Origin: Methanocalculus chunghsingensis
GTDB lineage: Archaea; Halobacteriota; Methanomicrobia; Methanomicrobiales; Methanocorpusculaceae
Assembly (NCBI RefSeq): GCF_018132105.1
Contig: NZ_JWHL01000001.1
Span: 62,001 to 126,000 of the forward strand
Length of the DNA: 64,000 nt
Direction of reading: 5' to 3'
The notes beneath the pieces were generated by a model, which was given only the letters and a program-made list of their open reading frames with translations, had not been told where the DNA came from and made no database searches. Within the stretch, counting starts at the first letter, position 1. Every line of letters begins with the position of its first letter. This document shows, piece after piece, positions 1-64,000 of this stretch. Made by a program: the position numbers and the translations under genes.

Positions 1-1552
1 CGATCGTAACTCCTAACTCTATTGCATTCTTCAGATAAATATCATCAAGGTCGAGCCTGTAAGGTGAGGCGTTCAGCTCCAACGCCGTCTCCGTATCCCT
101 GGCAGCTGCAAGTATTCTGGGCATATCAATGGAGGACGGTTCTCTCCTCCCGATGAGCCGGCCGGTCGGGTGACCGATGATATCGACATGCTCGTTCTCC
201 ATCGCTGTGATCATCCGCCTGGTGATACTATCTGTATCCTGATGGAGCACTGAATGGATTGAGGCGATGACACAGTCGAGATCAGAGAGTACCGCATCCG
301 GAAGCCCAAGGCGCCCGTCTGATAGAATATCCACCTCGATCCCCTTCAGGATCTGGCATGTATGATCCCTGTTGACAATCTCAATCTCATGATCCTGTCT
401 CTTCAACCCCTCTGGTGAGAGGCCGCGTGCAACGCCGAGAGATGCTGAATGATCTGAACAGAGGATATATTCATAGGAGAGTTGATCACCAAGCCCTGCC
501 ATTTCGCTGATGGTCATTGTTCCATCCGATCCGGTCGAATGTGCATGAAGATCTCCTCGAATGTTCTTCAGCTCGACAAGAAACGGAAGTGTATCAGATT
601 CTGCCCTGGCGACCTCCCCACGGTCCTCGCGAAGTTCAGGGGGGACAAAGGAGAGGCCGAGCCTTCTGAAGACCATCTCCTCGTCAGGACACTTGATGAG
701 TTCCTTTGTTCTCTGGTCAAGGAGGCCGTATTCATTCAGTCGAAGCCCACGGGAGATTGCCCTTTCCCGAAGCCGGATGTTAAACTCTTTCGATCCGGTG
801 AGGTAGAGGAGTGTCGCACCATACTCTGCAGGGTCTGCAAAACGGATATCGATCCTCTTTCCTTTAAAGAAGATCGAAGTCTTTTTCATACCCTCATCGA
901 TCATCTCTGAAGCAATCTCTCTCAGCCTGGGGTTTACGGATACCGCCGGATTGGTCGTGACAATGTCGATATCTCCTATCGTACTCCGTCCTCTGCGGAG
1001 CGATCCCGCAAATGAATACCTTCCAGGGGGGAGGACTGAAATAATCTCTTCTCCGATCGCTTCTGCTTCTGAGAGGAGCATTCTTCCGGATCTGTTTTTA
1101 TGGACGGCGATAGCACGGAGAATCTCTTCTTCCTTCTTATCACCGAGCCCTCTGATCGTCCGTATCCGGTGACTCCGGGCTGCGGCCTCCAGCTCCTGAA
1201 TCGAGGTGATATTCAGATGTCTCCAGAGTTTCTGGACAGTTTTTGGGCCAATTCCATCGATCTCAAGAAGCTCCGGAAGCTGTGGGGGAATCTTCTCCAT
1301 CAATGATTCAAGCTCATTGCAGGTACCGGTCTCAACGATCGAGATGATCGCATCAGCGATGCCTTTTCCGATTCCTCTGACCTGCAGGAGATCAGCCCGG
1401 CTCATACTGCTGATCGGCTGAAGTGACTGCCGCACCGCTTCCGCCCCCCTCTGATATGCTCGGATTTTAAAGGTGTTTTCATCCATGATGAGGAGCAGCT
1501 GCGCAATCTGCTCAAGCTGATCGGCGACTCCGGCGTTCTCACCCCGTCCCAT
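1..1552 (-). CDS. polX: DNA polymerase/3'-5' exonuclease PolX family (3' end outside window)
   Basis: 517 codons are visible from an ATG at 1552; the C-terminus lies beyond the window edge. The translation shows, in order, helix-hairpin-helix segments (ending in IDGIGPKTVQ and IRGLGDKK), a family X nucleotidyltransferase core (AGSLRRGRSTIGDIDIV with the paired metal-binding Asp residues) and a C-terminal PHP domain (DLHAHSTGSDG, CSDHSAS, SIHSVLHQ, IIGHPTGR). This is the bacterial/archaeal PolX architecture: gap-filling polymerase plus PHP nuclease, presumably in base-excision repair. The usual length is about 570-580 residues, so perhaps 60 are missing, including the last metal-ligand motif. 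It is transcribed away from the RecA-like pair across a 162-bp gap. No strong ribosome binding site precedes the chosen start, so a very short leader is possible. Confidence 0.92.
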   Translation of the reverse strand, partial: MGRGENAGVADQLEQIAQLLLIMDENTFKIRAYQRGAEAVRQSLQPISSMSRADLLQVRGIGKGIADAIISIVETGTCNELESLMEKIPPQLPELLEIDGIGPKTVQKLWRHLNITSIQELEAAARSHRIRTIRGLGDKKEEEILRAIAVHKNRSGRMLLSEAEAIGEEIISVLPPGRYSFAGSLRRGRSTIGDIDIVTTNPAVSVNPRLREIASEMIDEGMKKTSIFFKGKRIDIRFADPAEYGATLLYLTGSKEFNIRLRERAISRGLRLNEYGLLDQRTKELIKCPDEEMVFRRLGLSFVPPELREDRGEVARAESDTLPFLVELKNIRGDLHAHSTGSDGTMTISEMAGLGDQLSYEYILCSDHSASLGVARGLSPEGLKRQDHEIEIVNRDHTCQILKGIEVDILSDGRLGLPDAVLSDLDCVIASIHSVLHQDTDSITRRMITAMENEHVDIIGHPTGRLIGRREPSSIDMPRILAAARDTETALELNASPYRLDLDDIYLKNAIELGVTI

Positions 1553-1714
1553 GATGGGTAATTGACAGTTTTAATTAATAGAATCATCCATTTGACGTCC
1601 GTTCAACATAAGATGATATGTCAATATGCGATTCGATAGAGAATTTCTATGGTCGCTTATTCCGTTCTCTTCAAAAGGTTTGTTAAAGATTGAATAGTAT
1701 ACATTCATCATCAA

Positions 1715-2425
1715 ATGTACAGCTACCAGTTTGGTATCCCGGCACTGGATGAACAACTCGGTGGTCTTGTATCTGGTGCGAATGTCCTGATACTCGCTCC
1801 CCCGCTCTCCGGTGCTGAGAGAATTGCATATAATCTCTCCTTCCCTGCAAAGGGTGAATACTGCGTTCTGTTATCTGCGGATGAACGGGCCGCCGAGGTT
1901 GCGAACTACTTTAAACTGAATGGAACCGAGAGACGATCACTTGCAATAATTGACGCTATTACAAAAAGCGATGCCCCGAATGTTCCTGATACCGAAAGGA
2001 TGAAGTTCATCGCCAGCCCGGTTGACCTCACCGGGATTAGCATTAAGATGAGCAAGGTCTTCTCCGGCATTGTGGATGAGAGCCTGAAGAACCCGACTCC
2101 GGGTGTTTTTCCCCCGCCGATACGGTTCTGCATTAACTCACTCTCGACGTTTCTGATGTACCGAAAGCTTGAGGTGATGTATCAGTTTCTCCATGTCATC
2201 TCAGCAAAACTGAAAAAAAATGAGTGGATTGGATTTTATGTCCTGAATAATGAATCATTTGATGCACGAACCATCTCAGTCATCAAGCAGCTGATGAATG
2301 GTGTTGTTGAGGTGAGGGAAGGAGAGAAGAGTTTTGAACTTCGGGTGATTGGTCTTGGGGGGCGAATGACCCCGTGGCTGCCCTATACATTTGATCCCAA
2401 TGGGAAGCTGGTGGTGGAAGGATGA
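1715..2425 (+). CDS. RecA/KaiC-superfamily protein with degenerate P-loop
   Basis: A 236-residue protein. It opens with the KaiC/RadA-like signature GIPALDEQLGGLVSGANVL, but the Walker A that should follow (GPPGxGKT in KaiC) reads APPLSGAER, lacking the Lys-Thr/Ser pair. A hydrophobic strand near residues 137-150 (RFCINSLSTFL) occupies the Walker B position without an obvious acidic pair. I infer a RecA fold that has lost ATP hydrolysis and may act as a structural or regulatory partner. The stop codon overlaps the start of the downstream RecA-GTPase fusion (ATGA), so the two are surely co-translated. Function is not known to me. It could be described as a RAD55-type ATPase, but the missing P-loop argues against activity. 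Confidence 0.8.
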   Translation: MYSYQFGIPALDEQLGGLVSGANVLILAPPLSGAERIAYNLSFPAKGEYCVLLSADERAAEVANYFKLNGTERRSLAIIDAITKSDAPNVPDTERMKFIASPVDLTGISIKMSKVFSGIVDESLKNPTPGVFPPPIRFCINSLSTFLMYRKLEVMYQFLHVISAKLKKNEWIGFYVLNNESFDARTISVIKQLMNGVVEVREGEKSFELRVIGLGGRMTPWLPYTFDPNGKLVVEG

Positions 2426-3588
2426 TATATACCGGTATAGACGCGCTTGATGGGCTATTGGAGGGGGGTGTACAAGATGGAAGCCAGGTCCTCTTTGCAA
2501 TAGAACCGGAGGCGGATGGTCAGCATTTTATGATCACCATGCTTCATACAGCAGTTGTTGCAGGAAAAAAAACACTTGTTGTAGCTCCATTCACACGTAA
2601 AGACGCTTACCTTGTTGAGGTCGCTGCCCAGAGCCGGTATCACCTCGACTGTTACAAGGACCTCATATGGTACATTGATATGACTGAGGTCGAAACGATC
2701 ACAGAGTCACATCCGGATCCAGAGGGTCGAAAACAGGTCTGGATTGATAGGATCCAGAATCTTGTCAATCAGGAGAAGATTGAAGTGATCTTTGTGTATC
2801 TGGATCTCCTCTCGGATCAGTTCGGGTTTGACGGTGCTGTCTCCATATTTCAGACAAAACAGTTTGATCATCCTGTCACTGTCATTTTTGAATATTTCAA
2901 TCTTTTCGGGACAGAGATGCTGGACACCCTGATCGATGAGACCCCTTTCAATCTTGTCGTCACCCTTCATGCCGGATCCGGCATCGTCTCATTCTTTAAC
3001 TTCTTCTCAATCCATACCGTCTCATGGCTCTCGCTCCCGTCCCGTTCCCTCCCCTATGTCGCAACTGAGGGCCATATCATCCCATATATTCCAAAGATCG
3101 TCGTCACCGGCCCTCCGGATACCGGGAAATCCACATTTGTCAGAAATGTCTCAGAGGCGGGGATGTCGGTCGATCGCCTTGGCCTCCTCGGAACGCCGAC
3201 AACGGTTGCCCTTGATATCGGACATATGGCAAGTAAGGGTTTTGACATCAACATCTATGGCACCCCTGGCCAGGAACGGTTTGATCCGATCATCCCGCAG
3301 CTTGCCAGGAATGCGATGGGGGTCATCCTGATGGTCGATGTCACACGACCTGATCTGATGCCCCGGGCCAGGGAATTAAAAGGAATTGTCGAAGGGAATA
3401 CTGTTGTTCCGATCATCGTTGTTGCAAATAAGGCGGATCTCACTTATTCGGTGACAGAAGAGATGATACGATCAGAACTACAGATTCGGGATGACACACC
3501 AGTATTCTTTATATCTGCCATCGAGCGAAAGCAGTGTCGTGATGTCATCAACTCGATGGTTGATCAGATAACGAAATTTTCATTCTGA
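2422..3588 (+). CDS. Fusion of P-loop-less RecA/KaiC-like domain and COG2229-like small GTPase
   Basis: 388 residues in two halves. Residues 1-215 begin GIDALDGLLEGGVQDG like KaiC, but the Walker A position reads AIEPEADGQ. Residues 224-388 form a complete small GTPase: P-loop GPPDTGKST (230-238), switch I region TPTTVALD (258-265), switch II GTPGQERF (280-287), G4 NKAD (336-339) and G5 SAI (365-367). The GTPGQERF form, rather than DTAGQE, is typical of the COG2229/Srp-like branch related to MglA. The start overlaps the stop of the preceding RecA-like gene. I infer a GTP-dependent switch tethered to a pseudo-ATPase scaffold, probably forming a complex with its neighbour. The process it controls cannot be read from the sequence. 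dphB follows 9 bp later, possibly in the same transcript. Confidence 0.85.
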   Translation: MIYTGIDALDGLLEGGVQDGSQVLFAIEPEADGQHFMITMLHTAVVAGKKTLVVAPFTRKDAYLVEVAAQSRYHLDCYKDLIWYIDMTEVETITESHPDPEGRKQVWIDRIQNLVNQEKIEVIFVYLDLLSDQFGFDGAVSIFQTKQFDHPVTVIFEYFNLFGTEMLDTLIDETPFNLVVTLHAGSGIVSFFNFFSIHTVSWLSLPSRSLPYVATEGHIIPYIPKIVVTGPPDTGKSTFVRNVSEAGMSVDRLGLLGTPTTVALDIGHMASKGFDINIYGTPGQERFDPIIPQLARNAMGVILMVDVTRPDLMPRARELKGIVEGNTVVPIIVVANKADLTYSVTEEMIRSELQIRDDTPVFFISAIERKQCRDVINSMVDQITKFSF

Positions 3589-3597
3589 GGGTATTCA

Positions 3598-4359
3598 ATG
3601 TTGACATTCATCGGACTCGGGCTCTATGACGAAAAAGACATCTCCTGTAAGGGTCTCTCTGCAATCCGTACAGCCGACGCGGTTTTTCTTGAGTATTACA
3701 CATCCCGGTTGATGGGAACCGATATCCCTTCGATGGAGGCACTCTATCAGAAAAAAATCCACCTCCTCTCCCGGGAGGATGTCGAACAGCATCCCGACCC
3801 CATCCTCGATGCTGCTGCAGTGGGATCTGTTGTCTTTCTGACAGGAGGAGATACGATGGTCTCAACAACACATGCTGATCTCCGGATCCGTGCTGCGGAG
3901 CGGGGGATCCCCACGCAGATCATCCATGGAGCTTCTATCTCAAGTGCTGTCTGCGGCCTCTCCGGCCTTCAGAACTATCGCTTTGGAAAGTCCTGCTCTC
4001 TCCCCTTCCCCCATGGAAGATGGATGCCGACGACACCCGTTGAGGTGATTGCCACAAACCTCGCCCAGAATCTTCATACCATCGTCTATCTTGATATCCA
4101 GAATACGCGGTACATGCAGATACCTGAAGCGATTGTGATCATCGAGGAGATAGCTGAAAAGAAAGGGATAGAGATACCGCTGTATGTCGGGATAGCCCGG
4201 GCAGGGTCTGATAATCCGGTTGTCCTGGCCGGGGGAGCTGATACGCTCGCCTCATCCGATTTTGGTCCCCCCCTCCATATCCTGGTGGTTCCAGCTGAGC
4301 TGCATATGATGGAGCGTGAGTTTCTGGAACGGTTTGCCGGTCTTGCCCCATCACCATGA
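3598..4359 (+). CDS. dphB: Diphthine synthase
   Basis: A 253-residue SAM-dependent methyltransferase of the tetrapyrrole methylase fold (Dph5 family). It repeatedly methylates the modified histidine of elongation factor 2 on the path to diphthamide. Diagnostic segments are [13 protein letters not shown] at the N-terminus, [19 protein letters not shown] and [21 protein letters not shown]. Length matches the family. The stop overlaps the next gene by ATGA. A second diphthamide gene, dph6, lies at 38082-38735, so two steps of the pathway are in this window but not adjacent. Confidence 0.95.
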
Positions 4360-4934
4360 CCTCCCCTCTTCTCTCTCTCTTTGAAAGGTATACGCAGGCA
4401 CTTGAAGATGCAGAGCCTCTTCCGCCCTCTTCATCTCCTTACAGGGTTGTTGCAGATCAGATTCTGGAGATGGCCTTGGCGTACCAGAGTGATGGGAAGA
4501 TCTTCCTTCGGTCCGATGATCCGGTTAATGCGCTTGCCGCCTGGTGTTATGGTTACGGATGGCTCGATGCAGGCCGGTATCTTGGTATTATATCAGGATC
4601 TGATTTATTTCCGGAGATCAGCCTCCTGCATGGGACCATACCAACATCAGATCATGACAAACTCGATGAGAAGCGATCACGGTATCAACGTATGATCGCT
4701 TCTGCGCTCACCTCAATTGAGCATGCTCCGGATGAATCAAGCTTTTTATCGTCCGTATCCGCTGATATAAACACAATTGCAATAGAGTGGTTAAAGGCAG
4801 GAGAGTTGTGTATTATTGAAGGAAAATCTGAATCAGCGCTTGCTGCCTTCAGTTACGGGTATGGCTGGCTTGATGTCGGCGTCCGGGCCGGACTTTTTCG
4901 GATTACCGGAGATCGACATCTTTTCACAGCCTGA
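4356..4934 (+). CDS. Tandem DUF357 protein
   Basis: A 192-residue cytoplasmic helical protein of the DUF357 family. Two related segments are visible: [18 protein letters not shown] (about residues 68-85) and [19 protein letters not shown] (about 168-186), each preceded by a helix with an S/D-G/E-K segment (YQSDGKIFL and EWLKAGELC). DUF357 proteins are usually a single unit of roughly 80-90 residues, so this looks like an internal duplication or fusion. It overlaps dphB by ATGA and is likely co-transcribed with it. Function is unknown. The family is archaeal and often sits near translation or RNA-related genes. Confidence 0.75.
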
Positions 4935-5003
4935 ATTCAGAAGATGTTTTTACTTTGTCGCCTAATCGTTGAGGAAGACATTCGATCATTTTGGTAATGA
5001 TAC

Positions 5004-6053
5004 ATGAATCAGCAGCATAAAAAATGGATCTGGATCTCTGTCGGCCTCAGCACCGTCTTCCTTCTGGGCTTACTGTACTTCACTTATGATGAATCGACAT
5101 TTATCGCTCTCCAGAACCTTAGTCTGACGATCCTTCTGCTGGCGCTCTTCTGTCATCTCCTGGCCCTGCTCTGCTGGTCACTTCGTGTCAAAATGATGAG
5201 TTATTCTCTTGGCTATCATGTCGGCTTCCTCCATTGTTTCAATCTTGTCTGTGCAAATCTTCTTGTGGCGGCCATCACCCCGTCCCAGGCAGGAGGCGAG
5301 CCTGTCCGGATTCATGAACTCTATCGGGCTGATGTCAAGCTTGGGGATGCAACGGCAATTGTGATCATGGAACGGGTTCTTGATGGGATCGTCCTTGGTC
5401 TGGGTGGTGTCATCTCTCTCTTCCTTCTTGGCAGTGTCTGGCAGTCAATTGATCTCCCCCCGGCTCTTACCACGCTGATATATCTCAGCTGGTTCCTCGT
5501 GACGATATGTCTCGTCATCTTTGTCATATCTGTCAGAAATCCGTTCTTTTTGAAACGCCTCATCAGGGGTATCTCCCGTCTCCTGACGAAAAAGTGGGAT
5601 CTGGCACGTGTCGAGCGGTTTCTGGAGAAGGTCGATCGAGAGGTTGATAACTTTCACTATAGCCTTGGTAAATTTATTGGACGAGGAAAATTTGGTCTCT
5701 TCATCGGTCTCATCATGACCTGCTTCTTCTGGTTTTTCCAGTTTATCATCGCTTCCATTCTTCTCATCGGACTTGGAGTCGGGCCCCATTATCTGGAATC
5801 TTTCGTCTCACAGCTGATCATTGCCGTCATCATGATGATTCCTCTGACTCCTGGTGGCGCCGGTGTTGCCGAGGTCTCCATCTCAACGGTGTATGGCCTC
5901 TTCATCAGCACGTCTGTTCTCGGTGTTTTCGTCCTTCTCTGGCGGTTGATCCTCTATTACCTGAATATAATCCTTGGTCTTGTTGCAAGCCTCATCATTG
6001 TGAGGCGTGAAGTTGGCTCAATAGAGGATGACCAACAACTTCATAATACCTGA
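5004..6053 (+). CDS. Flippase-like UPF0104 integral membrane protein
   Basis: A 349-residue protein with about eight hydrophobic segments, starting with WIWISVGLSTVFLLGLLYF. It carries motifs of the lysylphosphatidylglycerol synthase transmembrane/UPF0104 (YbhN, AglD-tail) family: ITPSQAGGEPVRIHEL, IVIMERVLDGIVLGLG and IPLTPGGAGVAEV. Members are thought to move lipid-linked molecules across the membrane; the substrate here is not inferable. It follows the DUF357 gene after 69 bp and precedes the DUF151 gene by 16 bp, so it is probably part of a short operon. Confidence 0.85.
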   Translation: MNQQHKKWIWISVGLSTVFLLGLLYFTYDESTFIALQNLSLTILLLALFCHLLALLCWSLRVKMMSYSLGYHVGFLHCFNLVCANLLVAAITPSQAGGEPVRIHELYRADVKLGDATAIVIMERVLDGIVLGLGGVISLFLLGSVWQSIDLPPALTTLIYLSWFLVTICLVIFVISVRNPFFLKRLIRGISRLLTKKWDLARVERFLEKVDREVDNFHYSLGKFIGRGKFGLFIGLIMTCFFWFFQFIIASILLIGLGVGPHYLESFVSQLIIAVIMMIPLTPGGAGVAEVSISTVYGLFISTSVLGVFVLLWRLILYYLNIILGLVASLIIVRREVGSIEDDQQLHNT

Positions 6054-6069
6054 CCGCATCTGAGACGGT

Positions 6070-6519
6070 ATGGAGCTGGTCACCTGTCAGGTTCAGGGAG
6101 TCTATTTCGCAAGTAGCGAATTTGGGGTGGCTCCGGTTGTTCTTCTTGAAACTCCCGAACATCTCTATATACCCATTTTTATCGGAATATATGAGGCAAT
6201 ATCTATCAATAACGCACTCAACGGGCCACGCTCTGCCCGGCCGATGACGCATGATCTCTTTGCCGACACCCTCCAGCAACTTGGGGCTACAATTCGGGAG
6301 GTTACAATTGATACGCTTGAAGATGGTGTCTATTATGCAACAATCTCCCTGGATTTTGGATCAGGGGATCTCTCTATTGACTGTCGCCCAAGTGATGGGA
6401 TCGCCCTTGCCGTCCGGTTGCAATCTCCGGTTCTGGTGGATGATATGCTTTTGAAAGATGCAGCAGTACCATCTGATATGTTGCCGGAGATGCGTGATAT
6501 CGACGCAGGTTTTGGATAA
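6070..6519 (+). CDS. DUF151 (bifunctional nuclease-like) protein
   Basis: A 149-residue protein of the BFN/DUF151 family. Visible family features are VLLETPEHLYIPIFIG near the N-terminus, the core RPMTHDLFADTLQQLGA and DCRPSDGIALAVR near the C-terminus. Plant and bacterial relatives are reported as nucleases or regulatory proteins; the archaeal members are uncharacterised, so no function is assigned. It is the last gene of the plus-strand run and converges with hisE, 31 bp away. Confidence 0.85.
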   Translation: MELVTCQVQGVYFASSEFGVAPVVLLETPEHLYIPIFIGIYEAISINNALNGPRSARPMTHDLFADTLQQLGATIREVTIDTLEDGVYYATISLDFGSGDLSIDCRPSDGIALAVRLQSPVLVDDMLLKDAAVPSDMLPEMRDIDAGFG

Positions 6520-6550
6520 GAAAAAGAGAAGATGATCTCAGTGGATCATA

Positions 6551-6862
6551 TCAGTCATGAAGATTCATTCCGGCTCTTCGTTTTGATAATTCTTCTTTAA
6601 TCAGGTCAAAATGTATGTCTGCCGCCTTGAGGCTCACCATAAGGTGAAATATGAGATCCGCCGCTTCTGAAACGCTCCGTTCGGCATCACCGTTTTTAAT
6701 GGCAAGGATATATTCGACTGCCTCTTCTCCTACCTTCTCGAGGGGTTTGTCAATGCCCTTTTCATGGTAAAGGAGAGTTCGGACGTATGATCGTTTCTCA
6801 TCTGAACCTGCCGCCCGCTCTTCTATAACCTTCCAGAGCTCGTCAAAGATATCAGGCTGCAT
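6551..6862 (-). CDS. hisE: Phosphoribosyl-ATP pyrophosphatase
   Basis: A 103-residue all-alpha MazG-like enzyme that hydrolyses phosphoribosyl-ATP to phosphoribosyl-AMP in histidine biosynthesis. Hallmarks are the metal-binding EEAVEYILAIKNGD and SEAADLIFHLMV segments after GIDKPLEKVG. I place the start at the ATG at 6862, which overlaps the last codons of nusA; a longer reading has no support. It is translationally coupled to nusA, while hisG, hisA and hisB sit together 50 kb away, so histidine genes are dispersed here. Confidence 0.93.
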   Translation of the reverse strand: MQPDIFDELWKVIEERAAGSDEKRSYVRTLLYHEKGIDKPLEKVGEEAVEYILAIKNGDAERSVSEAADLIFHLMVSLKAADIHFDLIKEELSKRRAGMNLHD

Positions 6863-7301
6863 GCTCTTCCTCAACTGATATCTCACCGTAATCTGGTCCA
6901 AGGAACCTACGGGTGATAATCCGGGCTTTTTCTATAGTGCAGCCTCCTTTACCAATAGCAATACCGACATCACTTTTACTTCTGACGGTGATACCAATTC
7001 CATTATGCTCATTTTCTGAAAGATGTACAGCGGTCACTTCTGCTGGTTTGAAGATGTTTCTGATAAACTCAGTCGGATCTTCTGTATACTCGACCATTTC
7101 AATCCGTTTACCAAGTACTTTCTGCATTTTTCTGATATTGTCGCCATGCTTTCCAATAGCGATCCCCATATCCCCCGGTTGTATAATATATATCACGCGA
7201 TCAAATCGGTCATCGATGATACAGTCGATTGCAGTTGATTTGGTGAGGATACGGAGCTCTTCTATATAACGGCGTTCTTTAAAACTTATTGTACGCTCCA
7301 T
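6852..7301 (-). CDS. nusA: Archaeal NusA-like transcription factor
   Basis: A 149-residue protein consisting of two KH domains, the archaeal short form lacking the bacterial N-terminal and S1 regions. The two GxxG loops are visible as GIAIGKHGDNI and GIAIGKGGCTI. It probably binds RNA during elongation or termination. The gene has its own upstream region with a perfect palindrome at 7326-7339. hisE overlaps its 3' end, which is an unusual coupling, because nusA more often sits with rpoH/B/A or rps12 in archaea. Confidence 0.93.
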   Translation of the reverse strand: MERTISFKERRYIEELRILTKSTAIDCIIDDRFDRVIYIIQPGDMGIAIGKHGDNIRKMQKVLGKRIEMVEYTEDPTEFIRNIFKPAEVTAVHLSENEHNGIGITVRSKSDVGIAIGKGGCTIEKARIITRRFLGPDYGEISVEEEHAA

Positions 7302-7325
7302 TGTTCTATCCTGGTTTTTCTATTG

Positions 7326-7339
7326 AATAGGTACCTATT
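7326..7339. promoter_or_regulatory. Perfect 14-bp palindrome upstream of nusA
   Basis: AATAGGTACCTATT reads the same on both strands and lies 25-38 bp upstream of the nusA ATG, where an archaeal TATA/BRE region would be. It may be an operator for a dimeric regulator acting on nusA-hisE. No second copy was noticed by eye elsewhere in the window. Confidence 0.35.
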
Positions 7340-7472
7340 GTAGATCAGAGCCATTAAGCATTTGTATTCATCTGGTGCTATTCGATGGTATATCACACCA
7401 CATTAACTATGGTTTTCACCATGAGCAGATTCCTTCAAAAATAGGGAGAGGGGTGGACAAATACCCAGCTCT

Positions 7473-8225
7473 TTAACAGAGATATGTTATAGAGACAGTC
7501 GCTGTAACCTTCACTTCACCGGGTTCAATCGGAGTTTCTGCCCTCTCCACTGCTCCTGCGGCCATCATACTGTCGTACATCCGGTTTGCAACCGGGTAAT
7601 ATCCCCCACCAATGGTCACTTCCTTCACATCCCGGACAGTAAGGCCGAGTGCCGCTGCAACAACATCAGCGTCGGCACGTGATTCAGCAACCGCATTCTG
7701 CAGGGCTGCAGCTCTCAATGCCTTCTCCTTCTCGTCACTTAACGTAAATGAGATATAATTTACATTATTTGCCCCGTTCTCAACGGCAATATCGATGATC
7801 TCGCCTGCACGGGTAGTATCCTTCAGTGTCACGAGGAGTGTATTTGTGACCCGGTAGACCTCAATCTGTTCTTCAGCAGGGAGGCGCATCCCTGTTTTGG
7901 GATCGACGCTCTTGCTCACCTTATAGATCGAATACCCGGTTGTTTTCATATCCTCACTTGTCAGTCCCGCACGCTCCAGTGCATCCATCGCGCTGCTCAT
8001 CTGGTTGGCGTTATCACGCTGGGCTACCCTGACATCGGCATGCTCGGTTATGACGGCAAGGGATATCTCCACACGATCCGGGGTGGTGACCACCTCACCG
8101 TTACCCTGAGTGTGGATGAGACGTTCGTTCGAATCGACTGCCGCAGTTACCGGCAGGGTGACAATACTGATCACCAGAAGGATGATCAGCACTGGAACTA
8201 ATGACTTCAGCTGCATAGCGATCAT
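7473..8225 (-). CDS. Exported SIMPL-domain (DUF541) protein
   Basis: A 250-residue protein with a signal peptide (hydrophobic run LVPVLIILLVISIVTLPVTA, about residues 8-27) followed by a SIMPL domain. Family features are HTQGNGEVVTTPDRVEI at the start of the mature chain, a central YxIxK-type segment (TTGYSIYKVS) and the C-terminal TPIEPGEVKVTATVSITY. SIMPL proteins are periplasmic or surface proteins of poorly known role, related to oxidative-stress protein BP26. A second in-frame ATG three codons in (8216) is an alternative start. It is divergent from the LysE-type transporter gene. Confidence 0.88.
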   Translation of the reverse strand: MIAMQLKSLVPVLIILLVISIVTLPVTAAVDSNERLIHTQGNGEVVTTPDRVEISLAVITEHADVRVAQRDNANQMSSAMDALERAGLTSEDMKTTGYSIYKVSKSVDPKTGMRLPAEEQIEVYRVTNTLLVTLKDTTRAGEIIDIAVENGANNVNYISFTLSDEKEKALRAAALQNAVAESRADADVVAAALGLTVRDVKEVTIGGGYYPVANRMYDSMMAAGAVERAETPIEPGEVKVTATVSITYLC

Positions 8226-8384
8226 ACAATCAACGGCTCTCGTATATGATATAGGTTCCTTATACTGCGAATAAATTTGAAGTTAAATGCGGAAAAAGAC
8301 ATTAAATGGGCTTATTTCTCTTCTGCTATCAGTATGATGATCTATATTCATCTACAAGAAGATAAACGTAATAAGCAGAGTCAT

Positions 8385-9017
8385 ATGCAGGATCTTATCG
8401 CTTTCTTCACTCTCGGTCTCATCATCGGGCTGACCGGAACCCTTGCTCCAGGCCCCACATTGATCGGCACCATCAATGAGGCGGTTGCATCAGGATGGCG
8501 CGCAGGCCCCCTCGTTACTATTGGCCATGCGATCGTCGAGATCGGAATTGTGCTTCTTATCATCGGAGGTCTTGGCTCGTATATCGGTTCAGTGACAGGA
8601 CTTATCAGTCTCTTCGGTGGGCTGGCCCTCATCATCTTCGGGTACCTGACGCTGACTTCTGCACGGATGGCTGTCATACCCACAGCCGATGCCGGGATCA
8701 GCACCGGCCGGCCGATCATTGTTGGGATGCTGACGAGCATTTCTAATCCCTATTTCTGGATCTGGTGGCTCTCCATCGGGGCGGCTCTTCTCTGGAGCTC
8801 ACTTGAAGCAGGTCTGATAGCGGGGGTCTTGTTTATCGCCGGCCACTGGGTGGCGGATATCGGCTGGCTGACACTCGTATCAGCAAGCATACATAAAGGA
8901 AGATTCTTCCTTTCAGAAAGAGAATATCGTCTGATCCTCTCAGCATGTGGTTTTTTCCTGCTGATCTTCGGATTCTGGTTCCTCTTCAGTTTCTTTACAT
9001 TGCCTTCCTCCGGCTAA
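8385..9017 (+). CDS. LysE/RhtB-family membrane exporter
   Basis: A 210-residue protein with about six membrane segments. The N-terminal motif GLTGTLAPGPTLIGTINEA resembles the LysE/RhtB signature (PGP), and NPYFWIWWLSIGAAL matches the conserved central NP-containing helix. Members export amino acids or small metabolites; the substrate is unknown. I choose the ATG at 8385 because residues start matching the family there; an upstream in-frame start at 8277 would add a polar, non-family stretch. It is divergent from the SIMPL gene. Confidence 0.82.
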   Translation: MQDLIAFFTLGLIIGLTGTLAPGPTLIGTINEAVASGWRAGPLVTIGHAIVEIGIVLLIIGGLGSYIGSVTGLISLFGGLALIIFGYLTLTSARMAVIPTADAGISTGRPIIVGMLTSISNPYFWIWWLSIGAALLWSSLEAGLIAGVLFIAGHWVADIGWLTLVSASIHKGRFFLSEREYRLILSACGFFLLIFGFWFLFSFFTLPSSG

Positions 9018-9056
9018 GTCCGAAGGAATTCCTGCATTGTTGAAAAAAATGTGGAA

Positions 9057-9986
9057 TTAATGGTACATGCGGTACAGTTCCCACTCATCGATGACAGTCC
9101 CGTTTGGAAGGATAGCAACGCCATACTCGCCATCAGGCCCTGATCGTATCTCATATTCGTAGCCGAGTTCTTTTACAAAGAGTGCGGCAGGGTTTGGCAT
9201 TCCAATCATTCCACTCGCTGCCTCTTCGATGGAGATGATGGTGATTGGCTGGCCCCACTGCTGGATGGTGACGATATCCCGCTCAATGGTGCCGGTAAAG
9301 GAAACATGTAATCCATCCACCTTATGTTCATCGGCAAGATTCAGTGGGAGATACTGCCCCCCTTCATCTGCGATGATCCCATAAAACCCGCCTTCAAGAT
9401 CAATATAGGTGATTGTACCTGTTCCTGCGATGATATCCTCAGACTCATGAAGAGATATCGCGATGATCTCAACCGGTTCTCCCCACATATAGATCGTTGC
9501 TACATCCTGTGGCTCTGCTTCAAAGGAGACCATGAGTCCATCCACCTCAAATCCTTCATCAAGGTTCAATGGAAGATACTGTCTGCCATCTTCAGCGACG
9601 ATTCCATAGAAGCCACCCTCAAGATCAATATAGGTGACAACACCCGTCGTTCTGATGTACTGCTCTTCCTCCTCTTTGACGATACTGGTGATCCAGAGTG
9701 GCGTTCCCCACTGCTGTATCGTTACCAGATCATCTCTTATCTCCCCGGCAAAGAGGACGTCTGTTCCATCAACTTTGAGCTCCTCAGGGAGGTTTGTGGG
9801 GAGGTACTCTGTTCCATCATCGGCAATGATTCCGTAGAACCCGCCTTCAAGATCGATGTATGTCACAACACCGATACCACTGACCTCAACGGGCGGCTCT
9901 TCTGTGACACAGCCTGAAGCAAGGAGGAAGCAGGCTGCCAGAACCACAACCGCTCCAACAATAATTTTTCCTCTCATATCTATCAT
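9057..9986 (-). CDS. Lipoprotein with three tandem ~70-residue repeats and a C-terminal DUF333 domain
   Basis: 309 residues. A lipobox (LLASGC, Cys26) ends the signal peptide, so it should be lipid-anchored outside the cell. Three repeats follow at about 37-103, 114-178 and 189-253, each starting with the near-invariant VTYIDLEGGFYGI, then YLP-NL, VDG and a strand near WG-P. The first and third are closest (QQWG). Residues 263-309 (NPAALFVKELGYEYEIR, GTVIDEWELYR) match the DUF333 pattern, though the two cysteines usual in that family are absent. Function is unknown; the repeat looks like a small beta barrel of OB type. It is downstream of, and on the same strand as, the radical SAM gene. Confidence 0.8.
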   Translation of the reverse strand: MIDMRGKIIVGAVVVLAACFLLASGCVTEEPPVEVSGIGVVTYIDLEGGFYGIIADDGTEYLPTNLPEELKVDGTDVLFAGEIRDDLVTIQQWGTPLWITSIVKEEEEQYIRTTGVVTYIDLEGGFYGIVAEDGRQYLPLNLDEGFEVDGLMVSFEAEPQDVATIYMWGEPVEIIAISLHESEDIIAGTGTITYIDLEGGFYGIIADEGGQYLPLNLADEHKVDGLHVSFTGTIERDIVTIQQWGQPITIISIEEAASGMIGMPNPAALFVKELGYEYEIRSGPDGEYGVAILPNGTVIDEWELYRMYH

Positions 9987-10074
9987 GAGGAGGATGGTTC
10001 TTCTGATAATAAATATATGCCTTTAACTGCGACCATTTCCGCAGTTATCCGCGTATATTCAACGAATTACAAAA

Positions 10075-11016
10075 TTATAACTCATTTGTTGTATCAAATC
10101 CTCTCCACAGTCCATAGCTCCTGGCAGTCATGAGGGCATCATCAAACTCTTTCGGGGTTATCCGGCGCTGAAGAGATCGATACCTCTGATCCATGCTCTC
10201 CACCCGGAATGCCGGTCGGTACTGTGGCATGATATTCAGATATGCATCTGGTGAGATCTCTTCTGCGATGAAGGCGACCACCTCCCGGGTCCCGGCGAGA
10301 TCATCGGGGAGTACCAGGTGCCTGATAATCATGCCCCGCTCAGCAATGCCGTCTCTGATGACGAGATTCCCCACCTGCCGATGCATCTCTTTCAGCGCCT
10401 CATGCATCTTTTCAACATAATCCGGTGCTCCTGAGAGATCATTGGCAATCTTCCCCTCTCCATATTTTGCGTCCGGCATATAGATGTCAATGACACCATC
10501 AAGGAGTTTCAGGGTTGTTACCGCATCATACCCCCCGGTATTATAGACGATGGGAATCGTCAGTCCATGACCGGCAGCGATATCAATTGCTCCCAGAATA
10601 CCTGTGACCTGGTGTGTCGGTGAGACGAGGTTGATATTATGGCACCCCATCTCCTGAAGTTTCAGCATAATCCCTGCGAGTTCTCCGGGGGATATTTCAT
10701 ACCCTCTCCCTTCCTGGCTGATATCATAATTCTGGCAATAGACACAGGCAAGATTACAATGGGTAAAGAATATCGTTCCTGAACCTCTCTTTCCGACGAG
10801 CGGCTCTTCTTCCCCGTAATGGGGGGAGAAACCTGAGACGATGAGCCTCTCTCCGGTCCTGCAGAACCCTCTCTCCCCAGCCGTCCTGTCAACATGGCAG
10901 GCATGTGGGCAGAGGGTGCAGTCTTTGAGTATCTCTGCTGCTGCCTCTGCTCTCCTCTTCAGAATACCTTCATGGTGAAGATCAGGATATCGTTTCTGCG
11001 TCTGGGTATGGATCAT
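10075..11016 (-). CDS. Radical SAM protein, PflA-like (COG1313 type)
   Basis: A 313-residue protein with the radical SAM cluster motif CNLACVYC (CX3CX2C), an upstream Cys-rich segment CTLCPHACHVDR...GFC, and the SPTHQ segment seen in COG1313 pyruvate formate-lyase-activase-like proteins. Members generate a 5'-deoxyadenosyl radical; their targets are mostly unknown. It is cytoplasmic, with no signal peptide. It starts 150 bp from the divergent nitroreductase gene. No partner enzyme of glycyl-radical type is seen in the window. Confidence 0.88.
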   Translation of the reverse strand: MIHTQTQKRYPDLHHEGILKRRAEAAAEILKDCTLCPHACHVDRTAGERGFCRTGERLIVSGFSPHYGEEEPLVGKRGSGTIFFTHCNLACVYCQNYDISQEGRGYEISPGELAGIMLKLQEMGCHNINLVSPTHQVTGILGAIDIAAGHGLTIPIVYNTGGYDAVTTLKLLDGVIDIYMPDAKYGEGKIANDLSGAPDYVEKMHEALKEMHRQVGNLVIRDGIAERGMIIRHLVLPDDLAGTREVVAFIAEEISPDAYLNIMPQYRPAFRVESMDQRYRSLQRRITPKEFDDALMTARSYGLWRGFDTTNEL

Positions 11017-11166
11017 CTCTTTCTCCAGGTTTTTGGCCCCTCAATGGTATACCACTACTTTCAGGATGGCTTCTTCAGCTCTTCGTATATCCTCGTTGTA
11101 TCGATTGCATATATCTTCCTGTGGTGTATACGAAGGTGAATTTTCGTATCTGATGAATTTTTATTG

Positions 11167-11793
11167 ATGATAAGCGTTAATCAACAGAAGATGAACGACT
11201 GCGTCAGACAGCTCACCCTGAGAAACAGAAGTACCCGTCGATTTCGTGAGGATCAAAGAATACCGATCGAGATTCTTTACCAACTCATCGATATTGCCCG
11301 TTTCTGTCCGTCTGCCAGAAACCACCAGCCACTCAGATATCTCCTCTCTGTGGAGGAGAAAGAGACGATAAAGATACGTTCCTGCCTCTTCTTTGCCCTT
11401 GATCTCCCGGAATGGGATGGACCGGCAGAAGGGGAGCGCCCGGCAGCCTATATTACCATAATCGCCGCTAAGGATGCACAACCGGATCCATCAATCGATC
11501 TCGGTATTGCCGCGCAGACCATTCTCCTGGCCGCTGCCGAGATGGGCATCGCCGGGTGCATCTTCGGATCGATCAGGCGAAAGGAGCTTGCATCTCTCCT
11601 TCGAATCCCGAAAGGCTTTCGGATTCTCCTTGTCATCGCCCTTGGTTATTCGGGTGAAGAGATCCGGATCGAGGAACTGGGTGAAAATGGTGATACCCGG
11701 TACTGGCGGGATGACAGGGGTGTCCATCATGTTCCAAAACGTCCCCTTCGGGAATGTATTCTAATGGCGGGTTCTGGCAATCATGTTCCATGA
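11167..11793 (+). CDS. Nitroreductase-family flavoprotein
   Basis: A 208-residue FMN-dependent oxidoreductase fold. The N-terminal RNRSTRRFREDQ and CPSARNHQPLRYLL segments are the FMN-binding signature, and AAQTILLAAAEMGIAGC is the conserved central helix. The start is uncertain: ATG at 11167 (after a possible TTG at 11164) or ATG at 11191. Substrate is unknown. A second member of the family is encoded at 39960-40487, but the two are not close duplicates. Confidence 0.85.
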   Translation: MISVNQQKMNDCVRQLTLRNRSTRRFREDQRIPIEILYQLIDIARFCPSARNHQPLRYLLSVEEKETIKIRSCLFFALDLPEWDGPAEGERPAAYITIIAAKDAQPDPSIDLGIAAQTILLAAAEMGIAGCIFGSIRRKELASLLRIPKGFRILLVIALGYSGEEIRIEELGENGDTRYWRDDRGVHHVPKRPLRECILMAGSGNHVP

Positions 11794-11965
11794 GGGGGAG
11801 CTCTATGGTCAGGAACGACAGAAGATGTGTGATGGTCCTGCATCTGTTGCCCGGTGGGGTAGTTTATTAAACTTTATTTTCTAAAAAATATACATCCCAG
11901 ACAGGTATGGTTTAATTAAAATAAATATTTTATTATAAATGATATCCGGTTAATGAAGTGTTTCC

Positions 11966-13123
11966 ATGAAGAAAGCGGGTCTTCTCATCATCATTCTCAG
12001 TGTTATGGTCGTCACCTTTGTCGTCTTAACCAGTGCGCTCCCCACACAACCGGATGGTAAAACAATCTCAAATGGCGATATACAGGAAGATCGTGATCAG
12101 TCTCCAGAAGATACCTTCAATCTCACTTCCGTCCTGAAGAAGCTTTTTGGACGAGAGAGCGGAGATGAGAAGAGAACCAACTCATCTGGTTATCATGAGG
12201 ATATAGATATCTCCCTTACTTCGGCCGAGGTGTCTGATGATGATCGATTTCTTCGGATCATTGGAGAGAAAACATTTTCTTTTCATGTTCTTGCTCTCCA
12301 CACAATAATCGCTTTAGATCAATCTGATAGTGTTGTGGTTTGGAACAATGCAGAGAAACTCGAATCTCAGGCGATCGAGGTCTGTGACGAAGTTGAAACA
12401 CTCAGTCTTCAACCATCAAACCTCGATCGGCAGCAGGAATTTGTCCAATGCATGCAGGATTTCATAGCCATCTCGCAAAGTTTGCAGGAGGGAGTGCCTC
12501 AGACGGTTCCTGCCAGGCGCGAGATCATTGAAAAACTGTCCGAAACTACGAAGCGGCTCCATACTGTCGGTTCGCCTGCTGATGATATGGTTCAGATGGA
12601 AGATAGCGATGATCAGGTATATCACCTCACCTCTCTGGCATCGGTTGCGTCTCCTCTGAGACGTCCGGATGACATCATTGATTGTGGATCTCCATACACC
12701 TACCTTGATACGAAAAAGAGCAATGAAATCTCTCTTGTTCCCCGGTACTCGCGGTTTGCTTCAAGTCTCTGGTATGAGACGGTAGCGGGAACAAAGCACC
12801 AGAATGCCCCTCCAGGGAAGACATATCTTTTTGTCTTTGTTCATATTGTCCATATGGGGAACTTTGATGGAAAACATTATACCATTCATACCCCGGCACC
12901 GTCTGCCTATACACTCCATGGACTTCATGGGACATATAAGCCGCTATTGACCCCAACGTATACTTCTCTGGGAGAGATGTATGTACAGAGAACCCTCAAC
13001 CGGAAGGAGAACTACCAGAGTTTTCTCGTCTTTGAGGTGCCGGACTCACTCTCACTCTCGGATTTTTATCTCTCGGTATTTCTTGGATCTGAATACGGGA
13101 CTGTTTCGTGGAATATTACCTAG
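11966..13123 (+). CDS. Exported protein of unknown function
   Basis: 385 residues with an N-terminal hydrophobic signal/anchor (LLIIILSVMVVTFVVLTSALP). A low-complexity acidic linker follows, then a helical region around residues 95-210 with WNNAEKLESQAIEVCDE. The C-terminal ~130 residues look beta-rich (YLFVFVHIVHMGN, YQSFLVFEVPDSL, FYLSVFLG) and resemble DUF4352-type immunoglobulin-like domains in outline. I do not recognise the whole protein. It stands alone behind an AT-rich promoter region (11875-11950) and is probably cell-surface anchored. Confidence 0.7.
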   Translation: MKKAGLLIIILSVMVVTFVVLTSALPTQPDGKTISNGDIQEDRDQSPEDTFNLTSVLKKLFGRESGDEKRTNSSGYHEDIDISLTSAEVSDDDRFLRIIGEKTFSFHVLALHTIIALDQSDSVVVWNNAEKLESQAIEVCDEVETLSLQPSNLDRQQEFVQCMQDFIAISQSLQEGVPQTVPARREIIEKLSETTKRLHTVGSPADDMVQMEDSDDQVYHLTSLASVASPLRRPDDIIDCGSPYTYLDTKKSNEISLVPRYSRFASSLWYETVAGTKHQNAPPGKTYLFVFVHIVHMGNFDGKHYTIHTPAPSAYTLHGLHGTYKPLLTPTYTSLGEMYVQRTLNRKENYQSFLVFEVPDSLSLSDFYLSVFLGSEYGTVSWNIT

Positions 13124-13199
13124 GGATATCCACAGTCTTCTTTTATCCATGGATAGTGCTAACTGAAGTCTTATATATTACCATGATATATTACTCTCC

Positions 13200-13766
13200 A
13201 TGAGCGAAGGGAAGAAGGAGATTCGTGATAAACTCCGTCATAAAAAGGAGATGCTGACCCCTGACGAACGGTTTGAGAAGAGCAGGGCAATTTGCAGCCA
13301 TCTTATGGAGCTTATTTTACCTGGCGAGACGGTGATGGTCTATACCTCGAAAGAGAAGGAGGTCAATACCGTTCCACTCATCACAATGCTGTTATCATAT
13401 AGACATCCTGTCATTGTTCCCATCATCCAGAGCGAAGATGTCAGTCTGAGGCTTTCATATCTGGAGAATATGATGGTTCTCGTTCCAAGTACCTTCGGCG
13501 TTCCTGAACCGATAGGGAATGAGATACCGGCAGATGGTGCGGATGTCGATACGATCATCCTTCCGATGCTCGGCTTTGACAGGAAAGGGGGACGAATCGG
13601 GTATGGTGCCGGATATTATGATCGGTTCCTTGCTCAGTATCCGGATATCAGGAAGATTGGAATTGCATTTGGATGCCAGGAGGTTGATTCGCTTCCTCTG
13701 GATCCCCATGATGTCGTCATGGACGCTATCGTGACCGAGGAGGGCGTCGTCTACCGGAGGGTATAA
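13200..13766 (+). CDS. 5-formyltetrahydrofolate cyclo-ligase family protein
   Basis: A 188-residue protein of the 5-FTHF cyclo-ligase fold. It has the basic N-terminal KKEIRDKLRHKKE helix, LPMLGFDRKGGRIGYGAGYYDRFL (the conserved glycine-rich substrate/ATP loop) and the GCQEVDSLPLDPHD segment. In bacteria the enzyme makes 5,10-methenyl-THF. In a methanogen using H4MPT the true substrate is less clear, but its position immediately upstream of ftr suggests a role in C1 metabolism or cofactor repair. It ends 3 bp before the ftr start. Confidence 0.9.
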   Translation: MSEGKKEIRDKLRHKKEMLTPDERFEKSRAICSHLMELILPGETVMVYTSKEKEVNTVPLITMLLSYRHPVIVPIIQSEDVSLRLSYLENMMVLVPSTFGVPEPIGNEIPADGADVDTIILPMLGFDRKGGRIGYGAGYYDRFLAQYPDIRKIGIAFGCQEVDSLPLDPHDVVMDAIVTEEGVVYRRV

Positions 13767-13769
13767 TTG

Positions 13770-14660
13770 ATGAAGCTTGGGGAGACGGTGATCCTTGATA
13801 CATTTGCAGAGGCATTTCCTATCTGGGTATCACGAATCATCATTACTGCAGATACCATTGAGTGGGCGCTTGCAGCTGCACAGGAAGCGACCGGCTTTGC
13901 AACCTCTAAGATCTTCTGCCCATGTGAAGCCGGGATTGAAGGGATTGTTCATGATACCCCGGATGGACGGCCCGGCGTCTCAATCCTCATCTCTGCTGAG
14001 AAGAAACAGATGCGATCCAATGTGAGTGACCGGATATCGCAATGTATTCTCCCAGCTCCTACGGCATCGGCATTCGATGGCCTCCCTGATGCCGTCGATC
14101 GCTTCTATACCCGTATGCACTATTTCGGGGATGGCTATGAGGAAAGATGTATCATCGGTGGGAGAAACTGCTGGCGGATCCCTGTGATGGAGGGGGAGTA
14201 TATCGGAGAGGAACGCTATGGCACGGTGAAGGGGATCGCCGGAGGCAACTTCCTTGTGATGGCAGAGGATCGGTCGACGGCCCTTGTTGCAGCCGAGGCC
14301 GGGGTCCGGGCTATTGACCCTCTCCCTGATGTCATCACCGGCTTTGCCGGGGGTATCGTCGGCAGTGGATCAAAAGTCGGATGCAGAAACTATCGTTTCC
14401 CGATGCCCGCAAGTACGAACCATGCCTGGTGCCCGACACTGAGAGGTACAATTCCCGACTCCGAGGTTCCTGAAGGGGTGAACTCTATCTATGAGGTTGT
14501 CATCAATGGAATTGGTGAAACTGCTGTAAAAACGGCGATGAAGGCAGGGATTGAATCGGCTGTCGGAGCTGGCGGGATTCTGTATATCGGGGCATCGAAC
14601 TTTGGCGGGAAGCTAGGGCCGCACCGGTTCAGGCTTCACGATCTCTTCTCTTCAACATAG
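13770..14660 (+). CDS. ftr: Formylmethanofuran--tetrahydromethanopterin formyltransferase
   Basis: A 296-residue cytoplasmic enzyme that transfers the formyl group from formylmethanofuran to H4MPT, the second step of CO2 reduction to methane. Matching regions include DTFAEAFPIWVSRIIIT, CPCEAGIE, FGDGYEE, GNFLVMAEDR, GSKVGCRNYRFPMPAS and the C-terminal GILYIGASNFGGKLGPHRF. The GGAGG ribosome binding site at 13756-13760 favours the ATG at 13770 over a TTG just before it. The 3' end overlaps the convergent MOT1 transporter gene by 32 bp. The preceding enzyme, formylmethanofuran dehydrogenase, is a Mo or W protein, which gives the neighbouring molybdate transporter a metabolic logic. Confidence 0.96.
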   Translation: MKLGETVILDTFAEAFPIWVSRIIITADTIEWALAAAQEATGFATSKIFCPCEAGIEGIVHDTPDGRPGVSILISAEKKQMRSNVSDRISQCILPAPTASAFDGLPDAVDRFYTRMHYFGDGYEERCIIGGRNCWRIPVMEGEYIGEERYGTVKGIAGGNFLVMAEDRSTALVAAEAGVRAIDPLPDVITGFAGGIVGSGSKVGCRNYRFPMPASTNHAWCPTLRGTIPDSEVPEGVNSIYEVVINGIGETAVKTAMKAGIESAVGAGGILYIGASNFGGKLGPHRFRLHDLFSST

Positions 14661-15801
14661 TGCGCCCCCATCCCCTTCTTCTTTCAAGGCCATATGATGC
14701 GATCATTCCGATCACAAATGCCGGGGTGATCCCCCAAATGAGAGCGATGACTGCCATCAGGATCGTCACCGGGTAGGATGGTGACTTGGCCCCATGCTTG
14801 CCAAGCTCGATTGCAACAAAGACAAGAAGACCCCCGAAGATGCCATATGGAATTAATGTCAGTACCTCTGGTGGTGCAAATGCAACTGCAAAACCAAGGA
14901 TAAGAAGGCCGGCAATAATATTTGCCCCACCTGTCCGGGCGCCGAAACGGTACTGTGCGGCAAGGCCCCCGGCTCCATGGCACATTGGAAACCCTCCAAG
15001 AGGTGATGAGACGAGGTTCATCACGCCGATCGTCTTTGAAAGTGTGTCCGGTTTCACCTCCCGCCTCAAGAGATCGATGGTTAGCAGTGAGGTCGCAAGG
15101 ATGGCGTTTCCGAGGGTGAGTGGCATCTGTGGAATGGCAAGATGGATCGCAGCAAAAAGCCAGTCTCCGGTTGCAGGGATGATCAACTCAGGGATTGGGA
15201 TGCTCCTGAATGGTGGCATCCCCTGAGCCATGACTCCGGCAACCAGTCCGATTCCAATGACGATAAGCGATGATATGTCCGGCAGTCCGCTTCGTGATGA
15301 GGCAATGAAGAAGAAGATGACGATCCCGATTGCAACCGCTCCAAAAATAAGATCACTGATGATATATCCAAGAGCGGTCCTGATAAGAATAAGGGCAAGG
15401 CCGACCTGTATCCCCCGGATGACACTCTCCGGGACCCATCTCTGTATCCTCTCCATCCCTTTAAGATGGCCGATGATGAGGAAGACAAGACCGATGATGA
15501 TCCCGGATGCGGCTATCTCTCCCCCAGTCAGCCCTTCTGCTATGGCAATCGCTCCAATTGCCTTCATTGGCTCGATCGGAATGGGGAGACCGTAATAGAT
15601 ACCGGTGATGATGAACCATAGACCTATAAAAACGAAGGCATAGCTGACGTTAATTCCTGTTGCAATCCCTGCGCCGAGGATAATGGGAAAAATTGTCCCG
15701 AAGTCCCCGACCGACCCGGAGAGTTCGCGGAGCGAAAAACGGATTTTTTTTGTTGCCTTGGGATCTGGTTGTAATCCGTTATTCGTGGTGTTATCTGCCA
15801 C
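14629..15801 (-). CDS. MOT1-type molybdate transporter
   Basis: A 390-residue protein with about ten membrane segments. It carries the two signature stretches of the MOT1 (sulfate-transporter-like) molybdate family: ELSGSVGDFGTIFPI near the N-terminus and GGFPMCHGAGGLAAQYRFGA around residues 276-295, plus PIPIEPMKAIGAIA. Eukaryotic MOT1 imports molybdate with high affinity; prokaryotic members are assigned by similarity. The start is a GTG at 15801. It is convergent with ftr (32-bp overlap) and lies a few kilobases from the WtpABC genes, consistent with molybdate or tungstate uptake. Confidence 0.85.
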   Translation of the reverse strand: MADNTTNNGLQPDPKATKKIRFSLRELSGSVGDFGTIFPIILGAGIATGINVSYAFVFIGLWFIITGIYYGLPIPIEPMKAIGAIAIAEGLTGGEIAASGIIIGLVFLIIGHLKGMERIQRWVPESVIRGIQVGLALILIRTALGYIISDLIFGAVAIGIVIFFFIASSRSGLPDISSLIVIGIGLVAGVMAQGMPPFRSIPIPELIIPATGDWLFAAIHLAIPQMPLTLGNAILATSLLTIDLLRREVKPDTLSKTIGVMNLVSSPLGGFPMCHGAGGLAAQYRFGARTGGANIIAGLLILGFAVAFAPPEVLTLIPYGIFGGLLVFVAIELGKHGAKSPSYPVTILMAVIALIWGITPAFVIGMIASYGLERRRGWGRTMLKRRDREA

Positions 15802-15861
15802 ATTCTGATATTGTGTGGTGACATGAAAAAGAGTTCGTTATCACCGGGCGGTGCTGGGTAT

Positions 15862-16215
15862 TCAGGTTTTTAAAGGGATAGAAGCCCTCAGTACCTCCAT
15901 CATCTCCTGTGGAAGTATGTCCTGAGCCATTTCCTGATAGTTTTCATCAATTAATGTAAGGATTATCATGGTTCCTTTTGATGTTGTCGATATCCCCACG
16001 CGTTCCACCCGTGTGATCAACCCGTCCCTCTCCATTGAAGCAAAGAGTGGCAGAATGTAATAATGCGGAATTTCGAGATACTCGGCTATCCGTCTTGTTG
16101 GTGGGAGATTGATAGACGTGCAATTCCGGGAGAAGCTGATCGTAATGCGTTTCTCCTGTCCAAGGAGGATTTGTATAACTGCATCCAGTATCGTACACTG
16201 CTCTTCTGTAATCAT
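15862..16215 (-). CDS. Small protein, possible winged-helix regulator
   Basis: A 117-residue protein of mixed alpha/beta pattern. The segment PPTRRIAEYLEIPHYYILPLFASMERDGLITRVERVG looks like a helix-turn-helix followed by a wing, with the typical L-F-x-x-M-E-R-x-G-L-I of winged-helix regulators. It lies directly upstream of the MOT1 gene on the same strand (60-bp gap), so a regulator of that transporter is one possibility. I do not recognise a specific family. Confidence 0.55.
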   Translation of the reverse strand: MITEEQCTILDAVIQILLGQEKRITISFSRNCTSINLPPTRRIAEYLEIPHYYILPLFASMERDGLITRVERVGISTTSKGTMIILTLIDENYQEMAQDILPQEMMEVLRASIPLKT

Positions 16216-16252
16216 AAAAAAAGGTCTGATAGGATGAATCAGGGGCTCTGCC

Positions 16253-16474
16253 CTATTTCATTTTTCCATGGCTTTCATCCGGCATCTCTTCAAGGTAGAC
16301 GATTGTTGCTCCAGCATCAGCTGCAATCTGTTCAAGCTCAGTCTTACGGAAATGAGTACCCTCAACCTTGAGCTGGCGCTTGTCTTCTGCCTCCGATGTC
16401 ACGGCAACCACTCGGAAGCGGGGTTGTTTGACACCCGTTCCGACCTTCTGTCGTTCACGAACATAGATCTTCAT
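16253..16474 (-). CDS. Conserved small protein of unknown function
   Basis: 73 residues, highly charged, beginning KIYVRERQKVGTG and containing FRVVAVTSEAEDK and ELEQIAADAGATIVYLEE. The ATG at 16474 is preceded by a GAGGTG ribosome binding site. No membrane segment or signal peptide is present. The pattern of short strands with a central helix suggests a compact alpha/beta fold. A 14-bp palindrome sits just upstream of the ribosome binding site. Confidence 0.65.
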   Translation of the reverse strand: MKIYVRERQKVGTGVKQPRFRVVAVTSEAEDKRQLKVEGTHFRKTELEQIAADAGATIVYLEEMPDESHGKMK

Positions 16475-16486
16475 TTTTATCACCTC

Positions 16487-16500
16487 ATATCAGCTGATAT
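16487..16500. promoter_or_regulatory. Palindrome ATATCAGCTGATAT before the small-protein gene
   Basis: A perfect 14-bp palindrome followed at 16505-16512 by another half-site (ACTGATAT). It lies between the start and the expected TATA region of the minus-strand gene that starts at 16474. It is either an operator or a short RNA hairpin just ahead of the GAGGTG ribosome binding site. Confidence 0.35.
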
Positions 16501-16594
16501 AACAACTGATATACATTAATGGTATTTATATTTATTTGTATATGGTTGAATATGGGTTGTAGTAATTAATTATTTATATTAATTTTAAGATGCC

Positions 16595-16633
16595 ATGTAA
16601 ATGTTAAATTTGTTAAATAAACTATATTTACAT
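16595..16633. promoter_or_regulatory. Inverted repeat in AT-rich divergent promoter region
   Basis: ATGTAAAT (16595-16602) and ATTTACAT (16626-16633) are exact inverted copies separated by 23 bp. That spacer contains a direct repeat GTTAAAT (16603-16609 and 16612-16618). The region between the divergent genes at 16474 and 16699 is strongly AT-rich with several TATA-like runs, so this is likely promoter or operator DNA. Confidence 0.3.
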
Positions 16634-16698
16634 TTGATGGTTATTTATGGTAGAAGATCAAATAGAATCTCCTCTTCAAGAGAAACAGGAGTACTACA

Positions 16699-17397
16699 AT
16701 GACCATCTACATTGGTATTGATGACACCGATACAGAGACATCACGTGGAACTGGACGGCTTGCCCGGTCTATTGCCGATGAACTGGCCCCTGATTATCAG
16801 ATCATTGGTGTAAGCCGACACCAGCTCTACGTCCATGATGACATACCATACACATCTCACAACAGTGCCGCCGTCATCCATATGGAGAGTCAGGGAAATG
16901 GATCGATAAGGAGACTTCATACTCTGGTTAGAGACCTGATGATGTCGGATTTTATAGAGGGGAGCGATCCAGGCCTCTGTATCATTGAGCGATCACGGAT
17001 TGTAGATGATATCATCTCATTCGGGGGAAGAGCGAAGACCGGAGTGCTGACACAGGATGAAGCCCGTTGGCTCGCCTCCGGGCATCAGATTATCCTTGAA
17101 GGTCTTGGTGGGACCGAAGATGGTGTCATCGGGGCGCTGGCTGGTGTTGGCCTTGCCGCTTCGGGAAATGATGGAAGGTACGTTATGAAGGCAAAGACCC
17201 GTACAATGACCGGGTCAAGAACTGTCGGGGAACTTCTTGATTGTGGAATCGATAGGATCATCACCGAAGAAGGGGCTCTGATAACGGAGGGGAGGGTTTC
17301 AATGAGCAAATTCCCAAAACCTGCTCTCGTTGGCGGACAGGCGGTCTTAATTGTATCCGGATCAGATGGCGTTTATAGGGATCTTGTAGTCGGATGA
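16699..17397 (+). CDS. Stand-alone TiaS N-domain-like protein
   Basis: A 232-residue protein opening with IYIGIDDTDTETSRGTGRLA, which is the conserved IDDTD/ATP-binding motif of tRNA(Ile2) agmatinylcytidine synthetase (TiaS). It later has a glycine-rich LGGTEDGVIGALAGVGLAASG, also seen in TiaS. Full TiaS is about 420-450 residues with additional OB and zinc domains; these are absent, so it should not modify tRNA alone. It is the only plus-strand gene in this stretch and converges with the WtpC-like gene. Function is unknown. Confidence 0.7.
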   Translation: MTIYIGIDDTDTETSRGTGRLARSIADELAPDYQIIGVSRHQLYVHDDIPYTSHNSAAVIHMESQGNGSIRRLHTLVRDLMMSDFIEGSDPGLCIIERSRIVDDIISFGGRAKTGVLTQDEARWLASGHQIILEGLGGTEDGVIGALAGVGLAASGNDGRYVMKAKTRTMTGSRTVGELLDCGIDRIITEEGALITEGRVSMSKFPKPALVGGQAVLIVSGSDGVYRDLVVG

Positions 17398-17438
17398 TCA
17401 CTGCATCTGGTTACACCCCCTCCTGATATTACACAGAT

Positions 17439-18506
17439 CTATATCGGGTCAAGTACCCGGATTGCTGCCTCTGGTATAAGAATGGTAATCAGGTCTCCTT
17501 GTTTGACTGCTCCATTCTGTATTAATCCGGAAGGGATATCTGCATGAATCCTGTTACCAGGAAACGATCCTATCACTTCTATCAGGGCGCCATCCTTTCG
17601 GATAGAATCAACATTGCAGTCAATAGAGATCGGATTTTGAAGACTTCCATTTTCAAATCCCTTAATACTCATATCTTCTGATCGAATGCCCAGAGCGATC
17701 TTCTCACCAGTAAGCCGTTCTGTCTGAATCCGAAGATCATTTCCCCCGAGTCTGATGAGCCCTTTTTTTCCATCTCTCCCTGAGATGACACAATCAAAGA
17801 TATTTTCATATCCCACAAATGAAGCGACAGTCTTCGTTGTAGGATGATACATCACTTCTTCCTTTGTTCCCTCCGCGATAAGCTCTCCGTCATTGAGCAG
17901 GATGATCTGATCGGCAAGGTTTCGGGCTTCACTCCTGCTGTGTGTAACCTGAATGATCGTTACATTCTCTTTCTCCCGAATTAATTGGAGGTCCTGAATG
18001 AGCCGCTTTTTTGTGGGTGGATCAAGCGCAGAGAATGGTTCATCAAGGAGGAGAACCTTTGATTCAACTGCCAGCGCCCGAGCAATTGCCACTCGTTGTT
18101 GTTCTCCTCCTGATAATGTGGCAGGGTACCTTTCTTTGAGATGGCTGATGTTTAGGAGCAGAAGTAGTTCAGAGACGATCTCTTCAATCTCTCCTTTGGT
18201 CTTATGTAGTACTTTGAGACCATATCCAATATTTTTAAAGACGGTCATATGAGGGAAGAGTGTGCTGTCCTGATACACAAGTGCCATATTGCGCTTCTCC
18301 GGTGGAAGATCTGTCACATCTCTATCATTACATACTACTCTGCCTTCAGAAAGGATATGCAGACCTGCAAGAGCTTCAAGAATTATGGTCTTTCCGGCCC
18401 CGGATGGACCTATGATGAAACACCACGAACCCCTGTGGACCGAAAATGTCACTTTTTTGAGGGAAAAAGCTCCGAGTCTGAGCGTAACCTCTTCACACGC
18501 GATCAT
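17439..18506 (-). CDS. wtpC: Tungstate/molybdate ABC importer, ATP-binding subunit (WtpC-like)
   Basis: 355 residues. Walker A GPSGAGKT, signature LSGGEQQRVAIARAL, Walker B VLLLDEPFSALD and a switch His (VTHSR) are all present. A C-terminal ~110-residue extension (from about FDCVISGR) has the look of the TOBE/MOP metabolite-binding domains of ModC/WtpC, with LGIRSEDM and IHADIPSG. The start is ATG 18506, preceded by GGGAGGT; it overlaps the permease gene. It is the last gene of the nine-gene operon. Confidence 0.85.
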   Translation of the reverse strand: MIACEEVTLRLGAFSLKKVTFSVHRGSWCFIIGPSGAGKTIILEALAGLHILSEGRVVCNDRDVTDLPPEKRNMALVYQDSTLFPHMTVFKNIGYGLKVLHKTKGEIEEIVSELLLLLNISHLKERYPATLSGGEQQRVAIARALAVESKVLLLDEPFSALDPPTKKRLIQDLQLIREKENVTIIQVTHSRSEARNLADQIILLNDGELIAEGTKEEVMYHPTTKTVASFVGYENIFDCVISGRDGKKGLIRLGGNDLRIQTERLTGEKIALGIRSEDMSIKGFENGSLQNPISIDCNVDSIRKDGALIEVIGSFPGNRIHADIPSGLIQNGAVKQGDLITILIPEAAIRVLDPI

Positions 18507-19317
18507 CGTACCTCCCAAGGAACCTGGTTACACTCCTGACCAGAAGGAAGATCCCAAAACAGATCACAATCATAAGAAATGCAAGACCCTGTGCCTCTGC
18601 AATTCCCCCTGTTGTGAATCGATAGTAGATAAGTGTCGAGATAACCATTGGATAATACGCTATTATGATAACTGCAGCAAACTCCCCGATACTTCGCCCC
18701 CATGCGAGCAGGGCACCATTGACGATCTCCCGTGTAGCAAGGGGGAGAGTTATTGTTACAAACGCATAGCTGTGTGTTGCTCCAAGAGTTCGTGCGGCGT
18801 TCTCCAGATGGACAGGGACTTTTTCAAAACCCTCTCTGACAGCATTCACATAAAATGGAGCGGAGACAAATGTCATGGCTGCGACAATTCCCGGAAAAGC
18901 CTCTTCAAAGATGATGCCCACGGCAGACATGGGTGCACCGATTAATCCTTCCCGCATAAACAGGAGGTAAACAAGAATCCCCGCAACTGTATGGGGGAGG
19001 ATAAGTGGAATATCGACGATACTTTCAATGATGCCCCGAAACCGGGACTTCGTCCGGGCAAGATAATATGCAAGCGGCGTACCAATGAGGCTCAGAATCA
19101 TGACAGCACACATTCCTGCAAAGATTGTGAGAAAGAGTGCATGGAGCACTGCATGATCTCCAGCAATCCGGAGAAATCTTTCAATATCGTTTATCTGAAT
19201 CACGGTCAGTGTACCGAGAGCCAGAATAGTAACCAGTATGATTGTAGATCCTGGGATCAAAAATGGTATGAGCGATCTGTCATAATGTCTTCGCCGATGT
19301 GGATTACGTTCAACCAT
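18493..19317 (-). CDS. wtpB: Tungstate/molybdate ABC importer, permease (WtpB-like)
   Basis: A 274-residue membrane protein with about six helices. The cytoplasmic loop EAARTLGATHSYAFVTITLPLA-like segment (ENAARTLGA ... LPLA) is the EAA motif that contacts the ATPase. PLILPHTVAGILVY and WGRSIGEFAAVIIIAYYP match ModB/WtpB permeases. The ATG at 19317 follows an AAAGGTGT ribosome binding site and begins 10 bp after the binding-protein stop; an upstream extension in frame overlaps that gene and is unlikely. Confidence 0.88.
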   Translation of the reverse strand: MVERNPHRRRHYDRSLIPFLIPGSTIILVTILALGTLTVIQINDIERFLRIAGDHAVLHALFLTIFAGMCAVMILSLIGTPLAYYLARTKSRFRGIIESIVDIPLILPHTVAGILVYLLFMREGLIGAPMSAVGIIFEEAFPGIVAAMTFVSAPFYVNAVREGFEKVPVHLENAARTLGATHSYAFVTITLPLATREIVNGALLAWGRSIGEFAAVIIIAYYPMVISTLIYYRFTTGGIAEAQGLAFLMIVICFGIFLLVRSVTRFLGRYDDRV

Positions 19318-19327
19318 CCGGACACCT

Positions 19328-20314
19328 TTATTGTATTGGTTCAGGCCATGCTTCTCTACCTGTACTGAATGCATCCACCATGAAACCAAGGAATCGTACG
19401 GCTTCCTCCTTATTAGGTGCGGTTGAAGGGATGGCTGCAGCATAGACGATTGGCTGTCCTGTCCTGTCCATACCTATGGAACTGAACCGTTGAAAGCCGA
19501 GATGAACGGTTACAACCCCATATTCTTCATCATACATTTCAGACGAGAGATCGATCTCCGGGGGCAGATCAATCCAGTGGAGTCCATGCTCCTCTGCTAC
19601 ACTCCGATACTCAAATGCATAATCGATTCCGCCTGTTTCAAGGAGAGAGAGGAGAAAAATACTCCCGTCTCTGATTCTGACTTTGTCACCATCCGGTTGG
19701 ATCATCTCCGGGAGATGGATGGTAGTTCCAGAGGAGGTTGTTATGATTCTGGGTGGGGGATGAATATGATTTCCAAGCATCTCATCGAATATCTTCTCAT
19801 CATGATAGTAGTTCTCAGCAAGTTTTACCACCATCAATGCACGATACCCACAGGCATCAAGCATCGGATTTGAAAAACCGATCCGTACATCCGGTCTTCT
19901 GAGAATGGTATGCCAGTTCTCATCAGTTATCTCGTCTGCATAAGCGCTTCGCTCCGTATATGCGATTACGATAGCCCCTGTTGCAAAAGGGTAATATTCC
20001 TCGGTGAAGTTCCCCAATCCCTCCCCCATCGGTTGAAACATCATATCAGGGATGAGTGATTCGTCCGCAACGACAACAAGATCAGCCTGGCGGCGAAGAT
20101 CAGTAACCTGGCGAATGACCTGGATACTCCCATGACCATGGATCTGTACATCCACCATCGGGTAAATCTCCTCATATTCCGCTTCAATTGTGGCGAGTGG
20201 TCCAAGAGCACTGCCTGCTGCAAATACTCTCAGAGTCGTTTTTTCATCCTGCACTCCGGTACAACCGCTAATCAGAACAATAAAAACCATGAGAAGGAGG
20301 ATATACCTCATCAT
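19328..20314 (-). CDS. wtpA: Tungstate/molybdate-binding lipoprotein (WtpA-like)
   Basis: A 328-residue ABC solute-binding protein. The signal peptide ends in a lipobox (LISGC, Cys18). The mature chain begins LRVFAAGSALGPL and carries VQIHGHGSIQVIRQVTDL, the oxyanion-binding region typical of the WtpA/archaeal ModA group. SNPMLDACGYRALMV matches the diagnostic DPxxDPCGYR-like segment, with Ala replacing Pro. WtpA proteins bind tungstate and molybdate with high affinity; which one is preferred here cannot be told. It follows the molybdopterin-fold lipoprotein gene by one base. Confidence 0.85.
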   Translation of the reverse strand: MMRYILLLMVFIVLISGCTGVQDEKTTLRVFAAGSALGPLATIEAEYEEIYPMVDVQIHGHGSIQVIRQVTDLRRQADLVVVADESLIPDMMFQPMGEGLGNFTEEYYPFATGAIVIAYTERSAYADEITDENWHTILRRPDVRIGFSNPMLDACGYRALMVVKLAENYYHDEKIFDEMLGNHIHPPPRIITTSSGTTIHLPEMIQPDGDKVRIRDGSIFLLSLLETGGIDYAFEYRSVAEEHGLHWIDLPPEIDLSSEMYDEEYGVVTVHLGFQRFSSIGMDRTGQPIVYAAAIPSTAPNKEEAVRFLGFMVDAFSTGREAWPEPIQ

Positions 20315-20315
20315 C

Positions 20316-20876
20316 TTATCTTCTCCGGATTTCTATCCTGTCAACCCATTTAACCCAGGAACTTCCTTCGGTTATGACATCGCTGGTATCACTGGTGATG
20401 ATGAGTCTCAACGGGCCGCCATCATTATATGTGAGTGGTTTTCCATCCTGTTCATATGCGATGATGACACGGAGTGGAGGTGAAGGTATTTCCTTGAGAT
20501 CTGTGTTAAAAGTGAGGAATCCCGATCCTGAAGCCTGTTCCGTATCAAAAACCCAGAGATACCCATCAGGAGCTGATATATAGAGTAGATCATTTTCGCC
20601 TGCTCCTCCGATCAGGTCGAGGAGATCAAGAATATCGACTCCCTTGACTCTGTATGGGCCATATCTGATTCCAACTGTCGAGACGGCGTACGCATGTCCG
20701 GTTACAGGCTTTAAAGCCCGAATATCCTCCATTGATAAGAGTATTGTTGATTCTCCATCGGTAAGTGTCAGGTTCCAGGGGATCTCCTCTTCCTGTTCAT
20801 CCTGATGATCGAGACACCCGGATACAAAGATGGCTCCCAGAACAATGATGATGGTGATGATGAGGGAATATCTCAT
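20316..20876 (-). CDS. Lipoprotein with sulfite-oxidase/molybdopterin-fold domain
   Basis: 186 residues. A signal peptide with lipobox FVSGC (Cys21 from the ATG at 20876) anchors it outside the membrane. The mature domain follows the small SUOX-like pattern: VKGVDILDLLDLIGG, an APDGYLWVF strand, IIAYEQDGKPLTYNDGGPLRLI and a C-terminal WVKWVDRIEI strand. No cysteine is present at the position that ligates molybdenum in true enzymes, so binding of a pterin cofactor is doubtful. It overlaps the preceding gene by ATGA and sits directly before wtpA, suggesting a role in metal uptake or sensing. Confidence 0.75.
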   Translation of the reverse strand: MRYSLIITIIIVLGAIFVSGCLDHQDEQEEEIPWNLTLTDGESTILLSMEDIRALKPVTGHAYAVSTVGIRYGPYRVKGVDILDLLDLIGGAGENDLLYISAPDGYLWVFDTEQASGSGFLTFNTDLKEIPSPPLRVIIAYEQDGKPLTYNDGGPLRLIITSDTSDVITEGSSWVKWVDRIEIRRR

Positions 20877-21700
20877 CTCATCCCTCGTCGTGTATAGAGG
20901 ATACTGCATCCTGTTATTGCTATGAACACAATGAGAGAACTCATCGGGCTTTGTTGAGCATCATGGCCTGGTTCGCTCTGCAATGACTTGGCAAGAAGCC
21001 CCTGCTCGCCCTTATATCCCCCTGAATAGACCCGTATCTCATCCACCCACTTGACTGTGAAGCCATTTGTTGATGGGTAGAGATCATAGAAGTGATGAAC
21101 CGATTGTGGCATTGTCTTTTTCATGTCATCATTTCCATAGACATGGAGCCCGTCGGTATTTGTTGAGGTATCAGCAAAGAAGACGATCCTCATGCCCGAA
21201 TAAAAGTCTGGGGGGTACCCGGTTCCCTGCCGCTCACCAACGTCCGGATCAGCTCCGTTATACCAGGTGAGGACAATGGGACCTTGTCGGGGTTCGGGAT
21301 GATAGACGTTTTCGTACGGAAACTCAACATGATATCCATCCTGTGCACGTACCATAATCTCATCACCCGGAGCTGCCCCCCCGACAAGGTCGCAGAGATC
21401 ACGAATATCTGTTCCCTTGACCGATCCTTTATCCTTGAAATTTGTGGTCTCCTCCGGATCCCATTTATCTCCATCAAAGACGGGTCCCTGATGATAATAT
21501 CTTGTTATTCCATCACCGTGGACAGGGAGGTTCTCTTCCATCCATTGGTATGTCACAGTCGTTCTGCTCATTATTTCGTCAGTTTCACTGTTGATCTTTA
21601 CAACCGTTACTTCGGTTGTTGGCGCTGCCAATGTACCTGTCATACAGAGGGATAGGACAAGGAGGGTTACAACAAGCATTCGATAGATTACTTTCATCAT
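20873..21700 (-). CDS. Exported divergent SUOX-fold protein with C-terminal membrane anchor
   Basis: 275 residues: signal peptide (MLVVTLLVLSLCMTGTLA), one domain of the type shared with the two larger proteins of this operon (WMEENLPVHGDG, YYHQGPVFDGDKWDP, VKGTDIRDLCDLVGG, NVYHPEPRQGP, GFTVKWVDEIRV), and a C-terminal hydrophobic helix (SSLIVFIAITGCSIL) followed by RR. The pattern VKGTDxxDLCDLxGG ... SVKWVxEI recalls the SUOX-fold framework in a divergent form. It overlaps the phosphoesterase stop by ATGA. Likely surface-anchored; function unknown. Confidence 0.7.
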   Translation of the reverse strand: MMKVIYRMLVVTLLVLSLCMTGTLAAPTTEVTVVKINSETDEIMSRTTVTYQWMEENLPVHGDGITRYYHQGPVFDGDKWDPEETTNFKDKGSVKGTDIRDLCDLVGGAAPGDEIMVRAQDGYHVEFPYENVYHPEPRQGPIVLTWYNGADPDVGERQGTGYPPDFYSGMRIVFFADTSTNTDGLHVYGNDDMKKTMPQSVHHFYDLYPSTNGFTVKWVDEIRVYSGGYKGEQGLLAKSLQSEPGHDAQQSPMSSLIVFIAITGCSILYTRRGMR

Positions 21701-22953
21701 CTTTTTTCACTCCGATTTGTTCGTACAAAGATGCAGATAGCTGTGAGAAGTGCAGCAACAGCGATCCATCCACCAGATGGTGCTTCTACTGCCTTACTCT
21801 CCTGTGAGAGGGTAAACATTTCAAAAGTTGTTCCCTCAGGATAGATTTCGAGAATATCTTTATTATCAGGGGAAATGCGGGCAACAGGAACAAAGGCCGC
21901 CGTCATCGTCTCTTCAGTTACTGCAATCCGCAGATACCCGAGGGTATGTTCAAGACTGGTGATGTGGCCATCTTCCTTCTCTTCAGTAAGAGAATAGGTT
22001 GGTGCTCCACCGGTTCCAATGACGATATACTGTGTATTGTTTATGATATAGCGCTCATATGCATGGACATGAGCTGATACCACCATATCAACGCCATGAG
22101 AATCAAATAGTTGTCCCCATTGGTTGCGTATAGCAAGATTTCCTCCCGGGTGGCGTCTGTCGGATGTGTGGGGTGGATGATGGAAGCTGATAATTCTCCA
22201 CGTAGCCGGCCCCGTTAACTCTGATCTCAGCCACTCAGTCTGTTCGTCCATAACCGGCCATGCCCAGTCATTACTATCAAGAACGATGAGATGGACACCT
22301 CCAGCATCGACTGAATACCATTCGGGGATTCCGAAGATATCACGAAAGCGGCCTGGTGGCCCGTCATGATTTCCTATAGTTGGGATGAGTGTCGTTCCGC
22401 TGAGATAGGGTTCTGCTACATGGAAAAATTCATTCCATCCATCAGTGTCAGCCTCGTGATCATTAATGAAGTCCCCGGTATGAATGACAAAGAGCAGATC
22501 GGGTTCTGAAGCAATTCGTTCCGCAACAAGTCTGTGCCGTTCCATCTGAGTAAAAAACGGTCTCTGAGCCCGTGTATCCCCATAGATGATGAAGGTGAAC
22601 TCATCATCACCAAATGTTCTGAACTGGTATCCGGGAGAAATTTTATGAGGTGTGCCGATTCGATAATGGTAGGTTGTTGCCGGAGTCAGGTCTGAGAGTA
22701 GTACCCGGTAAATCCCATCTCCCACAACGGTACTGTTCTGGCGATGCCATGATCCCGAGAGTGGCTCCTTGGTATATTCAAGCCTGAATGTTTCCTGTTC
22801 ATTGCTCATCCATGAGATTACTGCCTCTTTTTCGGTCGTTCCTGTTACAAAAGGCCCATAAATATCAGGATTATTATTTGTTAAACCCATAACCGGAACA
22901 GTGCATACTATCAGCAAGGATATAATAACGAAGATACAGGTCTTTCTTTTCAT
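21697..22953 (-). CDS. Exported purple-acid-type metallophosphoesterase
   Basis: 418 residues: signal peptide, a fibronectin-like N-domain (YGPFVTGTTEKEAVISWMS, TPATTYHYRI) and a calcineurin-like phosphoesterase domain. The di-metal motifs are in order: YGDTRA, HTGDFINDH, GNHDGPPG, SFHHPPH and SAHVHAYER. A C-terminal helix (GWIAVAALLTAICIFV) followed by basic residues anchors it. This is the arrangement of purple acid phosphatases. Substrate unknown. It is embedded by ATGA overlaps between two SUOX-fold surface proteins, so it belongs to the same complex or pathway. Confidence 0.85.
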   Translation of the reverse strand: MKRKTCIFVIISLLIVCTVPVMGLTNNNPDIYGPFVTGTTEKEAVISWMSNEQETFRLEYTKEPLSGSWHRQNSTVVGDGIYRVLLSDLTPATTYHYRIGTPHKISPGYQFRTFGDDEFTFIIYGDTRAQRPFFTQMERHRLVAERIASEPDLLFVIHTGDFINDHEADTDGWNEFFHVAEPYLSGTTLIPTIGNHDGPPGRFRDIFGIPEWYSVDAGGVHLIVLDSNDWAWPVMDEQTEWLRSELTGPATWRIISFHHPPHTSDRRHPGGNLAIRNQWGQLFDSHGVDMVVSAHVHAYERYIINNTQYIVIGTGGAPTYSLTEEKEDGHITSLEHTLGYLRIAVTEETMTAAFVPVARISPDNKDILEIYPEGTTFEMFTLSQESKAVEAPSGGWIAVAALLTAICIFVRTNRSEKR

Positions 22954-25280
22954 TGCGAGTCTCCATTATGCGCCATACAAAGGCTTATTTCTCCTGGCAT
23001 AACCGTTACATCCCTGATCTTCTCCTTCCCATCATCCCAGACAAGTTTCACACTATACGTTCCAATTCGCATATCGGTGAATGTGTGTGGTGTTCGCTCT
23101 CCGGTAAAACGTTCATAGAGGAAGATTCGTGCACCCGGAGGGTCGCTCTCGACACGAAGTGATCCGGATGTATATGGTTGAAGTGACGACCGTATAACTC
23201 CTGCAGAATCTCCTTTCATTCCTTTGTAAATCCGAATGGTGCCTTCTGCAGGGATATACCCTGGATTTGAGAGGAGGAACCGGTGTTCACCCTCAGATAA
23301 TCCTTCAATGGTGGCAGGTGTTGTATGGCCGGTCGGGTTCCCGTTAACGAAGATGGAAGCCCCTTCGGGAGAAGATGCAATGTGAACAGAGTAGAGCCGG
23401 GATTCTGGCTTACTTATGACAAATGTTTCACCATCATTAATTTTATCAGGGAGTGTCATGGAGTAATGTTCATCATCAATATTGAGGACAATGAATACCT
23501 GTGCTCCTTTGATCTCTACTGTTGCCGGGATGGTGTATGCCGGGTACCGACCGTTCACTGTGAAGGATTTCCCCTCATATTCATCTGATACAAGCGTGAT
23601 TGTCCTTGTCCGGGTGGGTGCTATGCCATCGATCCTGATTGTATTTATCGAATCAGGATATACCCAGACGAACTGCCTGCCATATAAATCATCAGCTCTT
23701 GTTGAACCCTCGGAGGATGAGGGGAGAGCAAGGCTGATTGTATGAGCCCCTTCGCGGAGCCCGTAGACGATGGATGGCGTTATTTGATTTGTTTCTCTGT
23801 TGTTGATGAGGATTTTTGCCCCGGGTGGATGGGATTCAATGTAGACTCCTCCGGTTCTGTTTGGCCGGATGATCCCAGATCTCTGCAGGTCTCTGTCATG
23901 ATTTGCATCGATTGCTGGTTCCTCATGCAGATCGTTCTCAGTTCGATTCTCCTGTTGAATACGATCCTTTCTCTCATCATCAGCGGTTCCGAAGAAGAAG
24001 TGAATTATCCTTTGAAAAAAATCAATGATACCTGCGAAGAATCCTGATTCCCACTCTTCTGGTTTCTCCTCTGCTATATCATTCTGTGATGGTGGTTCTC
24101 TCAGGGGATCAATAGTTGGTGAGGGTATACCGGTTTGATTGGCTGCCAGTACATCCTGATGTACTGTTTCTGTTGTGTTTATCCTGACATGAAGTGCAAT
24201 GAAGAGCAGTTCCTCATAATCATCTTCAACAACAACCATCTCCGTGACATTTTCATACCCTTTGAGCATCAGGGTAATATTCTGTTCTCCGACCGGGATG
24301 TTTTCAAGAGTTGCCGGGGTCTGCTTCCCTGTACTATTATCATTGAGTATGATCGTTGCGTTTGAGGGTGTGGATCTGATCGTTATATACCCTGACTGGC
24401 GCAGAAGATCGAAGTGAATCTGCTCTGTTTGTTTTGCTGCGATCCTGACCCATGCATCATCAGGGCTTGCATACCCCTCAAGTTCAACACGTACAGGAAT
24501 GTAGCCGACTTCGATGCTATCGATCATTGCCGGAGTGGTGTAACCTGTCGGCATATCATCAACAACGATCAATGCCCCCTCCGGATACGATGTGACCATG
24601 ATGCTCCCGGTGGGTTCCTGATTGCTGTTGATGATGATCTCACTGATGTACTGGACAGAGAGGCCGGTTGTGGTCGGGTAGATGCCGTTGAAATAATACC
24701 AGTACTCCTCAGGAAAGGCGGCTCTCATATCAGAAACCCCGAATGCATGAACGCCCCATGGATTCGTTGATGTATCTGCAAAAAAGATCAGCCGCATACC
24801 GGTTCGATAGTCTGGCACATATCCATCCTCTGCATGGTACCATGTAATTCCCATGGGTCCCTGTCGTGGTTCCGGATGGTAGATGTTTCCATATGGAAAT
24901 GTTCTGCGAAGTCCATCCGATGCCCGGAGTGTTACTGTTTCTCCTTCGGAAACTCCCCCTATGAGGTTACAGAGGTCCCGGAGATCTGTCCCTTTCACTG
25001 CCCCCATATCTCTTTCAAGGACATTCGTATCTTCCTCCGGGTTCCATCGATCTCCTTCAAAGACCGGACCCTGATGGTGATAATGGGTGGCACCATCGCC
25101 AAGAACCGGCAAATTTGCCTCCATCCAATGAAAATCTACTGTCTTCTCATCGAGTATGGTAAAGCCATCTGCAGCATACCGGGTAAGTTTCACTTCTGTT
25201 GTTGGGGCTGCTGATATAACAGTAATCAGTCCTAGGCAGAAGAGGATGATGATATAAATCTTCAGGGAGTTTTTTTCCAT
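22950..25280 (-). CDS. Exported SUOX-fold plus PEGA-repeat protein
   Basis: 776 residues. After a signal peptide (to about residue 24), residues 25-218 form the same domain as in the neighbouring proteins (WMEANLPVLGDG, HHQGPVFEGDRWNP, VKGTDLRDLCNLIGG, YISEIII). Then come PEGA domains at about 225-290, 297-365, 477-550, 630-685 and 705-763, recognised by the SxPxGAxIxV-x-TGxTTPA-x-GxHxxxL pattern, with one degenerate unit near 559-620. A linker at 410-432 contains an unusual aromatic amphipathic stretch (FFAGIIDFFQRIIHFFFG). PEGA domains are common on archaeal surface proteins. No C-terminal anchor is visible. Confidence 0.8.
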   Translation of the reverse strand: MEKNSLKIYIIILFCLGLITVISAAPTTEVKLTRYAADGFTILDEKTVDFHWMEANLPVLGDGATHYHHQGPVFEGDRWNPEEDTNVLERDMGAVKGTDLRDLCNLIGGVSEGETVTLRASDGLRRTFPYGNIYHPEPRQGPMGITWYHAEDGYVPDYRTGMRLIFFADTSTNPWGVHAFGVSDMRAAFPEEYWYYFNGIYPTTTGLSVQYISEIIINSNQEPTGSIMVTSYPEGALIVVDDMPTGYTTPAMIDSIEVGYIPVRVELEGYASPDDAWVRIAAKQTEQIHFDLLRQSGYITIRSTPSNATIILNDNSTGKQTPATLENIPVGEQNITLMLKGYENVTEMVVVEDDYEELLFIALHVRINTTETVHQDVLAANQTGIPSPTIDPLREPPSQNDIAEEKPEEWESGFFAGIIDFFQRIIHFFFGTADDERKDRIQQENRTENDLHEEPAIDANHDRDLQRSGIIRPNRTGGVYIESHPPGAKILINNRETNQITPSIVYGLREGAHTISLALPSSSEGSTRADDLYGRQFVWVYPDSINTIRIDGIAPTRTRTITLVSDEYEGKSFTVNGRYPAYTIPATVEIKGAQVFIVLNIDDEHYSMTLPDKINDGETFVISKPESRLYSVHIASSPEGASIFVNGNPTGHTTPATIEGLSEGEHRFLLSNPGYIPAEGTIRIYKGMKGDSAGVIRSSLQPYTSGSLRVESDPPGARIFLYERFTGERTPHTFTDMRIGTYSVKLVWDDGKEKIRDVTVMPGEISLCMAHNGDSQ

Positions 25281-25304
25281 TATTCAAAGCTCCAAAAAAA
25301 GGAT

Positions 25305-26663
25305 TTATCTCTTCTTCATAATGAAGAAAAGTCCTATGACAGCAATGGCAATTCCTGCGATTATATAAGGAAGCGGAAGATCTCTGCCGGTGGGTTCTGA
25401 CCCTGATTCACTATCTGGTGAGGATACTACTGGCAGAGGTGTTGTCTCCTGAGTCCCCGGAGTGGGCTGATCCTCAACTGGAACCGGACCCGGAGTGATC
25501 GTTGCCCCGGGAGTGAAGACAAAATCTGAGGTTGCCTGTGTTGATGAACTTCCTCCTCCTCCCGTTGGCGGGGATGGTGGTGATGGGGATCGGACTCCGG
25601 TTAATGCGAAGATTGAAAGTCCTTCAGGTGAATCTGCCTCAAAGATATAATTGCCGCCTGGATCGTTTCCAATGTACCGCGTCATCAGTGATGAGGTTGA
25701 CCCTGTATCTGATCTTCTCATGATAACAACATTATCAACACCCCCCTGTGCAATAACCCATGAAGGGCTCACAACCATCCTTATTGTTGCGGATGTTATT
25801 GTTCCCCCATCCGCTACGTTATCGATACCTGTCTTCTGGATATTAACAACAAATGCAATATCATTAATCTCTTTAGCGGCATTTTGAGCTGTGAGCAGAA
25901 AAGCGCTATTGGCGGCGGGATCCGGGTTTTTTGAGATGGTTCTGGTTATCTGTGCTGTCGGATCAGGGAATTTCTCCATTCCAATATCAAAATCGATGCC
26001 CGCAATCTCTCCATCCAGCGATGCTGTTAAACGGCTGCTGACCGCTCGTACATCGGTTATCGTTCCTCGAACGATCGATCCACTTACCTCCGGTGGTTCG
26101 GCTGTCTGTAACCTGATGCTCTCCCATCCGCCACCAGGATTCTCCAGAAGAATTGCATTTCCATCAGTCGTTACAGTTCCTGTTGTGGTTTGTTGATTGA
26201 TCGCAACAATCTGTTCCCCTCCTGACTCTGTTGTTTCAATTGTGCCGATCTGAAAGGAATTATCCCCTGAGCCGACAGGTGGTACCTCTCCACCGGAACT
26301 ATTGAAGGTCAGGGCAAGCTCCATCACTTCCCCGCTGCTGAAGGGTATCTCCTGGCTGGCTTTGAGGTCTCCTATCCAGAATGTAATTAGAGGATTAATT
26401 GTAGCGATGAGATCTTCTTCAGTTGCCGCAACGATCAGACGCTCACCAAAAATCCCTGTCTCTCCAAAAATACCTCCTTGTCTGGTTGCGATCGATCCTC
26501 TCTCATTATAATTGATTTTTGCGGTAATCAGTTCCTCTTCAGGTACAGCTATTCCGTCAAGTGTTGCTGTTCCAAAAAATTCCACAGGTTTTGGTGGAAC
26601 TGCACCAACTGTTCCAATCAGTGTAAGAATAAAAAAAATGGTGAGGATTGTTTTTAGATCCAT
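25305..26663 (-). CDS. PGF-pre-PGF-type surface protein with C-terminal anchor
   Basis: 452 residues: signal peptide (ILTIFFILTLIGTVGA), an N-terminal domain of the kind seen in archaeal surface proteins (FFGTATLDGIAVPEEELITA), a central beta-rich region, a PGF-pre-PGF-like segment (about 255-362; VNIQKTG ... NVVIMRRSD ... YIFEADSPEGLSIFALTG), a Pro/Gly/Ser/Thr-rich stalk (PSPPSPPTGGGGSSS) and a terminal helix (LPYIIAGIAIAVIGLFFI) followed by KKR. The stalk-plus-helix ending is that of membrane- or wall-attached proteins. It lies 11 bp after the 1327-residue protein gene. Confidence 0.75.
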   Translation of the reverse strand: MDLKTILTIFFILTLIGTVGAVPPKPVEFFGTATLDGIAVPEEELITAKINYNERGSIATRQGGIFGETGIFGERLIVAATEEDLIATINPLITFWIGDLKASQEIPFSSGEVMELALTFNSSGGEVPPVGSGDNSFQIGTIETTESGGEQIVAINQQTTTGTVTTDGNAILLENPGGGWESIRLQTAEPPEVSGSIVRGTITDVRAVSSRLTASLDGEIAGIDFDIGMEKFPDPTAQITRTISKNPDPAANSAFLLTAQNAAKEINDIAFVVNIQKTGIDNVADGGTITSATIRMVVSPSWVIAQGGVDNVVIMRRSDTGSTSSLMTRYIGNDPGGNYIFEADSPEGLSIFALTGVRSPSPPSPPTGGGGSSSTQATSDFVFTPGATITPGPVPVEDQPTPGTQETTPLPVVSSPDSESGSEPTGRDLPLPYIIAGIAIAVIGLFFIMKKR

Positions 26664-26674
26664 GTTTGTCCGTC

Positions 26675-29600
26675 CTATGTTGAGATTGCGGCAAGTTCGC
26701 CACTACTCTTCAGATAGATCCAGTATCCGTTCGTCGGATACAGGAGCCGGCCATCGCTGTAGCTTCCAGAACCCTCTCTGATGATCGCAGTAGCATATCT
26801 CTGTTCGCCTGCATCGTACCCGATGGTCTGTGTCCATGCGTCTCCGAGGGAGAGGAATGTGTCACGAGCGGTAGCCGGCTCAATATCGGTAAAACCAACT
26901 GCGTTCCACCCTTTCTGAAGCTCTATCGTTGGGGGTGTCATGAGTGGCTGGTTCATGAAGGTGAGCGGGATCTCTTTCCCCTGTGTGCTGTAAATCCAGT
27001 ACCCTTTCAGTGGTGTAATAAGATCTGTCTCGCCCAGCGCCTTCCAGGTTTTAAATACTGCATCATATTCAAAGATACTGTGATCTCCTGTGTCTACCTC
27101 AGCAAAGATCGATGCTGTGTTGTTTCCCGAATCAAGGCGTTTTGGTACAGAGATGAAGTTCCACCCTTCCTTGAGATGAATAACAGCATCTCCTGACACT
27201 GGTTCGGGGAAGGTGATTTCAATCTCATCGATACTCCCAACTCTCTGGCGACCGGATGTCAGATCTGATCCGACGAGACGGAGTGGCCAATATTGATCTG
27301 AGAGTGGCTGGCCATTTATTTCATCAGCGACGATGATATTGTTGTTCCGAGCAACGACCGTGCTGTGGAATGTTGCAGAAAAGTCATCCTCAGTACCTTT
27401 TACTCCATCGGGACCATAATCTATGACGGTGACATCATATCCAGCTACCGCAAGATCGTCGCGGAATGGATCTGATCCATAATCATGTTTATTTTCATCA
27501 TCAACCCACCCGACAAGTGTCCAGAGAGGCATACCCGACCATTCGTTCCCATCATTATCGATCCATGTGGCGAGGTGTGAATCCCCGGCCATCGCACAGG
27601 CCTTTCCTGCTTCAAAGTATGCTCTTTCAATGGTGTCGGTGATGGCCCCCGTCAGGCGGAGTGTCCAGTCTTCACGTGTTCCGGTGTGAATCTCTATCGT
27701 GACAATATTCTTATTCGAACATCCGGCTGCGGATGGATACTGGATTCCACCACTCCAGAAGTAATGCCAATATTCTTCTTTCAGGGTAGCCCGCATGTCA
27801 TCCGCACCAAATATACCATCTGGTGTGTTGAAGAAGAGCCGGTATCCATCTTTATAGTCCGGCACATACCCCTGACGTTCGGTCCACCAGGCGACGATTG
27901 CCTCACCCTGTCGCTCCAGCGGAGAGTTGAGGTTTGTATCATCGAGTTTCATCACATATCCATCAGATGCTCTGAGGATAATCTCGCTTCCTTCCGGTGC
28001 TCCTCCGACGAGATCGACGAGATCTTTAATCGATGTTCCCCGAACGACCTCATCAACCTTGTTTGGATTTTTATCTTCAGCGGGGTTCCAGAGATCATCA
28101 GGATCGAAGGTTGGACCCTGGAATCTGAGTTGGACACCGTCTTCTCCGCCATATACATGAAGGTTCTCCTTCATCCAGAGATAGTCCTTTGTAACATCAT
28201 CCAGAACGGTGACACCATCTGCTGCATACCTTACAATCCTGATGGATGGTGCTTCTGTTGGTGGTTCAAATGCTGTCAGTTCGATTGTTTCAATATTCCC
28301 GACACTTAAACTGCCGGTTGCCCCCTCGCCAACGAGCCGAAGCGGATAGCTGTTTCCTTCGATCGGCTCGCCATTGAGGAGATACGCAACGATGTAGTCA
28401 TTCTTGTTATTTGCGATATTCTGACTTGTGAAATCCTTGCTGTATGGGGATGCTCCTCCGGATGAGACGATAATTGTATATCCATCTGTGGCAAGCCCTT
28501 CATTGAAGGCATTTGTGCCAGTCATCAGGTCATCATCAACGATACCCGCGAGCCTCCAGAGCGGAATACCTGTCCAGATATCCTCTCCATCACTCCAGGT
28601 TTCGCTCATCGTCTCAGCCATTTCAGTAAAACTGCTTTCTGAGATCCTGGCTGAAATCTTATCCCCTTTCAGGGTTAGTACCCATTCATCCTCTGCCGGC
28701 TCCTCCGGAAGGCCATTGATGGTGATGGATGCAATCGAACCTATACGTTGCCCGCCACTTGTCAGGGCTGAGCCCTGGAGCCGGAGTGGAAAACCATTAT
28801 CCTCGGCAAGGGGTGCGGCATTCATCATATTGGCAACGATAAATCCATCACTTCGTGCAATATCAGCACCATTGAACTCCCTTGAAAAACCATCCTGAGC
28901 AGTGATAGTTACAGTATAGCCGGAGGCACGCTCATCATTGAATCTCCAGTGATTCGCGCCATTGTAGTCATCAACGACGGCAAGAAGATACCAGAGTGGC
29001 ATCCCGGTCCACACCTGATCCTGAGTGTCGGTATACATTCCGGCATGGCCGCAGGCAACTCCCTCTTCAAACTCTGACTGAGAGAATGAGCGGCTATATG
29101 CACCATTCAGGGTGATTGTCCACTCTGTGGTTGGAACGGGCAGCCCGATAAGCTCGATGGTAACTATATTTCCAATCTTCTGGCCGCTTGAGACGTCAGA
29201 TCCAACCAGCTGGAGTGGGAAACAGGGTTTTGCCTTCTCTCCAATAGTTGCAGGGAGTGGCTCGCCGTTTAATGTATTTGCAACGATGATATTATCGTTC
29301 CGTGCGACTGTGGCACTCTGGAAGTTGATCGAGTATCCGTCGCCTGCAATAACCTTGACTGAATAGCCTTGAGCTGCAAGCTCATCATTGAACGCGTCAC
29401 TGCCATGTGAATTTTCATCATCGACATATCCTACCAGCCACCATAATGGCATTCCGGACCAGACGTTCCCATCATCGTCAGTATAGGTTGCGACATGAGG
29501 GTTTGTCTGACAATCTGTTCCTGCCTCGAAATAGGTTCGATGAATGATCTCTTCCCGAGCTCCTTTCAGAGTGAGGATCCAGTCTTCTGCTGGTGGCTCA

Positions 29601-30658
29601 TCGACAGAGATCTCCATCCGGATGTATGCTTCAGCTGTTTCAAAAGAAAGTGGCCTGACACCGTAAAAAAACTCGACGATATCTCCATCTTCAAGAGAAT
29701 AGATGTTAAGTCCGTCGTTTGCGGAATTACCCCAGTCATCGAGTGTGTATCCATTGACGGCACATTCCCAGGTTCTGGTCGGTCCGTCATCAGGTCTTTC
29801 ATAGAGATAATCTTCTATTCCATCAAGAAGAAGGATTCCTCGGCTGCTGATTGCACGATCGTTGATAGTAAGGGGAAATCCGGTTGCTTCAAGTGCGCCA
29901 AGTGGTGTCAGCCTGCTAATCTCGTATGATTCTCCTGATGTTGCACGTACATTCACCGACTCGTCTGAGAGCTCCATTGTTCCATCAAAGAGGATATCAG
30001 TTTCATCATCCGGTGGAGCTTCTTCATTGCTCATAATCCGGATTTCACTGATATATTTCACTGAGAGTCCGGTTGTTGTCGGATAGATGTCAAAATAATG
30101 CCAGTACTCCTCGGGGAATGTCTCCCGCATATCATTTACACCAAAAACGGTATCATCTGCGAAGAAGACAAGCATCATTCCGTCACTAAAGTCCGGAACA
30201 TATCCGTCACCTGCACGGTACCATGTAATACCTATCGGTCCCTGCCTGGATTCCGGATTATAGACGTTGTTATATGGGAAATCCTTGGAGAACCCGTCGA
30301 ATGCACGAACCCTGACGGTTTCACCATCGCTCATACCTCCGGCAAGATCGCAGATATCAGCGAGATCGGTACCCTTTACCGCTCCCTGATCCCTGAGGTT
30401 GACATCCTCCCCGGGATTCCAGGGGTCCCCATCAAATACAGGCCCCTGATGGAAGTAACTGGTCTCTCCATCTCCAAGTACAGGAAGGTTTGCTTCCATC
30501 CATTCATAATCGACGACCGTTTCGTTGATGATCGTCGTTTCGTCAGCTGCATACTTGATAACCCGCAGCTCGGTCGTTGCTGCCGTGACAGGTGCGATGA
30601 TCAGCCCTATCATCAACAGAATCAATAGTATTCTGTAACGATTCCCAAAATCAATCAT
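26675..30658 (-). CDS. 1327-residue exported protein with repeated molybdopterin-fold domains
   Basis: Signal peptide to about residue 27 (Sec-like, no twin-arginine). Domain order: type A domain 28-212 (WMEANLPVLGDG, FHQGPVFDGDPWNP); DUF4430-like region 222-333 (GDIVEFFYG); three type B SUOX-fold repeats at 358-505, 512-648 and 658-795; a second type A domain 801-990; a fourth type B repeat 997-1150; two C-terminal units 1158-1235 and 1244-1325 (GWNFISVP ... KGYWIYS; GWNAVGF ... NGYWIYL). Type B repeats share W-[ST]-G-[MI]-P-L-W, DGY/DGF, NGEPL and PL-R-L-V-G-S-D, the framework of sulfite-oxidase-type domains. A Cys stands before the WSGMPLW strand at 383, 536 and 1021 but is missing in the third repeat. 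It is the first gene of the operon ending in WtpABC. Confidence 0.8.
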   Translation of the reverse strand: MIDFGNRYRILLILLMIGLIIAPVTAATTELRVIKYAADETTIINETVVDYEWMEANLPVLGDGETSYFHQGPVFDGDPWNPGEDVNLRDQGAVKGTDLADICDLAGGMSDGETVRVRAFDGFSKDFPYNNVYNPESRQGPIGITWYRAGDGYVPDFSDGMMLVFFADDTVFGVNDMRETFPEEYWHYFDIYPTTTGLSVKYISEIRIMSNEEAPPDDETDILFDGTMELSDESVNVRATSGESYEISRLTPLGALEATGFPLTINDRAISSRGILLLDGIEDYLYERPDDGPTRTWECAVNGYTLDDWGNSANDGLNIYSLEDGDIVEFFYGVRPLSFETAEAYIRMEISVDEPPAEDWILTLKGAREEIIHRTYFEAGTDCQTNPHVATYTDDDGNVWSGMPLWWLVGYVDDENSHGSDAFNDELAAQGYSVKVIAGDGYSINFQSATVARNDNIIVANTLNGEPLPATIGEKAKPCFPLQLVGSDVSSGQKIGNIVTIELIGLPVPTTEWTITLNGAYSRSFSQSEFEEGVACGHAGMYTDTQDQVWTGMPLWYLLAVVDDYNGANHWRFNDERASGYTVTITAQDGFSREFNGADIARSDGFIVANMMNAAPLAEDNGFPLRLQGSALTSGGQRIGSIASITINGLPEEPAEDEWVLTLKGDKISARISESSFTEMAETMSETWSDGEDIWTGIPLWRLAGIVDDDLMTGTNAFNEGLATDGYTIIVSSGGASPYSKDFTSQNIANNKNDYIVAYLLNGEPIEGNSYPLRLVGEGATGSLSVGNIETIELTAFEPPTEAPSIRIVRYAADGVTVLDDVTKDYLWMKENLHVYGGEDGVQLRFQGPTFDPDDLWNPAEDKNPNKVDEVVRGTSIKDLVDLVGGAPEGSEIILRASDGYVMKLDDTNLNSPLERQGEAIVAWWTERQGYVPDYKDGYRLFFNTPDGIFGADDMRATLKEEYWHYFWSGGIQYPSAAGCSNKNIVTIEIHTGTREDWTLRLTGAITDTIERAYFEAGKACAMAGDSHLATWIDNDGNEWSGMPLWTLVGWVDDENKHDYGSDPFRDDLAVAGYDVTVIDYGPDGVKGTEDDFSATFHSTVVARNNNIIVADEINGQPLSDQYWPLRLVGSDLTSGRQRVGSIDEIEITFPEPVSGDAVIHLKEGWNFISVPKRLDSGNNTASIFAEVDTGDHSIFEYDAVFKTWKALGETDLITPLKGYWIYSTQGKEIPLTFMNQPLMTPPTIELQKGWNAVGFTDIEPATARDTFLSLGDAWTQTIGYDAGEQRYATAIIREGSGSYSDGRLLYPTNGYWIYLKSSGELAAIST

Positions 30659-30782
30659 TTCATCACCAGACTGTCTAATATGACCTTTTGAGGGTCTTTT
30701 TTTAGATGTTTAATTGAATTATAGATCGGATGATTTAAATAATTTTTATTAAATTAATTAATTTTGTAAATTTAGTTAACTT

Positions 30783-30807
30783 AACATATTATACTAAATA
30801 ATATGTT
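30783..30807. promoter_or_regulatory. Perfect palindrome between the two divergent Mo/W operons
   Basis: AACATATTAT (30783-30792) and ATAATATGTT (30798-30807) are exact inverted copies around a 5-bp spacer. It lies in the 236-bp AT-rich region separating the minus-strand operon start (30658) from the storage-protein start (30895), 88 bp from the latter. A shared operator for a dimeric metal-responsive regulator is plausible. The sequence does not match the bacterial ModE consensus as I know it. Confidence 0.45.
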
Positions 30808-30894
30808 TACGTTTTTATTCAAATATATTCCTACAACACCGAGCGGGTTATTCATATTCAAAACCTAATGAGTACTAAATCGAGGTGATCAGGT

Positions 30895-31701
30895 ATGCAT
30901 CGAAGACGTGAAATTGAATCAAAACTGAAGGGTGAAACCCTTGGGCGAAGAGGATTGCTCAGGAGATATGAAGGGCGTGAGCAACTCAGGATAGCACCGA
31001 ATGTGAATGTTGTTAAGATTGGAGGACATGGCATCGTCGATTATGGAGCACCGGTTCTAAAGCCCCTTGCTTCCGAGATCGGTGCACTTTCCCGTGATCA
31101 TCAGATGCTAATTGTGACCGGTGGCGGAGTGCGGGTTCGGCATATTCTGGATATCGGTCTCGATCTGGGGATGCCGACCGGTGTTCTGGCCGAACTATCC
31201 GGTAAGGTAAGTGAGCAGAATGCCATTATGATGTCCGTTCTTCTCTCTGAATATGGGGGTGCCAGAATTCATTCCCCTGATCTTCTTGAGCTTCCAATGC
31301 TCCTGAAGATGGGGATCCTTCCTGTAACGCATGGCACTCCACCCTACGGACTATTTGAATCTCCCCCGGACATTGGAATGATCCCTCCCCACCGGACAGA
31401 TACTGGTGCCTTCCTCATTGCCGAGGTTCTTGGGGCAAAATCCTGTATTCTCATGAAGAATGTTGATGGACTCTTTACAAGCAATCCACTGACTGACCCT
31501 CATGCAGAACTGATCGAAGAGATACGTGCATATGAGATTCTTGATATGGAGATGGATGATCTTGTCCTTGAAGAGAAGGTTGTTGAGATGCTTCCGCATG
31601 CAAAAGCCGTTCGTGAGATCCAGATCATTAATGGGCATCTCCCAGGTATGCTGACACGGGCACTGAAAGGGGAGCGTATCGGGACTATCATAAAAGCATA
31701 A
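30895..31701 (+). CDS. Molybdenum storage protein homologue (amino-acid-kinase fold)
   Basis: A 268-residue cytoplasmic protein of the UMP-kinase-like fold. It resembles the Azotobacter molybdenum storage protein subunits MosA/MosB along its whole length: VVKIGGHGIVDYGAPVLKPL, VTGGGVRVRHILDIG, LSGKVSEQNAIMM, PPYGLFESPP, IPPHRTDTGAFLIAE, KNVDGLFTSNP and the C-terminal VREIQIINGHLPGMLTRAL and GTIIKA. In bacteria a MosA3B3 cage stores polyoxomolybdate or tungstate clusters using ATP. A single subunit gene is present here, implying a homohexamer. The first ~35 residues are basic. The GAGGTGATC sequence just upstream serves as ribosome binding site. It heads the run leading into tupABC. Confidence 0.82.
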   Translation: MHRRREIESKLKGETLGRRGLLRRYEGREQLRIAPNVNVVKIGGHGIVDYGAPVLKPLASEIGALSRDHQMLIVTGGGVRVRHILDIGLDLGMPTGVLAELSGKVSEQNAIMMSVLLSEYGGARIHSPDLLELPMLLKMGILPVTHGTPPYGLFESPPDIGMIPPHRTDTGAFLIAEVLGAKSCILMKNVDGLFTSNPLTDPHAELIEEIRAYEILDMEMDDLVLEEKVVEMLPHAKAVREIQIINGHLPGMLTRALKGERIGTIIKA

Positions 31702-31712
31702 AATAATTATCA

Positions 31713-31718
31713 TTTTTT
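31713..31718 (+). terminator. T-run after the storage-protein gene
   Basis: A TTTTTT run 12 bp after the stop codon, inside an AT-rich gap, fits an archaeal oligo-T terminator. It suggests that tupABC has its own promoter (see 31782-31804). Confidence 0.4.
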
Positions 31719-31781
31719 AAATCATTAATACTGCCGTTAAAGGTAATTTAGTTTAATTAATTTGATGTACTCTATCAAAAA

Positions 31782-31804
31782 TAACAATCTTTATATTATT
31801 GTTA
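31782..31804. promoter_or_regulatory. Inverted repeat over the tupA TATA element
   Basis: TAACAAT (31782-31788) and ATTGTTA (31798-31804) flank a 9-bp centre that includes the TATA-like TTTATATT (31790-31797). The TATA element is about 31-38 bp upstream of the tupA ATG at 31828, so the transcript would have a very short leader. The arms (AACAAT/ATTGTT) resemble the outer ends of the palindrome at 30783-30807 (AACAT/ATGTT). A repressor bound here would block TBP. Confidence 0.45.
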
Positions 31805-31827
31805 CTTCTAATACATTCTCGTTCACC

Positions 31828-32748
31828 ATGAATTGTAAGGGTTTTATACTTATAGGTGCCTTGATTATTTCCGGGCTCCTTGTTGCAGGATGTGTTGACA
31901 GCGAGACACAGCCCGGAGTGCCCGAAGAGCTCCGGATCGCAACCACAACCAGTCTCTATGATACCGGGCTCCTTGACCATCTCCAGCCGATCTTTGAGGA
32001 GAGATACAATGCAAAACTGCTGATCGTCTCTGCAGGGACCGGCAAAGCACTTGAATACGGTATGAGAGGCGATGTTGATGTGATGATGGTTCACGATCGA
32101 GCCCGTGAAGATACCTTCATCGCAGAAGGCCATGGTGTGGAACGCCGTGTCATCGCGTACAACTACTTCGTTATTCTCGGCCCTGAGTCAGATCCTGCCG
32201 GGATTCGTGGAACATCACCCGAAGAAGCATTCCGGACACTTTTTGAACAGGGAACTGCCGGAGAATCAGGTATTGCTTTTGTCTCCCGTGGAGATGAGTC
32301 AGGTACTCACGCAAAGGAGAAGGCGATCTGGAGATCTGCCGGATATGACTATGCAACCGATATCCAGAACTCCGGGATATGGTATGTCGAGGCAGGACGT
32401 GGAATGGGCGAAACCCTGGTGATGGCAAATGAGAAGGAGGCATATACCCTTTCAGATAAAGGAACTTTCCTTGCATACAAAGGAGATCTTGGGATCGTTC
32501 CGGTCGTCGATGAAGGGGAGATCCTTCTGAATGTCTACTCCACCATGCTGATCAACCCCCAGACACACACCGGGATTGATACCGATCTTGGAAAAGCATG
32601 GATCAACTTCCTCATCTCAGATGAGGCTCAAGAGGAGATTGCGACATTTGGTGTCTCCGAGTATGGAGAACCCCTCTTCTTCCCTGCACAAGGCAACTGG
32701 GAGAGAATGGGTGTTCCACAGTCTGAAGTGACAGAGCCGGTGCTCTGA
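31828..32748 (+). CDS. tupA: Tungstate-binding lipoprotein TupA
   Basis: 306 residues with a lipobox (LLVAGC, Cys21 from the ATG at 31828). The mature chain contains the TupA hallmark ATTTSLYDTGLLD (the TTTS oxyanion-binding motif), AGTGKALEYGMRGDVDVMMVHD, the SRGDESGTH motif and GMGETLVMANEKEAYTLSD. TupA proteins bind tungstate with very high selectivity over molybdate. The start at 31828 is chosen because the lipobox then sits 21 residues in. A permease and ATPase follow. Confidence 0.93.
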   Translation: MNCKGFILIGALIISGLLVAGCVDSETQPGVPEELRIATTTSLYDTGLLDHLQPIFEERYNAKLLIVSAGTGKALEYGMRGDVDVMMVHDRAREDTFIAEGHGVERRVIAYNYFVILGPESDPAGIRGTSPEEAFRTLFEQGTAGESGIAFVSRGDESGTHAKEKAIWRSAGYDYATDIQNSGIWYVEAGRGMGETLVMANEKEAYTLSDKGTFLAYKGDLGIVPVVDEGEILLNVYSTMLINPQTHTGIDTDLGKAWINFLISDEAQEEIATFGVSEYGEPLFFPAQGNWERMGVPQSEVTEPVL

Positions 32749-32799
32749 TAACACTATCTTTTTCTTTGCCATCGGCGTAGTAAACAGGGATTACCTTGT

Positions 32800-33486
32800 A
32801 TGAATGAGATCATCAGCGGTTTCCTCACCGCTCTTCACCTGATCATCACACTTGACCCCGGGGTTATCGAGATCTCGATCCGGAGCATCCTGATCTCGCT
32901 CTCTTCAACGCTTATTGGAGCCTTGATTGCAGTTCCTATCGGGGCGACAATTACCTTCTCTGAATTTACCGGGAAGCGTTTCCTTGTCAACATTATTCAG
33001 ACCCTCTATGCTCTCCCAACGGTTCTTGTCGGCCTATTTGTCTTCCTGCTGATATCACGTGCTGGTCCACTGGGATTTATGCGCCTTCTCTTCACCCCGG
33101 AAGGGATGGTAATTGCCCAGACAGTTCTTATTCTGCCAATCCTGGTTGGCCTGACGATATCTGCTTTAAAAGGTCTCGATACGACGATTCTTGATACTCT
33201 TCGGTCTCTTGGCGCAACAAAGATACAATTTCTGCGTTCAGTTGTAAAAGAAGCACGTTATGCTATTATGGCCGCTGTTGTCCTCGGTTTTGGTCGCGCT
33301 ATCTCTGAAGTTGGTGCCGCGATTATGATCGGTGGAAATATCCGGGGACATACCCGTGTCCTGACGACCGCGATCTCACTTGAGACATCCATGGGAAACC
33401 TGGCCGTCTCTATTGCCCTGGGTATTATTCTTCTCATGATAGCACTTGTGATCAATCTCCTCCTTGCAGTTGTGCAAAACCGGTGA
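32800..33486 (+). CDS. tupB: Tungstate ABC importer permease TupB
   Basis: A 228-residue membrane protein with about five hydrophobic helices. The EAA loop is visible as TLRSLGATKIQFLRSVVKEA, and LGFGRAISEVGAAIMIGGNIRG matches TupB/ModB-type permeases. It follows tupA by 51 bp and ends 4 bp before the tupC start. With tupA and tupC it forms a complete tungstate importer. Confidence 0.93.
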   Translation: MNEIISGFLTALHLIITLDPGVIEISIRSILISLSSTLIGALIAVPIGATITFSEFTGKRFLVNIIQTLYALPTVLVGLFVFLLISRAGPLGFMRLLFTPEGMVIAQTVLILPILVGLTISALKGLDTTILDTLRSLGATKIQFLRSVVKEARYAIMAAVVLGFGRAISEVGAAIMIGGNIRGHTRVLTTAISLETSMGNLAVSIALGIILLMIALVINLLLAVVQNR

Positions 33487-33490
33487 TACC

Positions 33491-34564
33491 ATGCTTGAGA
33501 TACATAATCTGTCAAAGCAGTTTGGTGATTCAGAGGTGCTGAAAGGGGTCTCGCTGAAGGTTCCGAAAGGAGAGATATTTACCATCATCGGACCTTCCGG
33601 GGCCGGGAAATCAACACTTCTTCGCCTGATAAACCTCCTTGATACCCCGACCGAAGGAACCATCCTTCTCGATGGTACGGATATTCATAAAGAGAAGAAT
33701 ATGGCGGTCAGACGGCGGATGGGGATGGTCTTTCAGAAACCGGCGATCTTTAACCAGTCCGTTTATGAAAATGTCGCTCTCGGTCTTCGTTTCAGGCAAA
33801 TTGATGAAAGGGTTATCCGAAAGAAGGTTGCTGATGCGCTTGCGATCGTCGGCCTCACCGGTTTTGAAGAGAGGAAGGCAAAAACACTATCCGGGGGTGA
33901 GATGCAGCGGATCGCTCTTGCACGTGTCCTCGTCACCGATCCTGATGTTCTTCTTCTGGATGAGCCTACCGCAAATCTTGATCCCGTCTCTGTCAGGGTT
34001 ATCGAAGAGCTTGTGCAACGGATTCATCATGAGTTTCAGACGACGATTATCATGTCAACTCATGATATGTTCCAGGGACAGAGACTTGCCCATCGTATCG
34101 GGGTGATGATAGATGGAAAATTCGCACAGTTCGGCACACCACGCGAGATCTTTACAACTCCGAATGACAGATTTGTGGCACGATTCGTTGGTATTGAAAA
34201 TGTCATTGAGGGTAGAATCATCTCTAAGGATAGGGGCATAGCATTTATTCAGGTTGGGCGAATCACCATTCAGGCACTATCTCCTCTCCCAGTCGGAACA
34301 GATGTCACCATCTTCTTCAGACCTGAGGATGTTGCGATAAGTTGTTCTTCATCCCATGCAGAAAGTGTACGTAATGTATTCCCGGGGCAAATTGTATCCA
34401 TTACGCCCATGGGCCCATATAATCGCATTATTGTTGATTGTGGGGTGAAGATCATTGCGATGATAACGTACATGGCAACTGAGGATCTCGGTTTGAAGGA
34501 AGGATCTGATGTCTGTGTCTCATTCAAGGCAACAGCGCCTCATATTCTTGCAGCAGAAGAGTGA
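33491..34564 (+). CDS. tupC: Tungstate ABC importer ATPase TupC
   Basis: 357 residues: Walker A GPSGAGKST, signature LSGGEMQRIALARVL, Walker B VLLLDEPTANLD and the switch His in MSTHD. The C-terminal ~110 residues (after FVGIENVIEGRI) form a TOBE-like domain with FFRPEDVAI, which probably senses oxyanion levels. I choose the ATG at 33491; a longer reading would overlap tupB. Its domain plan parallels that of the WtpC-like ATPase at 17439-18506, so the locus carries two parallel importers. Confidence 0.92.
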   Translation: MLEIHNLSKQFGDSEVLKGVSLKVPKGEIFTIIGPSGAGKSTLLRLINLLDTPTEGTILLDGTDIHKEKNMAVRRRMGMVFQKPAIFNQSVYENVALGLRFRQIDERVIRKKVADALAIVGLTGFEERKAKTLSGGEMQRIALARVLVTDPDVLLLDEPTANLDPVSVRVIEELVQRIHHEFQTTIIMSTHDMFQGQRLAHRIGVMIDGKFAQFGTPREIFTTPNDRFVARFVGIENVIEGRIISKDRGIAFIQVGRITIQALSPLPVGTDVTIFFRPEDVAISCSSSHAESVRNVFPGQIVSITPMGPYNRIIVDCGVKIIAMITYMATEDLGLKEGSDVCVSFKATAPHILAAEE

Positions 34565-34881
34565 TGAATAATCAGCCCTTTTTCCTCAGGATATAGTATC
34601 AGTACTCCCTACCCACGAATCGATATATGCTTATCTTAGAAGATGTAGGGTGAAGGGTTATATAATCTACAAATACATTTCTTTATATCAATGAAACGAT
34701 ACCCGTCATCCAATTGGATTGATGATTTCCCTTACGATGCCGTGATTTGGTTTTGCAAAGGGTTAGGTATCATACCTTCGTGTGTACTTTCAGTCCTGAT
34801 GGACTCCCATACAGGTCTGACCAGTACCTGGTGTCAAAAAACTACGATATTATCTTACTGATGAAAGAGAGGAGATTGTGG
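34565..34881. other. 317-bp non-coding stretch after tupC
   Basis: It holds a short T-run (34579-34583) that may terminate tupC and a TATA-like TTATATAA at 34658-34665 that may serve the receiver-kinase gene. An open frame continues upstream of 34882 to 34747, but it has no ribosome binding site and no receiver-domain similarity. Nothing else was recognised. Confidence 0.5.
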
Positions 34882-35970
34882 ATGGCAGAAAAAAAAGTCT
34901 GGATAGTGGAAGATGAAGCGATAATCGCAATGGATCTGAAGAGGCGCCTTCAGGGGATGGGGTATACCGTTCTTGGAATATCCGGGTACGCCGAAGATGC
35001 CATCGAGAAGATACGGGAATATACACCCGATCTTGTCATGATGGATATTATCCTGAAAGGTGAGATGGATGGTATCACTGCGGCAGAGATCATCAGACGT
35101 GAATTACATATTCCTGTTGTCTATCTGACAGCATATGATGATGAGAGCACGGTTCACAGGGTTGAAGAGACAGAACCCTTCGGCTATATCATCAAGCCTT
35201 TTGAAGAGCAGAATCTCAGGATGGTCATTGAGATAGCTCTTCATAAGGAGGTCGAAAAAGAGCTTGAGTTCTTCGCCCAGGAGGTTAACCAGTACGCTCA
35301 GGAGCTCCAGAATACAACGAATCTTCTCTCGTTTTCAAACAGGAAACGTACGGTCATTTCCGAGATTACCCTGCATGATATTCTCAATAAGATCATGACA
35401 ATCCAGGGCTGTCTTGATCTGGCTGCGGATAAGAAGGTGGATAGTGAACTTGCCGGATACCTCAATGAGATGCAGCAGGCGGTCACCGACATACAGAAAC
35501 TGATCCGCTTTACCCGGGAATACGAGAAGCTCGGTGCAGAAGAACGCACCTGGGTTCCGGTCTCAGATATCATAACAACAATCTCCGATGAGCAGCTCCC
35601 CATCCGGAACCACTGTTCTCCCCTCTCAATCTTCGCAGATCCGATGCTGGAGATGGTCTTTGCCAATCTGATGGATAACACCCTCCGGCATGCCGAAGGG
35701 GCAACTGAAGTGAATCTCAATTGTGAAACCAATGATGAGGGGCTGCTGATCATCTGGGAGGATGATGGAACCGGTATTCCGGAGGATCAGAAGGAGAAGA
35801 TCTTTGAGAAGGGTTCTGGAAAGGGAGATGGCTTTGGGCTCTTCCTCGCCCGAGAGATCCTCTCGCTCTCCGGTATTACAACAAATGAAACCGGGATGCC
35901 TGGAAAAGGGGCAAGATTTGAGATTATGGTTCCAAATGGGGCATGGAGGATTGAGAGCGGAAATGAATAG
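34882..35970 (+). CDS. Receiver-histidine kinase hybrid signalling protein
   Basis: 362 residues, soluble. Residues 1-120 form a receiver domain (VWIVEDEAIIAMDLK, phospho-acceptor Asp in PDLVMMDIIL, T in YLTAYDD, K in GYIIKPFE). A short coiled linker leads to a kinase core: possible phospho-His in ITLHDILNKIMTIQG, N-box NLMDNTLRHAEGA, G-boxes DDGTGIPEDQKEKIF and GFGLFLAREIL. The ATG at 34882 is preceded by GAGAGGAG. Methanomicrobiales carry many such hybrids. No partner is nearby and no input domain is present, so the signal is presumably received through the receiver domain. Confidence 0.88.
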   Translation: MAEKKVWIVEDEAIIAMDLKRRLQGMGYTVLGISGYAEDAIEKIREYTPDLVMMDIILKGEMDGITAAEIIRRELHIPVVYLTAYDDESTVHRVEETEPFGYIIKPFEEQNLRMVIEIALHKEVEKELEFFAQEVNQYAQELQNTTNLLSFSNRKRTVISEITLHDILNKIMTIQGCLDLAADKKVDSELAGYLNEMQQAVTDIQKLIRFTREYEKLGAEERTWVPVSDIITTISDEQLPIRNHCSPLSIFADPMLEMVFANLMDNTLRHAEGATEVNLNCETNDEGLLIIWEDDGTGIPEDQKEKIFEKGSGKGDGFGLFLAREILSLSGITTNETGMPGKGARFEIMVPNGAWRIESGNE

Positions 35971-36023
35971 GGGTTTTCATCCCTCCCTCTCTATGGGATA
36001 AAATGAATTCCATGTTGTAGCAG

Positions 36024-36197
36024 TTAACGAAAGGTGCGCTTCATGACAGGATACGGGCTGCATGACTGATCCGCCGTCAGCTCCCTTTGAAGATTGCTTC
36101 TGGCATTCCTGGCTCTTGTAGGATCCTCTTCTGGAAACTCCCACAACGGACCACCGCTAACAAATGTCAAGGCGCAGCCTTTAATGAGGAAATACAA
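36024..36197 (-). pseudogene. Possible gene fragment beside tRNA-Thr
   Basis: A 57-codon open stretch ending in TAA reads like ordinary protein (GGPLWEFPEEDPTRARNA, NLQRELTADQ, CSPYPVMKRTFR), but the only available start is a weak TTG at 36197 and no ribosome binding site is seen. It begins 13 bp beyond the tRNA-Thr 3' end. This could be the C-terminal remnant of a lost gene, for example left by an element integrated at the tRNA. I do not recognise the family, and it may be chance. Confidence 0.25.
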
Positions 36198-36209
36198 TGA
36201 AAATAAGGA

Positions 36210-36283
36210 AGCCTCAGCCGTGATTTGAACACGGGACCTGCTGATTACAAATCAGCCGCTATGCCGGGCTAAGCCACTGAGGC
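36210..36283 (-). tRNA. tRNA-Thr (UGU anticodon)
   Basis: On the minus strand the acceptor stem GCCTCAG pairs with CTGAGGC, the anticodon stem is GCTGA/TCAGC with loop TTTGTAA (anticodon TGT), and the T-arm is CCGTG-TTCAAAT-CACGG. The discriminator base is T, as usual for archaeal tRNA-Thr. No CCA is encoded and no intron is present. Confidence 0.93.
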
Positions 36284-36336
36284 AAAAGTGCCTACAACAA
36301 TAGTCCTTCCTCCTTAAAAAGTCCTTCGATACGGGA

Positions 36337-38079
36337 CTATCCGATGATGGAGAATATCAGGATCGATAGGACGAATGCGAGGATCAGCATCCCGAGGCTG
36401 AGGGGTGGAATGAAGATGAGCAGGACGTTGACGGTACTTGCAAACTGGACGATCCGTTGTGATCCAAAGATATTCAGCTTCTCACACCAGGTCGTCGCCC
36501 CGGCCACTTCAGCGGGTGTGAGGTCCGCAATCGCCTCGATAACTGCTGCCCGGACATGTGGTATCACCAGATCCGAAGGCACCGCAAGTCCGATCGGGTT
36601 CTTTCCACTGATTGTATTGACGACATGGGAGTCTGTTGTCATGATCTCGGCATCATCCACAAGATCAGTAATTGCGGATTGAATCTCCTCCCGCGCCCCT
36701 TCATGCATATTATTCCCATCGAAAAGTACATACGCGGTCTTTTGATTACCAACTGCTGTTATGAGTACCTGGACACCCAGGTCCCCAAACCCCTCCTCTC
36801 TGCTGAATGGAAGGTCTTTATGCGATATTCCAACTGATAGTGGTTCCATTGGCAGGCTTGCTGCCTCTTCAAGTGCAGCGAGTGCAGCACGATAATACTC
36901 TGTACCGATGAGGGTCGCCGGAAGGACCGGGGAGGAGAGATCGGTCATACAGTTATGGGCATCCACAAAGACGACGTCCCGGAACCAGCGGTGCCCCTCT
37001 GCCATGATCGCAATGCCGATATTATAATCAATATCTTCCGTTCTCTCCGGTGAGCGGGTGCTCACCATCATCACCGCGTCAGTGAATCGCTGCGTCAGGA
37101 TCTCGACACTCCCATGCCTTGTCCGCAATGATTTCGATGCTCCCTCTGCGAAGGTGAGGTCGCGGAACGAACTCTTTAATGCCGTTGCAATCTTGGCAGC
37201 TTCATCCTCAGAGACGAGATTGAAGTCATGAGTGGCGCACCCATGGGTGATGAGGACCTCCTCATTAAAACTGTCATGGAGCATCTTTGGGAGGTTTGCA
37301 CTTCCTATCTCCCCCATCGGGCCGGGATGGACATTGGGGGCGGTAATAACTGCATTGGGACGTCCCGACCGCGAAAAAATGATACTCGCCTGGGGGACCG
37401 TCACTTCTTCTCCGATATCCCGGAAGAACCCCTCAAGTGTCTTTGATCCATCGGTCATGTGCGCAATCAGAGCATTGAGAAAACTGAGTCCTGATACTCC
37501 GAATGATCGTTTTAGTGGATGGTCGATGAGCCAGATGAAGATTGAGCTCCCAATCCCGAATATCAGAAGAAGGCTGATTGCCCACCAGAGGAACTCAGAT
37601 CCGAAGTACAGATATCCCGCACCAAGCCCTGCAAGACTCTGGAGCGCTGAAGGCACAATCATTCTGTGAAGCCGGTAATCAGCAATAGCAACGAGAACAG
37701 GCATCCTGAGTGAGAGGACAACTCCCAGGCTGCCGGCATACGTTATAGGAAGGAGAAAGCCGGATTCAGAACCGATTGCGGCAAGAGCAGTGACAATAAT
37801 GCCAAGAATAACCGATGCGAACGAGAGGAGGCCTGATCGGTTCCAGCTGAGCTCCTTGCCGAGGAGCCGGACAAGCGGTCGTGTCGTGAGGAATGCGACG
37901 ACGGCAGGTAACGTAAAGGCGATGGTTCCAAAGAATAATATAGGCTCTTTTGTTCTGAGAAGGGCAAGGTCGATCAATAGCCCAAGAGCAATGATGATAA
38001 CAAGAGATCGTGGCCATGAGGGGGCGGTAAAGATAAACCGTGATAACCGCTCCATGCGGATGTCTCCCCGCTCCCTCAT
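36337..38079 (-). CDS. DUF2070 family membrane protein
   Basis: About 580 residues. The N-terminal ~190 residues contain roughly six hydrophobic helices. The rest is a soluble domain with the family's conserved stretches VITAPNVHPGPMGEIGSANLPK, HGCATHDFNLVSEDEA and FVDAHNCMTD, followed by C-terminal hydrophobic helices (VNVLLIFIPPLSLGMLIL). The histidines and acidic residues hint at a metal-dependent hydrolase facing the cytoplasm, but no function is established. Start candidates are 38088 (GTG), 38079 and 38055. It adjoins dph6 at 3 bp or less. Confidence 0.82.
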   Translation of the reverse strand: MRERGDIRMERLSRFIFTAPSWPRSLVIIIALGLLIDLALLRTKEPILFFGTIAFTLPAVVAFLTTRPLVRLLGKELSWNRSGLLSFASVILGIIVTALAAIGSESGFLLPITYAGSLGVVLSLRMPVLVAIADYRLHRMIVPSALQSLAGLGAGYLYFGSEFLWWAISLLLIFGIGSSIFIWLIDHPLKRSFGVSGLSFLNALIAHMTDGSKTLEGFFRDIGEEVTVPQASIIFSRSGRPNAVITAPNVHPGPMGEIGSANLPKMLHDSFNEEVLITHGCATHDFNLVSEDEAAKIATALKSSFRDLTFAEGASKSLRTRHGSVEILTQRFTDAVMMVSTRSPERTEDIDYNIGIAIMAEGHRWFRDVVFVDAHNCMTDLSSPVLPATLIGTEYYRAALAALEEAASLPMEPLSVGISHKDLPFSREEGFGDLGVQVLITAVGNQKTAYVLFDGNNMHEGAREEIQSAITDLVDDAEIMTTDSHVVNTISGKNPIGLAVPSDLVIPHVRAAVIEAIADLTPAEVAGATTWCEKLNIFGSQRIVQFASTVNVLLIFIPPLSLGMLILAFVLSILIFSIIG

Positions 38080-38081
38080 CT

Positions 38082-38735
38082 TTACCACAATCCGTCCAGA
38101 ATAAGTTCACTTCTGCCAGGAGAGATGTGCCGCTCCTCCTCTTTCCAATGGATGGGTTCGGAGTAAAACGGTGCATTGAGGGTGAGTGTCTCGTACTCTC
38201 CCCCTTCTCCGGCGATGTGGATTCTGTTCTTCGATGAAATCCTTTTAAGGCGAGCTATCATTGTATCGTCGATATGTACCCCAAGGAGATCGTCACCAAG
38301 CCCATCTGCGGCGCAGACGACGATGATCGCATCCAGTCGCTTTGCGACCTGTTCCATGATCCACTCGGGATCTCTCTGCCAGAGTGGAGCGAAGATCTCG
38401 AGGCTGAGCGCCGACGCGATCTCCCCGACTCTCTCATACTGGTACCTGGATGCTATTGCACCTGCGATCAGGCCGGTGATTGGGAGTTGTTCAAGACCAC
38501 TCTTCAGATCCGCAAGCTCCTCCTCCTTCCGCCCATGTGACCGTATCTCAACATACTCCATCCGACCCCGTTTGGCAATCAGCCTGACTGCATCAAGATT
38601 TGATGAATGGAACATATAGGAGTCGGGATTCTCAGGTCTGACACAGACGATATAACCGACATCAAACCCTTCATCAATGGCCATCTGGATTGAGAGGACC
38701 GAATCCTTTCCACCTGACGTCAGCGCCGCATACAT
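38082..38735 (-). CDS. dph6: Diphthine--ammonia ligase
   Basis: A 217-residue ATP-pyrophosphatase of the Dph6 type that amidates diphthine to diphthamide on elongation factor 2. It has the PP-loop SGGKDSVLS at residues 7-15, and the family segments GLIAGAIASRYQYERV, FAPLWQRDPE and AGEGGEYETL. It complements dphB at 3598-4359. It is flanked closely by the kinase gene (6 bp) and the DUF2070 gene. Confidence 0.92.
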   Translation of the reverse strand: MYAALTSGGKDSVLSIQMAIDEGFDVGYIVCVRPENPDSYMFHSSNLDAVRLIAKRGRMEYVEIRSHGRKEEELADLKSGLEQLPITGLIAGAIASRYQYERVGEIASALSLEIFAPLWQRDPEWIMEQVAKRLDAIIVVCAADGLGDDLLGVHIDDTMIARLKRISSKNRIHIAGEGGEYETLTLNAPFYSEPIHWKEEERHISPGRSELILDGLW

Positions 38736-38741
38736 GGAGAC

Positions 38742-39611
38742 TCACCCAAAGTAGGTTCTGTATCGTTCTTGCATTCTATCCCATGTGGGAAGATTCGTCT
38801 GGCATCCGGCAACTTCAATAACAAATGAAGAGCAGACTGTTCCAATCCTGCAGCAGTCAGCAAGTGAGTGTTTCTTCTGGTATGCCGTCAGGAATCCTGC
38901 CCGGTATGCATCTCCGGCACCGGTTGGATCAACAAGCTGAACAGGGACAGATGGTATCTCAAGCATCCTGCCATCCTCATAGAGCCTGCTCCCTTCTTTT
39001 CCTCGCGTAAAGATTGCAATTGGTACGCGGGAGGCCAGCTCCTCCTCGGAATGGGAGAGCACCTCTCCCATAATCTCCGCTTCGAATCGGTTTGCGAAGA
39101 GAATATCAATCGAGTTGAGGAGGTCTTCAAACTGCTCGGCAGTATACTTGTGAATATCCTGACCTGGATCAAAGGATGAAAAGCCTGCACGCCGGGCAAC
39201 CCTGACATTGTATGACGGATCAGCGGTAGCCATATGAACGAAGTCAAATGAAGGGGGATCTGCTGTTGTAAAGGCTTCTGATGCCCCCCATTCAAAGAAG
39301 GTTATCTGATCCTCATTTTCATCAGTGAACATACAGGCAAGCGGGGTATGGGTCTCCTCCTCGATATAGAAATACCGGCCGACCTTGTGTGCATCCAGCC
39401 ATGTGTCATACTCTGATCCTGTGAAGTCTCCTCCAACTGCAGATACAAGGGTTGCTTCCTCGCCAAGTTTTGCGATACCTACTGCGATATTTGCAGCTCC
39501 GCCTCCGAAGAAGATCTGGTGATTCTGGATCTGCGTCGATGTATTTCTATCCGGGAGACGGGAGACACGAAAGATATGATCTGTTGCGGTATGGCCGACA
39601 ACATGAATCAT
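38742..39611 (-). CDS. PfkB-family sugar or nucleoside kinase
   Basis: A 289-residue ribokinase-fold enzyme. The N-terminal [18 protein letters not shown] is the substrate-binding glycine motif. The C-terminal [14 protein letters not shown] carries the catalytic Asp and anion hole. It resembles the archaeal nucleoside kinase branch (MJ0406-like), but the substrate cannot be fixed from sequence. It overlaps the DUF555 gene by 4 bp. Confidence 0.85.
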
Positions 39612-39946
39612 ATCTCTATCACATCCACAATCTGGAGTGGAATCTCACGGAGTGCCTTTCCGATAGTTGACTTCGCTATCCGTTCGGCATGCTGGCGTGA
39701 CTCCGCCTTGAAGACCTTCATATCAAGAGTCAATCCCACAAGTGCAGTATTTGCAACCATCAGGGCGTTATTAAGTTCTTCCTCACAATTTGGACAGGAG
39801 GTTGCACCAATCTCGACTTCGACAAACTTTGCCGTCGGATTGAGTCGCTTTCCTGCTTCACTGATGGCAATTCCGATCGCATCATCGATGGTCTTTACAT
39901 CCTTAACGATCCATGCCGATTCGAGCATCACATGATAGTCTGCCAT
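39608..39946 (-). CDS. DUF555 (UPF0212) protein
   Basis: A 112-residue archaeal protein starting [17 protein letters not shown], with [19 protein letters not shown] (a CxxC that may bind metal) and a C-terminal helix. The ATG at 39946 has a GGAG ribosome binding site 8 bp upstream. Function unknown; the family is widespread in methanogens. Confidence 0.85.
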
Positions 39947-39959
39947 GATATTATCTCCA

Positions 39960-40487
39960 TTACCAAAAATCTTCATGCAGGTGTTCGTGAGGAGGCATCC
40001 GCTCAGGAGATCCTGCCTGCTCCCGTGCCTCCCCGATCAGGAGCAATCCGATGGGGCGGGCGTGTTGCGGAATGCCGAGGAGTTCACGCACCTCATCTTC
40101 ATCGAATGCCCCTATCCAGCATGTTGCATATCTGAGTGCATGTGCTGCAAGCATCATGTAGGTTCCTGCAATTGTTGCATCCTGTACCGCATAGAGGATC
40201 CCCCGTTCACCATAGCGGGACATTGATCTGACATAATTGGCACAGATGACAATGACAGTTCCCGCTTCTCTGATGAACTGCTGGTCAAATGCAGCATCCG
40301 CTAACGCTTCGAGGAGATCTTCCTGCTGACATACGATCAGATCCCATGCCTCACGATTCCCGGCGGTTGGGCAGGTCGTTGCCGCTTCAAGAAGATATCC
40401 AATCTCCTCCCGTGAGATCTTCTTCCCGGTATAGCTACGGATAGAACTTCGGGATTTTAAAAATCCAAGGAATTCAGAGGACTCCAT
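39960..40487 (-). CDS. Nitroreductase-family protein
   Basis: A 175-residue flavin-dependent oxidoreductase with [18 protein letters not shown] and [16 protein letters not shown] (FMN-binding) and the central [22 protein letters not shown] helix pair. The ATG at 40487 lies inside the last codons of the upstream helical-protein gene, suggesting translational coupling. Substrate unknown. Confidence 0.87.
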
Positions 40488-40830
40488 GTTTACTGAGTAC
40501 TTCCCATGCACTCTGGGCTACTGTCGTTGCTGCTGAGATACCTTCACCTGCCCGCTCGGTTGCAAGACCAAACTGGCTACTCTCGGTGAGGCTGATCATC
40601 TCTGAGAGTGCATTTGCAACTTTTTTAAATTCATTATTTCCTGTTGCCGCAGCAGCAGTCTGTGCATCTGCACGAAATTCTTCAATCACTGCGATGAGCA
40701 TTCTGCTTGCACCCGCTCTTTCTTCTTTTGGATAGTCCGGCAGGCTCATGAGCATCTTTGAGATCGAGATTATCCCTGCCTTCTGACGCTCAGCATACTG
40801 CCATGAGAGAACTGCTTTCCTGAGATCCAT
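40474..40830 (-). CDS. Small helical protein of unknown function
   Basis: 118 residues, almost entirely helical in appearance (RKAVLSWQYAERQKAG, SRMLIAVIEEFRADAQTAAAA, KVANALSEMISL), cytoplasmic, with Ala-rich helices. No known motif. It overlaps the nitroreductase gene and may work with it. Confidence 0.6.
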   Translation of the reverse strand: MDLRKAVLSWQYAERQKAGIISISKMLMSLPDYPKEERAGASRMLIAVIEEFRADAQTAAAATGNNEFKKVANALSEMISLTESSQFGLATERAGEGISAATTVAQSAWEVLSKHGVL

Positions 40831-40878
40831 ATGGATATACAGGTGACAAAAGAATATAAAAAGGTAGGTAATCTAAAA

Positions 40879-41154
40879 TTACCGTCTGGATTTCTGTTTT
40901 GCGCCCATCATCGTCTTCTTCGAGCGACGAATGTGACGGCGGACACGTGGATCGGCAAGTTTTGGTCCTCTCCCACGGCGTCCCTGCTGTGCGGTATTCT
41001 CCATCCTCTGCTCAAGCTTCTTGACGATTGCGTTCCTCTTAAAGCGCTGGTTTGGCCCTGGCTTCTTCGCCTCACCACTCTTCTGCGGAACCAGTCGGAT
41101 CTGGCCCTGGTTTCCTTTTATCTGGTGCCAGTTAATACTGCCTGTCTTTCCCAT
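40879..41154 (-). CDS. Small basic protein (DUF5350-like)
   Basis: 91 residues, strongly basic, beginning MGKTGSINWHQIKGNQGQIRL and ending in an Arg/Lys-rich tail (RVRRHIRRSKKTMMGAKQKSRR region). It resembles the methanogen DUF5350 family as I remember it. The composition suggests binding to RNA or ribosomes. It lies just upstream of the small helical gene. Confidence 0.65.
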   Translation of the reverse strand: MGKTGSINWHQIKGNQGQIRLVPQKSGEAKKPGPNQRFKRNAIVKKLEQRMENTAQQGRRGRGPKLADPRVRRHIRRSKKTMMGAKQKSRR

Positions 41155-41202
41155 GTGAAACTCCCTATAATCATCGTTTGGTATTTTGATAAAGATATCC
41201 CT

Positions 41203-43032
41203 TTACAACATCTCTTGTATGGATCGCTTCAGAACATCCGCAACGACCTGCCCATCGATCCTGCCGCGAACCTCTTTCATAACCACACCCATCACCGGAC
41301 CGAGTGCAGCATCTCCACGCTCACGGATGAACTCCTGCCTCTCGTCGACGATCCGCCTGACGATCTCTTCAAGATCAGCGACTGAAAAGACAGGGCCGAC
41401 CGAGGCAACAGCGCCCTCCAAATCTGCTCCCCCTGCACGTGCACGCAGAATATCGGGCATAGCCTCCTTTGCAACGGATCCAGCATCCACACGCTTCAGG
41501 AGCTCGAGGATCTCCTCATCCGGGATCCCTCCACAGTCGACTCCGTCCCTGGAGAGCTCCCTGAGGGTTCCAAAGAGTGTTCTCGCCACAAGTGATGGTT
41601 TGATGCCGGTCCCGACCGCCTCTTCAAAGAGGGTGAAACGTTCAGAGAATGCAATCTGCCGCGCAACCGCTTCGTCGATACCATACTCATCTGCATATCG
41701 TCGTGCCTTCTCTGAAAGAAGTTCAGGAAGGGTGATTCCATCCACCATTTCGCTGGTGATCTCCAGGGGCAGAATGTCTGTCTCAGGATACATTCTGGCT
41801 GCCCCGGGAAGCGGCCGCATATATGCAGAACTGCCTTCAGGGAGCATCTTTCGCGTCTCCTCCGGAATGCCTTCGCATGCCATCCGGGCACGTTTCAGTA
41901 CAAGGCGTATCGCACAGGATGCCTGGTCGTGTGAGCCGGAGACGATGACGACGCAGTCATCCGGCCCGGCTCCACACCTCTCCCGGAGGGCTGCCACTTC
42001 TTGCTCAGTGACACCATATGCCGGCAGCTCGTCGGTATGGAAGATCCCTCCCACACCACACTTCTTTGCATAATCCGACATCTCGCTCCCAAGACGCCGG
42101 CCGGGCTGGATCTCCCTGCCGACCAGCCCTGCGAATCCGGTGAGGCTCGCTCCCATGATACACGCTGCCTTCTTCAGGATGGATGACTTCGTGGATCTGA
42201 AGAGGTCGGTGAGATCGATACCGTCCTCAGGAATCGCTGCACCGCGCCTGATCAGCTCATCACGAATTGCAAGAAGATGCACCTGCCGCTGCACCTCACG
42301 GGATACCACCTCAGGGATGAGATCGAGCTCCTGAACACCTTTGATCTCGATCCGTGCACCTTCCCGTATCGATATGTTGACATCCTGCCGAATTGTGCCT
42401 AATCCTCGTTTCACCCTCCCGGTGGAACGGAGGATCATACCGATATATGCAGCCACATCCCTGACCTCCTCCGGGGTATGCATGCAGGGGGCTGTTGTAA
42501 TCTCAACAAGCGGTATGCCCAGACGGTCAAGGGAGAAGGTTGCAGCTGTCACCCGTTGAGCCGCCTCTTCTTCAAGGCAGAGAGATTCGATCTGACAGGT
42601 GCTGCCAGCGACCCCATCAACGGCGATAAGCGCTGTTCGCTGGAATCCTGTTGTGTTCGACCCATCGATGACCATCTTCCTCATCGTGTGCACCTGCCTG
42701 ATCGGTGTCATCGAGAGGAGTCTGGCAATGGTGAGTGCTATCTCAAGCGCCTCCGGGTTCATCGGCGTCGGTGGCTCATCATCATTTTCAATGAGGCAGG
42801 TGCTATCATATGTATAATATCGGAAGAAGCGCATCTGCTTCATCTCTTCTTCTGCAGCACGATCGATAGTTCCCATCTCAGAGACCGTTGCTCTCAGATA
42901 CCGCTGTATCTCTCCATTTCTCTCTTCAACATTTCGAAGAAGTGTTGGACAGCGGCAAAAGAGCTTCTCTTCTGTGTTGAGCTGCTGATGGATCTCAATC
43001 CCTGCCTTCAGGCCAAGAGCTTTATAATCCAT
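41203..43032 (-). CDS. gatE: Glu-tRNA(Gln) amidotransferase subunit E
   Basis: 609 residues. GatE binds Glu-tRNA(Gln) and, with GatD, converts it to Gln-tRNA(Gln). Matches include GLKAGIEIHQQLNTEEKLFC, RYYTYDSTCLIENDDEPP, STGRVKRGLGTIRQDVNISI, VQELDLIPEVV and the C-terminal GatB/YqeY domain (RERGDAALGPVMGVVMKEVRG). The ATG at 43032 overlaps the gatD stop. Length agrees with the family, which has an AspRS-like insertion. Confidence 0.95.
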   Translation of the reverse strand: MDYKALGLKAGIEIHQQLNTEEKLFCRCPTLLRNVEERNGEIQRYLRATVSEMGTIDRAAEEEMKQMRFFRYYTYDSTCLIENDDEPPTPMNPEALEIALTIARLLSMTPIRQVHTMRKMVIDGSNTTGFQRTALIAVDGVAGSTCQIESLCLEEEAAQRVTAATFSLDRLGIPLVEITTAPCMHTPEEVRDVAAYIGMILRSTGRVKRGLGTIRQDVNISIREGARIEIKGVQELDLIPEVVSREVQRQVHLLAIRDELIRRGAAIPEDGIDLTDLFRSTKSSILKKAACIMGASLTGFAGLVGREIQPGRRLGSEMSDYAKKCGVGGIFHTDELPAYGVTEQEVAALRERCGAGPDDCVVIVSGSHDQASCAIRLVLKRARMACEGIPEETRKMLPEGSSAYMRPLPGAARMYPETDILPLEITSEMVDGITLPELLSEKARRYADEYGIDEAVARQIAFSERFTLFEEAVGTGIKPSLVARTLFGTLRELSRDGVDCGGIPDEEILELLKRVDAGSVAKEAMPDILRARAGGADLEGAVASVGPVFSVADLEEIVRRIVDERQEFIRERGDAALGPVMGVVMKEVRGRIDGQVVADVLKRSIQEML

Positions 43033-44248
43033 GAGCTGACCTCCTGTTGATCTCACCTTTCAGATTTGCCTGCATCATCCTCTTAATCTCATCGGGTTCA
43101 TCGGTCTGACCAAGAACCCACATCAGCTTGACGAGGGCGGTCTCCGGGAGCATATCCTCCCCTTCGATCACACCTGCAGCCATAAGATCTCTTCCGGTAT
43201 CATAGACACGATCACAGACACGGCCCCGGAGGCACTGTGTTGTCATGACAACTGTCGTGCCGTCTTCAATGAGTTCCCGAATAATGCCGATCAGCTCAGT
43301 ACTGGTATGGCCAAGCCCGGTCCCGGTGATAATAATCCCCCGGCAGGAGCGGTACCCTTCAAGGATCGCCGGTGACATTCCTGGATGAAATGAGATGAGG
43401 CTGCAACGCTCTTCGAGCCTGTCTGCGAGAGATGCCTCATTCGAAGCACGTCGTATGGCATCACGGTCTGTTGATACCAGAAGGTTCGGATACGTTACTG
43501 TTGCAATCGGAGGGATGCCGATGCTCTGGAATGCATCCCGACGTGAGGTGTGCATCTTCCGAACGCGTGTCGCACGGTGAATGGCACAGATATCATCGTT
43601 TGCTGTTGCATGCATACAGACGGCAACCTCCCCGAGATCTGCACCTGCAGCAGCAACGCTGCAGAGCATATTCATTATATTGTCGCTACTTGGGCGATCT
43701 GCTGAACGCTGTGATCCAACGAAGATGACAGGTACCGGGGTGGTGAGCATGAAGCTCAGAGCTGAAGCCGAATACGCCATTGTGTCCGTTCCATGGGTGA
43801 CGATGACACCGCGTGCCCCGTTGGTGATCTCCTCATAGACCGCACGCGCAAGATCCATCCACATTGATGGCTGGATATTCTCTGAAAGTGTCGTGAATGG
43901 TTGCCTGGTGCGATACTGGCCGAGTGCTCCGAGTCGTGGAATTGCCCGGATGATCTCTTCAGCATTTGACTGGCTCGTCACTGCACCGGTCCGGTAATCA
44001 ACACGGGATGCAATCGTTCCTCCCGTTGATATGATGGAGAATAACGGAAGGTTCGGATTCTGGATTACATCAGGGGGCGATACTCTGTTCTGATCACCTG
44101 CACCGATGAATTGTATATCTGATGCCGTCACTCCGATATTGTACCCGGACTTCAGTTTCACAACCGCCATTCCCTCTCTTTCCGCGATAAAGATACCCTC
44201 AGTCTCTTCTCTCCCTGGGGAGCAGAGAACCCGATCTCCGGCCTTCAT
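43022..44248 (-). CDS. gatD: Glu-tRNA(Gln) amidotransferase subunit D
   Basis: A 408-residue asparaginase-type subunit that releases ammonia from glutamine or asparagine. A small N-terminal SH3-like domain (GDRVLCSPGREETEGIFIA) precedes the asparaginase fold with ISTGGTIASRVD, IVTHGTDTMAYSASAL and GIIITGTGLGHTS. It sits between argH (ATGA overlap) and gatE in a three-gene operon. Confidence 0.95.
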   Translation of the reverse strand: MKAGDRVLCSPGREETEGIFIAEREGMAVVKLKSGYNIGVTASDIQFIGAGDQNRVSPPDVIQNPNLPLFSIISTGGTIASRVDYRTGAVTSQSNAEEIIRAIPRLGALGQYRTRQPFTTLSENIQPSMWMDLARAVYEEITNGARGVIVTHGTDTMAYSASALSFMLTTPVPVIFVGSQRSADRPSSDNIMNMLCSVAAAGADLGEVAVCMHATANDDICAIHRATRVRKMHTSRRDAFQSIGIPPIATVTYPNLLVSTDRDAIRRASNEASLADRLEERCSLISFHPGMSPAILEGYRSCRGIIITGTGLGHTSTELIGIIRELIEDGTTVVMTTQCLRGRVCDRVYDTGRDLMAAGVIEGEDMLPETALVKLMWVLGQTDEPDEIKRMMQANLKGEINRRSAHGL

Positions 44249-45726
44249 TCTCCAGCCAGCCTCCGTATTATTGTCATCAGCTTCTCTTCTGCCTTGTGTA
44301 GTGCATTCGTATGCATGGTGATCATCTTTTCACTCTCTATGAGGGCCTCTCTCCGCCTGAGGATTGCCTCCTTTATAACACCCGGGGCTGGGCCGCCGGG
44401 AATCTCTTTTGCAGCGACTACCATATCGGGATCGAGGGCCTGGCTGATCCTCTCCCCGGATAACCCTCTCTCAATAAGGGAGATCCCTCCCATCTCGCGA
44501 CCTGCTTCTTCCAGTGTTGCAAGGGTGATCTCACCAGAGCGGACTGCACGGCCGACGATGTTGTGAGCAGTCCGGAATGGCAGGCCAAAATCCCGCACAA
44601 GCGTATCTGCAAGTTCTGTTGCCGTGGAGAAACCACGGTCGCTCTCCTCCCGCATCCTTTCCGTATTGAAGGCTGCGGTCTCGATCATCCCGGCGAGGAG
44701 ATCAATACTTACAGCAGCATCGTCGATCCCTCTCCAGAGATGGGGCGTCAGGGTCTGGAGATCACGGTTATAGCTCATTGGAAGTCCTTTGACGGAGACG
44801 ACCACTGCCTGAAACGCTCCGGCAACCGATCCTGCATGGCCTCGCATGATCTCCGCACAGTCCGGATTCTTCTTCTGCGGCATGATGGAGCTTGTCGAAC
44901 AGTAGGTATCGTCAAGCTCAACAAATCTGACGAAGGCGCTGCTCCAGAGGATCAGTTCTTCGCAGAAACGGCTTACATTTGTCATCATCACCGTCAACGC
45001 AGCGAGAATTTCAAGCGCAAAATCCCTTGCAGATACGGCATCCATCGAGTTGCCGAGGATATCATCAAAACCAAGGAGATCAGCCGTCATATATCGGTCG
45101 ATTGGAAAACCGGTCGATGCAAAGGCCGCAGATCCAAGGGGTGATCGGTTTACCCGTCGGTATGCATCCGAAAGCCGCTCAGCATCCCTGGAAAAGGCCT
45201 CTTCATATGCGAGGAGGTGGTGGGCGAGGGTCGTGGGCTGGGCATGCTGAAGATGGGTGAACCCCGGCATAACTGTTCTGGTATGCTCTTCTGCAATTGT
45301 GATCAGGACCTTCCTGAGCATCGAGAGTGAGTCAAGAATTTTCAGTAGATCTTGTCGTGAACGAACCCTGAGACATGTTGCAACCTCATCATTTCGTGAA
45401 CGTGCCATATGAAGGCGGCCACCGGCCTCGATCCCTGCTTCAGCTATCAGTTCCCCTTCAATACCTGCATGAATATCCTCAAACCGCTCATCGAATGCCT
45501 CTTGTGGAATTCCATTCCTCTTCATTTTCAGGAGAGATCGGGCAATCATCCCTGCCTGTTCTTCTCCAATCAGATTCTGTCTGACGAGCATGGCGAGATG
45601 GGCCATATCGACGAGGAGATCTGCATGAGCTATTTTTCTGTCAGCATCCATTGACGAGAGATAGCCGGCAATCTGATCATTCCGTTCACCAGAGAGCCTT
45701 CCTTCCCGTATCTGGTCATGTCGCAT
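44245..45726 (-). CDS. argH: Argininosuccinate lyase
   Basis: A 493-residue fumarase-superfamily enzyme, the last step of arginine synthesis (argininosuccinate to arginine and fumarate). Conserved regions are HMARSRNDEVATCLR, PGFTHLQHAQPTTLAHHLLAY and the signature SSIMPQKKNPDCAEI. It is the first gene of the argH-gatD-gatE run on the minus strand; 199 bp upstream separate it from the divergent ABC importer. Confidence 0.95.
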   Translation of the reverse strand: MRHDQIREGRLSGERNDQIAGYLSSMDADRKIAHADLLVDMAHLAMLVRQNLIGEEQAGMIARSLLKMKRNGIPQEAFDERFEDIHAGIEGELIAEAGIEAGGRLHMARSRNDEVATCLRVRSRQDLLKILDSLSMLRKVLITIAEEHTRTVMPGFTHLQHAQPTTLAHHLLAYEEAFSRDAERLSDAYRRVNRSPLGSAAFASTGFPIDRYMTADLLGFDDILGNSMDAVSARDFALEILAALTVMMTNVSRFCEELILWSSAFVRFVELDDTYCSTSSIMPQKKNPDCAEIMRGHAGSVAGAFQAVVVSVKGLPMSYNRDLQTLTPHLWRGIDDAAVSIDLLAGMIETAAFNTERMREESDRGFSTATELADTLVRDFGLPFRTAHNIVGRAVRSGEITLATLEEAGREMGGISLIERGLSGERISQALDPDMVVAAKEIPGGPAPGVIKEAILRRREALIESEKMITMHTNALHKAEEKLMTIIRRLAGE

Positions 45727-45925
45727 CCTGTTCCTCCTGTAGAAAGATGGATCGTTGGATCTGATTATCTCTTCGTACGGATTATATCTCAGGGATTCAG
45801 GCTATATGGACGTATATGGGTCATATAATGTCTTTATGTATAATTTATGATCATTATTGTGTCTTTTAAGCACTATTATTCCTCAATAGCAATATATTAT
45901 ATAGTCCTCTTTACGATTCCTATAT

Positions 45926-47140
45926 ATGAAGCAGATAATGCTTGTATCTCTGGCGGTGCTTCTCGGATTGACACTTCTTATTACAGGATGTGTTGATGAA
46001 GCGCCGGTGCAACCTCCAAACGGAGCAAGTGAAGTCGGTATTATGTATACCGCAACCGGACAGATGCCTGTTCTTCTCTCAACAGGCCAGATCGACGGGT
46101 ATATGGTATGGCAGCCATTCGTCTCGGTTGCCGAGGTCTCCGGCATAGGGACTGTCGTCAGTTATTCTCAGGATCTTCCGCCTGCCGGAACCTGGACAGA
46201 TCACACCTGTGATGCCCTCTCTGCACGCGAGGACTTCATTGCTGCAAATCCTGATCTTGTAAATGCGATTGCCGCACTGCTCATCCTCTCAGGCGACTAT
46301 GTCCAGGAGAACCCTGATCGTGCCGCCGAAGTCTCTGCCGACTGGCTTTTTGGCGGTGGAGATATGACTTTTGGCGATGTCAAGGTCAGCTCACAGGATG
46401 TACTGGCCCACTCCATACCAACGATCCGGTTCTCGACCGAGCCATCTGAGGACTGGCTGCAGAGCAATGATCGGTTCATCGAAGCTCTCCGGGATATTGG
46501 GTATCTGACAGGAAGCCTCAAAGACGCATCACCTGGTGAGGTCCGTGATACACTGTATGACTTCTCCCATTACGAAGCCGCACGGGCGATGGTCGATGCA
46601 GGCGAGATCACAACTCCGGAAAAGCGTACCAGACCTATGTCAATAGGCTACCTCCCATCTGATCATGATGCACCCCTCTTTGTAGCTATCAAGGACTGGG
46701 AGCATTTTCATGAGAACTTCGGCATCGCCCTGAAGCCACGGACAACGGCCCCCGGTAAGGTTGATGTCGCGGATCTTATCGTCAATGGCGAGATCATCAC
46801 GGAAGTCAGGCTCGTTCAGGGTGAAGGTGGGGCCCAGCTGATGACCCTCATGGGAACAGATGCTATTCAGATGTCCTATGCAGGCACCCCACCGACCATC
46901 TCTGCCGTCGACAAGGGAATGCCTATTAAGATCCTGCTTCCAACACAGAATGAAGGATCAGGGCTCGTTGTTGCGGCATCTGCTCCGGTCGATGACTGGG
47001 ATTCGTTCATCGCATGGGCTGATGCACGATCCGCTGAGGGTCGGCCACTCAGGATCGCCGCACCAATCCGTGGCTCGATCCAGGATGTGCAGATAAAATA
47101 TGCACTCCAGGACAGTGGTTTGGTGGTGAAAGAAGTCTGA
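45926..47140 (+). CDS. ABC solute-binding lipoprotein, apparently circularly permuted (NMT1/SsuA-like)
   Basis: 404 residues with a lipobox (LLITGC, Cys22). In SsuA/NMT1-type binding proteins the lobe with IGYxPSDHDAPLFVA ... MSYAGTPPTI comes first and the lobe with QIDGYMVWQPFVS ... CDALSAREDFIAANP comes second. Here the order is reversed: the second-lobe features occupy residues 35-235 and the first-lobe features 238-404. The chain ends where a normal protein would continue into the second lobe (KYALQDSGLVVKEV at the C-terminus, SEVGIMYTATGQMP after the signal). No frameshift is needed. Substrate class is nitrate, sulfonate, taurine or related. Permease and ATPase genes follow at once. Confidence 0.82.
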   Translation: MKQIMLVSLAVLLGLTLLITGCVDEAPVQPPNGASEVGIMYTATGQMPVLLSTGQIDGYMVWQPFVSVAEVSGIGTVVSYSQDLPPAGTWTDHTCDALSAREDFIAANPDLVNAIAALLILSGDYVQENPDRAAEVSADWLFGGGDMTFGDVKVSSQDVLAHSIPTIRFSTEPSEDWLQSNDRFIEALRDIGYLTGSLKDASPGEVRDTLYDFSHYEAARAMVDAGEITTPEKRTRPMSIGYLPSDHDAPLFVAIKDWEHFHENFGIALKPRTTAPGKVDVADLIVNGEIITEVRLVQGEGGAQLMTLMGTDAIQMSYAGTPPTISAVDKGMPIKILLPTQNEGSGLVVAASAPVDDWDSFIAWADARSAEGRPLRIAAPIRGSIQDVQIKYALQDSGLVVKEV

Positions 47141-47901
47141 TGAGATGGTATCTAAAAGTAATACCCCCCCTTTTTCTTCTCCTTGCATGGGAAGTCGCAT
47201 CGATTCTGATCAACAATCCGTTCATCCTTCCAACGCCCACATCTGTTGCTTTGGTTCTTCTTTCACCAATGGCAGATATCCTTGGAAGCGGGAGTATCAT
47301 CGATAATGCACTCCTATCGATATGGCGGGTTATTCTCGGTTTTGGTCTTGCCGTTCTCTGCGCGGTACCGGCAGGGATCATCATCGGACGGTACAGAATA
47401 ATAGATGAGCTTGTCAACCCGCTTATTCAACTATTTCGTCCAATCCCTCCCCTTGCCTGGGTACCGCTCGCCCTTGCATGGTTCAAGATCGGCCTTGCCT
47501 CGATCGTCTTCATCATCTTCATCGGCTCATTCTTCCCGGTTTTGATAAATACCATCGATGGTGTGCGTCGTGTGAACAGGACATGGATCGAGACGGCCTT
47601 GATTTATGGTGCCAAGGGGTGGAAACTCCTTGTCTATGTCATCATTCCCGCCGCCGCTCCGGCCATATGGACCGGTCTTCGGGTCGGTTTTGGTGTTGCA
47701 TGGATGTGTGTTGTTGCCGCAGAGATGTTGCCGGGCACAAACTCAGGAATCGGTTACCTGATCATGTACTCCTACAACTGGGGGCAGGTGCAGGTGATCA
47801 TAGCAGGAATGATAGTCATCGGTATCATCGGAATTGGTGCAGATCTCCTCTTCCGAACAATTGAAAAGAAGAAATTCCAATGGCAGGAGATGAACAGATG
47901 A
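47140..47901 (+). CDS. ABC importer permease, SsuC/TauC type
   Basis: A 253-residue membrane protein with about six helices. The EAA loop WIETALIYGAKGWKLLVYVIIPAA is clear, as are LFRPIPPLAWVPLALAWFKIG and WMCVVAAEMLPG, typical of sulfonate/taurine/nitrate permeases. The start overlaps the binding-protein stop (TGATG). Confidence 0.9.
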   Translation: MRWYLKVIPPLFLLLAWEVASILINNPFILPTPTSVALVLLSPMADILGSGSIIDNALLSIWRVILGFGLAVLCAVPAGIIIGRYRIIDELVNPLIQLFRPIPPLAWVPLALAWFKIGLASIVFIIFIGSFFPVLINTIDGVRRVNRTWIETALIYGAKGWKLLVYVIIPAAAPAIWTGLRVGFGVAWMCVVAAEMLPGTNSGIGYLIMYSYNWGQVQVIIAGMIVIGIIGIGADLLFRTIEKKKFQWQEMNR

Positions 47902-48656
47902 CCGTTGTTATCCAGGATGTCGGGAAGATCTTTGAGACACGCACACGGGAACCTGTTACTGCACTTGGTGGCATCACGCTTGAGATTCAGAAGGGTGAGT
48001 TTGTAGCTATCCTTGGCCCCTCCGGCTGTGGGAAGACGACCCTCCTTCGTATGATTGCCGGCCTTGATACGCCGACCACGGGGTCGATCCTTGTTGAGGG
48101 GAAGCCGGTTACCGGGCCGGACCCCCGGCTTGCCATGATATTCCAGGAGTACTCACTGTACCCCTGGCGCACCGTCCGCGCAAATGTAGCTTTCAGCCTC
48201 CAGATGCGTGGAGTGGCGAAAGAAGAACGCGATACGATCACCGATCGCTTCATTCGGCTTGTCGGCCTTGATGGGTTTGCAGATAGCTATCCATATGAGC
48301 TATCAGGGGGAATGCGTCAGCGTGTTGCGGTGGCACGGGCGCTTGCAACCGATCCTGCTGTCCTTCTGATGGATGAGCCCTTCGGAGCCCTTGATGCCCA
48401 GACTCGAAACCGGATGCAGAAGGAGCTTCTGGAGATCTGGGAAAATACCCGGAAAACCGTCGTTTTTGTTACTCACAGCGTGGATGAAGCGGTGTATCTT
48501 GCCGATCGGATCATAGTCCTTTCTCCCCGGCCAGGTCGTCTGTCGGCGATATTTGATGTACGTTTTTCACGGCCTCGTGACAGGACAAGCGTTGAGTTTG
48601 CATCGCTCCGTCGTGATGTCCTCGAATTGATCGATCAGCTTGAGGAGAGTCAATAA
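47898..48656 (+). CDS. ABC importer ATPase, SsuB/TauB type
   Basis: 252 residues: Walker A GPSGCGKTT, Q-loop FQEYSLYPWRTV, signature LSGGMRQRVAVARAL, Walker B VLLMDEPFGALDAQTR and FVTHSVDEAVYLADR. It belongs to the nitrate/sulfonate/taurine ATPases and lacks a TOBE domain. The start overlaps the permease stop by ATGA. Confidence 0.92.
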   Translation: MTVVIQDVGKIFETRTREPVTALGGITLEIQKGEFVAILGPSGCGKTTLLRMIAGLDTPTTGSILVEGKPVTGPDPRLAMIFQEYSLYPWRTVRANVAFSLQMRGVAKEERDTITDRFIRLVGLDGFADSYPYELSGGMRQRVAVARALATDPAVLLMDEPFGALDAQTRNRMQKELLEIWENTRKTVVFVTHSVDEAVYLADRIIVLSPRPGRLSAIFDVRFSRPRDRTSVEFASLRRDVLELIDQLEESQ

Positions 48657-48657
48657 C

Positions 48658-48708
48658 TTTTATACCTTATACCATCCATTTTATTAAGCACGTTCTGATA
48701 GCGAGGAG
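48658..48708 (+). promoter_or_regulatory. Promoter and ribosome binding site of rpl10e
   Basis: A TATA-like TTTTATAC at 48658-48665, directly after the upstream stop, and AGGAG at 48704-48708, nine bases before the ATG. Confidence 0.45.
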
Positions 48709-48717
48709 TTTTTTAGC

Positions 48718-49218
48718 ATGGTACGAAAGCCAGCAAAGATGTACAGGTCGATCTCAAAGAAGGCATATACGCGCAGGAAATATATGGGTGGTGTCCCAGG
48801 TCTTAAGATCGTCCAGTTCGATATGGGCAATCTTAAAGAAGAATTTCCAATTGCCCTTCACCTCGAGGTGGAGGAAGCATGCCAGATTCGTCACACCGCA
48901 CTTGAGGCGGCACGTGTCAACATGAACCGCCGTCTGATAAAGGAAGTGGGTAGGAGCAACTTCCACCTTAAGCTCCGTGTCTATCCGCACCATGTTCTCA
49001 GAGAGAATAAGCAGGCGACAGGAGCCGGTGCAGACCGTGTTTCGGAAGGAATGCGTCTTGCCTTTGGGAAAGCTGTTGGAACAGCAGCACGTGTTCAGGA
49101 GAGGCAGCGTGTCTTCACTATCTGGACATCACCCCAGCATGTGGACAAAGCAAAGTATGCCCTCCTTCATGGTGGACACAAACTCCCCACCCCTATCAGG
49201 GTGGTCATTGACAACTAA
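48718..49218 (+). CDS. rpl10e: Ribosomal protein L10e (L16 family)
   Basis: A 166-residue large-subunit protein, counterpart of bacterial L16 and eukaryotic uL16. It starts [19 protein letters not shown], contains [26 protein letters not shown] and ends in the usual [13 protein letters not shown]. It is a single gene with its own promoter, followed by a T-run at 49232-49237. Confidence 0.97.
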
Positions 49219-49231
49219 CCCTAAATCATAC

Positions 49232-49237
49232 TTTTTT
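49232..49237 (+). terminator. T-run after rpl10e
   Basis: TTTTTT 14 bp past the L10e stop, fitting an archaeal oligo-T terminator. The fumarase genes start 43 bp later. Confidence 0.4.
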
Positions 49238-49279
49238 CCATCCATTCTGTTTTATCTTCTCTCCCGTTGATATTGCGGT

Positions 49280-50119
49280 ATGGATGCCCATGGAGTGGAG
49301 ACGCTCAGAAAAGCCTTAGTGGATGCAACTCTTGCCTGTATCCATGATGCTGAAGTTCTTCTGCCAGCTGATGTGAAGAGGGCGATTGATGTTTCATACG
49401 AGGCAGAAACCGATCCGGTGGCCCGTGGAGAACTTGAGAATATCCGCGCAAATATACAGACTGCTGAACGTTTGGATCTTCCTCTCTGCCAGGATACGGG
49501 GATCGCCGTTATCTATGTAACAGTTCCTGAGAATTTCACACTATCACGGGCAGAGCTATCTTCTGCCATCAGGGAGGGAGTCCGCAAGGCGACCGAAGCG
49601 GTACCTCTTCGGCCAAACGCAGTTGATCCGCTCACCCGGGAGAACAGTGGTGACAATACCGGGGTTGAGATCCCGCCGATTCATTTCAGTGAAGGCCCTG
49701 AACTTACCATTACCGTCCTTCCAAAAGGGGCAGGCTCAGAAAATGTCTCAAGGATCGGAATGCTTCTTCCCTCTGAGGCAGGTAAGGTTATTTCATTTGT
49801 TGTTGAAACTGTCCTCCTTGCCGGCGGGAAGCCCTGCCCGCCCGTTGTGGTTGGCGTTGGTATCGGCGGAACCTTCGATCTTGCTGCAGCATTGGCTAAG
49901 GAGGCGCTTCTCCTCCCCATTGGGATGATGAACTCTTTTGAATCAGAGATCTGTGATGCTATCAACACGCTTGGAATCGGCCCGATGGGGCTTGGGGGAG
50001 ATACGACTGCCCTTGCGGTGAAGGTGAAGAAGGCCCACTGCCACACCGCATCGCTTCCGGTTGCGGTGAATATTCAGTGCTGGGCGTGCCGGAGGGCGAC
50101 ACGGGTGGTGACCCCATGA
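49280..50119 (+). CDS. fumA: Class I fumarate hydratase, alpha subunit
   Basis: 279 residues, the iron-sulfur N-terminal half of two-subunit class I fumarase. Cysteines expected to bind the 4Fe-4S cluster appear in LCQDTGIA, GGKPCPPVV and ESEICDAIN. ENSGDNTGVEIP and VGIGGTFDLAA are family motifs. It interconverts malate and fumarate in the reductive TCA branch. The stop overlaps the beta-subunit start (ATGA). Confidence 0.93.
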   Translation: MDAHGVETLRKALVDATLACIHDAEVLLPADVKRAIDVSYEAETDPVARGELENIRANIQTAERLDLPLCQDTGIAVIYVTVPENFTLSRAELSSAIREGVRKATEAVPLRPNAVDPLTRENSGDNTGVEIPPIHFSEGPELTITVLPKGAGSENVSRIGMLLPSEAGKVISFVVETVLLAGGKPCPPVVVGVGIGGTFDLAAALAKEALLLPIGMMNSFESEICDAINTLGIGPMGLGGDTTALAVKVKKAHCHTASLPVAVNIQCWACRRATRVVTP

Positions 50120-50670
50120 ATTTGAGGACACCACTTGGAACGGAGGTTCTCTCGCTTCATGCGGGAGATCGGGTCTTCCTCTCCGGAATCATCTATACAG
50201 CACGGGATGAAGCCCATCTCAGAATGATGGAAGAGGGTATTCCCTTTGATCCAAAAGGCGCAGCGATCTATCATTGCGGCCCGGTGATACAGGGGAAACA
50301 GATCATTGCAGCCGGGCCGACGACATCCGCACGCATGAACCGTCTCACCGGATTCCTTCTGGATTCCGGTGTCCGGTGCCTCATCGGGAAAGGTGGGATG
50401 GATTCCGGTGTCCGGGATGCACTTCGCGGCCGTGCAGTCTACCTCGCATTCACGGGTGGATGTGCTGCTCTTGCCGCCTCCCATATGAAGCTTCAGGGGG
50501 TACACTATCCGGACCTCGGCATGGCCGAGGCGGTCTGGATCATCGAAGTGACCGACCTTCCGCTCGTTGTTGGCATTGATGCGCATGGTGGGGATCTCTT
50601 CTCAAGGATCGGTGATCGTGCAGGTATGCGTTTTGAGGAATGGAAGAAGAGTTCCCGGTTGCAGGGATGA
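50116..50670 (+). CDS. fumB: Class I fumarate hydratase, beta subunit
   Basis: 184 residues corresponding to the C-terminal half of bacterial class I fumarase. RDEAHLRM, YHCGPVI, GPTTSARMNRLTGFLLDSGVRCLIGKGGM and FTGGCAALA are characteristic. ATG 50116 overlaps the alpha-subunit stop. Confidence 0.93.
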   Translation: MNLRTPLGTEVLSLHAGDRVFLSGIIYTARDEAHLRMMEEGIPFDPKGAAIYHCGPVIQGKQIIAAGPTTSARMNRLTGFLLDSGVRCLIGKGGMDSGVRDALRGRAVYLAFTGGCAALAASHMKLQGVHYPDLGMAEAVWIIEVTDLPLVVGIDAHGGDLFSRIGDRAGMRFEEWKKSSRLQG

Positions 50671-50730
50671 GTACCGGGGGCAAGTGCTTATTGATAATCA
50701 TTAACAATATATACAGGAGGATTCCGTCGC

Positions 50731-51003
50731 ATGAAACTGGTCATCGATGATGTACGATGTAAAGGGTGTAACCTCTGCGTGATGGTCTGCCCGTATCATA
50801 TTTTCCAGGAGGGACGGCGGCCAAACCGGCGGGGTGTCTTTGTTCCCGAACTCGACCGCCCTGAGCGATGTACAAACTGCCGTCTCTCTCAACTTTACAA
50901 ACGCCGCCTCTGTGGTGTCTGCCAGACGATCTGCCCTGATCAGGCGATCAAATGGGTCCCGGAGGCAAAACATGAACCTCACAAGGTGGTGATTGAGTAT
51001 TGA
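50731..51003 (+). CDS. korD: 2-oxoglutarate:ferredoxin oxidoreductase, delta (ferredoxin) subunit
   Basis: 90 residues with two 4Fe-4S sites. The first is regular (Cys10, 13, 16, 20: CKGCNLCVMVCP). The second is spread out: Cys47 and Cys50 (CTNC), then a ten-residue gap, then Cys61, 64 and 68 (CGVCQTICP). This gives five cysteines with an insertion relative to the standard CxxCxxCxxxCP. It delivers electrons to KorAB. The stop overlaps the TTG start of korA. Confidence 0.88.
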   Translation: MKLVIDDVRCKGCNLCVMVCPYHIFQEGRRPNRRGVFVPELDRPERCTNCRLSQLYKRRLCGVCQTICPDQAIKWVPEAKHEPHKVVIEY

Positions 51004-52100
51004 CACGTGTTGATTTCATGCAGGGAAACATCGCATCTGCAGAAGGTGCACTCGCCGCGGGATGCCGCTTCTTCGCCGGATACCCCATCACACCGTCATC
51101 TGAAGTGGCTGAGCATATGGCACGACGCCTGCCGAAGGTTGGTGGGCGGTTTATCCAGATGGAAGATGAGATTGCGAGTATGGCAGCGGTTATCGGTGGT
51201 GCATGGACGGGTGTGCGATCGATGACAGCGACGAGTGGTCCGGGCTTTTCACTGATGATGGAGAATATCGGGTATGCAGCCTTCACCGAGACACCTTGTG
51301 TTGTCGTGAACATCCAGCGTGGCGGTCCTTCGACCGGACAACCGACATTGGCTGCGCAGGGTGATATGCTCCAGTGCAGGTTCGGCTCCCATGGTGACTA
51401 CAGCACCATCGCCCTTGCTCCATCCAGCGTTCAGGAGATGTTTGATCTCACCGTCAAGTCTTTTAACCTGGCAGATCGGTTTCGGGCTCCGGCTTTTCTG
51501 ATGGCCGATGAGATCATCGGACATCTTCGGGAGCGGGTTGAGTTTCCCGATACCGTCGAGTGTACCCCTCCACGGCCGATCCGCGAGGGTATGCTTCCGT
51601 TCGAACCCGAGGAGGATCTTGTGCCGGGTTTCACACCATTTGGCCATGGTCACCGGGTGCATGTCACCGGCCTGACGCATAACGAAAAAGGATACCCGGC
51701 ATCGACCGACCCGGATCTCCATGAGAGACTTGTTATGCGGCTTATCGAGAAGGTGGAACGTGCCCGCCATGAGATTGCAGACTATGATATCGAGAACCCT
51801 GATGCCGAGGTGGTCTTCATCTCGTACGGGGTTCCGACACGCTCTGTGCGTCAGGCCCTCCTGGATGCCCCTGAGGGTCTCTATGGGCACCTGAATCTCC
51901 GGATTGTCTGGCCATTCCCAGAGAATCTTCTGAAGAAGTTCCCGAACGCCCGTGTATTCCTTGTCCCTGAACTGAATATGGGGCAGATGGCACGTGAGAT
52001 AGTACGTCACTGTGATCAGCCGGTCATCTCTCTCCCCCGGCTGGGTGGCGAACTTCATACACCACAATATCTGCTTGATCGCGCGGAGGAGTACCGATGA
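51000..52100 (+). CDS. korA: 2-oxoglutarate:ferredoxin oxidoreductase, alpha subunit
   Basis: 366 residues starting at a TTG that overlaps the korD stop. GNIASAEGALAAGCRFFAGYPITPSSEVAEHM, MEDEIASMAAVIGGAWTG and TSGPGFSLMMENIG are typical of the alpha subunit of 2-oxoacid oxidoreductases. LTHNEKGYP matches the Kor-type C-terminal region. It reductively carboxylates succinyl-CoA to 2-oxoglutarate together with KorBCD. Confidence 0.95.
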   Translation: MTRVDFMQGNIASAEGALAAGCRFFAGYPITPSSEVAEHMARRLPKVGGRFIQMEDEIASMAAVIGGAWTGVRSMTATSGPGFSLMMENIGYAAFTETPCVVVNIQRGGPSTGQPTLAAQGDMLQCRFGSHGDYSTIALAPSSVQEMFDLTVKSFNLADRFRAPAFLMADEIIGHLRERVEFPDTVECTPPRPIREGMLPFEPEEDLVPGFTPFGHGHRVHVTGLTHNEKGYPASTDPDLHERLVMRLIEKVERARHEIADYDIENPDAEVVFISYGVPTRSVRQALLDAPEGLYGHLNLRIVWPFPENLLKKFPNARVFLVPELNMGQMAREIVRHCDQPVISLPRLGGELHTPQYLLDRAEEYR

Positions 52101-52885
52101 CTGTTGAAGACTGGTTCCGGCATGATCGCCTGCCACACATCTTCTGTGCAGGCTGTGGCAATGGATCGATCATCAACAGCACCCTTGAGGCCGTCGACTC
52201 GCTCAACTGGAAGGTAGATGAGACCGTCTTTGTATCAGGAATCGGATGTTCCTCAAGGGCACCTGGTTATATCGTGACCGATTCACTCCATACAACACAT
52301 GGCCGGGCACTTGCATTTGCGACAGGTGTGAAGATGGCAAATCATGATCTGAACGTTGTTGTCTTCACAGGCGATGGTGATCTCTCCGCAATTGGTGGAA
52401 ACCACTTCATTCATGCCTGCCGAAGAAATATTGATCTCACCGTCATCTGCATGAACAATCAGATCTACGGGATGACGGGCGGCCAGGGCAGCCCATGTAC
52501 ACCCACGGGAGCCCTCTCAACAACGACACCGTACGGAATGGATGAACCCGCCTTTGACCTCTGTGACCTCGCCACGGCAGCAGGGGCCAACTTTGTCTCC
52601 CGCTGGACATCATATCATGTCAGGGAACTGACCCGATCTATCAAACTCGGTCTGCAGAAGCCGGGCCTCTCCTTCATCGAGGTCATGGTCCAGTGCCCCA
52701 CCAACTATGGCAGGAGAAACAGGCTCCGCGATGTTGAGGCGATGGTCTCAAAGATGCGGGATCATGCCCTCCTAAAAGAGAAGTATGATCGCCTCGTTGC
52801 AGAAAGAAAACCGATTCCTGAAGGGAGCTTTGTTGTGGGAACACTGACCGATCGAAACCTCCCGGCCCTTGGAGTGAGACGATGA
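52097..52885 (+). CDS. korB: 2-oxoglutarate:ferredoxin oxidoreductase, beta subunit
   Basis: 262 residues, the thiamine-diphosphate-binding subunit. FCAGCGNGSIINS, SGIGCSSRAPGYI and the TPP motif TGDGDLSAIGGNHFIHACRRN are present. Overlaps korA and korC by ATGA each. Confidence 0.95.
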   Translation: MTVEDWFRHDRLPHIFCAGCGNGSIINSTLEAVDSLNWKVDETVFVSGIGCSSRAPGYIVTDSLHTTHGRALAFATGVKMANHDLNVVVFTGDGDLSAIGGNHFIHACRRNIDLTVICMNNQIYGMTGGQGSPCTPTGALSTTTPYGMDEPAFDLCDLATAAGANFVSRWTSYHVRELTRSIKLGLQKPGLSFIEVMVQCPTNYGRRNRLRDVEAMVSKMRDHALLKEKYDRLVAERKPIPEGSFVVGTLTDRNLPALGVRR

Positions 52886-53418
52886 GACATGAAGTGAAGT
52901 TTACCGGCTTTGGGGGGCAGGGTATCATCCTCTCTGCCGTTATCGTTGGTCGTGCAGCAACGATGTATGATGGAAAGCATGCTGTTCAGTCGCAGAGCTA
53001 TGGTCCTGAAGCACGGGGCGGGGCCTCCTCAAGCACGGTGATCATCAGTGACGAACCGATACAGTATCCGAAGGTTCTTGAACCGACGATCTATGTCATC
53101 ATGTCGGAGGCAGGTTTTCTGAAGTTTGGCGCTGGTGCATCACCCGAAGCGGTGATGCTCATTGACTCCGGACTCGTTCAATCACGGCCTGAATGCCGGT
53201 GTATCGAAATCCCTGCCACAATGAAGGCAAAAGATATTCTTGGTAAGCCGATATTCGCAAACATCATTATGCTTGGAGCACTCGTTGCTGCAACCGGGAT
53301 CGTCTCAGAGGAAGCGATGCAGAAGGCAGTGCTTGACAGTGTTCCAAAGGGAACTGAGGATCTCAATATGAAGGCGCTTCGCCTCGGTATTGAGATCGCT
53401 TCAAATGGAGGTGAATGA
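52882..53418 (+). CDS. korC: 2-oxoglutarate:ferredoxin oxidoreductase, gamma subunit
   Basis: 178 residues. The N-terminal VKFTGFGGQGIILSAVIVGRAA and QSQSYGPEARGGASSSTVIIS mark the gamma domain. It completes the KorDABC complex and overlaps the sucC start. Confidence 0.95.
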   Translation: MRHEVKFTGFGGQGIILSAVIVGRAATMYDGKHAVQSQSYGPEARGGASSSTVIISDEPIQYPKVLEPTIYVIMSEAGFLKFGAGASPEAVMLIDSGLVQSRPECRCIEIPATMKAKDILGKPIFANIIMLGALVAATGIVSEEAMQKAVLDSVPKGTEDLNMKALRLGIEIASNGGE

Positions 53419-54506
53419 TGAAACTGCTTGAATATGAGGCGAAAGAGGTTTTTTCACAATATGGTATTACAATACCTGCAAGTATCCTGATTCGATCCCC
53501 GGAAGAGGCAGAAGAGGCTTGCCGCTCTGTTGGTGGATCAGTTGCACTAAAGGCGCAGGTTGATGTTGGGGGACGCGGGAAAGCCGGGGGTATCCTGATG
53601 GCAACAACAGATGATGCAGAATCTGTTGCGACAGATCTGTTTGGAAAGACGATCAAAGGACTTCCGGTCCGGGAGGTGCTTGTCGAGGAACGCCTCGCAA
53701 TTGAAAAGGAGTACTTCGTTTCGATCGCGATTGATCGGAGCCGGCGTTCTCCGGTTATACTCTTTGCAGAAGCAGGGGGGGTCGAGATTGAGGCAACCGC
53801 CGGTGAGCAGCCTGATGCTGTACGGAAGGCCCATGTCTCACCCCTCTTCTCTGAGGTTCCCGGATTCATCCTGCGGTATCTGACGAAAGGGTGTGAGAAG
53901 GAGATTGCACCCGTTATATCTTCGCTATATCGAGCGTTTCGTGAGAAAGATGCTCTTCTTGCAGAGATTAACCCCCTCGTCATCACTCCGTCGGGTGTCA
54001 TCGCAGCTGATGCCAAACTGATCATCGACGATAACGCACTGACACGTCAGGGCATTACAGAAAACCGTGATCTCACTGAGCGGGAGGCAAAGGCTGAGCA
54101 GTATGGCTTCTCGTATGTTGAACTCGATGGAACGATCGGTGTCATCGGCAATGGTGCAGGTCTGACGATGTCAACACTTGACCTGATTGCCCATCATCAG
54201 GGATCTGCTGCCAATTTCCTCGATGTAGGTGGGGGTGCCGGTTCTGAGCGGGTTATGCAGGCAGTACAGCTTGTTGCATCTGTTCCGTCCGTCAGGGTCA
54301 TCGTTGTCAATCTTCTTGGTGGTATCACCCGGTGTGATGAGGTTGCCCGTGGTATCCTTGCAGCAGGCGTCTCCCAGAAGGTGATTGTACGGCTTGCCGG
54401 GACGAATGAGACGGAAGGGCGTGCTCTCCTCGAAGGAGCAGGATATATGATGCTGGATACGATGGAAGAGGCAGTTCGTGCCGCGGTATCGGAGGTATCA
54501 GCATGA
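53415..54506 (+). CDS. sucC: Succinyl-CoA synthetase, beta subunit
   Basis: 363 residues with an N-terminal ATP-grasp fold (LLEYEAKEVFSQYGI, LKAQVDVGGRGKAGGI, EINPLVI) and the C-terminal ligase region FLDVGGGA and VNLLGGITRCDEVARGI. It supplies succinyl-CoA for KorDABC, next in the operon. Two adjacent ATGs (53415, 53418) are possible starts. Confidence 0.95.
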   Translation: MMKLLEYEAKEVFSQYGITIPASILIRSPEEAEEACRSVGGSVALKAQVDVGGRGKAGGILMATTDDAESVATDLFGKTIKGLPVREVLVEERLAIEKEYFVSIAIDRSRRSPVILFAEAGGVEIEATAGEQPDAVRKAHVSPLFSEVPGFILRYLTKGCEKEIAPVISSLYRAFREKDALLAEINPLVITPSGVIAADAKLIIDDNALTRQGITENRDLTEREAKAEQYGFSYVELDGTIGVIGNGAGLTMSTLDLIAHHQGSAANFLDVGGGAGSERVMQAVQLVASVPSVRVIVVNLLGGITRCDEVARGILAAGVSQKVIVRLAGTNETEGRALLEGAGYMMLDTMEEAVRAAVSEVSA

Positions 54507-55378
54507 TCTATGGTGATAAGCATACCCGTGTCCTCGTACAGGGTGCAACCGGAAATCAGGGTGCATTTCATATCGACCTGATGAATCAGTATGCCCGCAA
54601 GGTCGGTGGTGAAGGTATCGTTGCAGGAGTGACACCGGGAAAAGGAGGCCGTGAAGTACATGGTGTTCCGGTTTATGACACCGTCCGTGAAGCAGTAGCC
54701 CTGCATGATACCACAGCCTCGGTCATCTTTGTTCCTGCAGGGGCAGCAGCAGACTCGATTATGGAGGCGGCAGATGCGGGCATCGGGACCATCGTTGCCA
54801 TCACCGAACACATTCCTGTCCACGATGTGATGCGGGCGGTTGCGTATGCGCGATCCTGCGGCTCGGCAGTTATCGGGCCGAACTGTCCTGGTCTCCTCTC
54901 CCCGGAGGAATGTAAACTTGGGATTATGCCGGCCCCCCTCTTCAAACGAGGTCCTGTCGGTGTGATATCACGAAGCGGCACCCTCACGTACGAGGTCGTC
55001 GATGAGTTATCCCGTGCTGGTATCGGCCAGAGTACTGTCGTTGGTATCGGTGGCGACCCCATCATCGGTGAAACCTTCGTCGATTGTATTGAGCGCTTCA
55101 GTGCTGATCCGGAGACAAAGGCCGCAATTCTTATCGGTGAAGTAGGTGGTGCACTTGAGATAGAGGGTGCTGAAGCCGCCCTCTCTCTCGGTCTTCCTCT
55201 TGTCGCATACATTGCAGGTGTATCCGCACCAAAGGAGAAGCGGATGGGTCATGCTGGTGCAATCATTGAGGGTGGTGAAGGGGATGCCGAGTCGAAGATC
55301 AGGCGGCTGGAAGCGATGGGCATCACCGTTGCCCGTCGCCCATCGGAACTCCCGGAATGTATCTCTGATCTGCTATGA
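54503..55378 (+). CDS. sucD: Succinyl-CoA synthetase, alpha subunit
   Basis: 291 residues. The CoA-binding VQGATGNQGAFHI, VIGPNCPGLLSPEECKLGIMP and the phosphorylated active-site His in MGHAGAIIEGG are present. It overlaps sucC and the cyclase gene by ATGA. Confidence 0.96.
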   Translation: MIYGDKHTRVLVQGATGNQGAFHIDLMNQYARKVGGEGIVAGVTPGKGGREVHGVPVYDTVREAVALHDTTASVIFVPAGAAADSIMEAADAGIGTIVAITEHIPVHDVMRAVAYARSCGSAVIGPNCPGLLSPEECKLGIMPAPLFKRGPVGVISRSGTLTYEVVDELSRAGIGQSTVVGIGGDPIIGETFVDCIERFSADPETKAAILIGEVGGALEIEGAEAALSLGLPLVAYIAGVSAPKEKRMGHAGAIIEGGEGDAESKIRRLEAMGITVARRPSELPECISDLL

Positions 55379-56181
55379 GTAGCCGGAAAGATGATGTACT
55401 GATGGCAGCAGCCGTTGAACTGGCAGAATCTGTGGATGCAATTGCTATCCTTTCTTTTCTCGATCCTGCCCCGGTTGAGGCTGATGTACCCATTGTATGG
55501 GTCAAGGAGTATCAACCGGATCTGATGATTAAACGGAACATGCAGGAACTTCTCCTTTTCTGCGAACAGCATGTTCTTGATGCCGTTGTCCAGTACCATC
55601 TCAGAACAGAGGTATCATCCGGTAAGATTATTGGTGTATTCCCTTTTGCTATTCTCATTTATGATGTAGGAGAAGGAAAGGATTACCTCGATCTTGCCAG
55701 CTATCGCGATATCGTTGCACCTGAGATACTTCACTCAGCACTCTCTCTTGCTCTTGAGATTGCTCATGAAGGGAGGGAGGGAAGGAATGTCGGAACCGCT
55801 TTCATCATTGGTGATGGCTCATCTCTTCTTTCCCGGTCGCATCAGGCGATATTAAACCCATATGCAGGTCATCCCCTCTCTGTCTGTGATGTCAGAAATC
55901 GTGAGAACTGGGAGAGTGTGAAGGAGTTTGCCCAGCTTGATGGCGTTTTTATCATCACGAAAGAAGGGTACATCGTCGCTGCAGGTCGGTATATCGATGC
56001 GGATGCACGGGGTGTGATCCTTCCGTCCGGCCTTGGAGGCCGCCATATGGCGACTGCTGCCATTACCCGGGATGTTCCCTGCGTTGGCATTACAGTTTCC
56101 GAGAGCGGCGGTCTTGTCCGGGTCTTCCGTGACGGGGTCTGCAGACTGACCCTCAGATCTGAGGTCGCACTAAAAAGATGA
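55375..56181 (+). CDS. dacZ: Diadenylate cyclase (DacZ type)
   Basis: 268 residues. The C-terminal DAC domain shows the catalytic DGV (LDGVFIITKEGYIVAAGRYI; DGA in most cyclases) and the RH motif in GLGGRHMATAAITR, followed by VPCVGITVSESGGLVRVF. The N-terminal ~130 residues form the pyruvate-kinase-like domain typical of archaeal DacZ. The product would be c-di-AMP, a signal controlling osmolyte and K+ homeostasis in archaea. It lies in an ATGA overlap with sucD, an unusual context that ties its expression to the carbon pathway. Confidence 0.85.
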   Translation: MSSRKDDVLMAAAVELAESVDAIAILSFLDPAPVEADVPIVWVKEYQPDLMIKRNMQELLLFCEQHVLDAVVQYHLRTEVSSGKIIGVFPFAILIYDVGEGKDYLDLASYRDIVAPEILHSALSLALEIAHEGREGRNVGTAFIIGDGSSLLSRSHQAILNPYAGHPLSVCDVRNRENWESVKEFAQLDGVFIITKEGYIVAAGRYIDADARGVILPSGLGGRHMATAAITRDVPCVGITVSESGGLVRVFRDGVCRLTLRSEVALKR

Positions 56182-56243
56182 ACAGTGTTATATCAAATCC
56201 GGTCATTTTTTATGTACTGGATGAATCCTGACAGAGGCTTTTT

Positions 56244-57449
56244 ATGAAACGAAACATCAACGTCGTATCACTTACACAGACACCAATTGAAGAACAGCAG
56301 ATTGAGCTTGTTGAGAGGAAATGCATCGGCCATCCTGACAGTATCGCCGATGGTGTTGCCGAAGCGGTCAGCCGTGCGCTCTGCTGTGAGTATGAAACAT
56401 ATTGTGATGCAGTACTCCATCACAACACCGACCAGGGTGAGGTTGTCGCGGGTGCCTCAATACCGTCATTTGGCGGGGGAAAAATTGTCCGTCCGATATA
56501 TCTCCTCCTGACAGGCAGGGCAACGAAGCACTTCGAAGGGCATGTCATCCCAACCGATGCAGTTTCGGTCGAAGCCGCACGGAAATATCTCGCAGAGACA
56601 CTTCCTACCCTGAATATGGAGCGGGATGTCATCGTCGACTGCAGAATGGGTGATGGTTCAACTGATCTCTGTGATGTTTTTAAAACCTGCGGTCAAAATC
56701 TCGTTCCACGCGCCAATGACACATCATTTGGTGTAGGGCATGCTCCTTTCTCTGAAGTCGAGCAGATTATTCTTGCCATGGATAAGGAGATTACGGAAAC
56801 ACTTCGTCCAAAACACCCGATGATCGGCTATGACATCAAGATCATGGGTCTTCGGAATGGTGACAAGATGACCTTCACCATCGCCTCTGCAATGGTTGAC
56901 CGGTACTGCTCATCCATCGATGACTATGTCAATATGACTGCTGTCATGAGTGAGAAACTCCAGTCAGTTGCCGGGAAGTACACCAGCCGGAAGGTCGAGG
57001 TCGCGGTAAATACTGCAGATGATATAGCCAATAATAGTCTCTTCCTTACCGTGAACGGAACCTCCGCAGAGATGGGTGATGATGGTTCTGTTGGTCGTGG
57101 AAACCGGATCAACGGGCTCATCACACCGAACCGGCCGATGAGCATGGAAGCTGCAAGCGGGAAGAACCCGATCAACCATATCGGGAAGATCTATAACCTC
57201 CTCGCCACCGAGATCGCACAGGAGGCCTGCATGAAGGTCGATGGAATCACTGAGATGTACGTCCGTCTCCTCTCCCAGATCGGCAAGCCGATCGATCATC
57301 CCCTCGTCGCCAGTGTCCAGATCATCCCGGAGAAGGGTGTGGATTTCAAGGCAGTCTCCCGTGATGTTGAGGAGATTGTCAATGACAGACTTTCGAATAT
57401 CTCCAGTATCACCGAGAGGGTAATCAAAGGTGAACTCAAGACCTTCTGA
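56244..57449 (+). CDS. mat: Archaeal S-adenosylmethionine synthetase
   Basis: 401 residues, the archaeal MAT type, distinct from bacterial MetK. ERKCIGHPDSIADGVAEAVSR, NTDQGEVVAG, MGDGSTDLCDVF, DTSFGVGHAPFSEVE and GNRINGLITPNRPMSMEAA-like segments are clear. It supplies SAM to methyltransferases, including DphB in this window. The 3' end overlaps hisG by 20 bp. Confidence 0.96.
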   Translation: MKRNINVVSLTQTPIEEQQIELVERKCIGHPDSIADGVAEAVSRALCCEYETYCDAVLHHNTDQGEVVAGASIPSFGGGKIVRPIYLLLTGRATKHFEGHVIPTDAVSVEAARKYLAETLPTLNMERDVIVDCRMGDGSTDLCDVFKTCGQNLVPRANDTSFGVGHAPFSEVEQIILAMDKEITETLRPKHPMIGYDIKIMGLRNGDKMTFTIASAMVDRYCSSIDDYVNMTAVMSEKLQSVAGKYTSRKVEVAVNTADDIANNSLFLTVNGTSAEMGDDGSVGRGNRINGLITPNRPMSMEAASGKNPINHIGKIYNLLATEIAQEACMKVDGITEMYVRLLSQIGKPIDHPLVASVQIIPEKGVDFKAVSRDVEEIVNDRLSNISSITERVIKGELKTF

Positions 57450-58308
57450 TCTGATCAGACTTGCTATCCCGAATAAAGGGAGGATCGCAGATCCGATTGC
57501 CGATGTTATTGAAAAAAGTGGCCTTCATATCAATGGCGGCGGTGATCGGCAGCTTATAGCAAAGACGGTGGATCCGCATATCGAGATCCTCTATGTCAGG
57601 CCCATTGACATACCTGAATATGTTGCACAAGGTGTCGCCGATATCGGAATCACAGGGCGGGATATGGTTGCAGAGCGGGGCTCAGATGTCGTTGAACTAC
57701 TGGATCTCAGGATGGGCAAGGCACGGCTTGTCATTGCTGTTCCTGAAGAGTCAGAGTATGTGACGCTGCAGGATCTCAGTGGCAAAAAGATCGCCACTGA
57801 GTTTCCTGGCATAACACGCTCTTTCTTCAGCGATCATGGTGTTGATGTCAGCATTGTTTCTGTCTCAGGGGCATGTGAGGCGGCCCCACACCTGGGAATC
57901 GCCGATGCCATCGTCGATCTGACGAGTTCCGGAACGACTCTGAAGACTAATCACCTGAGAATCATTCAGGATGTCTTCCATAGCTCAACCTGGCTTATTG
58001 CAAACAGAAGATCGCTTCTTGATCATAAGGAGAAGATCGATGAGATATCCCTCGCTCTTGAGAGTGTAATATCAGCGAAAGGGCAGTGTTACCTGATGAT
58101 GAATATTCAGCGTAACCAGCTCGATGAGATCCGGTCGATCCTTCCCGGTCTCTCCGGCCCGACGGTAATGGAAGTTGCTTCGGATGAAAACCTTGTTGCG
58201 GTTCATGCAGTCGTTGCTGAAGAGCGGATTTATCAGTTGATTAATCTTGTTAAACGCGCTGGTGCAAAGGATATCCTTGTCATGGATGTCCAGCGCATGA
58301 TTCCATGA
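57430..58308 (+). CDS. hisG: ATP phosphoribosyltransferase (long form)
   Basis: 292 residues with GTG start at 57430. No ATG is available nearer the family start LIRLAIPNKGRIADP. GITGRDMVAE, LIVDLTSSGTTLK-like IVDLTSSGTTLKTN and a C-terminal ACT-like regulatory domain (VMEVASDENLVAVHAVVAEERIYQL region) are present, so feedback inhibition by histidine is likely. First committed step of histidine synthesis. Confidence 0.93.
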   Translation: MNSRPSDLIRLAIPNKGRIADPIADVIEKSGLHINGGGDRQLIAKTVDPHIEILYVRPIDIPEYVAQGVADIGITGRDMVAERGSDVVELLDLRMGKARLVIAVPEESEYVTLQDLSGKKIATEFPGITRSFFSDHGVDVSIVSVSGACEAAPHLGIADAIVDLTSSGTTLKTNHLRIIQDVFHSSTWLIANRRSLLDHKEKIDEISLALESVISAKGQCYLMMNIQRNQLDEIRSILPGLSGPTVMEVASDENLVAVHAVVAEERIYQLINLVKRAGAKDILVMDVQRMIP

Positions 58309-59024
58309 TGCCTATGAAAATATTTCCAGCGGTCGATATTCTGGAAGGGCGGTGCGTCCAGCTTGTTGGTGGAAAGCGGGAGACCGAGAAGGCGTACGGC
58401 AGCCCCCTCGCATCAGCGATCAGATGGATTGATGAGGGAGCAACAGCTCTTCACATCATCAATCTTGATGGAGCATTCGGACATGCTCAGGCCAATGTAG
58501 ATGTGATGTATGATCTCGTCAGATCAACAGATGTGTTTATTCAGCTTGGGGGTGGGATCAGATCCGAATCTGATGCTGCCGGATGGCTTAATCTTGGCGT
58601 TGACCGGGTCATCATCGGCACTGCGGCCACTGAGGATCCCGGCATCATCAGGAGGCTTTCAGAGGAGTTTGGATCTGATCGGATTATGGCCGGAGTAGAT
58701 GCCCGTGGAGGCGAGATTGCAACACATGGCTGGGAAAAGACTGCCGGTGATGTCTCTGTCTGGGCAACACGCTTTGAGGAGGAGGGTGCAGGGTCTCTCC
58801 TCTTCACTAACGTCGATGTAGAAGGGCTCTGCGCTGGGATTGCACGTGAGCCGATAGAGAGGGTGATCGGATCAGTGAAGATCCCTGTAGTGGTCTCTGG
58901 TGGCGTCTCAACACTTACAGACCTTCGAATCCTTCTTGAACTTCGTGCAGGAGGTGCTGTTCTGGGATCTGCATTATATCAGGGGTTGATCTCACTCCCC
59001 GACATTCTGAAGGAGATACAATGA
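58305..59024 (+). CDS. hisA: Phosphoribosylformimino-AICAR phosphate isomerase
   Basis: A 239-residue TIM barrel. The catalytic Asp in [16 protein letters not shown], the anion-binding [11 protein letters not shown] and the second-half [13 protein letters not shown] and [12 protein letters not shown] are as expected for HisA. Three ATGs are possible (58305, 58308, 58314). It overlaps hisG and hisB by ATGA. Confidence 0.95.
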
Positions 59025-59599
59025 GAAGAGCAGATATCAGTCGCAGCACAAAAGAGACCCGCATCTCTGTAAGCTTTGATCCTGATGGTGGTCCCGTATC
59101 GATTGGAACCGGACTTCCTTTTCTCGACCATATGCTTGAGTCGTTCGGCCGGCATGGTCGCTTTGGCCTCTCCGTTGCAGCTGAAGGGGATCTCCATATC
59201 GATCCCCATCATACGGTTGAGGACACAGGGATCGTCCTGGGAATGGCAATACGGGATGCGATAGGAGATGGAAGAGGAATTGGCCGGTTTGCTGATGCGG
59301 CCATTCCCATGGATGAAGCCCGTGCAACCGTCCTTCTTGACTGTGGCGGAAGGGGTTATCTCGTCTTCGAAGGCCATTTTAGCGGAAATGAGACCGGCGG
59401 GATCCCAAATGATCTCTTTGAACATTTCTTCTCGTCACTTGTCCACCAGGCTGGTATCACAGCCCACATCTCTTTCATTGGACGATCAGATCACCATATC
59501 TGTGAGTCGATCTTTAAGGCATTCGGGATTACCCTCAAACGGGCACTTGAAAAGAGTGGCGATGATACAGAGATCCCGAGTACAAAAGGAACGTTTTAA
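59021..59599 (+). CDS. hisB: Imidazoleglycerol-phosphate dehydratase
   Basis: 192 residues. Mn-binding His clusters appear in [11 protein letters not shown] and [14 protein letters not shown], and [17 protein letters not shown] is the family N-terminal motif. It is the monofunctional archaeal form without the phosphatase domain. It ends the plus-strand operon, followed by a T-run. Confidence 0.96.
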
Positions 59600-59600
59600 C

Positions 59601-59607
59601 TTTTTTT
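59601..59607 (+). terminator. T-run after hisB
   Basis: TTTTTTT one base past the hisB stop, between convergent hisB and histone genes; fits an oligo-T terminator for the long plus-strand operon. Confidence 0.45.
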
Positions 59608-59621
59608 AAAAGAGGGAAGAT

Positions 59622-59831
59622 TTAAGCCTCGCTCTTTGCTGCGAGTTCGATATCTTCCTCTTTAATGGTCTTTCTTCCTGCGTGAAGGGCATACTGGTTT
59701 GCCTTCTTCGTCAGTTCAGCAATATAGGCTTCAGCCTTCTCGACAAGTGCATCTGCTGCATCGCTTCCGACGCGTTCTGCACCATTCTTCTTTGCAATCC
59801 TTACTACGGCTGCGATTGGTAGGTCTGCCAT
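59622..59831 (-). CDS. Archaeal histone (HMf type)
   Basis: 69 residues, a single histone fold. LPIAAVVRIAKKNGAERVG and YALHAGRKTIKEEDIELA are the conserved regions. It forms dimers and longer polymers that wrap DNA. It has a strong promoter at 59866-59873 and a GGTGG ribosome binding site just before the ATG. Confidence 0.97.
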   Translation of the reverse strand: MADLPIAAVVRIAKKNGAERVGSDAADALVEKAEAYIAELTKKANQYALHAGRKTIKEEDIELAAKSEA

Positions 59832-59865
59832 GTAATTTCCACCATTGAAAGAGTATATTGTTAAA

Positions 59866-59873
59866 TATTTATA
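59866..59873 (-). promoter_or_regulatory. Histone gene TATA box
   Basis: TATAAATA on the minus strand, preceded by a CGAAAG purine-rich BRE-like stretch, about 35 bp upstream of the ATG. This predicts a leader of about 10-12 bases. The rest of the 178-bp gap is AT-rich. Confidence 0.6.
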
Positions 59874-60009
59874 GCTTTCGGAAAAAAAGCGATTTTTTAA
59901 CTTCCATTCCCCTGTTCCTCTGCATTATATGGTTATTCATCACATTGAATATAAAGAATTGAAAAACTTCTAAAAACACTCTATTTATTAAAAAAGGCTT
60001 AATAAACAT

Positions 60010-60759
60010 CTATTTTCTTCTGATGAGATTTTTGGCCAGTCTGATTGCATTTCCAAAACTCTCTGTTGCGCGCGAAGTATCCACGAATGGTACATCGATA
60101 TTTACGACAGGTGCGCCATGTCCGGTGCCCGATCCAAGGAGGATGAGGGTACGGAAGATCAGGTTTCCGGATATCCCATCCGGAGCGATGATGATACCAT
60201 ATTCTCCGACAGCATCTTCGATCAGAATTTCACAATGATCTCCTCCTGTGAGTCGGGCAATGAGTTCTGCTTCGGCAAGGCTCCGGTCAACATCCGGATT
60301 ACGGCCGAGATCACCAAGTCGTCCGCCGGAGAGTATGGCGACTCTTCTGTTCATGCCAATCTGTTCAGCGAGTCTCTTCGCGCTTTGAACAAGATTGATT
60401 CTGGATCTGATGGTTGATCCCTCATCGATACCGACTGGTGTAAGCAGAAACTTTCGTCCATCAACTGTTTCCAGAAGAGCGATTCGTTCGAGATGATCGA
60501 CACCTGATGCATCCCTGAGATACCTCAGAGTGGAGTTTGCTGGCAGTGTTCCCCTGACGGCACCATCAATCTGACCCTGCATCAGGGCATCGATCAGATC
60601 GCTCTCAGGACTGTCTGAGAGCCGGTATGTGATGCCTGGAGACGGTTCCATTGAGCGGGGTGCAAAGACGATCACCCTGGTGCCCTCTGCCGCTGCCCCC
60701 TCAACGGCGTGAATCAGATGCTCATTGGGCTCGGCCAGTCCGATACCGATCTGTATCAT
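60010..60759 (-). CDS. mtxX: Methanogenesis marker protein 4 (MtxX)
   Basis: 249 residues similar to the phosphate acetyltransferase-like MtxX/Mmp4 family found in methanogens. AVRGTLPANSTLRYLRD, LGDLGRNPDVDRSLAEAE, YGIIIAPDGISGNLIFRTLILLGSG and APVVNIDVPFVDTSRA are family-like stretches. Its enzymatic role is not established. It overlaps the Mmp2 gene by ATGA. Confidence 0.88.
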   Translation of the reverse strand: MIQIGIGLAEPNEHLIHAVEGAAAEGTRVIVFAPRSMEPSPGITYRLSDSPESDLIDALMQGQIDGAVRGTLPANSTLRYLRDASGVDHLERIALLETVDGRKFLLTPVGIDEGSTIRSRINLVQSAKRLAEQIGMNRRVAILSGGRLGDLGRNPDVDRSLAEAELIARLTGGDHCEILIEDAVGEYGIIIAPDGISGNLIFRTLILLGSGTGHGAPVVNIDVPFVDTSRATESFGNAIRLAKNLIRRK

Positions 60760-61772
60760 ATCTGGTTACATCCATCGAAGATGCCGATAATTCCGTCAAC
60801 CGAAAAGTCAAAGACGCTTGTCTTCTCTCCCTGATATGTCACGGTCAGCTCCCTCCCATCGGTAACTGTTCCAATCACCTGTGCAGCCATTCCGGCTATC
60901 CGGAACCGTCTGCACACTTCATCGACATGTTCCTGGCTGGATGTTAGAATAAAGCCCATACCCGGATACATTCTGACCCAGTGTTCGAAGGTGATGCCAT
61001 GTTCATGAAGGTCAGGCATGGGGATTGCATGAAGATCAACGATGGCTCCCTTTTTACTCATCTCAAGGAGCATTCCAAGTGTTCCTATGACACCCGGATT
61101 TGAGATGTCCTTGGCAGCGGTGACGAGATTATCCTCCCCAAGACCCTTCATCACATGTATTTGTGTTCTGAGTGTCTCCCCCTCTTTCATCGTAACGGAA
61201 TCCCAGTTCATTGCACATGAAGGGTGAACACGGCCTTTTATATCAATAGCCGCGATAATTGCATCCCCTGTCTGCGCCCTGTCACTGTAAATAATCTCAT
61301 GTAAGCGGGCGGTTCCAAGGATTGCTATATCGATGACATTGTAGGGTGTATTTGGGTGCAGATGACCACCAACGATTGGAACATTAAATCGTGCGGCTGC
61401 ATCGGCCATGCCGCGTGTCACCTCTGCCATCAGCTGATCATCGGTAAAGGAGAGAATATCGACCATTGCCAGGGGTTCACCCCCCATTGCGGCTATATCA
61501 TGGATATTAACAAGAACAGCGCAGAACCCGGCCCAGTATGGATCTGCCTCCATTAATTTATTCCATATCCCGTCTGCTGCGAGAAGGAGGCCGTTTTCTC
61601 CCTGGCGTATGACAGCTGCATCCTCCCCAAACGATGCAACGACATCAGGTCTATCGAGTCGTAAAGAGCGAATAATCTCACCGATGGCGTGTTTTCGTGT
61701 CACGCCTTCGTATTCCCTTACCGCTGTTGCTACTGATTGAGTGGAGCAGTTCTTTGCCACAATAAACACCAA
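60756..61772 (-). CDS. Methanogenesis marker protein 2 (AIR synthase-like)
   Basis: 338 residues of the PurM/AIR synthase fold. SFGEDAAVIRQGENGLLLAADGIW is the nucleotide-binding N-terminal segment. VNIHDIAAMGGEPLAMVDIL, GGHLHPNT and ISNPGVIGTLGMLLEMS follow. Present in essentially all methanogens; exact reaction unknown. The start is uncertain (GTG 61772 or GTG 61763). Confidence 0.9.
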   Translation of the reverse strand: MVFIVAKNCSTQSVATAVREYEGVTRKHAIGEIIRSLRLDRPDVVASFGEDAAVIRQGENGLLLAADGIWNKLMEADPYWAGFCAVLVNIHDIAAMGGEPLAMVDILSFTDDQLMAEVTRGMADAAARFNVPIVGGHLHPNTPYNVIDIAILGTARLHEIIYSDRAQTGDAIIAAIDIKGRVHPSCAMNWDSVTMKEGETLRTQIHVMKGLGEDNLVTAAKDISNPGVIGTLGMLLEMSKKGAIVDLHAIPMPDLHEHGITFEHWVRMYPGMGFILTSSQEHVDEVCRRFRIAGMAAQVIGTVTDGRELTVTYQGEKTSVFDFSVDGIIGIFDGCNQI

Positions 61773-61875
61773 TATCTGATTAGTGACTATGGTTTCTGCC
61801 TCATCTGAGATAATGTATTTGTTCTAACATTGTGATGATCTCACAAGCTATTTTTTATCAGCCCCTCTATAGATC

Positions 61876-63246
61876 ATGACCATGGACTGGGCAGAGAAGT
61901 ACCGGCCACAAAGGCTTGCAGATATTGTCGGCAACACGTCTGCAGTTCATCAACTCCTTGAATGGGCAAAGGACTGGACATCTGACAGGAAACCTGTTCT
62001 CCTCTATGGCAAGCCTGGTATCGGAAAAACATCAGCTGCATACGCTCTGGCCCGCGATCTCGGATGGGAGATTATTGAACTGAATGCAAGCGATCAGCGG
62101 ACAAAAGGTGCAATTGAGAGAATAGCCGGGAGCTCAAGTGTGACTGCCAGCCTCTCTGGTGCCTTGCGAAGACTGATCCTCCTTGATGAAGCCGATAATC
62201 TTGAAGGGAATGCGGATCGCGGAGGGGCAAAGGCGATAGCTGATATCATCCGGCATTCGAGACAGCCGATCATTCTGATAGCAAATGATGCCTATGGGGT
62301 TGCCCCCGAGGTCCGAAAACTCTGCGAACAGGTACAGTTCCGGGCCGTTCCTGCCAGGTCACTTGCCCCGTATCTCAGAGGGATCTGCGCGTCAGAAGGC
62401 TTACAGTGCGATGAGGAAGCGATTCGGATGATCGCTGAAGATGCTCACGGGGATATCCGTTCAGCCCTGAATATGCTCTTTGGAACATCAATAGGCAGGG
62501 ATCATATCGCCCCCTCAGATCTTCATGCCTATCAGAAAGACTCCCGCTCGAGCATATTTGATCTCATTGCAAAGACCATCTCAGGTTCGTCAGATGATCA
62601 GCTCATTCGTCTATCACGTGAGGTTGAAGATACACCTGATGCGGTTATCCAGTGGATCGAGGCGGCAATCTCTCAGCACCGTGAAGGGTGGCGCCGGGCA
62701 TCCGGACTCACTCTCCTCTCCCGCGCCGATCTTTATCTTGGCAGGACCTTCCGCCGTCAGTACTATACCCTCTGGAGGTACGCGTCTGCAATGATGCTCA
62801 TCGGATCAGCAACTGTTTCATCCGGGAGTGGGCTCCGGCCCAGGCTTGCCCCTCCCGGACGGTGGCAGAGGATGGGGCAGGCGCGCAGACAGAAACAGGT
62901 ACGCCTCTCTCTTGAGAACCGTCTTGCAGAAGCATATCATATTCCTCAAAGAACCATCTCTGAAGAGTATCTGACACTCATCTCGAGAATTGCTGATGAT
63001 AATCCATCACAGTGTGTTCGTCTCCTGAATCTTGATGCTGACCAGCTCGGTCTCCTGATACATGATAAGGTGCGTGCAGGGAAGATCATCAAAGAGATGG
63101 AAAAACAGGCGAAAGACGAAGAGAAAAGAAAGAAGGGATCTATAAAGGTAAAAGAGGAGAAAAAAACCCTGGAGGAGAATCCGTCTTCAGAGAGAAAAGT
63201 TCCTGAAAAGAAGCCACCTGCTCAGTCCACCCTTTTCTCCTTCTGA
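61876..63246 (+). CDS. rfcL: Replication factor C large subunit
   Basis: A 456-residue clamp loader subunit. WAEKYRPQRLADIVGN at the N-terminus, Walker A GKPGIGKTS, Walker B LLDEADN and sensor 1 ILIANDAYG are present. The charged Lys/Glu-rich tail ends in a PCNA-interacting QSTLFSF. It loads PCNA with the small subunit. The 3' end overlaps the convergent UPF0146 gene by 25 bp. Confidence 0.96.
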   Translation: MTMDWAEKYRPQRLADIVGNTSAVHQLLEWAKDWTSDRKPVLLYGKPGIGKTSAAYALARDLGWEIIELNASDQRTKGAIERIAGSSSVTASLSGALRRLILLDEADNLEGNADRGGAKAIADIIRHSRQPIILIANDAYGVAPEVRKLCEQVQFRAVPARSLAPYLRGICASEGLQCDEEAIRMIAEDAHGDIRSALNMLFGTSIGRDHIAPSDLHAYQKDSRSSIFDLIAKTISGSSDDQLIRLSREVEDTPDAVIQWIEAAISQHREGWRRASGLTLLSRADLYLGRTFRRQYYTLWRYASAMMLIGSATVSSGSGLRPRLAPPGRWQRMGQARRQKQVRLSLENRLAEAYHIPQRTISEEYLTLISRIADDNPSQCVRLLNLDADQLGLLIHDKVRAGKIIKEMEKQAKDEEKRKKGSIKVKEEKKTLEENPSSERKVPEKKPPAQSTLFSF

Positions 63247-63641
63247 GATCTTACATAACGGCGGAGGATAACACCACAGTTGATGATCTCCCCCCCATCT
63301 GCATAGATCTCGCATCCAAGGTGGTAGACGAGAAGATCGGCTCCAACCACTGTAGCAACCCTGATGAGATCGGGCATCATCTCGATTCCCGGCCTTATTG
63401 CATAGATACAGTCGGCTTCCTGATAGAGATGAAAATTTGGTTTCTCAACATCATCGATGGCCACATCTATTTCATCCGGACCAGAGATCGGTTTAATATC
63501 AATACAGAGGACTGATCTCCCCATCTCTTTGAGAATTATAGCGGCGGTAAAATTCTCTCCCGATCCGACTTCTACGGTTTTATTGTATTTTTTTCCAATA
63601 TAGCGGCCGATACATTGTTCAATATGTTTATACCCACTCAT
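63222..63641 (-). CDS. UPF0146 family protein
   Basis: About 139 residues resembling a small Rossmann fold: TVEVGSGENFTAAIILKE, VLCIDIKPI, DDVEKPNFHLYQEADCIYAIRPG. An uncharacterised archaeal family, possibly derived from methyltransferases. Start ATG at 63641, two codons after an alternative. Confidence 0.85.
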   Translation of the reverse strand: MSGYKHIEQCIGRYIGKKYNKTVEVGSGENFTAAIILKEMGRSVLCIDIKPISGPDEIDVAIDDVEKPNFHLYQEADCIYAIRPGIEMMPDLIRVATVVGADLLVYHLGCEIYADGGEIINCGVILRRYVRSQKEKRVD

Positions 63642-63656
63642 TTCCAATCTACAGGT

Positions 63657-64000
63657 ATGGGGATCCTGATCTATTGGGATTATCGGTCACCGGATGGTAT
63701 CCAGACTCCGGTGCACCGAATAATCTCAGGCCTGATCGGCTGTCCTGTTGACCTTATTCCTGGAGATCTCTTTCCTCTTGATGGGTATCATCGGATTCGG
63801 CGGCAATATGATGCCGGTCGGGTTCTCAACAGGATTGGTCTCTTCAAACGTATGCATACAATTGACAATCCGTTTCTTCTGGTGATACCTGATGATCTCT
63901 ACAGCGAATCTTCAGATTTTGTCTTCGGCCTTGCACGCGCATCAATAGGCGCTGCTGTTGTATCGACAGCACGACTTGAGAATGAATATTACGGTCTTGA
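63657..64000 (+). CDS. Archaemetzincin-like peptidase (3' end outside window)
   Basis: An open frame of 114 codons from ATG 63657 runs off the window. The translation CPVDLIPGDLFPLDGYHRIRRQYD, NPFLLVIPDDLYSESSDFVFGLA and AAVVSTARLENEYYGL matches the N-terminal part of archaemetzincin metalloproteases (COG1913). The zinc motif HExxHxxGxxHC would lie further downstream and cannot be checked here. It is divergent from UPF0146 with a 15-bp gap. Confidence 0.8.
   Translation, partial: MGILIYWDYRSPDGIQTPVHRIISGLIGCPVDLIPGDLFPLDGYHRIRRQYDAGRVLNRIGLFKRMHTIDNPFLLVIPDDLYSESSDFVFGLARASIGAAVVSTARLENEYYGL

Follow-up and report, generated by a model that had tools for sequence, protein, structure and literature searches.

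The window, a 64,000-nucleotide stretch of Methanocalculus chunghsingensis DNA, carries on its minus strand an operon that encodes, in order, a giant exported protein, P0003, P0002, a metallophosphoesterase, P0006, P4, WtpA, WtpB and WtpC. The giant protein is encoded by a 1327-residue ORF with an ATG start (26675..30658, minus strand) and matches PF00174 in Pfam with an E value of 1.9e-21. It comprises six SUOX-like domains, two of type A and four of type B, arranged as A-B-B-B-A-B and all encoded on the minus strand. Type-A domain 1 (residues 28-210; 30029..30577; located by HMM, with a SUOX/PruR-like fold according to AlphaFold and Foldseek) is followed by type-B domain 1 (residues 359-503; 29150..29584; HMM, AlphaFold and Foldseek), which bears Cys383 and His388, type-B domain 2 (residues 512-646; 28721..29125) with Cys536 and His538, type-B domain 3 (residues 658-794; 28277..28687), which has neither the Cys nor the His, type-A domain 2 (residues 805-991; 27686..28246; HMM) and type-B domain 4 (residues 997-1148; 27215..27670) with Cys1021 and His1028. 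The complete ABBBAB order is found in 16 proteins, and the repeats are thus not due to chance. The initial annotation had counted four SUOX-fold repeats; the fold of these four is confirmed, and the number rises to six because the two type-A domains share it. Of the motifs it described, W[ST]G[MI]PLW is present in all four type-B repeats (residues 400, 550, 695 and 1040), with Cys383, Cys536 and Cys1021 each upstream of WxGxPLW and no such Cys in the third repeat, while NGEPL...PLRLVG applies to repeats 3 and 4, with repeats 1 (PLQLVG) and 2 (NAAPL, PLRLQG) keeping it loosely. Type-A domains are longer than type-B domains; one is also the sole domain of P0006, and in P0002 the type is combined with PEGA domains. 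No Pfam match was found for the inter-domain region 216-355 or for the C-terminal 177 residues of the giant protein; the C-terminus (26678-27208, minus strand) displays two copies of a GWNxxx...GYWIY repeat.

The genes downstream of the giant gene, all on the minus strand, encode P0003 (25305..26663), which is exported, has a C-terminal membrane anchor and gives a weak PGF-pre-PGF match; P0002 (22950..25280), in which a type-A domain precedes the PEGA domains; an exported, purple acid phosphatase-like metallophosphoesterase with a membrane anchor (21697..22953; PF00149, E value of 1.6e-13); P0006 (20873..21700), with its single type-A domain and a C-terminal membrane anchor; P0004, here P4 (20316..20909), a lipoprotein with one PF00174 domain identified through Pfam; WtpA of a cluster-specific subfamily (19328..20314); the permease WtpB (18493..19443); and the ATPase WtpC (17439..18518). 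The longest-ORF start of wtpB overlaps wtpA, and the true start is probably located further in. No PF00174 match was obtained in the genome outside this cluster. Divergently from the giant gene lies a homologue of the molybdenum storage protein (MoSto) subunit beta (30895..31701, plus strand; PDB code 2ogx_B, E value of 2.1e-58), similar genes of which are found in a few related loci, and next a TupABC-like tungstate ABC transporter (31834..34564, plus strand), recognised by TupA, TupB and WtpC-like models with matches that all fall under the equivalog cut-offs. A MOT1-type molybdate transporter (14629..15801, minus strand; PF16983, E value of 4e-54) constitutes the third Mo/W importer in the window. 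Since the MoSto homologue, TupABC and MOT1 lie near the WtpABC cluster, the region is regarded as a Mo/W handling island. Near this island are genes for formylmethanofuran-tetrahydromethanopterin formyltransferase (13767-14660, plus strand) and, adjoining it, 5-formyltetrahydrofolate cyclo-ligase (13200-13766). Neither an Rfam Moco riboswitch nor any other regulatory RNA was identified in the window.

Sequence searches against the PDB returned borderline SUOX matches for type-B domains and P4 and no match for type-A domains, so that a comparison of folds was needed. AlphaFold modelling, with 75 B sequences and 28 A sequences as input, gave mean pLDDT values of 96.5 for the B domain and 96.8 for the A domain. 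The top PDB match in Foldseek was PruR for both, 7kos for the B model (E value of 9.6e-6) and 7rkb for the A model (E value of 2.6e-5); sulfite oxidases, nitrate reductase and YedY came next. The SUOX fold that had been proposed for the type-B repeats is thus borne out, and structure prediction of the B domain, suggested at the time as a check, did not yield a fold unrelated to SUOX. PruR binds pterin in the periplasm and has a SUOX fold, in which Trp replaces the Mo-ligand Cys (Mo-Cys) and the site is truncated; its pocket is reportedly too small to accommodate Moco, and it serves as an extracytoplasmic pterin sensor (PMC13259868). Direct profile alignment of A with B by hhalign is weak, and A domains are better linked via P4. 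About half of the type-A copies end in G-x-S-V-K, which is related to the Lys-Trp end of P4. No conserved Cys is present at the Mo-Cys position of type-A domains, and the B domains no longer carry the C-terminal Lys-Trp that belongs to the SUOX motif.

P4 aligns to canonical SUOX proteins without gaps around the Mo-Cys, with a probability above 99% in profile alignment. Among 58 P4 sequences the Mo-Cys position is occupied by Ser (89%) or Thr (8%), and the C-terminal Arg (100%), Lys (94%) and Trp (100%) of the PLR and VKW motifs are retained; in SUOX enzymes these Arg and Lys-Trp residues presumably bind the phosphate of the pterin.

In a set of 164 B domains, Cys is found in 139 of 162 (85%), and each of these 139 Cys-bearing domains has a His 0 to 6 residues after it. 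Both residues are kept in all copies of repeat 2 (28) and repeat 4 (24). In the third repeat the Cys is missing from the close relatives of the window and is present in 19 of 28 copies overall, Cys and His being mostly both kept in other genera. This conservation makes the Cys-His pair look functional. In the AlphaFold model of B1, Cys383 (local residue 28) comes after the first helix (19-26) and before the third strand (35-38), whereas in the canonical SUOX proteins collected the Mo-Cys ends that strand, as in QRQDFHCVTGW. An ungapped reading brings the Mo-Cys position near a conserved Asp (96%) of the B domains, and hhalign places the B Cys on the Mo-Cys only by opening an eight-residue gap. 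The model therefore suggests, with moderate confidence, that the Cys lies at the opposite end of this strand from the Mo-Cys, in a separate site; the role of Mo ligand for which the initial annotation had put it forward probably does not apply, as it precedes the strand whose end bears the Mo-Cys. Overall, the Mo-ligand Cys has apparently been lost from the SUOX-fold domains of the array proteins.

The N-terminus of the giant protein is hydrophobic, contains no RR and looks like a Sec-type signal, and an RRx-phi pattern was observed in only 5 of 163 type-A proteins from the window and related loci. The signal peptide was already described as lacking a twin-arginine, in contrast with the Tat route by which Moco enzymes are normally exported folded; this argument is upheld, and the N-terminal sequences support export that is Sec-type, not Tat-type.

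The cluster WtpA scores 317.9 bits against TIGR03730, for which the curated cut-off is 242.75 bits. Members of its subfamily score above 300 bits, compared with about 200 bits for the second WtpA of the same genomes. His61, which adjoins a likely ligand Ser, is invariant in the cluster WtpA (54/54) and is Ala in canonical copies. Ser35, Ser63 and Asp153 are likewise invariant, while position 218 is Ser where crystallised homologues have Glu; Ser also stands there in the other WtpA of these archaea. The oxyanion ligands of canonical WtpA are presumably two Ser, an Asp and a Glu. These substitutions hint that the substrate of the cluster WtpA may have changed and is maybe not plain tungstate.

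A P0005-like WtpA is encoded in 71 of 199 Methanomicrobiales genomes, all 71 of which also have strong B-domain matches, and 9 of the 199 have B-domain matches without the subfamily WtpA (Fisher p of 2e-44 with phylogeny ignored, the counts sharing ancestry and not being independent events). Of the 51 pairs that share a contig, 46 are within 14 kb (median 7.9 kb), and the five exceptions belong to families f1 and f2; the linkage is strong, not absolute. Among the loci scanned, many of them short contigs, 56 contained WtpA, 56 contained P4 and 37 contained the phosphoesterase. Related loci come mostly from Methanomicrobiales, with others in Methanosarcinales/ANME, GoM-Arc1 and one Peptococcaceae genome, and the order SUOX-domain genes, P4, WtpA recurs across them. 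The system is missing from many related methanogens, including genomes of the same genus, and no relatives of the cluster were found on plasmids. In one genome (G023, contig C18, 11145-12560) the subfamily WtpA is spread over two frames, and both the WtpA match and the P4-like match are broken by a TGA, which suggests that this cluster is decaying. Three archaeal-looking clusters (L017, L033 and L045) are located on short contigs titled Clostridiaceae, Omnitrophota and Chloroflexi, and these contigs may be misbinned.

The reading that we favour, in which belief and doubt are about evenly balanced, is that the giant protein has no catalytic role and belongs, as a surface protein, to a system for acquiring molybdenum or tungsten. 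It is probably not an enzyme; at the cell surface it probably captures Mo or W, either bare or pterin-bound. That metal or pterin might be captured externally had been raised from the outset, and the link is now backed by PruR as best fold match and by the neighbouring Mo/W ABC transporter. Extracellular Mo or W would be bound by Sec-exported arrays of SUOX domains, B domains holding the metal as oxyanion or thioanion through the Cys-His pair, and PruR-like type-A and P4 domains holding it via a pterin. The lipoprotein P4 would hand the metal to the cluster WtpA, WtpBC would import it for cofactors such as that of formylmethanofuran dehydrogenase, and the MoSto homologue may store it. This surface Mo/W system is favoured by the recurring gene order and co-inheritance, by the A and B fold being closest to that of a pterin binder without Mo-Cys, by the Ser/Thr of P4 at the Mo-Cys position together with the near absence of Tat signals, and by the adjoining MoSto homologue, TupABC and MOT1 in a genome with PF00174 only in this cluster. 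It is weakened by the small PruR pocket and the missing Lys-Trp of B domains, by His61 of WtpA, the MoaA-, MoeA- and MoaE-family genes present in the genome and the many relatives without the system, and by the fact that domain arrays could equally be structural. In an unlikely extension, the archaea would scavenge the metal on extracellular molybdopterin or tungstopterin: the arrays would bind the cofactor, the phosphoesterase, as we infer its role, would dephosphorylate it, and the metal would pass to the adapted WtpA. With the MoaA, MoeA and MoaE families present, cofactor import need not occur, and lost cofactor biosynthesis is not supported as a motive for scavenging.

That these are structural or adhesive surface proteins, in which the SUOX fold is a mere building block and the transporter a neighbour by history, is doubtful: the giant multi-domain build, the PEGA domains, the membrane anchors and the loss of the Cys-His pair from some repeats would fit, but the pair is near-invariant, complete in every domain that has the Cys, and co-inheritance with one WtpA subfamily is strict. 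A surface system that senses pterins as signals and regulates, or is co-regulated with, the linked transporter is clearly improbable. It would draw on PruR, the nearest fold for both A and B and itself an extracytoplasmic pterin sensor (PMC13259868); however, the operon showed no DcpA-like receptor, WtpABC is the constant gene partner, and up to six domains per protein would be excessive for a sensor. Least credible, and very unlikely, is an unusual active molybdo- or tungstoenzyme with the metal ligated by the B-domain Cys, for which the hhalign pairing of this Cys with the Mo-Cys and the genetic link to Mo/W transport could be cited. The Cys is predicted before the key strand and not at its end, there is no Tat signal, no redox partner gene was seen in the cluster, and domains of about 145 residues come without the SUOX dimerisation domain.

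How anaerobes obtain scarce Mo and W in sulfidic settings is little understood, the available descriptions dealing mainly with membrane transporters. A surface system inherited together with a single transporter subfamily would supply the outer stage of Mo/W uptake that is missing from this picture and would show that the SUOX fold has been reused many times as a binding module; P4, the WtpA subfamily and the B domains are open to direct testing.

No described family with such an architecture was found in the literature searched, a scope outside which most subscription papers fall, and a text search of the ANME genome survey PMC9012536 returned no mention of the cluster. The giant protein shares with the sulfite oxidase family (SUOX, SorT, YedY/MsrP) the fold and the PF00174 signature, and differs in its repeated domains and in having no clear Mo-Cys-site residue, Tat signal or dimerisation domain. 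The cluster WtpA passes TIGR03730 and is a homologue of MA_0280 and AF_0094, but in contrast with known WtpABC systems it forms a separate subfamily with an invariant His61, always accompanied by B-domain proteins. The MoSto neighbour is homologous to subunit beta of the Azotobacter protein, but it is a single, archaeal gene with a putative storage role. A SUOX fold without Mo-Cys is already known from PruR (PDB codes 7KOS, 7KP2 and 7RKB), which, like the giant protein, is exported and devoid of the Mo-ligand Cys (probably so for the B domains). PruR consists of one domain of about 170 residues and is encoded beside DcpA in Proteobacteria, whereas the archaeal proteins have up to six domains and are encoded beside WtpABC; sequence identity is about 11-17%, and the B domains bear a Cys-His pair, unlike PruR.

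Follow-up and report, generated by a model that had tools for sequence, protein, structure and literature searches.

The gene at 30895-31701 of the window, meaning the whole 64,000-nucleotide stretch of Methanocalculus chunghsingensis DNA that was analysed, is, on the basis of its sequence, a single-gene member of the molybdenum storage protein (MoSto, MosA/MosB) family, and we refer to it as MOS. The main new result concerns its pairing with c11, a small protein of no known family: the one-gene MOS is almost always accompanied by c11, the two-gene form seems to do without it, and this almost perfect pattern of presence and absence exposed a new small protein family. The features of the window referred to below are the following.

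30895..31701, plus strand: MOS, single-subunit MoSto-family protein of 268 aa (phmmer to MosB 2e-58; model Z 36 to MoSto; tree)
16253..16474, minus strand: c11, conserved partner protein of about 73 aa and of no known family (tblastn and alignment; co-occurrence with MOS)
16699..17397, plus strand: TiaS-like protein, related through its kinase domain to TiaS and methanogenesis marker 11, accessory partner (domain likeness; co-occurrence)
15862..16215, minus strand: small winged-helix-like protein (wHTH) of 117 aa, a frequent archaeal MOS neighbour (a relative scores 20.2 against HTH_24, just under 21.9)
14629..15801, minus strand: MOT1-type molybdate transporter (PF16983, 182.1 bits)
17439..18518, minus strand: WtpC-like ABC ATPase (305 against a cut-off of 440)
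18493..19443, minus strand: WtpB-like permease (228.2 against 340)
19328..20314, minus strand: WtpA tungstate-binding protein (TIGR03730, 317.9 against 242.75; NF003196 missed, 300.4 against 355)
31762..32748, plus strand: TupA-like oxyanion-binding lipoprotein encoded immediately 3′ of MOS, with a likely start further in, near 31829 (NF041772, 180.2 against a cut-off of 400)
32800..33486, plus strand: TupB-like permease (NF038017 over cut-off; NF041773, 169.5 against 320)
33464..34564, plus strand: WtpC-like ABC ATPase with a TOBE domain

The MOS reading frame was confirmed on the plus strand, with an ATG start. Searched with phmmer against PDB sequences, the protein matched MosB (2ogx_B) at E = 2.1e-58 over query residues 27-268 and MosA (2ogx_A) at E = 2.6e-48 over residues 7-267, the next family being archaeal UMP kinase, from 1.2e-11; judged by these sequence comparisons, the similarity to MoSto is far beyond chance. 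The nearest named relatives are Methanocalculus entries, for example L040 at 82%. Pfam returned AA_kinase alone (90.6 bits). The genome (2.13 Mb, 99.5% complete) holds one copy of a MoSto-family gene, confirming the single subunit gene of the original prediction; its six further AA_kinase matches, with identities read from the sequences, are an aspartokinase, ArgB, isopentenyl phosphate kinase (IPK), UMP kinase, an MfnE-like protein and one FtsZ-like protein, the last (L006) a false match.

An AlphaFold model of MOS, computed from a 53-row alignment (pLDDT 93.0, pTM 0.90), superimposed on the MoSto chain 6h74_B with a Z-score of 36.0 and an rmsd of 1.5 over 255 residues that take in the N-terminal arm, and on MosA with a Z-score of 35.4; the best UMP kinase reached 25.3, with an rmsd of 2.3 over 215 residues. 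The part of the model before residue 28 was aligned by MoSto chains only, among the 50 matches listed. Since it has an amino-acid-kinase fold with catalytic lysines and UMP kinase is its next fold match (Z 25.3), MOS might be taken for a kinase acting on a metabolite, for instance a UMP kinase or an isopentenyl phosphate kinase, a reading that we consider highly improbable: MOS passes no NCBIfam equivalog cut-off and misses those of UMP kinase and IPK by far (58.4 against 158.05 and 47.1 against 120), the genome has separate genes for both enzymes, and Ala99 occupies, in 41 of 41 archaeal-group rows, the column at which the organism's own UMP kinase has an Asp, presumably the ribose-binding one. 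The archaeal UMP kinase PyrH (Pyrococcus furiosus 2bmu) shares the core fold with MOS but lacks the N-terminal arm and the PPY..IPPHR segment, has the Asp in place of Ala99, and gives Z-scores of 24-25 compared with 36. The cut-offs, the copies found elsewhere in the genome, the tree and the fold ruled out UMP kinase, IPK, MfnE and ArgB as identities of MOS, and placement among UMP kinases, named in the original prediction as the refuting outcome, was not found.

Residue sites were compared in an alignment of 63 family rows with the organism's own UMP kinase and IPK. According to extracts from two reviews, His156 and Glu129 of MosA are ligands of the Mo8 cluster; three symmetry-related His140 residues of MosA are described, in the extracted text, as ligands of the W3 cluster. 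In MOS, E129, H140 and H156 of MosA are replaced by a gap, L136 and G152, and they are kept in none of the other 41 archaeal and Geobacteraceae rows, so that polyoxometalate storage is not readable from the MosA sites. The end-to-end motif agreement with MosA/MosB previously claimed for this protein thus holds for all the quoted motifs (IPPHRTDTGAFLIAE, DGLFTSNP, VREIQIINGHLPGMLTRAL and GTII) but not for the cluster ligands, and the alignment check of the cluster sites that had been suggested went against it. MosB likewise lacks these three ligands. MOS retains K41 and K188, equivalent to the ATP-site residues K42 and K189 of MosB (MosA has E190), together with R167, D169 and the MoSto-specific insertion PPY..IPPHRTD, which is missing from the organism's own UMP kinase and IPK. 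With ligands lost and lysines and insertion kept, MOS is a MoSto-family protein with a pocket chemistry unlike that of MosA. Group-specific candidate residues are H45, D129 and E155 (41 of 41 rows), H126 (34 of 41) and H146 (36 of 41, and also 9 of 12 Desulfobacterota single-gene rows).

A tree of 63 sequences and 270 columns was calculated with IQ-TREE (LG+F+G4, 1000 ultrafast bootstraps), the rows being drawn, after dereplication, from 190 reading frames of at least 225 aa, with the two A. vinelandii chains added and Azospirillum represented by two plasmids. A root set by two distant kinases was weakly supported at the base (0.33-0.94), and the tree was therefore used for unrooted splits only. 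Archaeal and Geobacteraceae sequences were separated from all other MoSto-family sequences with a support of 100. The two-gene proteins, that is, MosA/MosB (five rows) and four Desulfobacterota tandem-pair proteins, formed one clade (98), within which MosA and MosB were grouped at 81, and this clade was nested beside Desulfobacterota single-gene proteins (97), so that for any root outside it the two subunits are derived. The two paralogous subunit genes that strictly define a MosAB heteromer were not found for MOS, which has one match in the genome and is placed outside the two-gene clade. Membership in the MoSto family, as originally predicted, is accordingly borne out by sequence, fold and tree.

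Relatives of MOS occur in 132 of 199 genomes of the order of the source organism at E ≤ 1e-20; at E ≤ 1e-30 they were found in 67 of 392 genomes of its phylum and in 18 of 247 genomes of the phylum of Geomonas oryzae. A scan of genome contigs confirmed 341 relatives among 499 candidate stretches, the best 80 of which include Borrarchaeota/Sifarchaeum, Geobacter, Geomonas oryzae (an isolate) and Pelobacter entries. None was detected in the viral contigs and phages searched, and plasmid matches to the family were MosB-like genes in 10 Azospirillum records only (NC_013859.1 and nine others), where they are mostly annotated 'uridine kinase' or 'uridine monophosphate kinase'. In two of these stretches (L143 and L144) the next gene is annotated as molybdenum storage protein subunit alpha, so the kinase annotation is likely wrong.

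The distribution of c11 follows that of the one-gene MOS. In the archaeal draw of 392 genomes, c11 was found in 70, among them all 67 with MOS, and 322 had neither; the three with c11 and no MOS match (G217, G226 and G240) are 70-85% complete. In these exceptions to the pairing the c11 gene (L194-L196) lies near asd and arsenic/flavodoxin-type genes. The listed genomes of the mixed-presence genera g1, g2, g5, g7, g11 and g13 have both genes or neither, g39 being the exception. In the bacterial draw of 247 genomes, c11 occurred in 16, namely in 15 of 15 single-MOS genomes, adjacent to MOS in each, and, weakly (5e-10) and alone, in G676; it was absent from the three genomes with tandem MosA/B-like genes (G520, G565 and G594). 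The plasmids searched yielded no c11. The two-subunit form is represented only by the three genomes with tandem pairs and by two stretches of Azospirillum plasmid. Fisher tests of the pairing gave 1e-72, 3e-20 and, for single against pair genomes, 0.001, values that ignore shared ancestry and so overstate significance.

Of 76 archaeal matches to MOS, counting fragments, 71 lie no more than 1,033 bp (median 94) from a c11 gene on their contig; the two genes are further apart in the window (14.4 kb) and in G019 (8.8 kb), and three matches lie on contigs without c11. Loci of a Methanospirillum-type genus (L145-L151, g5) carry two MOS with two c11, the tandem copies each having their own c11 and falling outside the MosA/MosB clade; this is an independent duplication of the MOS-c11 unit. 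In G113 a MOS match (C1:954018-954341) that is truncated and contains an in-frame stop adjoins an intact c11 and is possibly a pseudogene.

In an alignment of 35 rows, R6, R8, K10, P18, H41, E46 and A56 of c11 are invariant and K2, I3, G14, V25, R43, K44 and A51 nearly so; the invariant basic residues and histidine would suit anion binding. Searches of Pfam, NCBIfam, PHROGs, PDB sequences, Foldseek and VIA returned no significant match, and the model (pLDDT 71.7), a beta-beta-alpha-beta arrangement, gave no significant fold match. A conserved small open reading frame, 'c6', proved to be an antisense reading of c11, and clusters 12 and 15 of the neighbour clustering look like shadow open reading frames.

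A small protein with conserved basic residues, placed divergently 5′ of MOS in 58 of the 71 close archaeal pairs and present with every Methanospirillum-type MOS copy, could also regulate the transcription or translation of the MOS gene locally instead of being a physical partner of its product. We regard this as fairly unlikely, for the orientation varies (opposite strand 3′ in 11 of the 71 pairs and same strand 5′ in 2, same strand 3′ in Geobacter and other arrangements in other Desulfobacterota), archaea have a separate winged-helix protein, and in the window 14.4 kb separate c11 from MOS. The varied orientation would rather speak for action at the protein level.

Two ABC importer sets are encoded in the window, a TupA/TupB/WtpC-like one directly 3′ of MOS (31762-34564) and a Wtp-type one (17439-20314). 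The original prediction had placed MOS beside two tungstate importers; both sets are there, and WtpA exceeds the TIGR03730 cut-off, but the TupA- and TupB-like proteins score under their equivalog cut-offs, so that for the 3′ set tungstate is the probable oxyanion. In the closest relatives (L038, L039 and L041) the order is MOT1, wHTH, c11, TiaS-like, MOS, substrate-binding protein, permease and ATPase, contiguous with MOS. The window has this gene set in two parts: the genes for c11, wHTH, TiaS-like protein and MOT1, none of which figures in the original prediction and the last of which adds a third Mo transporter to the two importer sets, lie 13.5-16 kb from MOS, and the region 17439-30658, with the Wtp importer and surface proteins, comes between TiaS-like and MOS. 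The secreted or surface-type block (20316-30658, minus strand) includes a surface-type protein with Oxidored_molyb domains (26675-30658), a protein with PEGA repeats (22950-25280) and one with related repeats (20316-21700). The window contains no Rfam element besides one tRNA.

We clustered the open reading frames of 89 related loci and of the window region and then used nine proteins as tblastn queries against these loci and the entire window. Across these 90 loci, many of them close relatives, MOS was found in 90, c11 in 82, the ABC ATPase in 72, wHTH in 70, the permease in 66, MOT1 in 54, the substrate-binding protein in 52, the TiaS-like protein in 36 and MoeA in 11. As controls we took 40 length-matched stretches from 20 archaeal genomes. 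Compared with these, 40 full-length archaeal MOS loci contained c11 in 37 against 0, wHTH and the Tup-like permease in 33 against 0 each, the substrate-binding protein in 32 against 0, MOT1 in 28 against 0, the TiaS-like protein in 20 against 0 and MoeA in 5 against 0; the ATPase, in 35 against 11, is by itself weak evidence because it occurs in so many controls. At least one Mo/W candidate, the ATPase counted, is present in 41 of 43 dereplicated loci of at least 9 kb. In five of eight Geobacter-group loci (L090, L101, L104, L105 and L107), MOS is preceded by MoeA and by TupA-, TupB- and TupC-like genes; four of these five also have MoaC and three a MogA-like gene. The gene context supports a link of MOS to Mo/W; it does not separate storage from sensing or metal insertion. 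Near MOS in four Desulfobacterota loci (L178, L179, L181 and L183) we also observed a protein that combines an HTH of the excisionase type with a domain of the molybdopterin-biosynthesis (periplasmic-binding-like) type (L178, 3211-4128), possibly a Mo/W-responsive regulator.

The TiaS-like protein is similar to the TiaS kinase domain and to methanogenesis marker 11 at scores under the NCBIfam cut-offs. In the 247-genome draw it was present in 17 genomes, the 15 of 15 with a single MOS (unlinked in several) plus G693 and G740, and in none of the three pair genomes; among 58 hand-chosen archaeal genomes it was found in 23 of 34 with MOS, 2 of 21 without and none of the three with c11 only. As a partner of MOS it is accessory rather than core. 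Its occurrence in all the bacterial single-MOS genomes, the position of the Geobacter MOS downstream of moeA, moaC and mogA-like genes, and the missing MosA ligands would fit a MoSto scaffold used as an enzyme with no store, MOS acting with c11 and the TiaS-like kinase as a Mo/W activation, sorting or insertion ATPase in cofactor assembly. We think this unlikely, considering that MOS keeps the MoSto-specific insertion and the N-terminal arm, that MosB, part of a store, is also without those ligands, and that 11 of the 34 archaeal MOS genomes lack the TiaS-like gene.

We somewhat favour the interpretation that MOS is a homomeric, ATP-driven store of Mo/W oxyanions that works with c11 and differs from MosA in its pocket chemistry. 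In such a scheme the Tup, Wtp and MOT1 transporters would bring in molybdate or tungstate, MOS, assembled as a homomeric, probably hexameric, ATP-binding cage, would take the oxyanion up, hold it as such or as a metal-oxide store, and hand Mo/W on to cofactor synthesis. The homomeric cage, also put forward in the original prediction, is still a predicted assembly. As the dedicated partner of MOS, c11 would probably supply a function later absorbed into the MosAB subunits, candidates being anion binding, cluster nucleation, release or stabilisation, and it may be a subunit, assist loading or release, or act as a regulator. From the same observations we draw, tentatively and with considerable doubt, an evolutionary reading in which the ancestral MoSto was a homomeric ATP-driven cage with a small basic c11 carrying anion- or cluster-handling residues, and the MosA/MosB heteromer was derived from it when, after duplication, its subunits took over these functions and both c11 and the TiaS-like kinase were lost.

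Set against MosA/MosB of Azotobacter vinelandii (MoSto/WSto), MOS is homologous over its whole, single-domain length at 36-43% identity, with the same fold and N-terminal arm, the MoSto-specific insertion and the ATP-site lysines of MosB; it differs in having one gene instead of two, in lacking MosA E129, H140 and H156, in falling outside the clade of MosA/MosB and the tandem pairs, and in being accompanied by c11 and set among Mo/W transporter genes. The Tub/Mop/ModG TOBE-domain stores of tungstate or molybdate, such as Tub of Eubacterium limosum, share with MOS the proposed intracellular buffering of W/Mo but, in the extracted text of PMC11980592, have a small TOBE fold unrelated to MoSto and use no ATP. 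The excerpt of a 2019 study (PMC6448029) describes MoSto as having no known homologues, and the excerpts of PMC13328260 and PMC4704411 do not mention MoSto in methanogens. Our search of the open-licence PMC literature found no paper describing an archaeal, methanogen or Geobacter MoSto. CDD has a MosAB-type amino-acid-kinase entry, so some MOS members may already be annotated; the pairing with c11 is not known to have been described.

To our knowledge, no protein other than MoSto is known to use ATP for building discrete metal-oxide clusters. The single-subunit relatives in Methanomicrobiales, some Asgard archaea and Geobacter-type bacteria make the question of assembly testable in a simpler homomer, and, if the reading of an ancestral two-component system were true, c11 would represent a novel type of protein that handles oxyanions or polyoxometalates. 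The formylmethanofuran and formate dehydrogenases of methanogens need Mo or W, and MOS is a candidate Mo/W buffer for these organisms.
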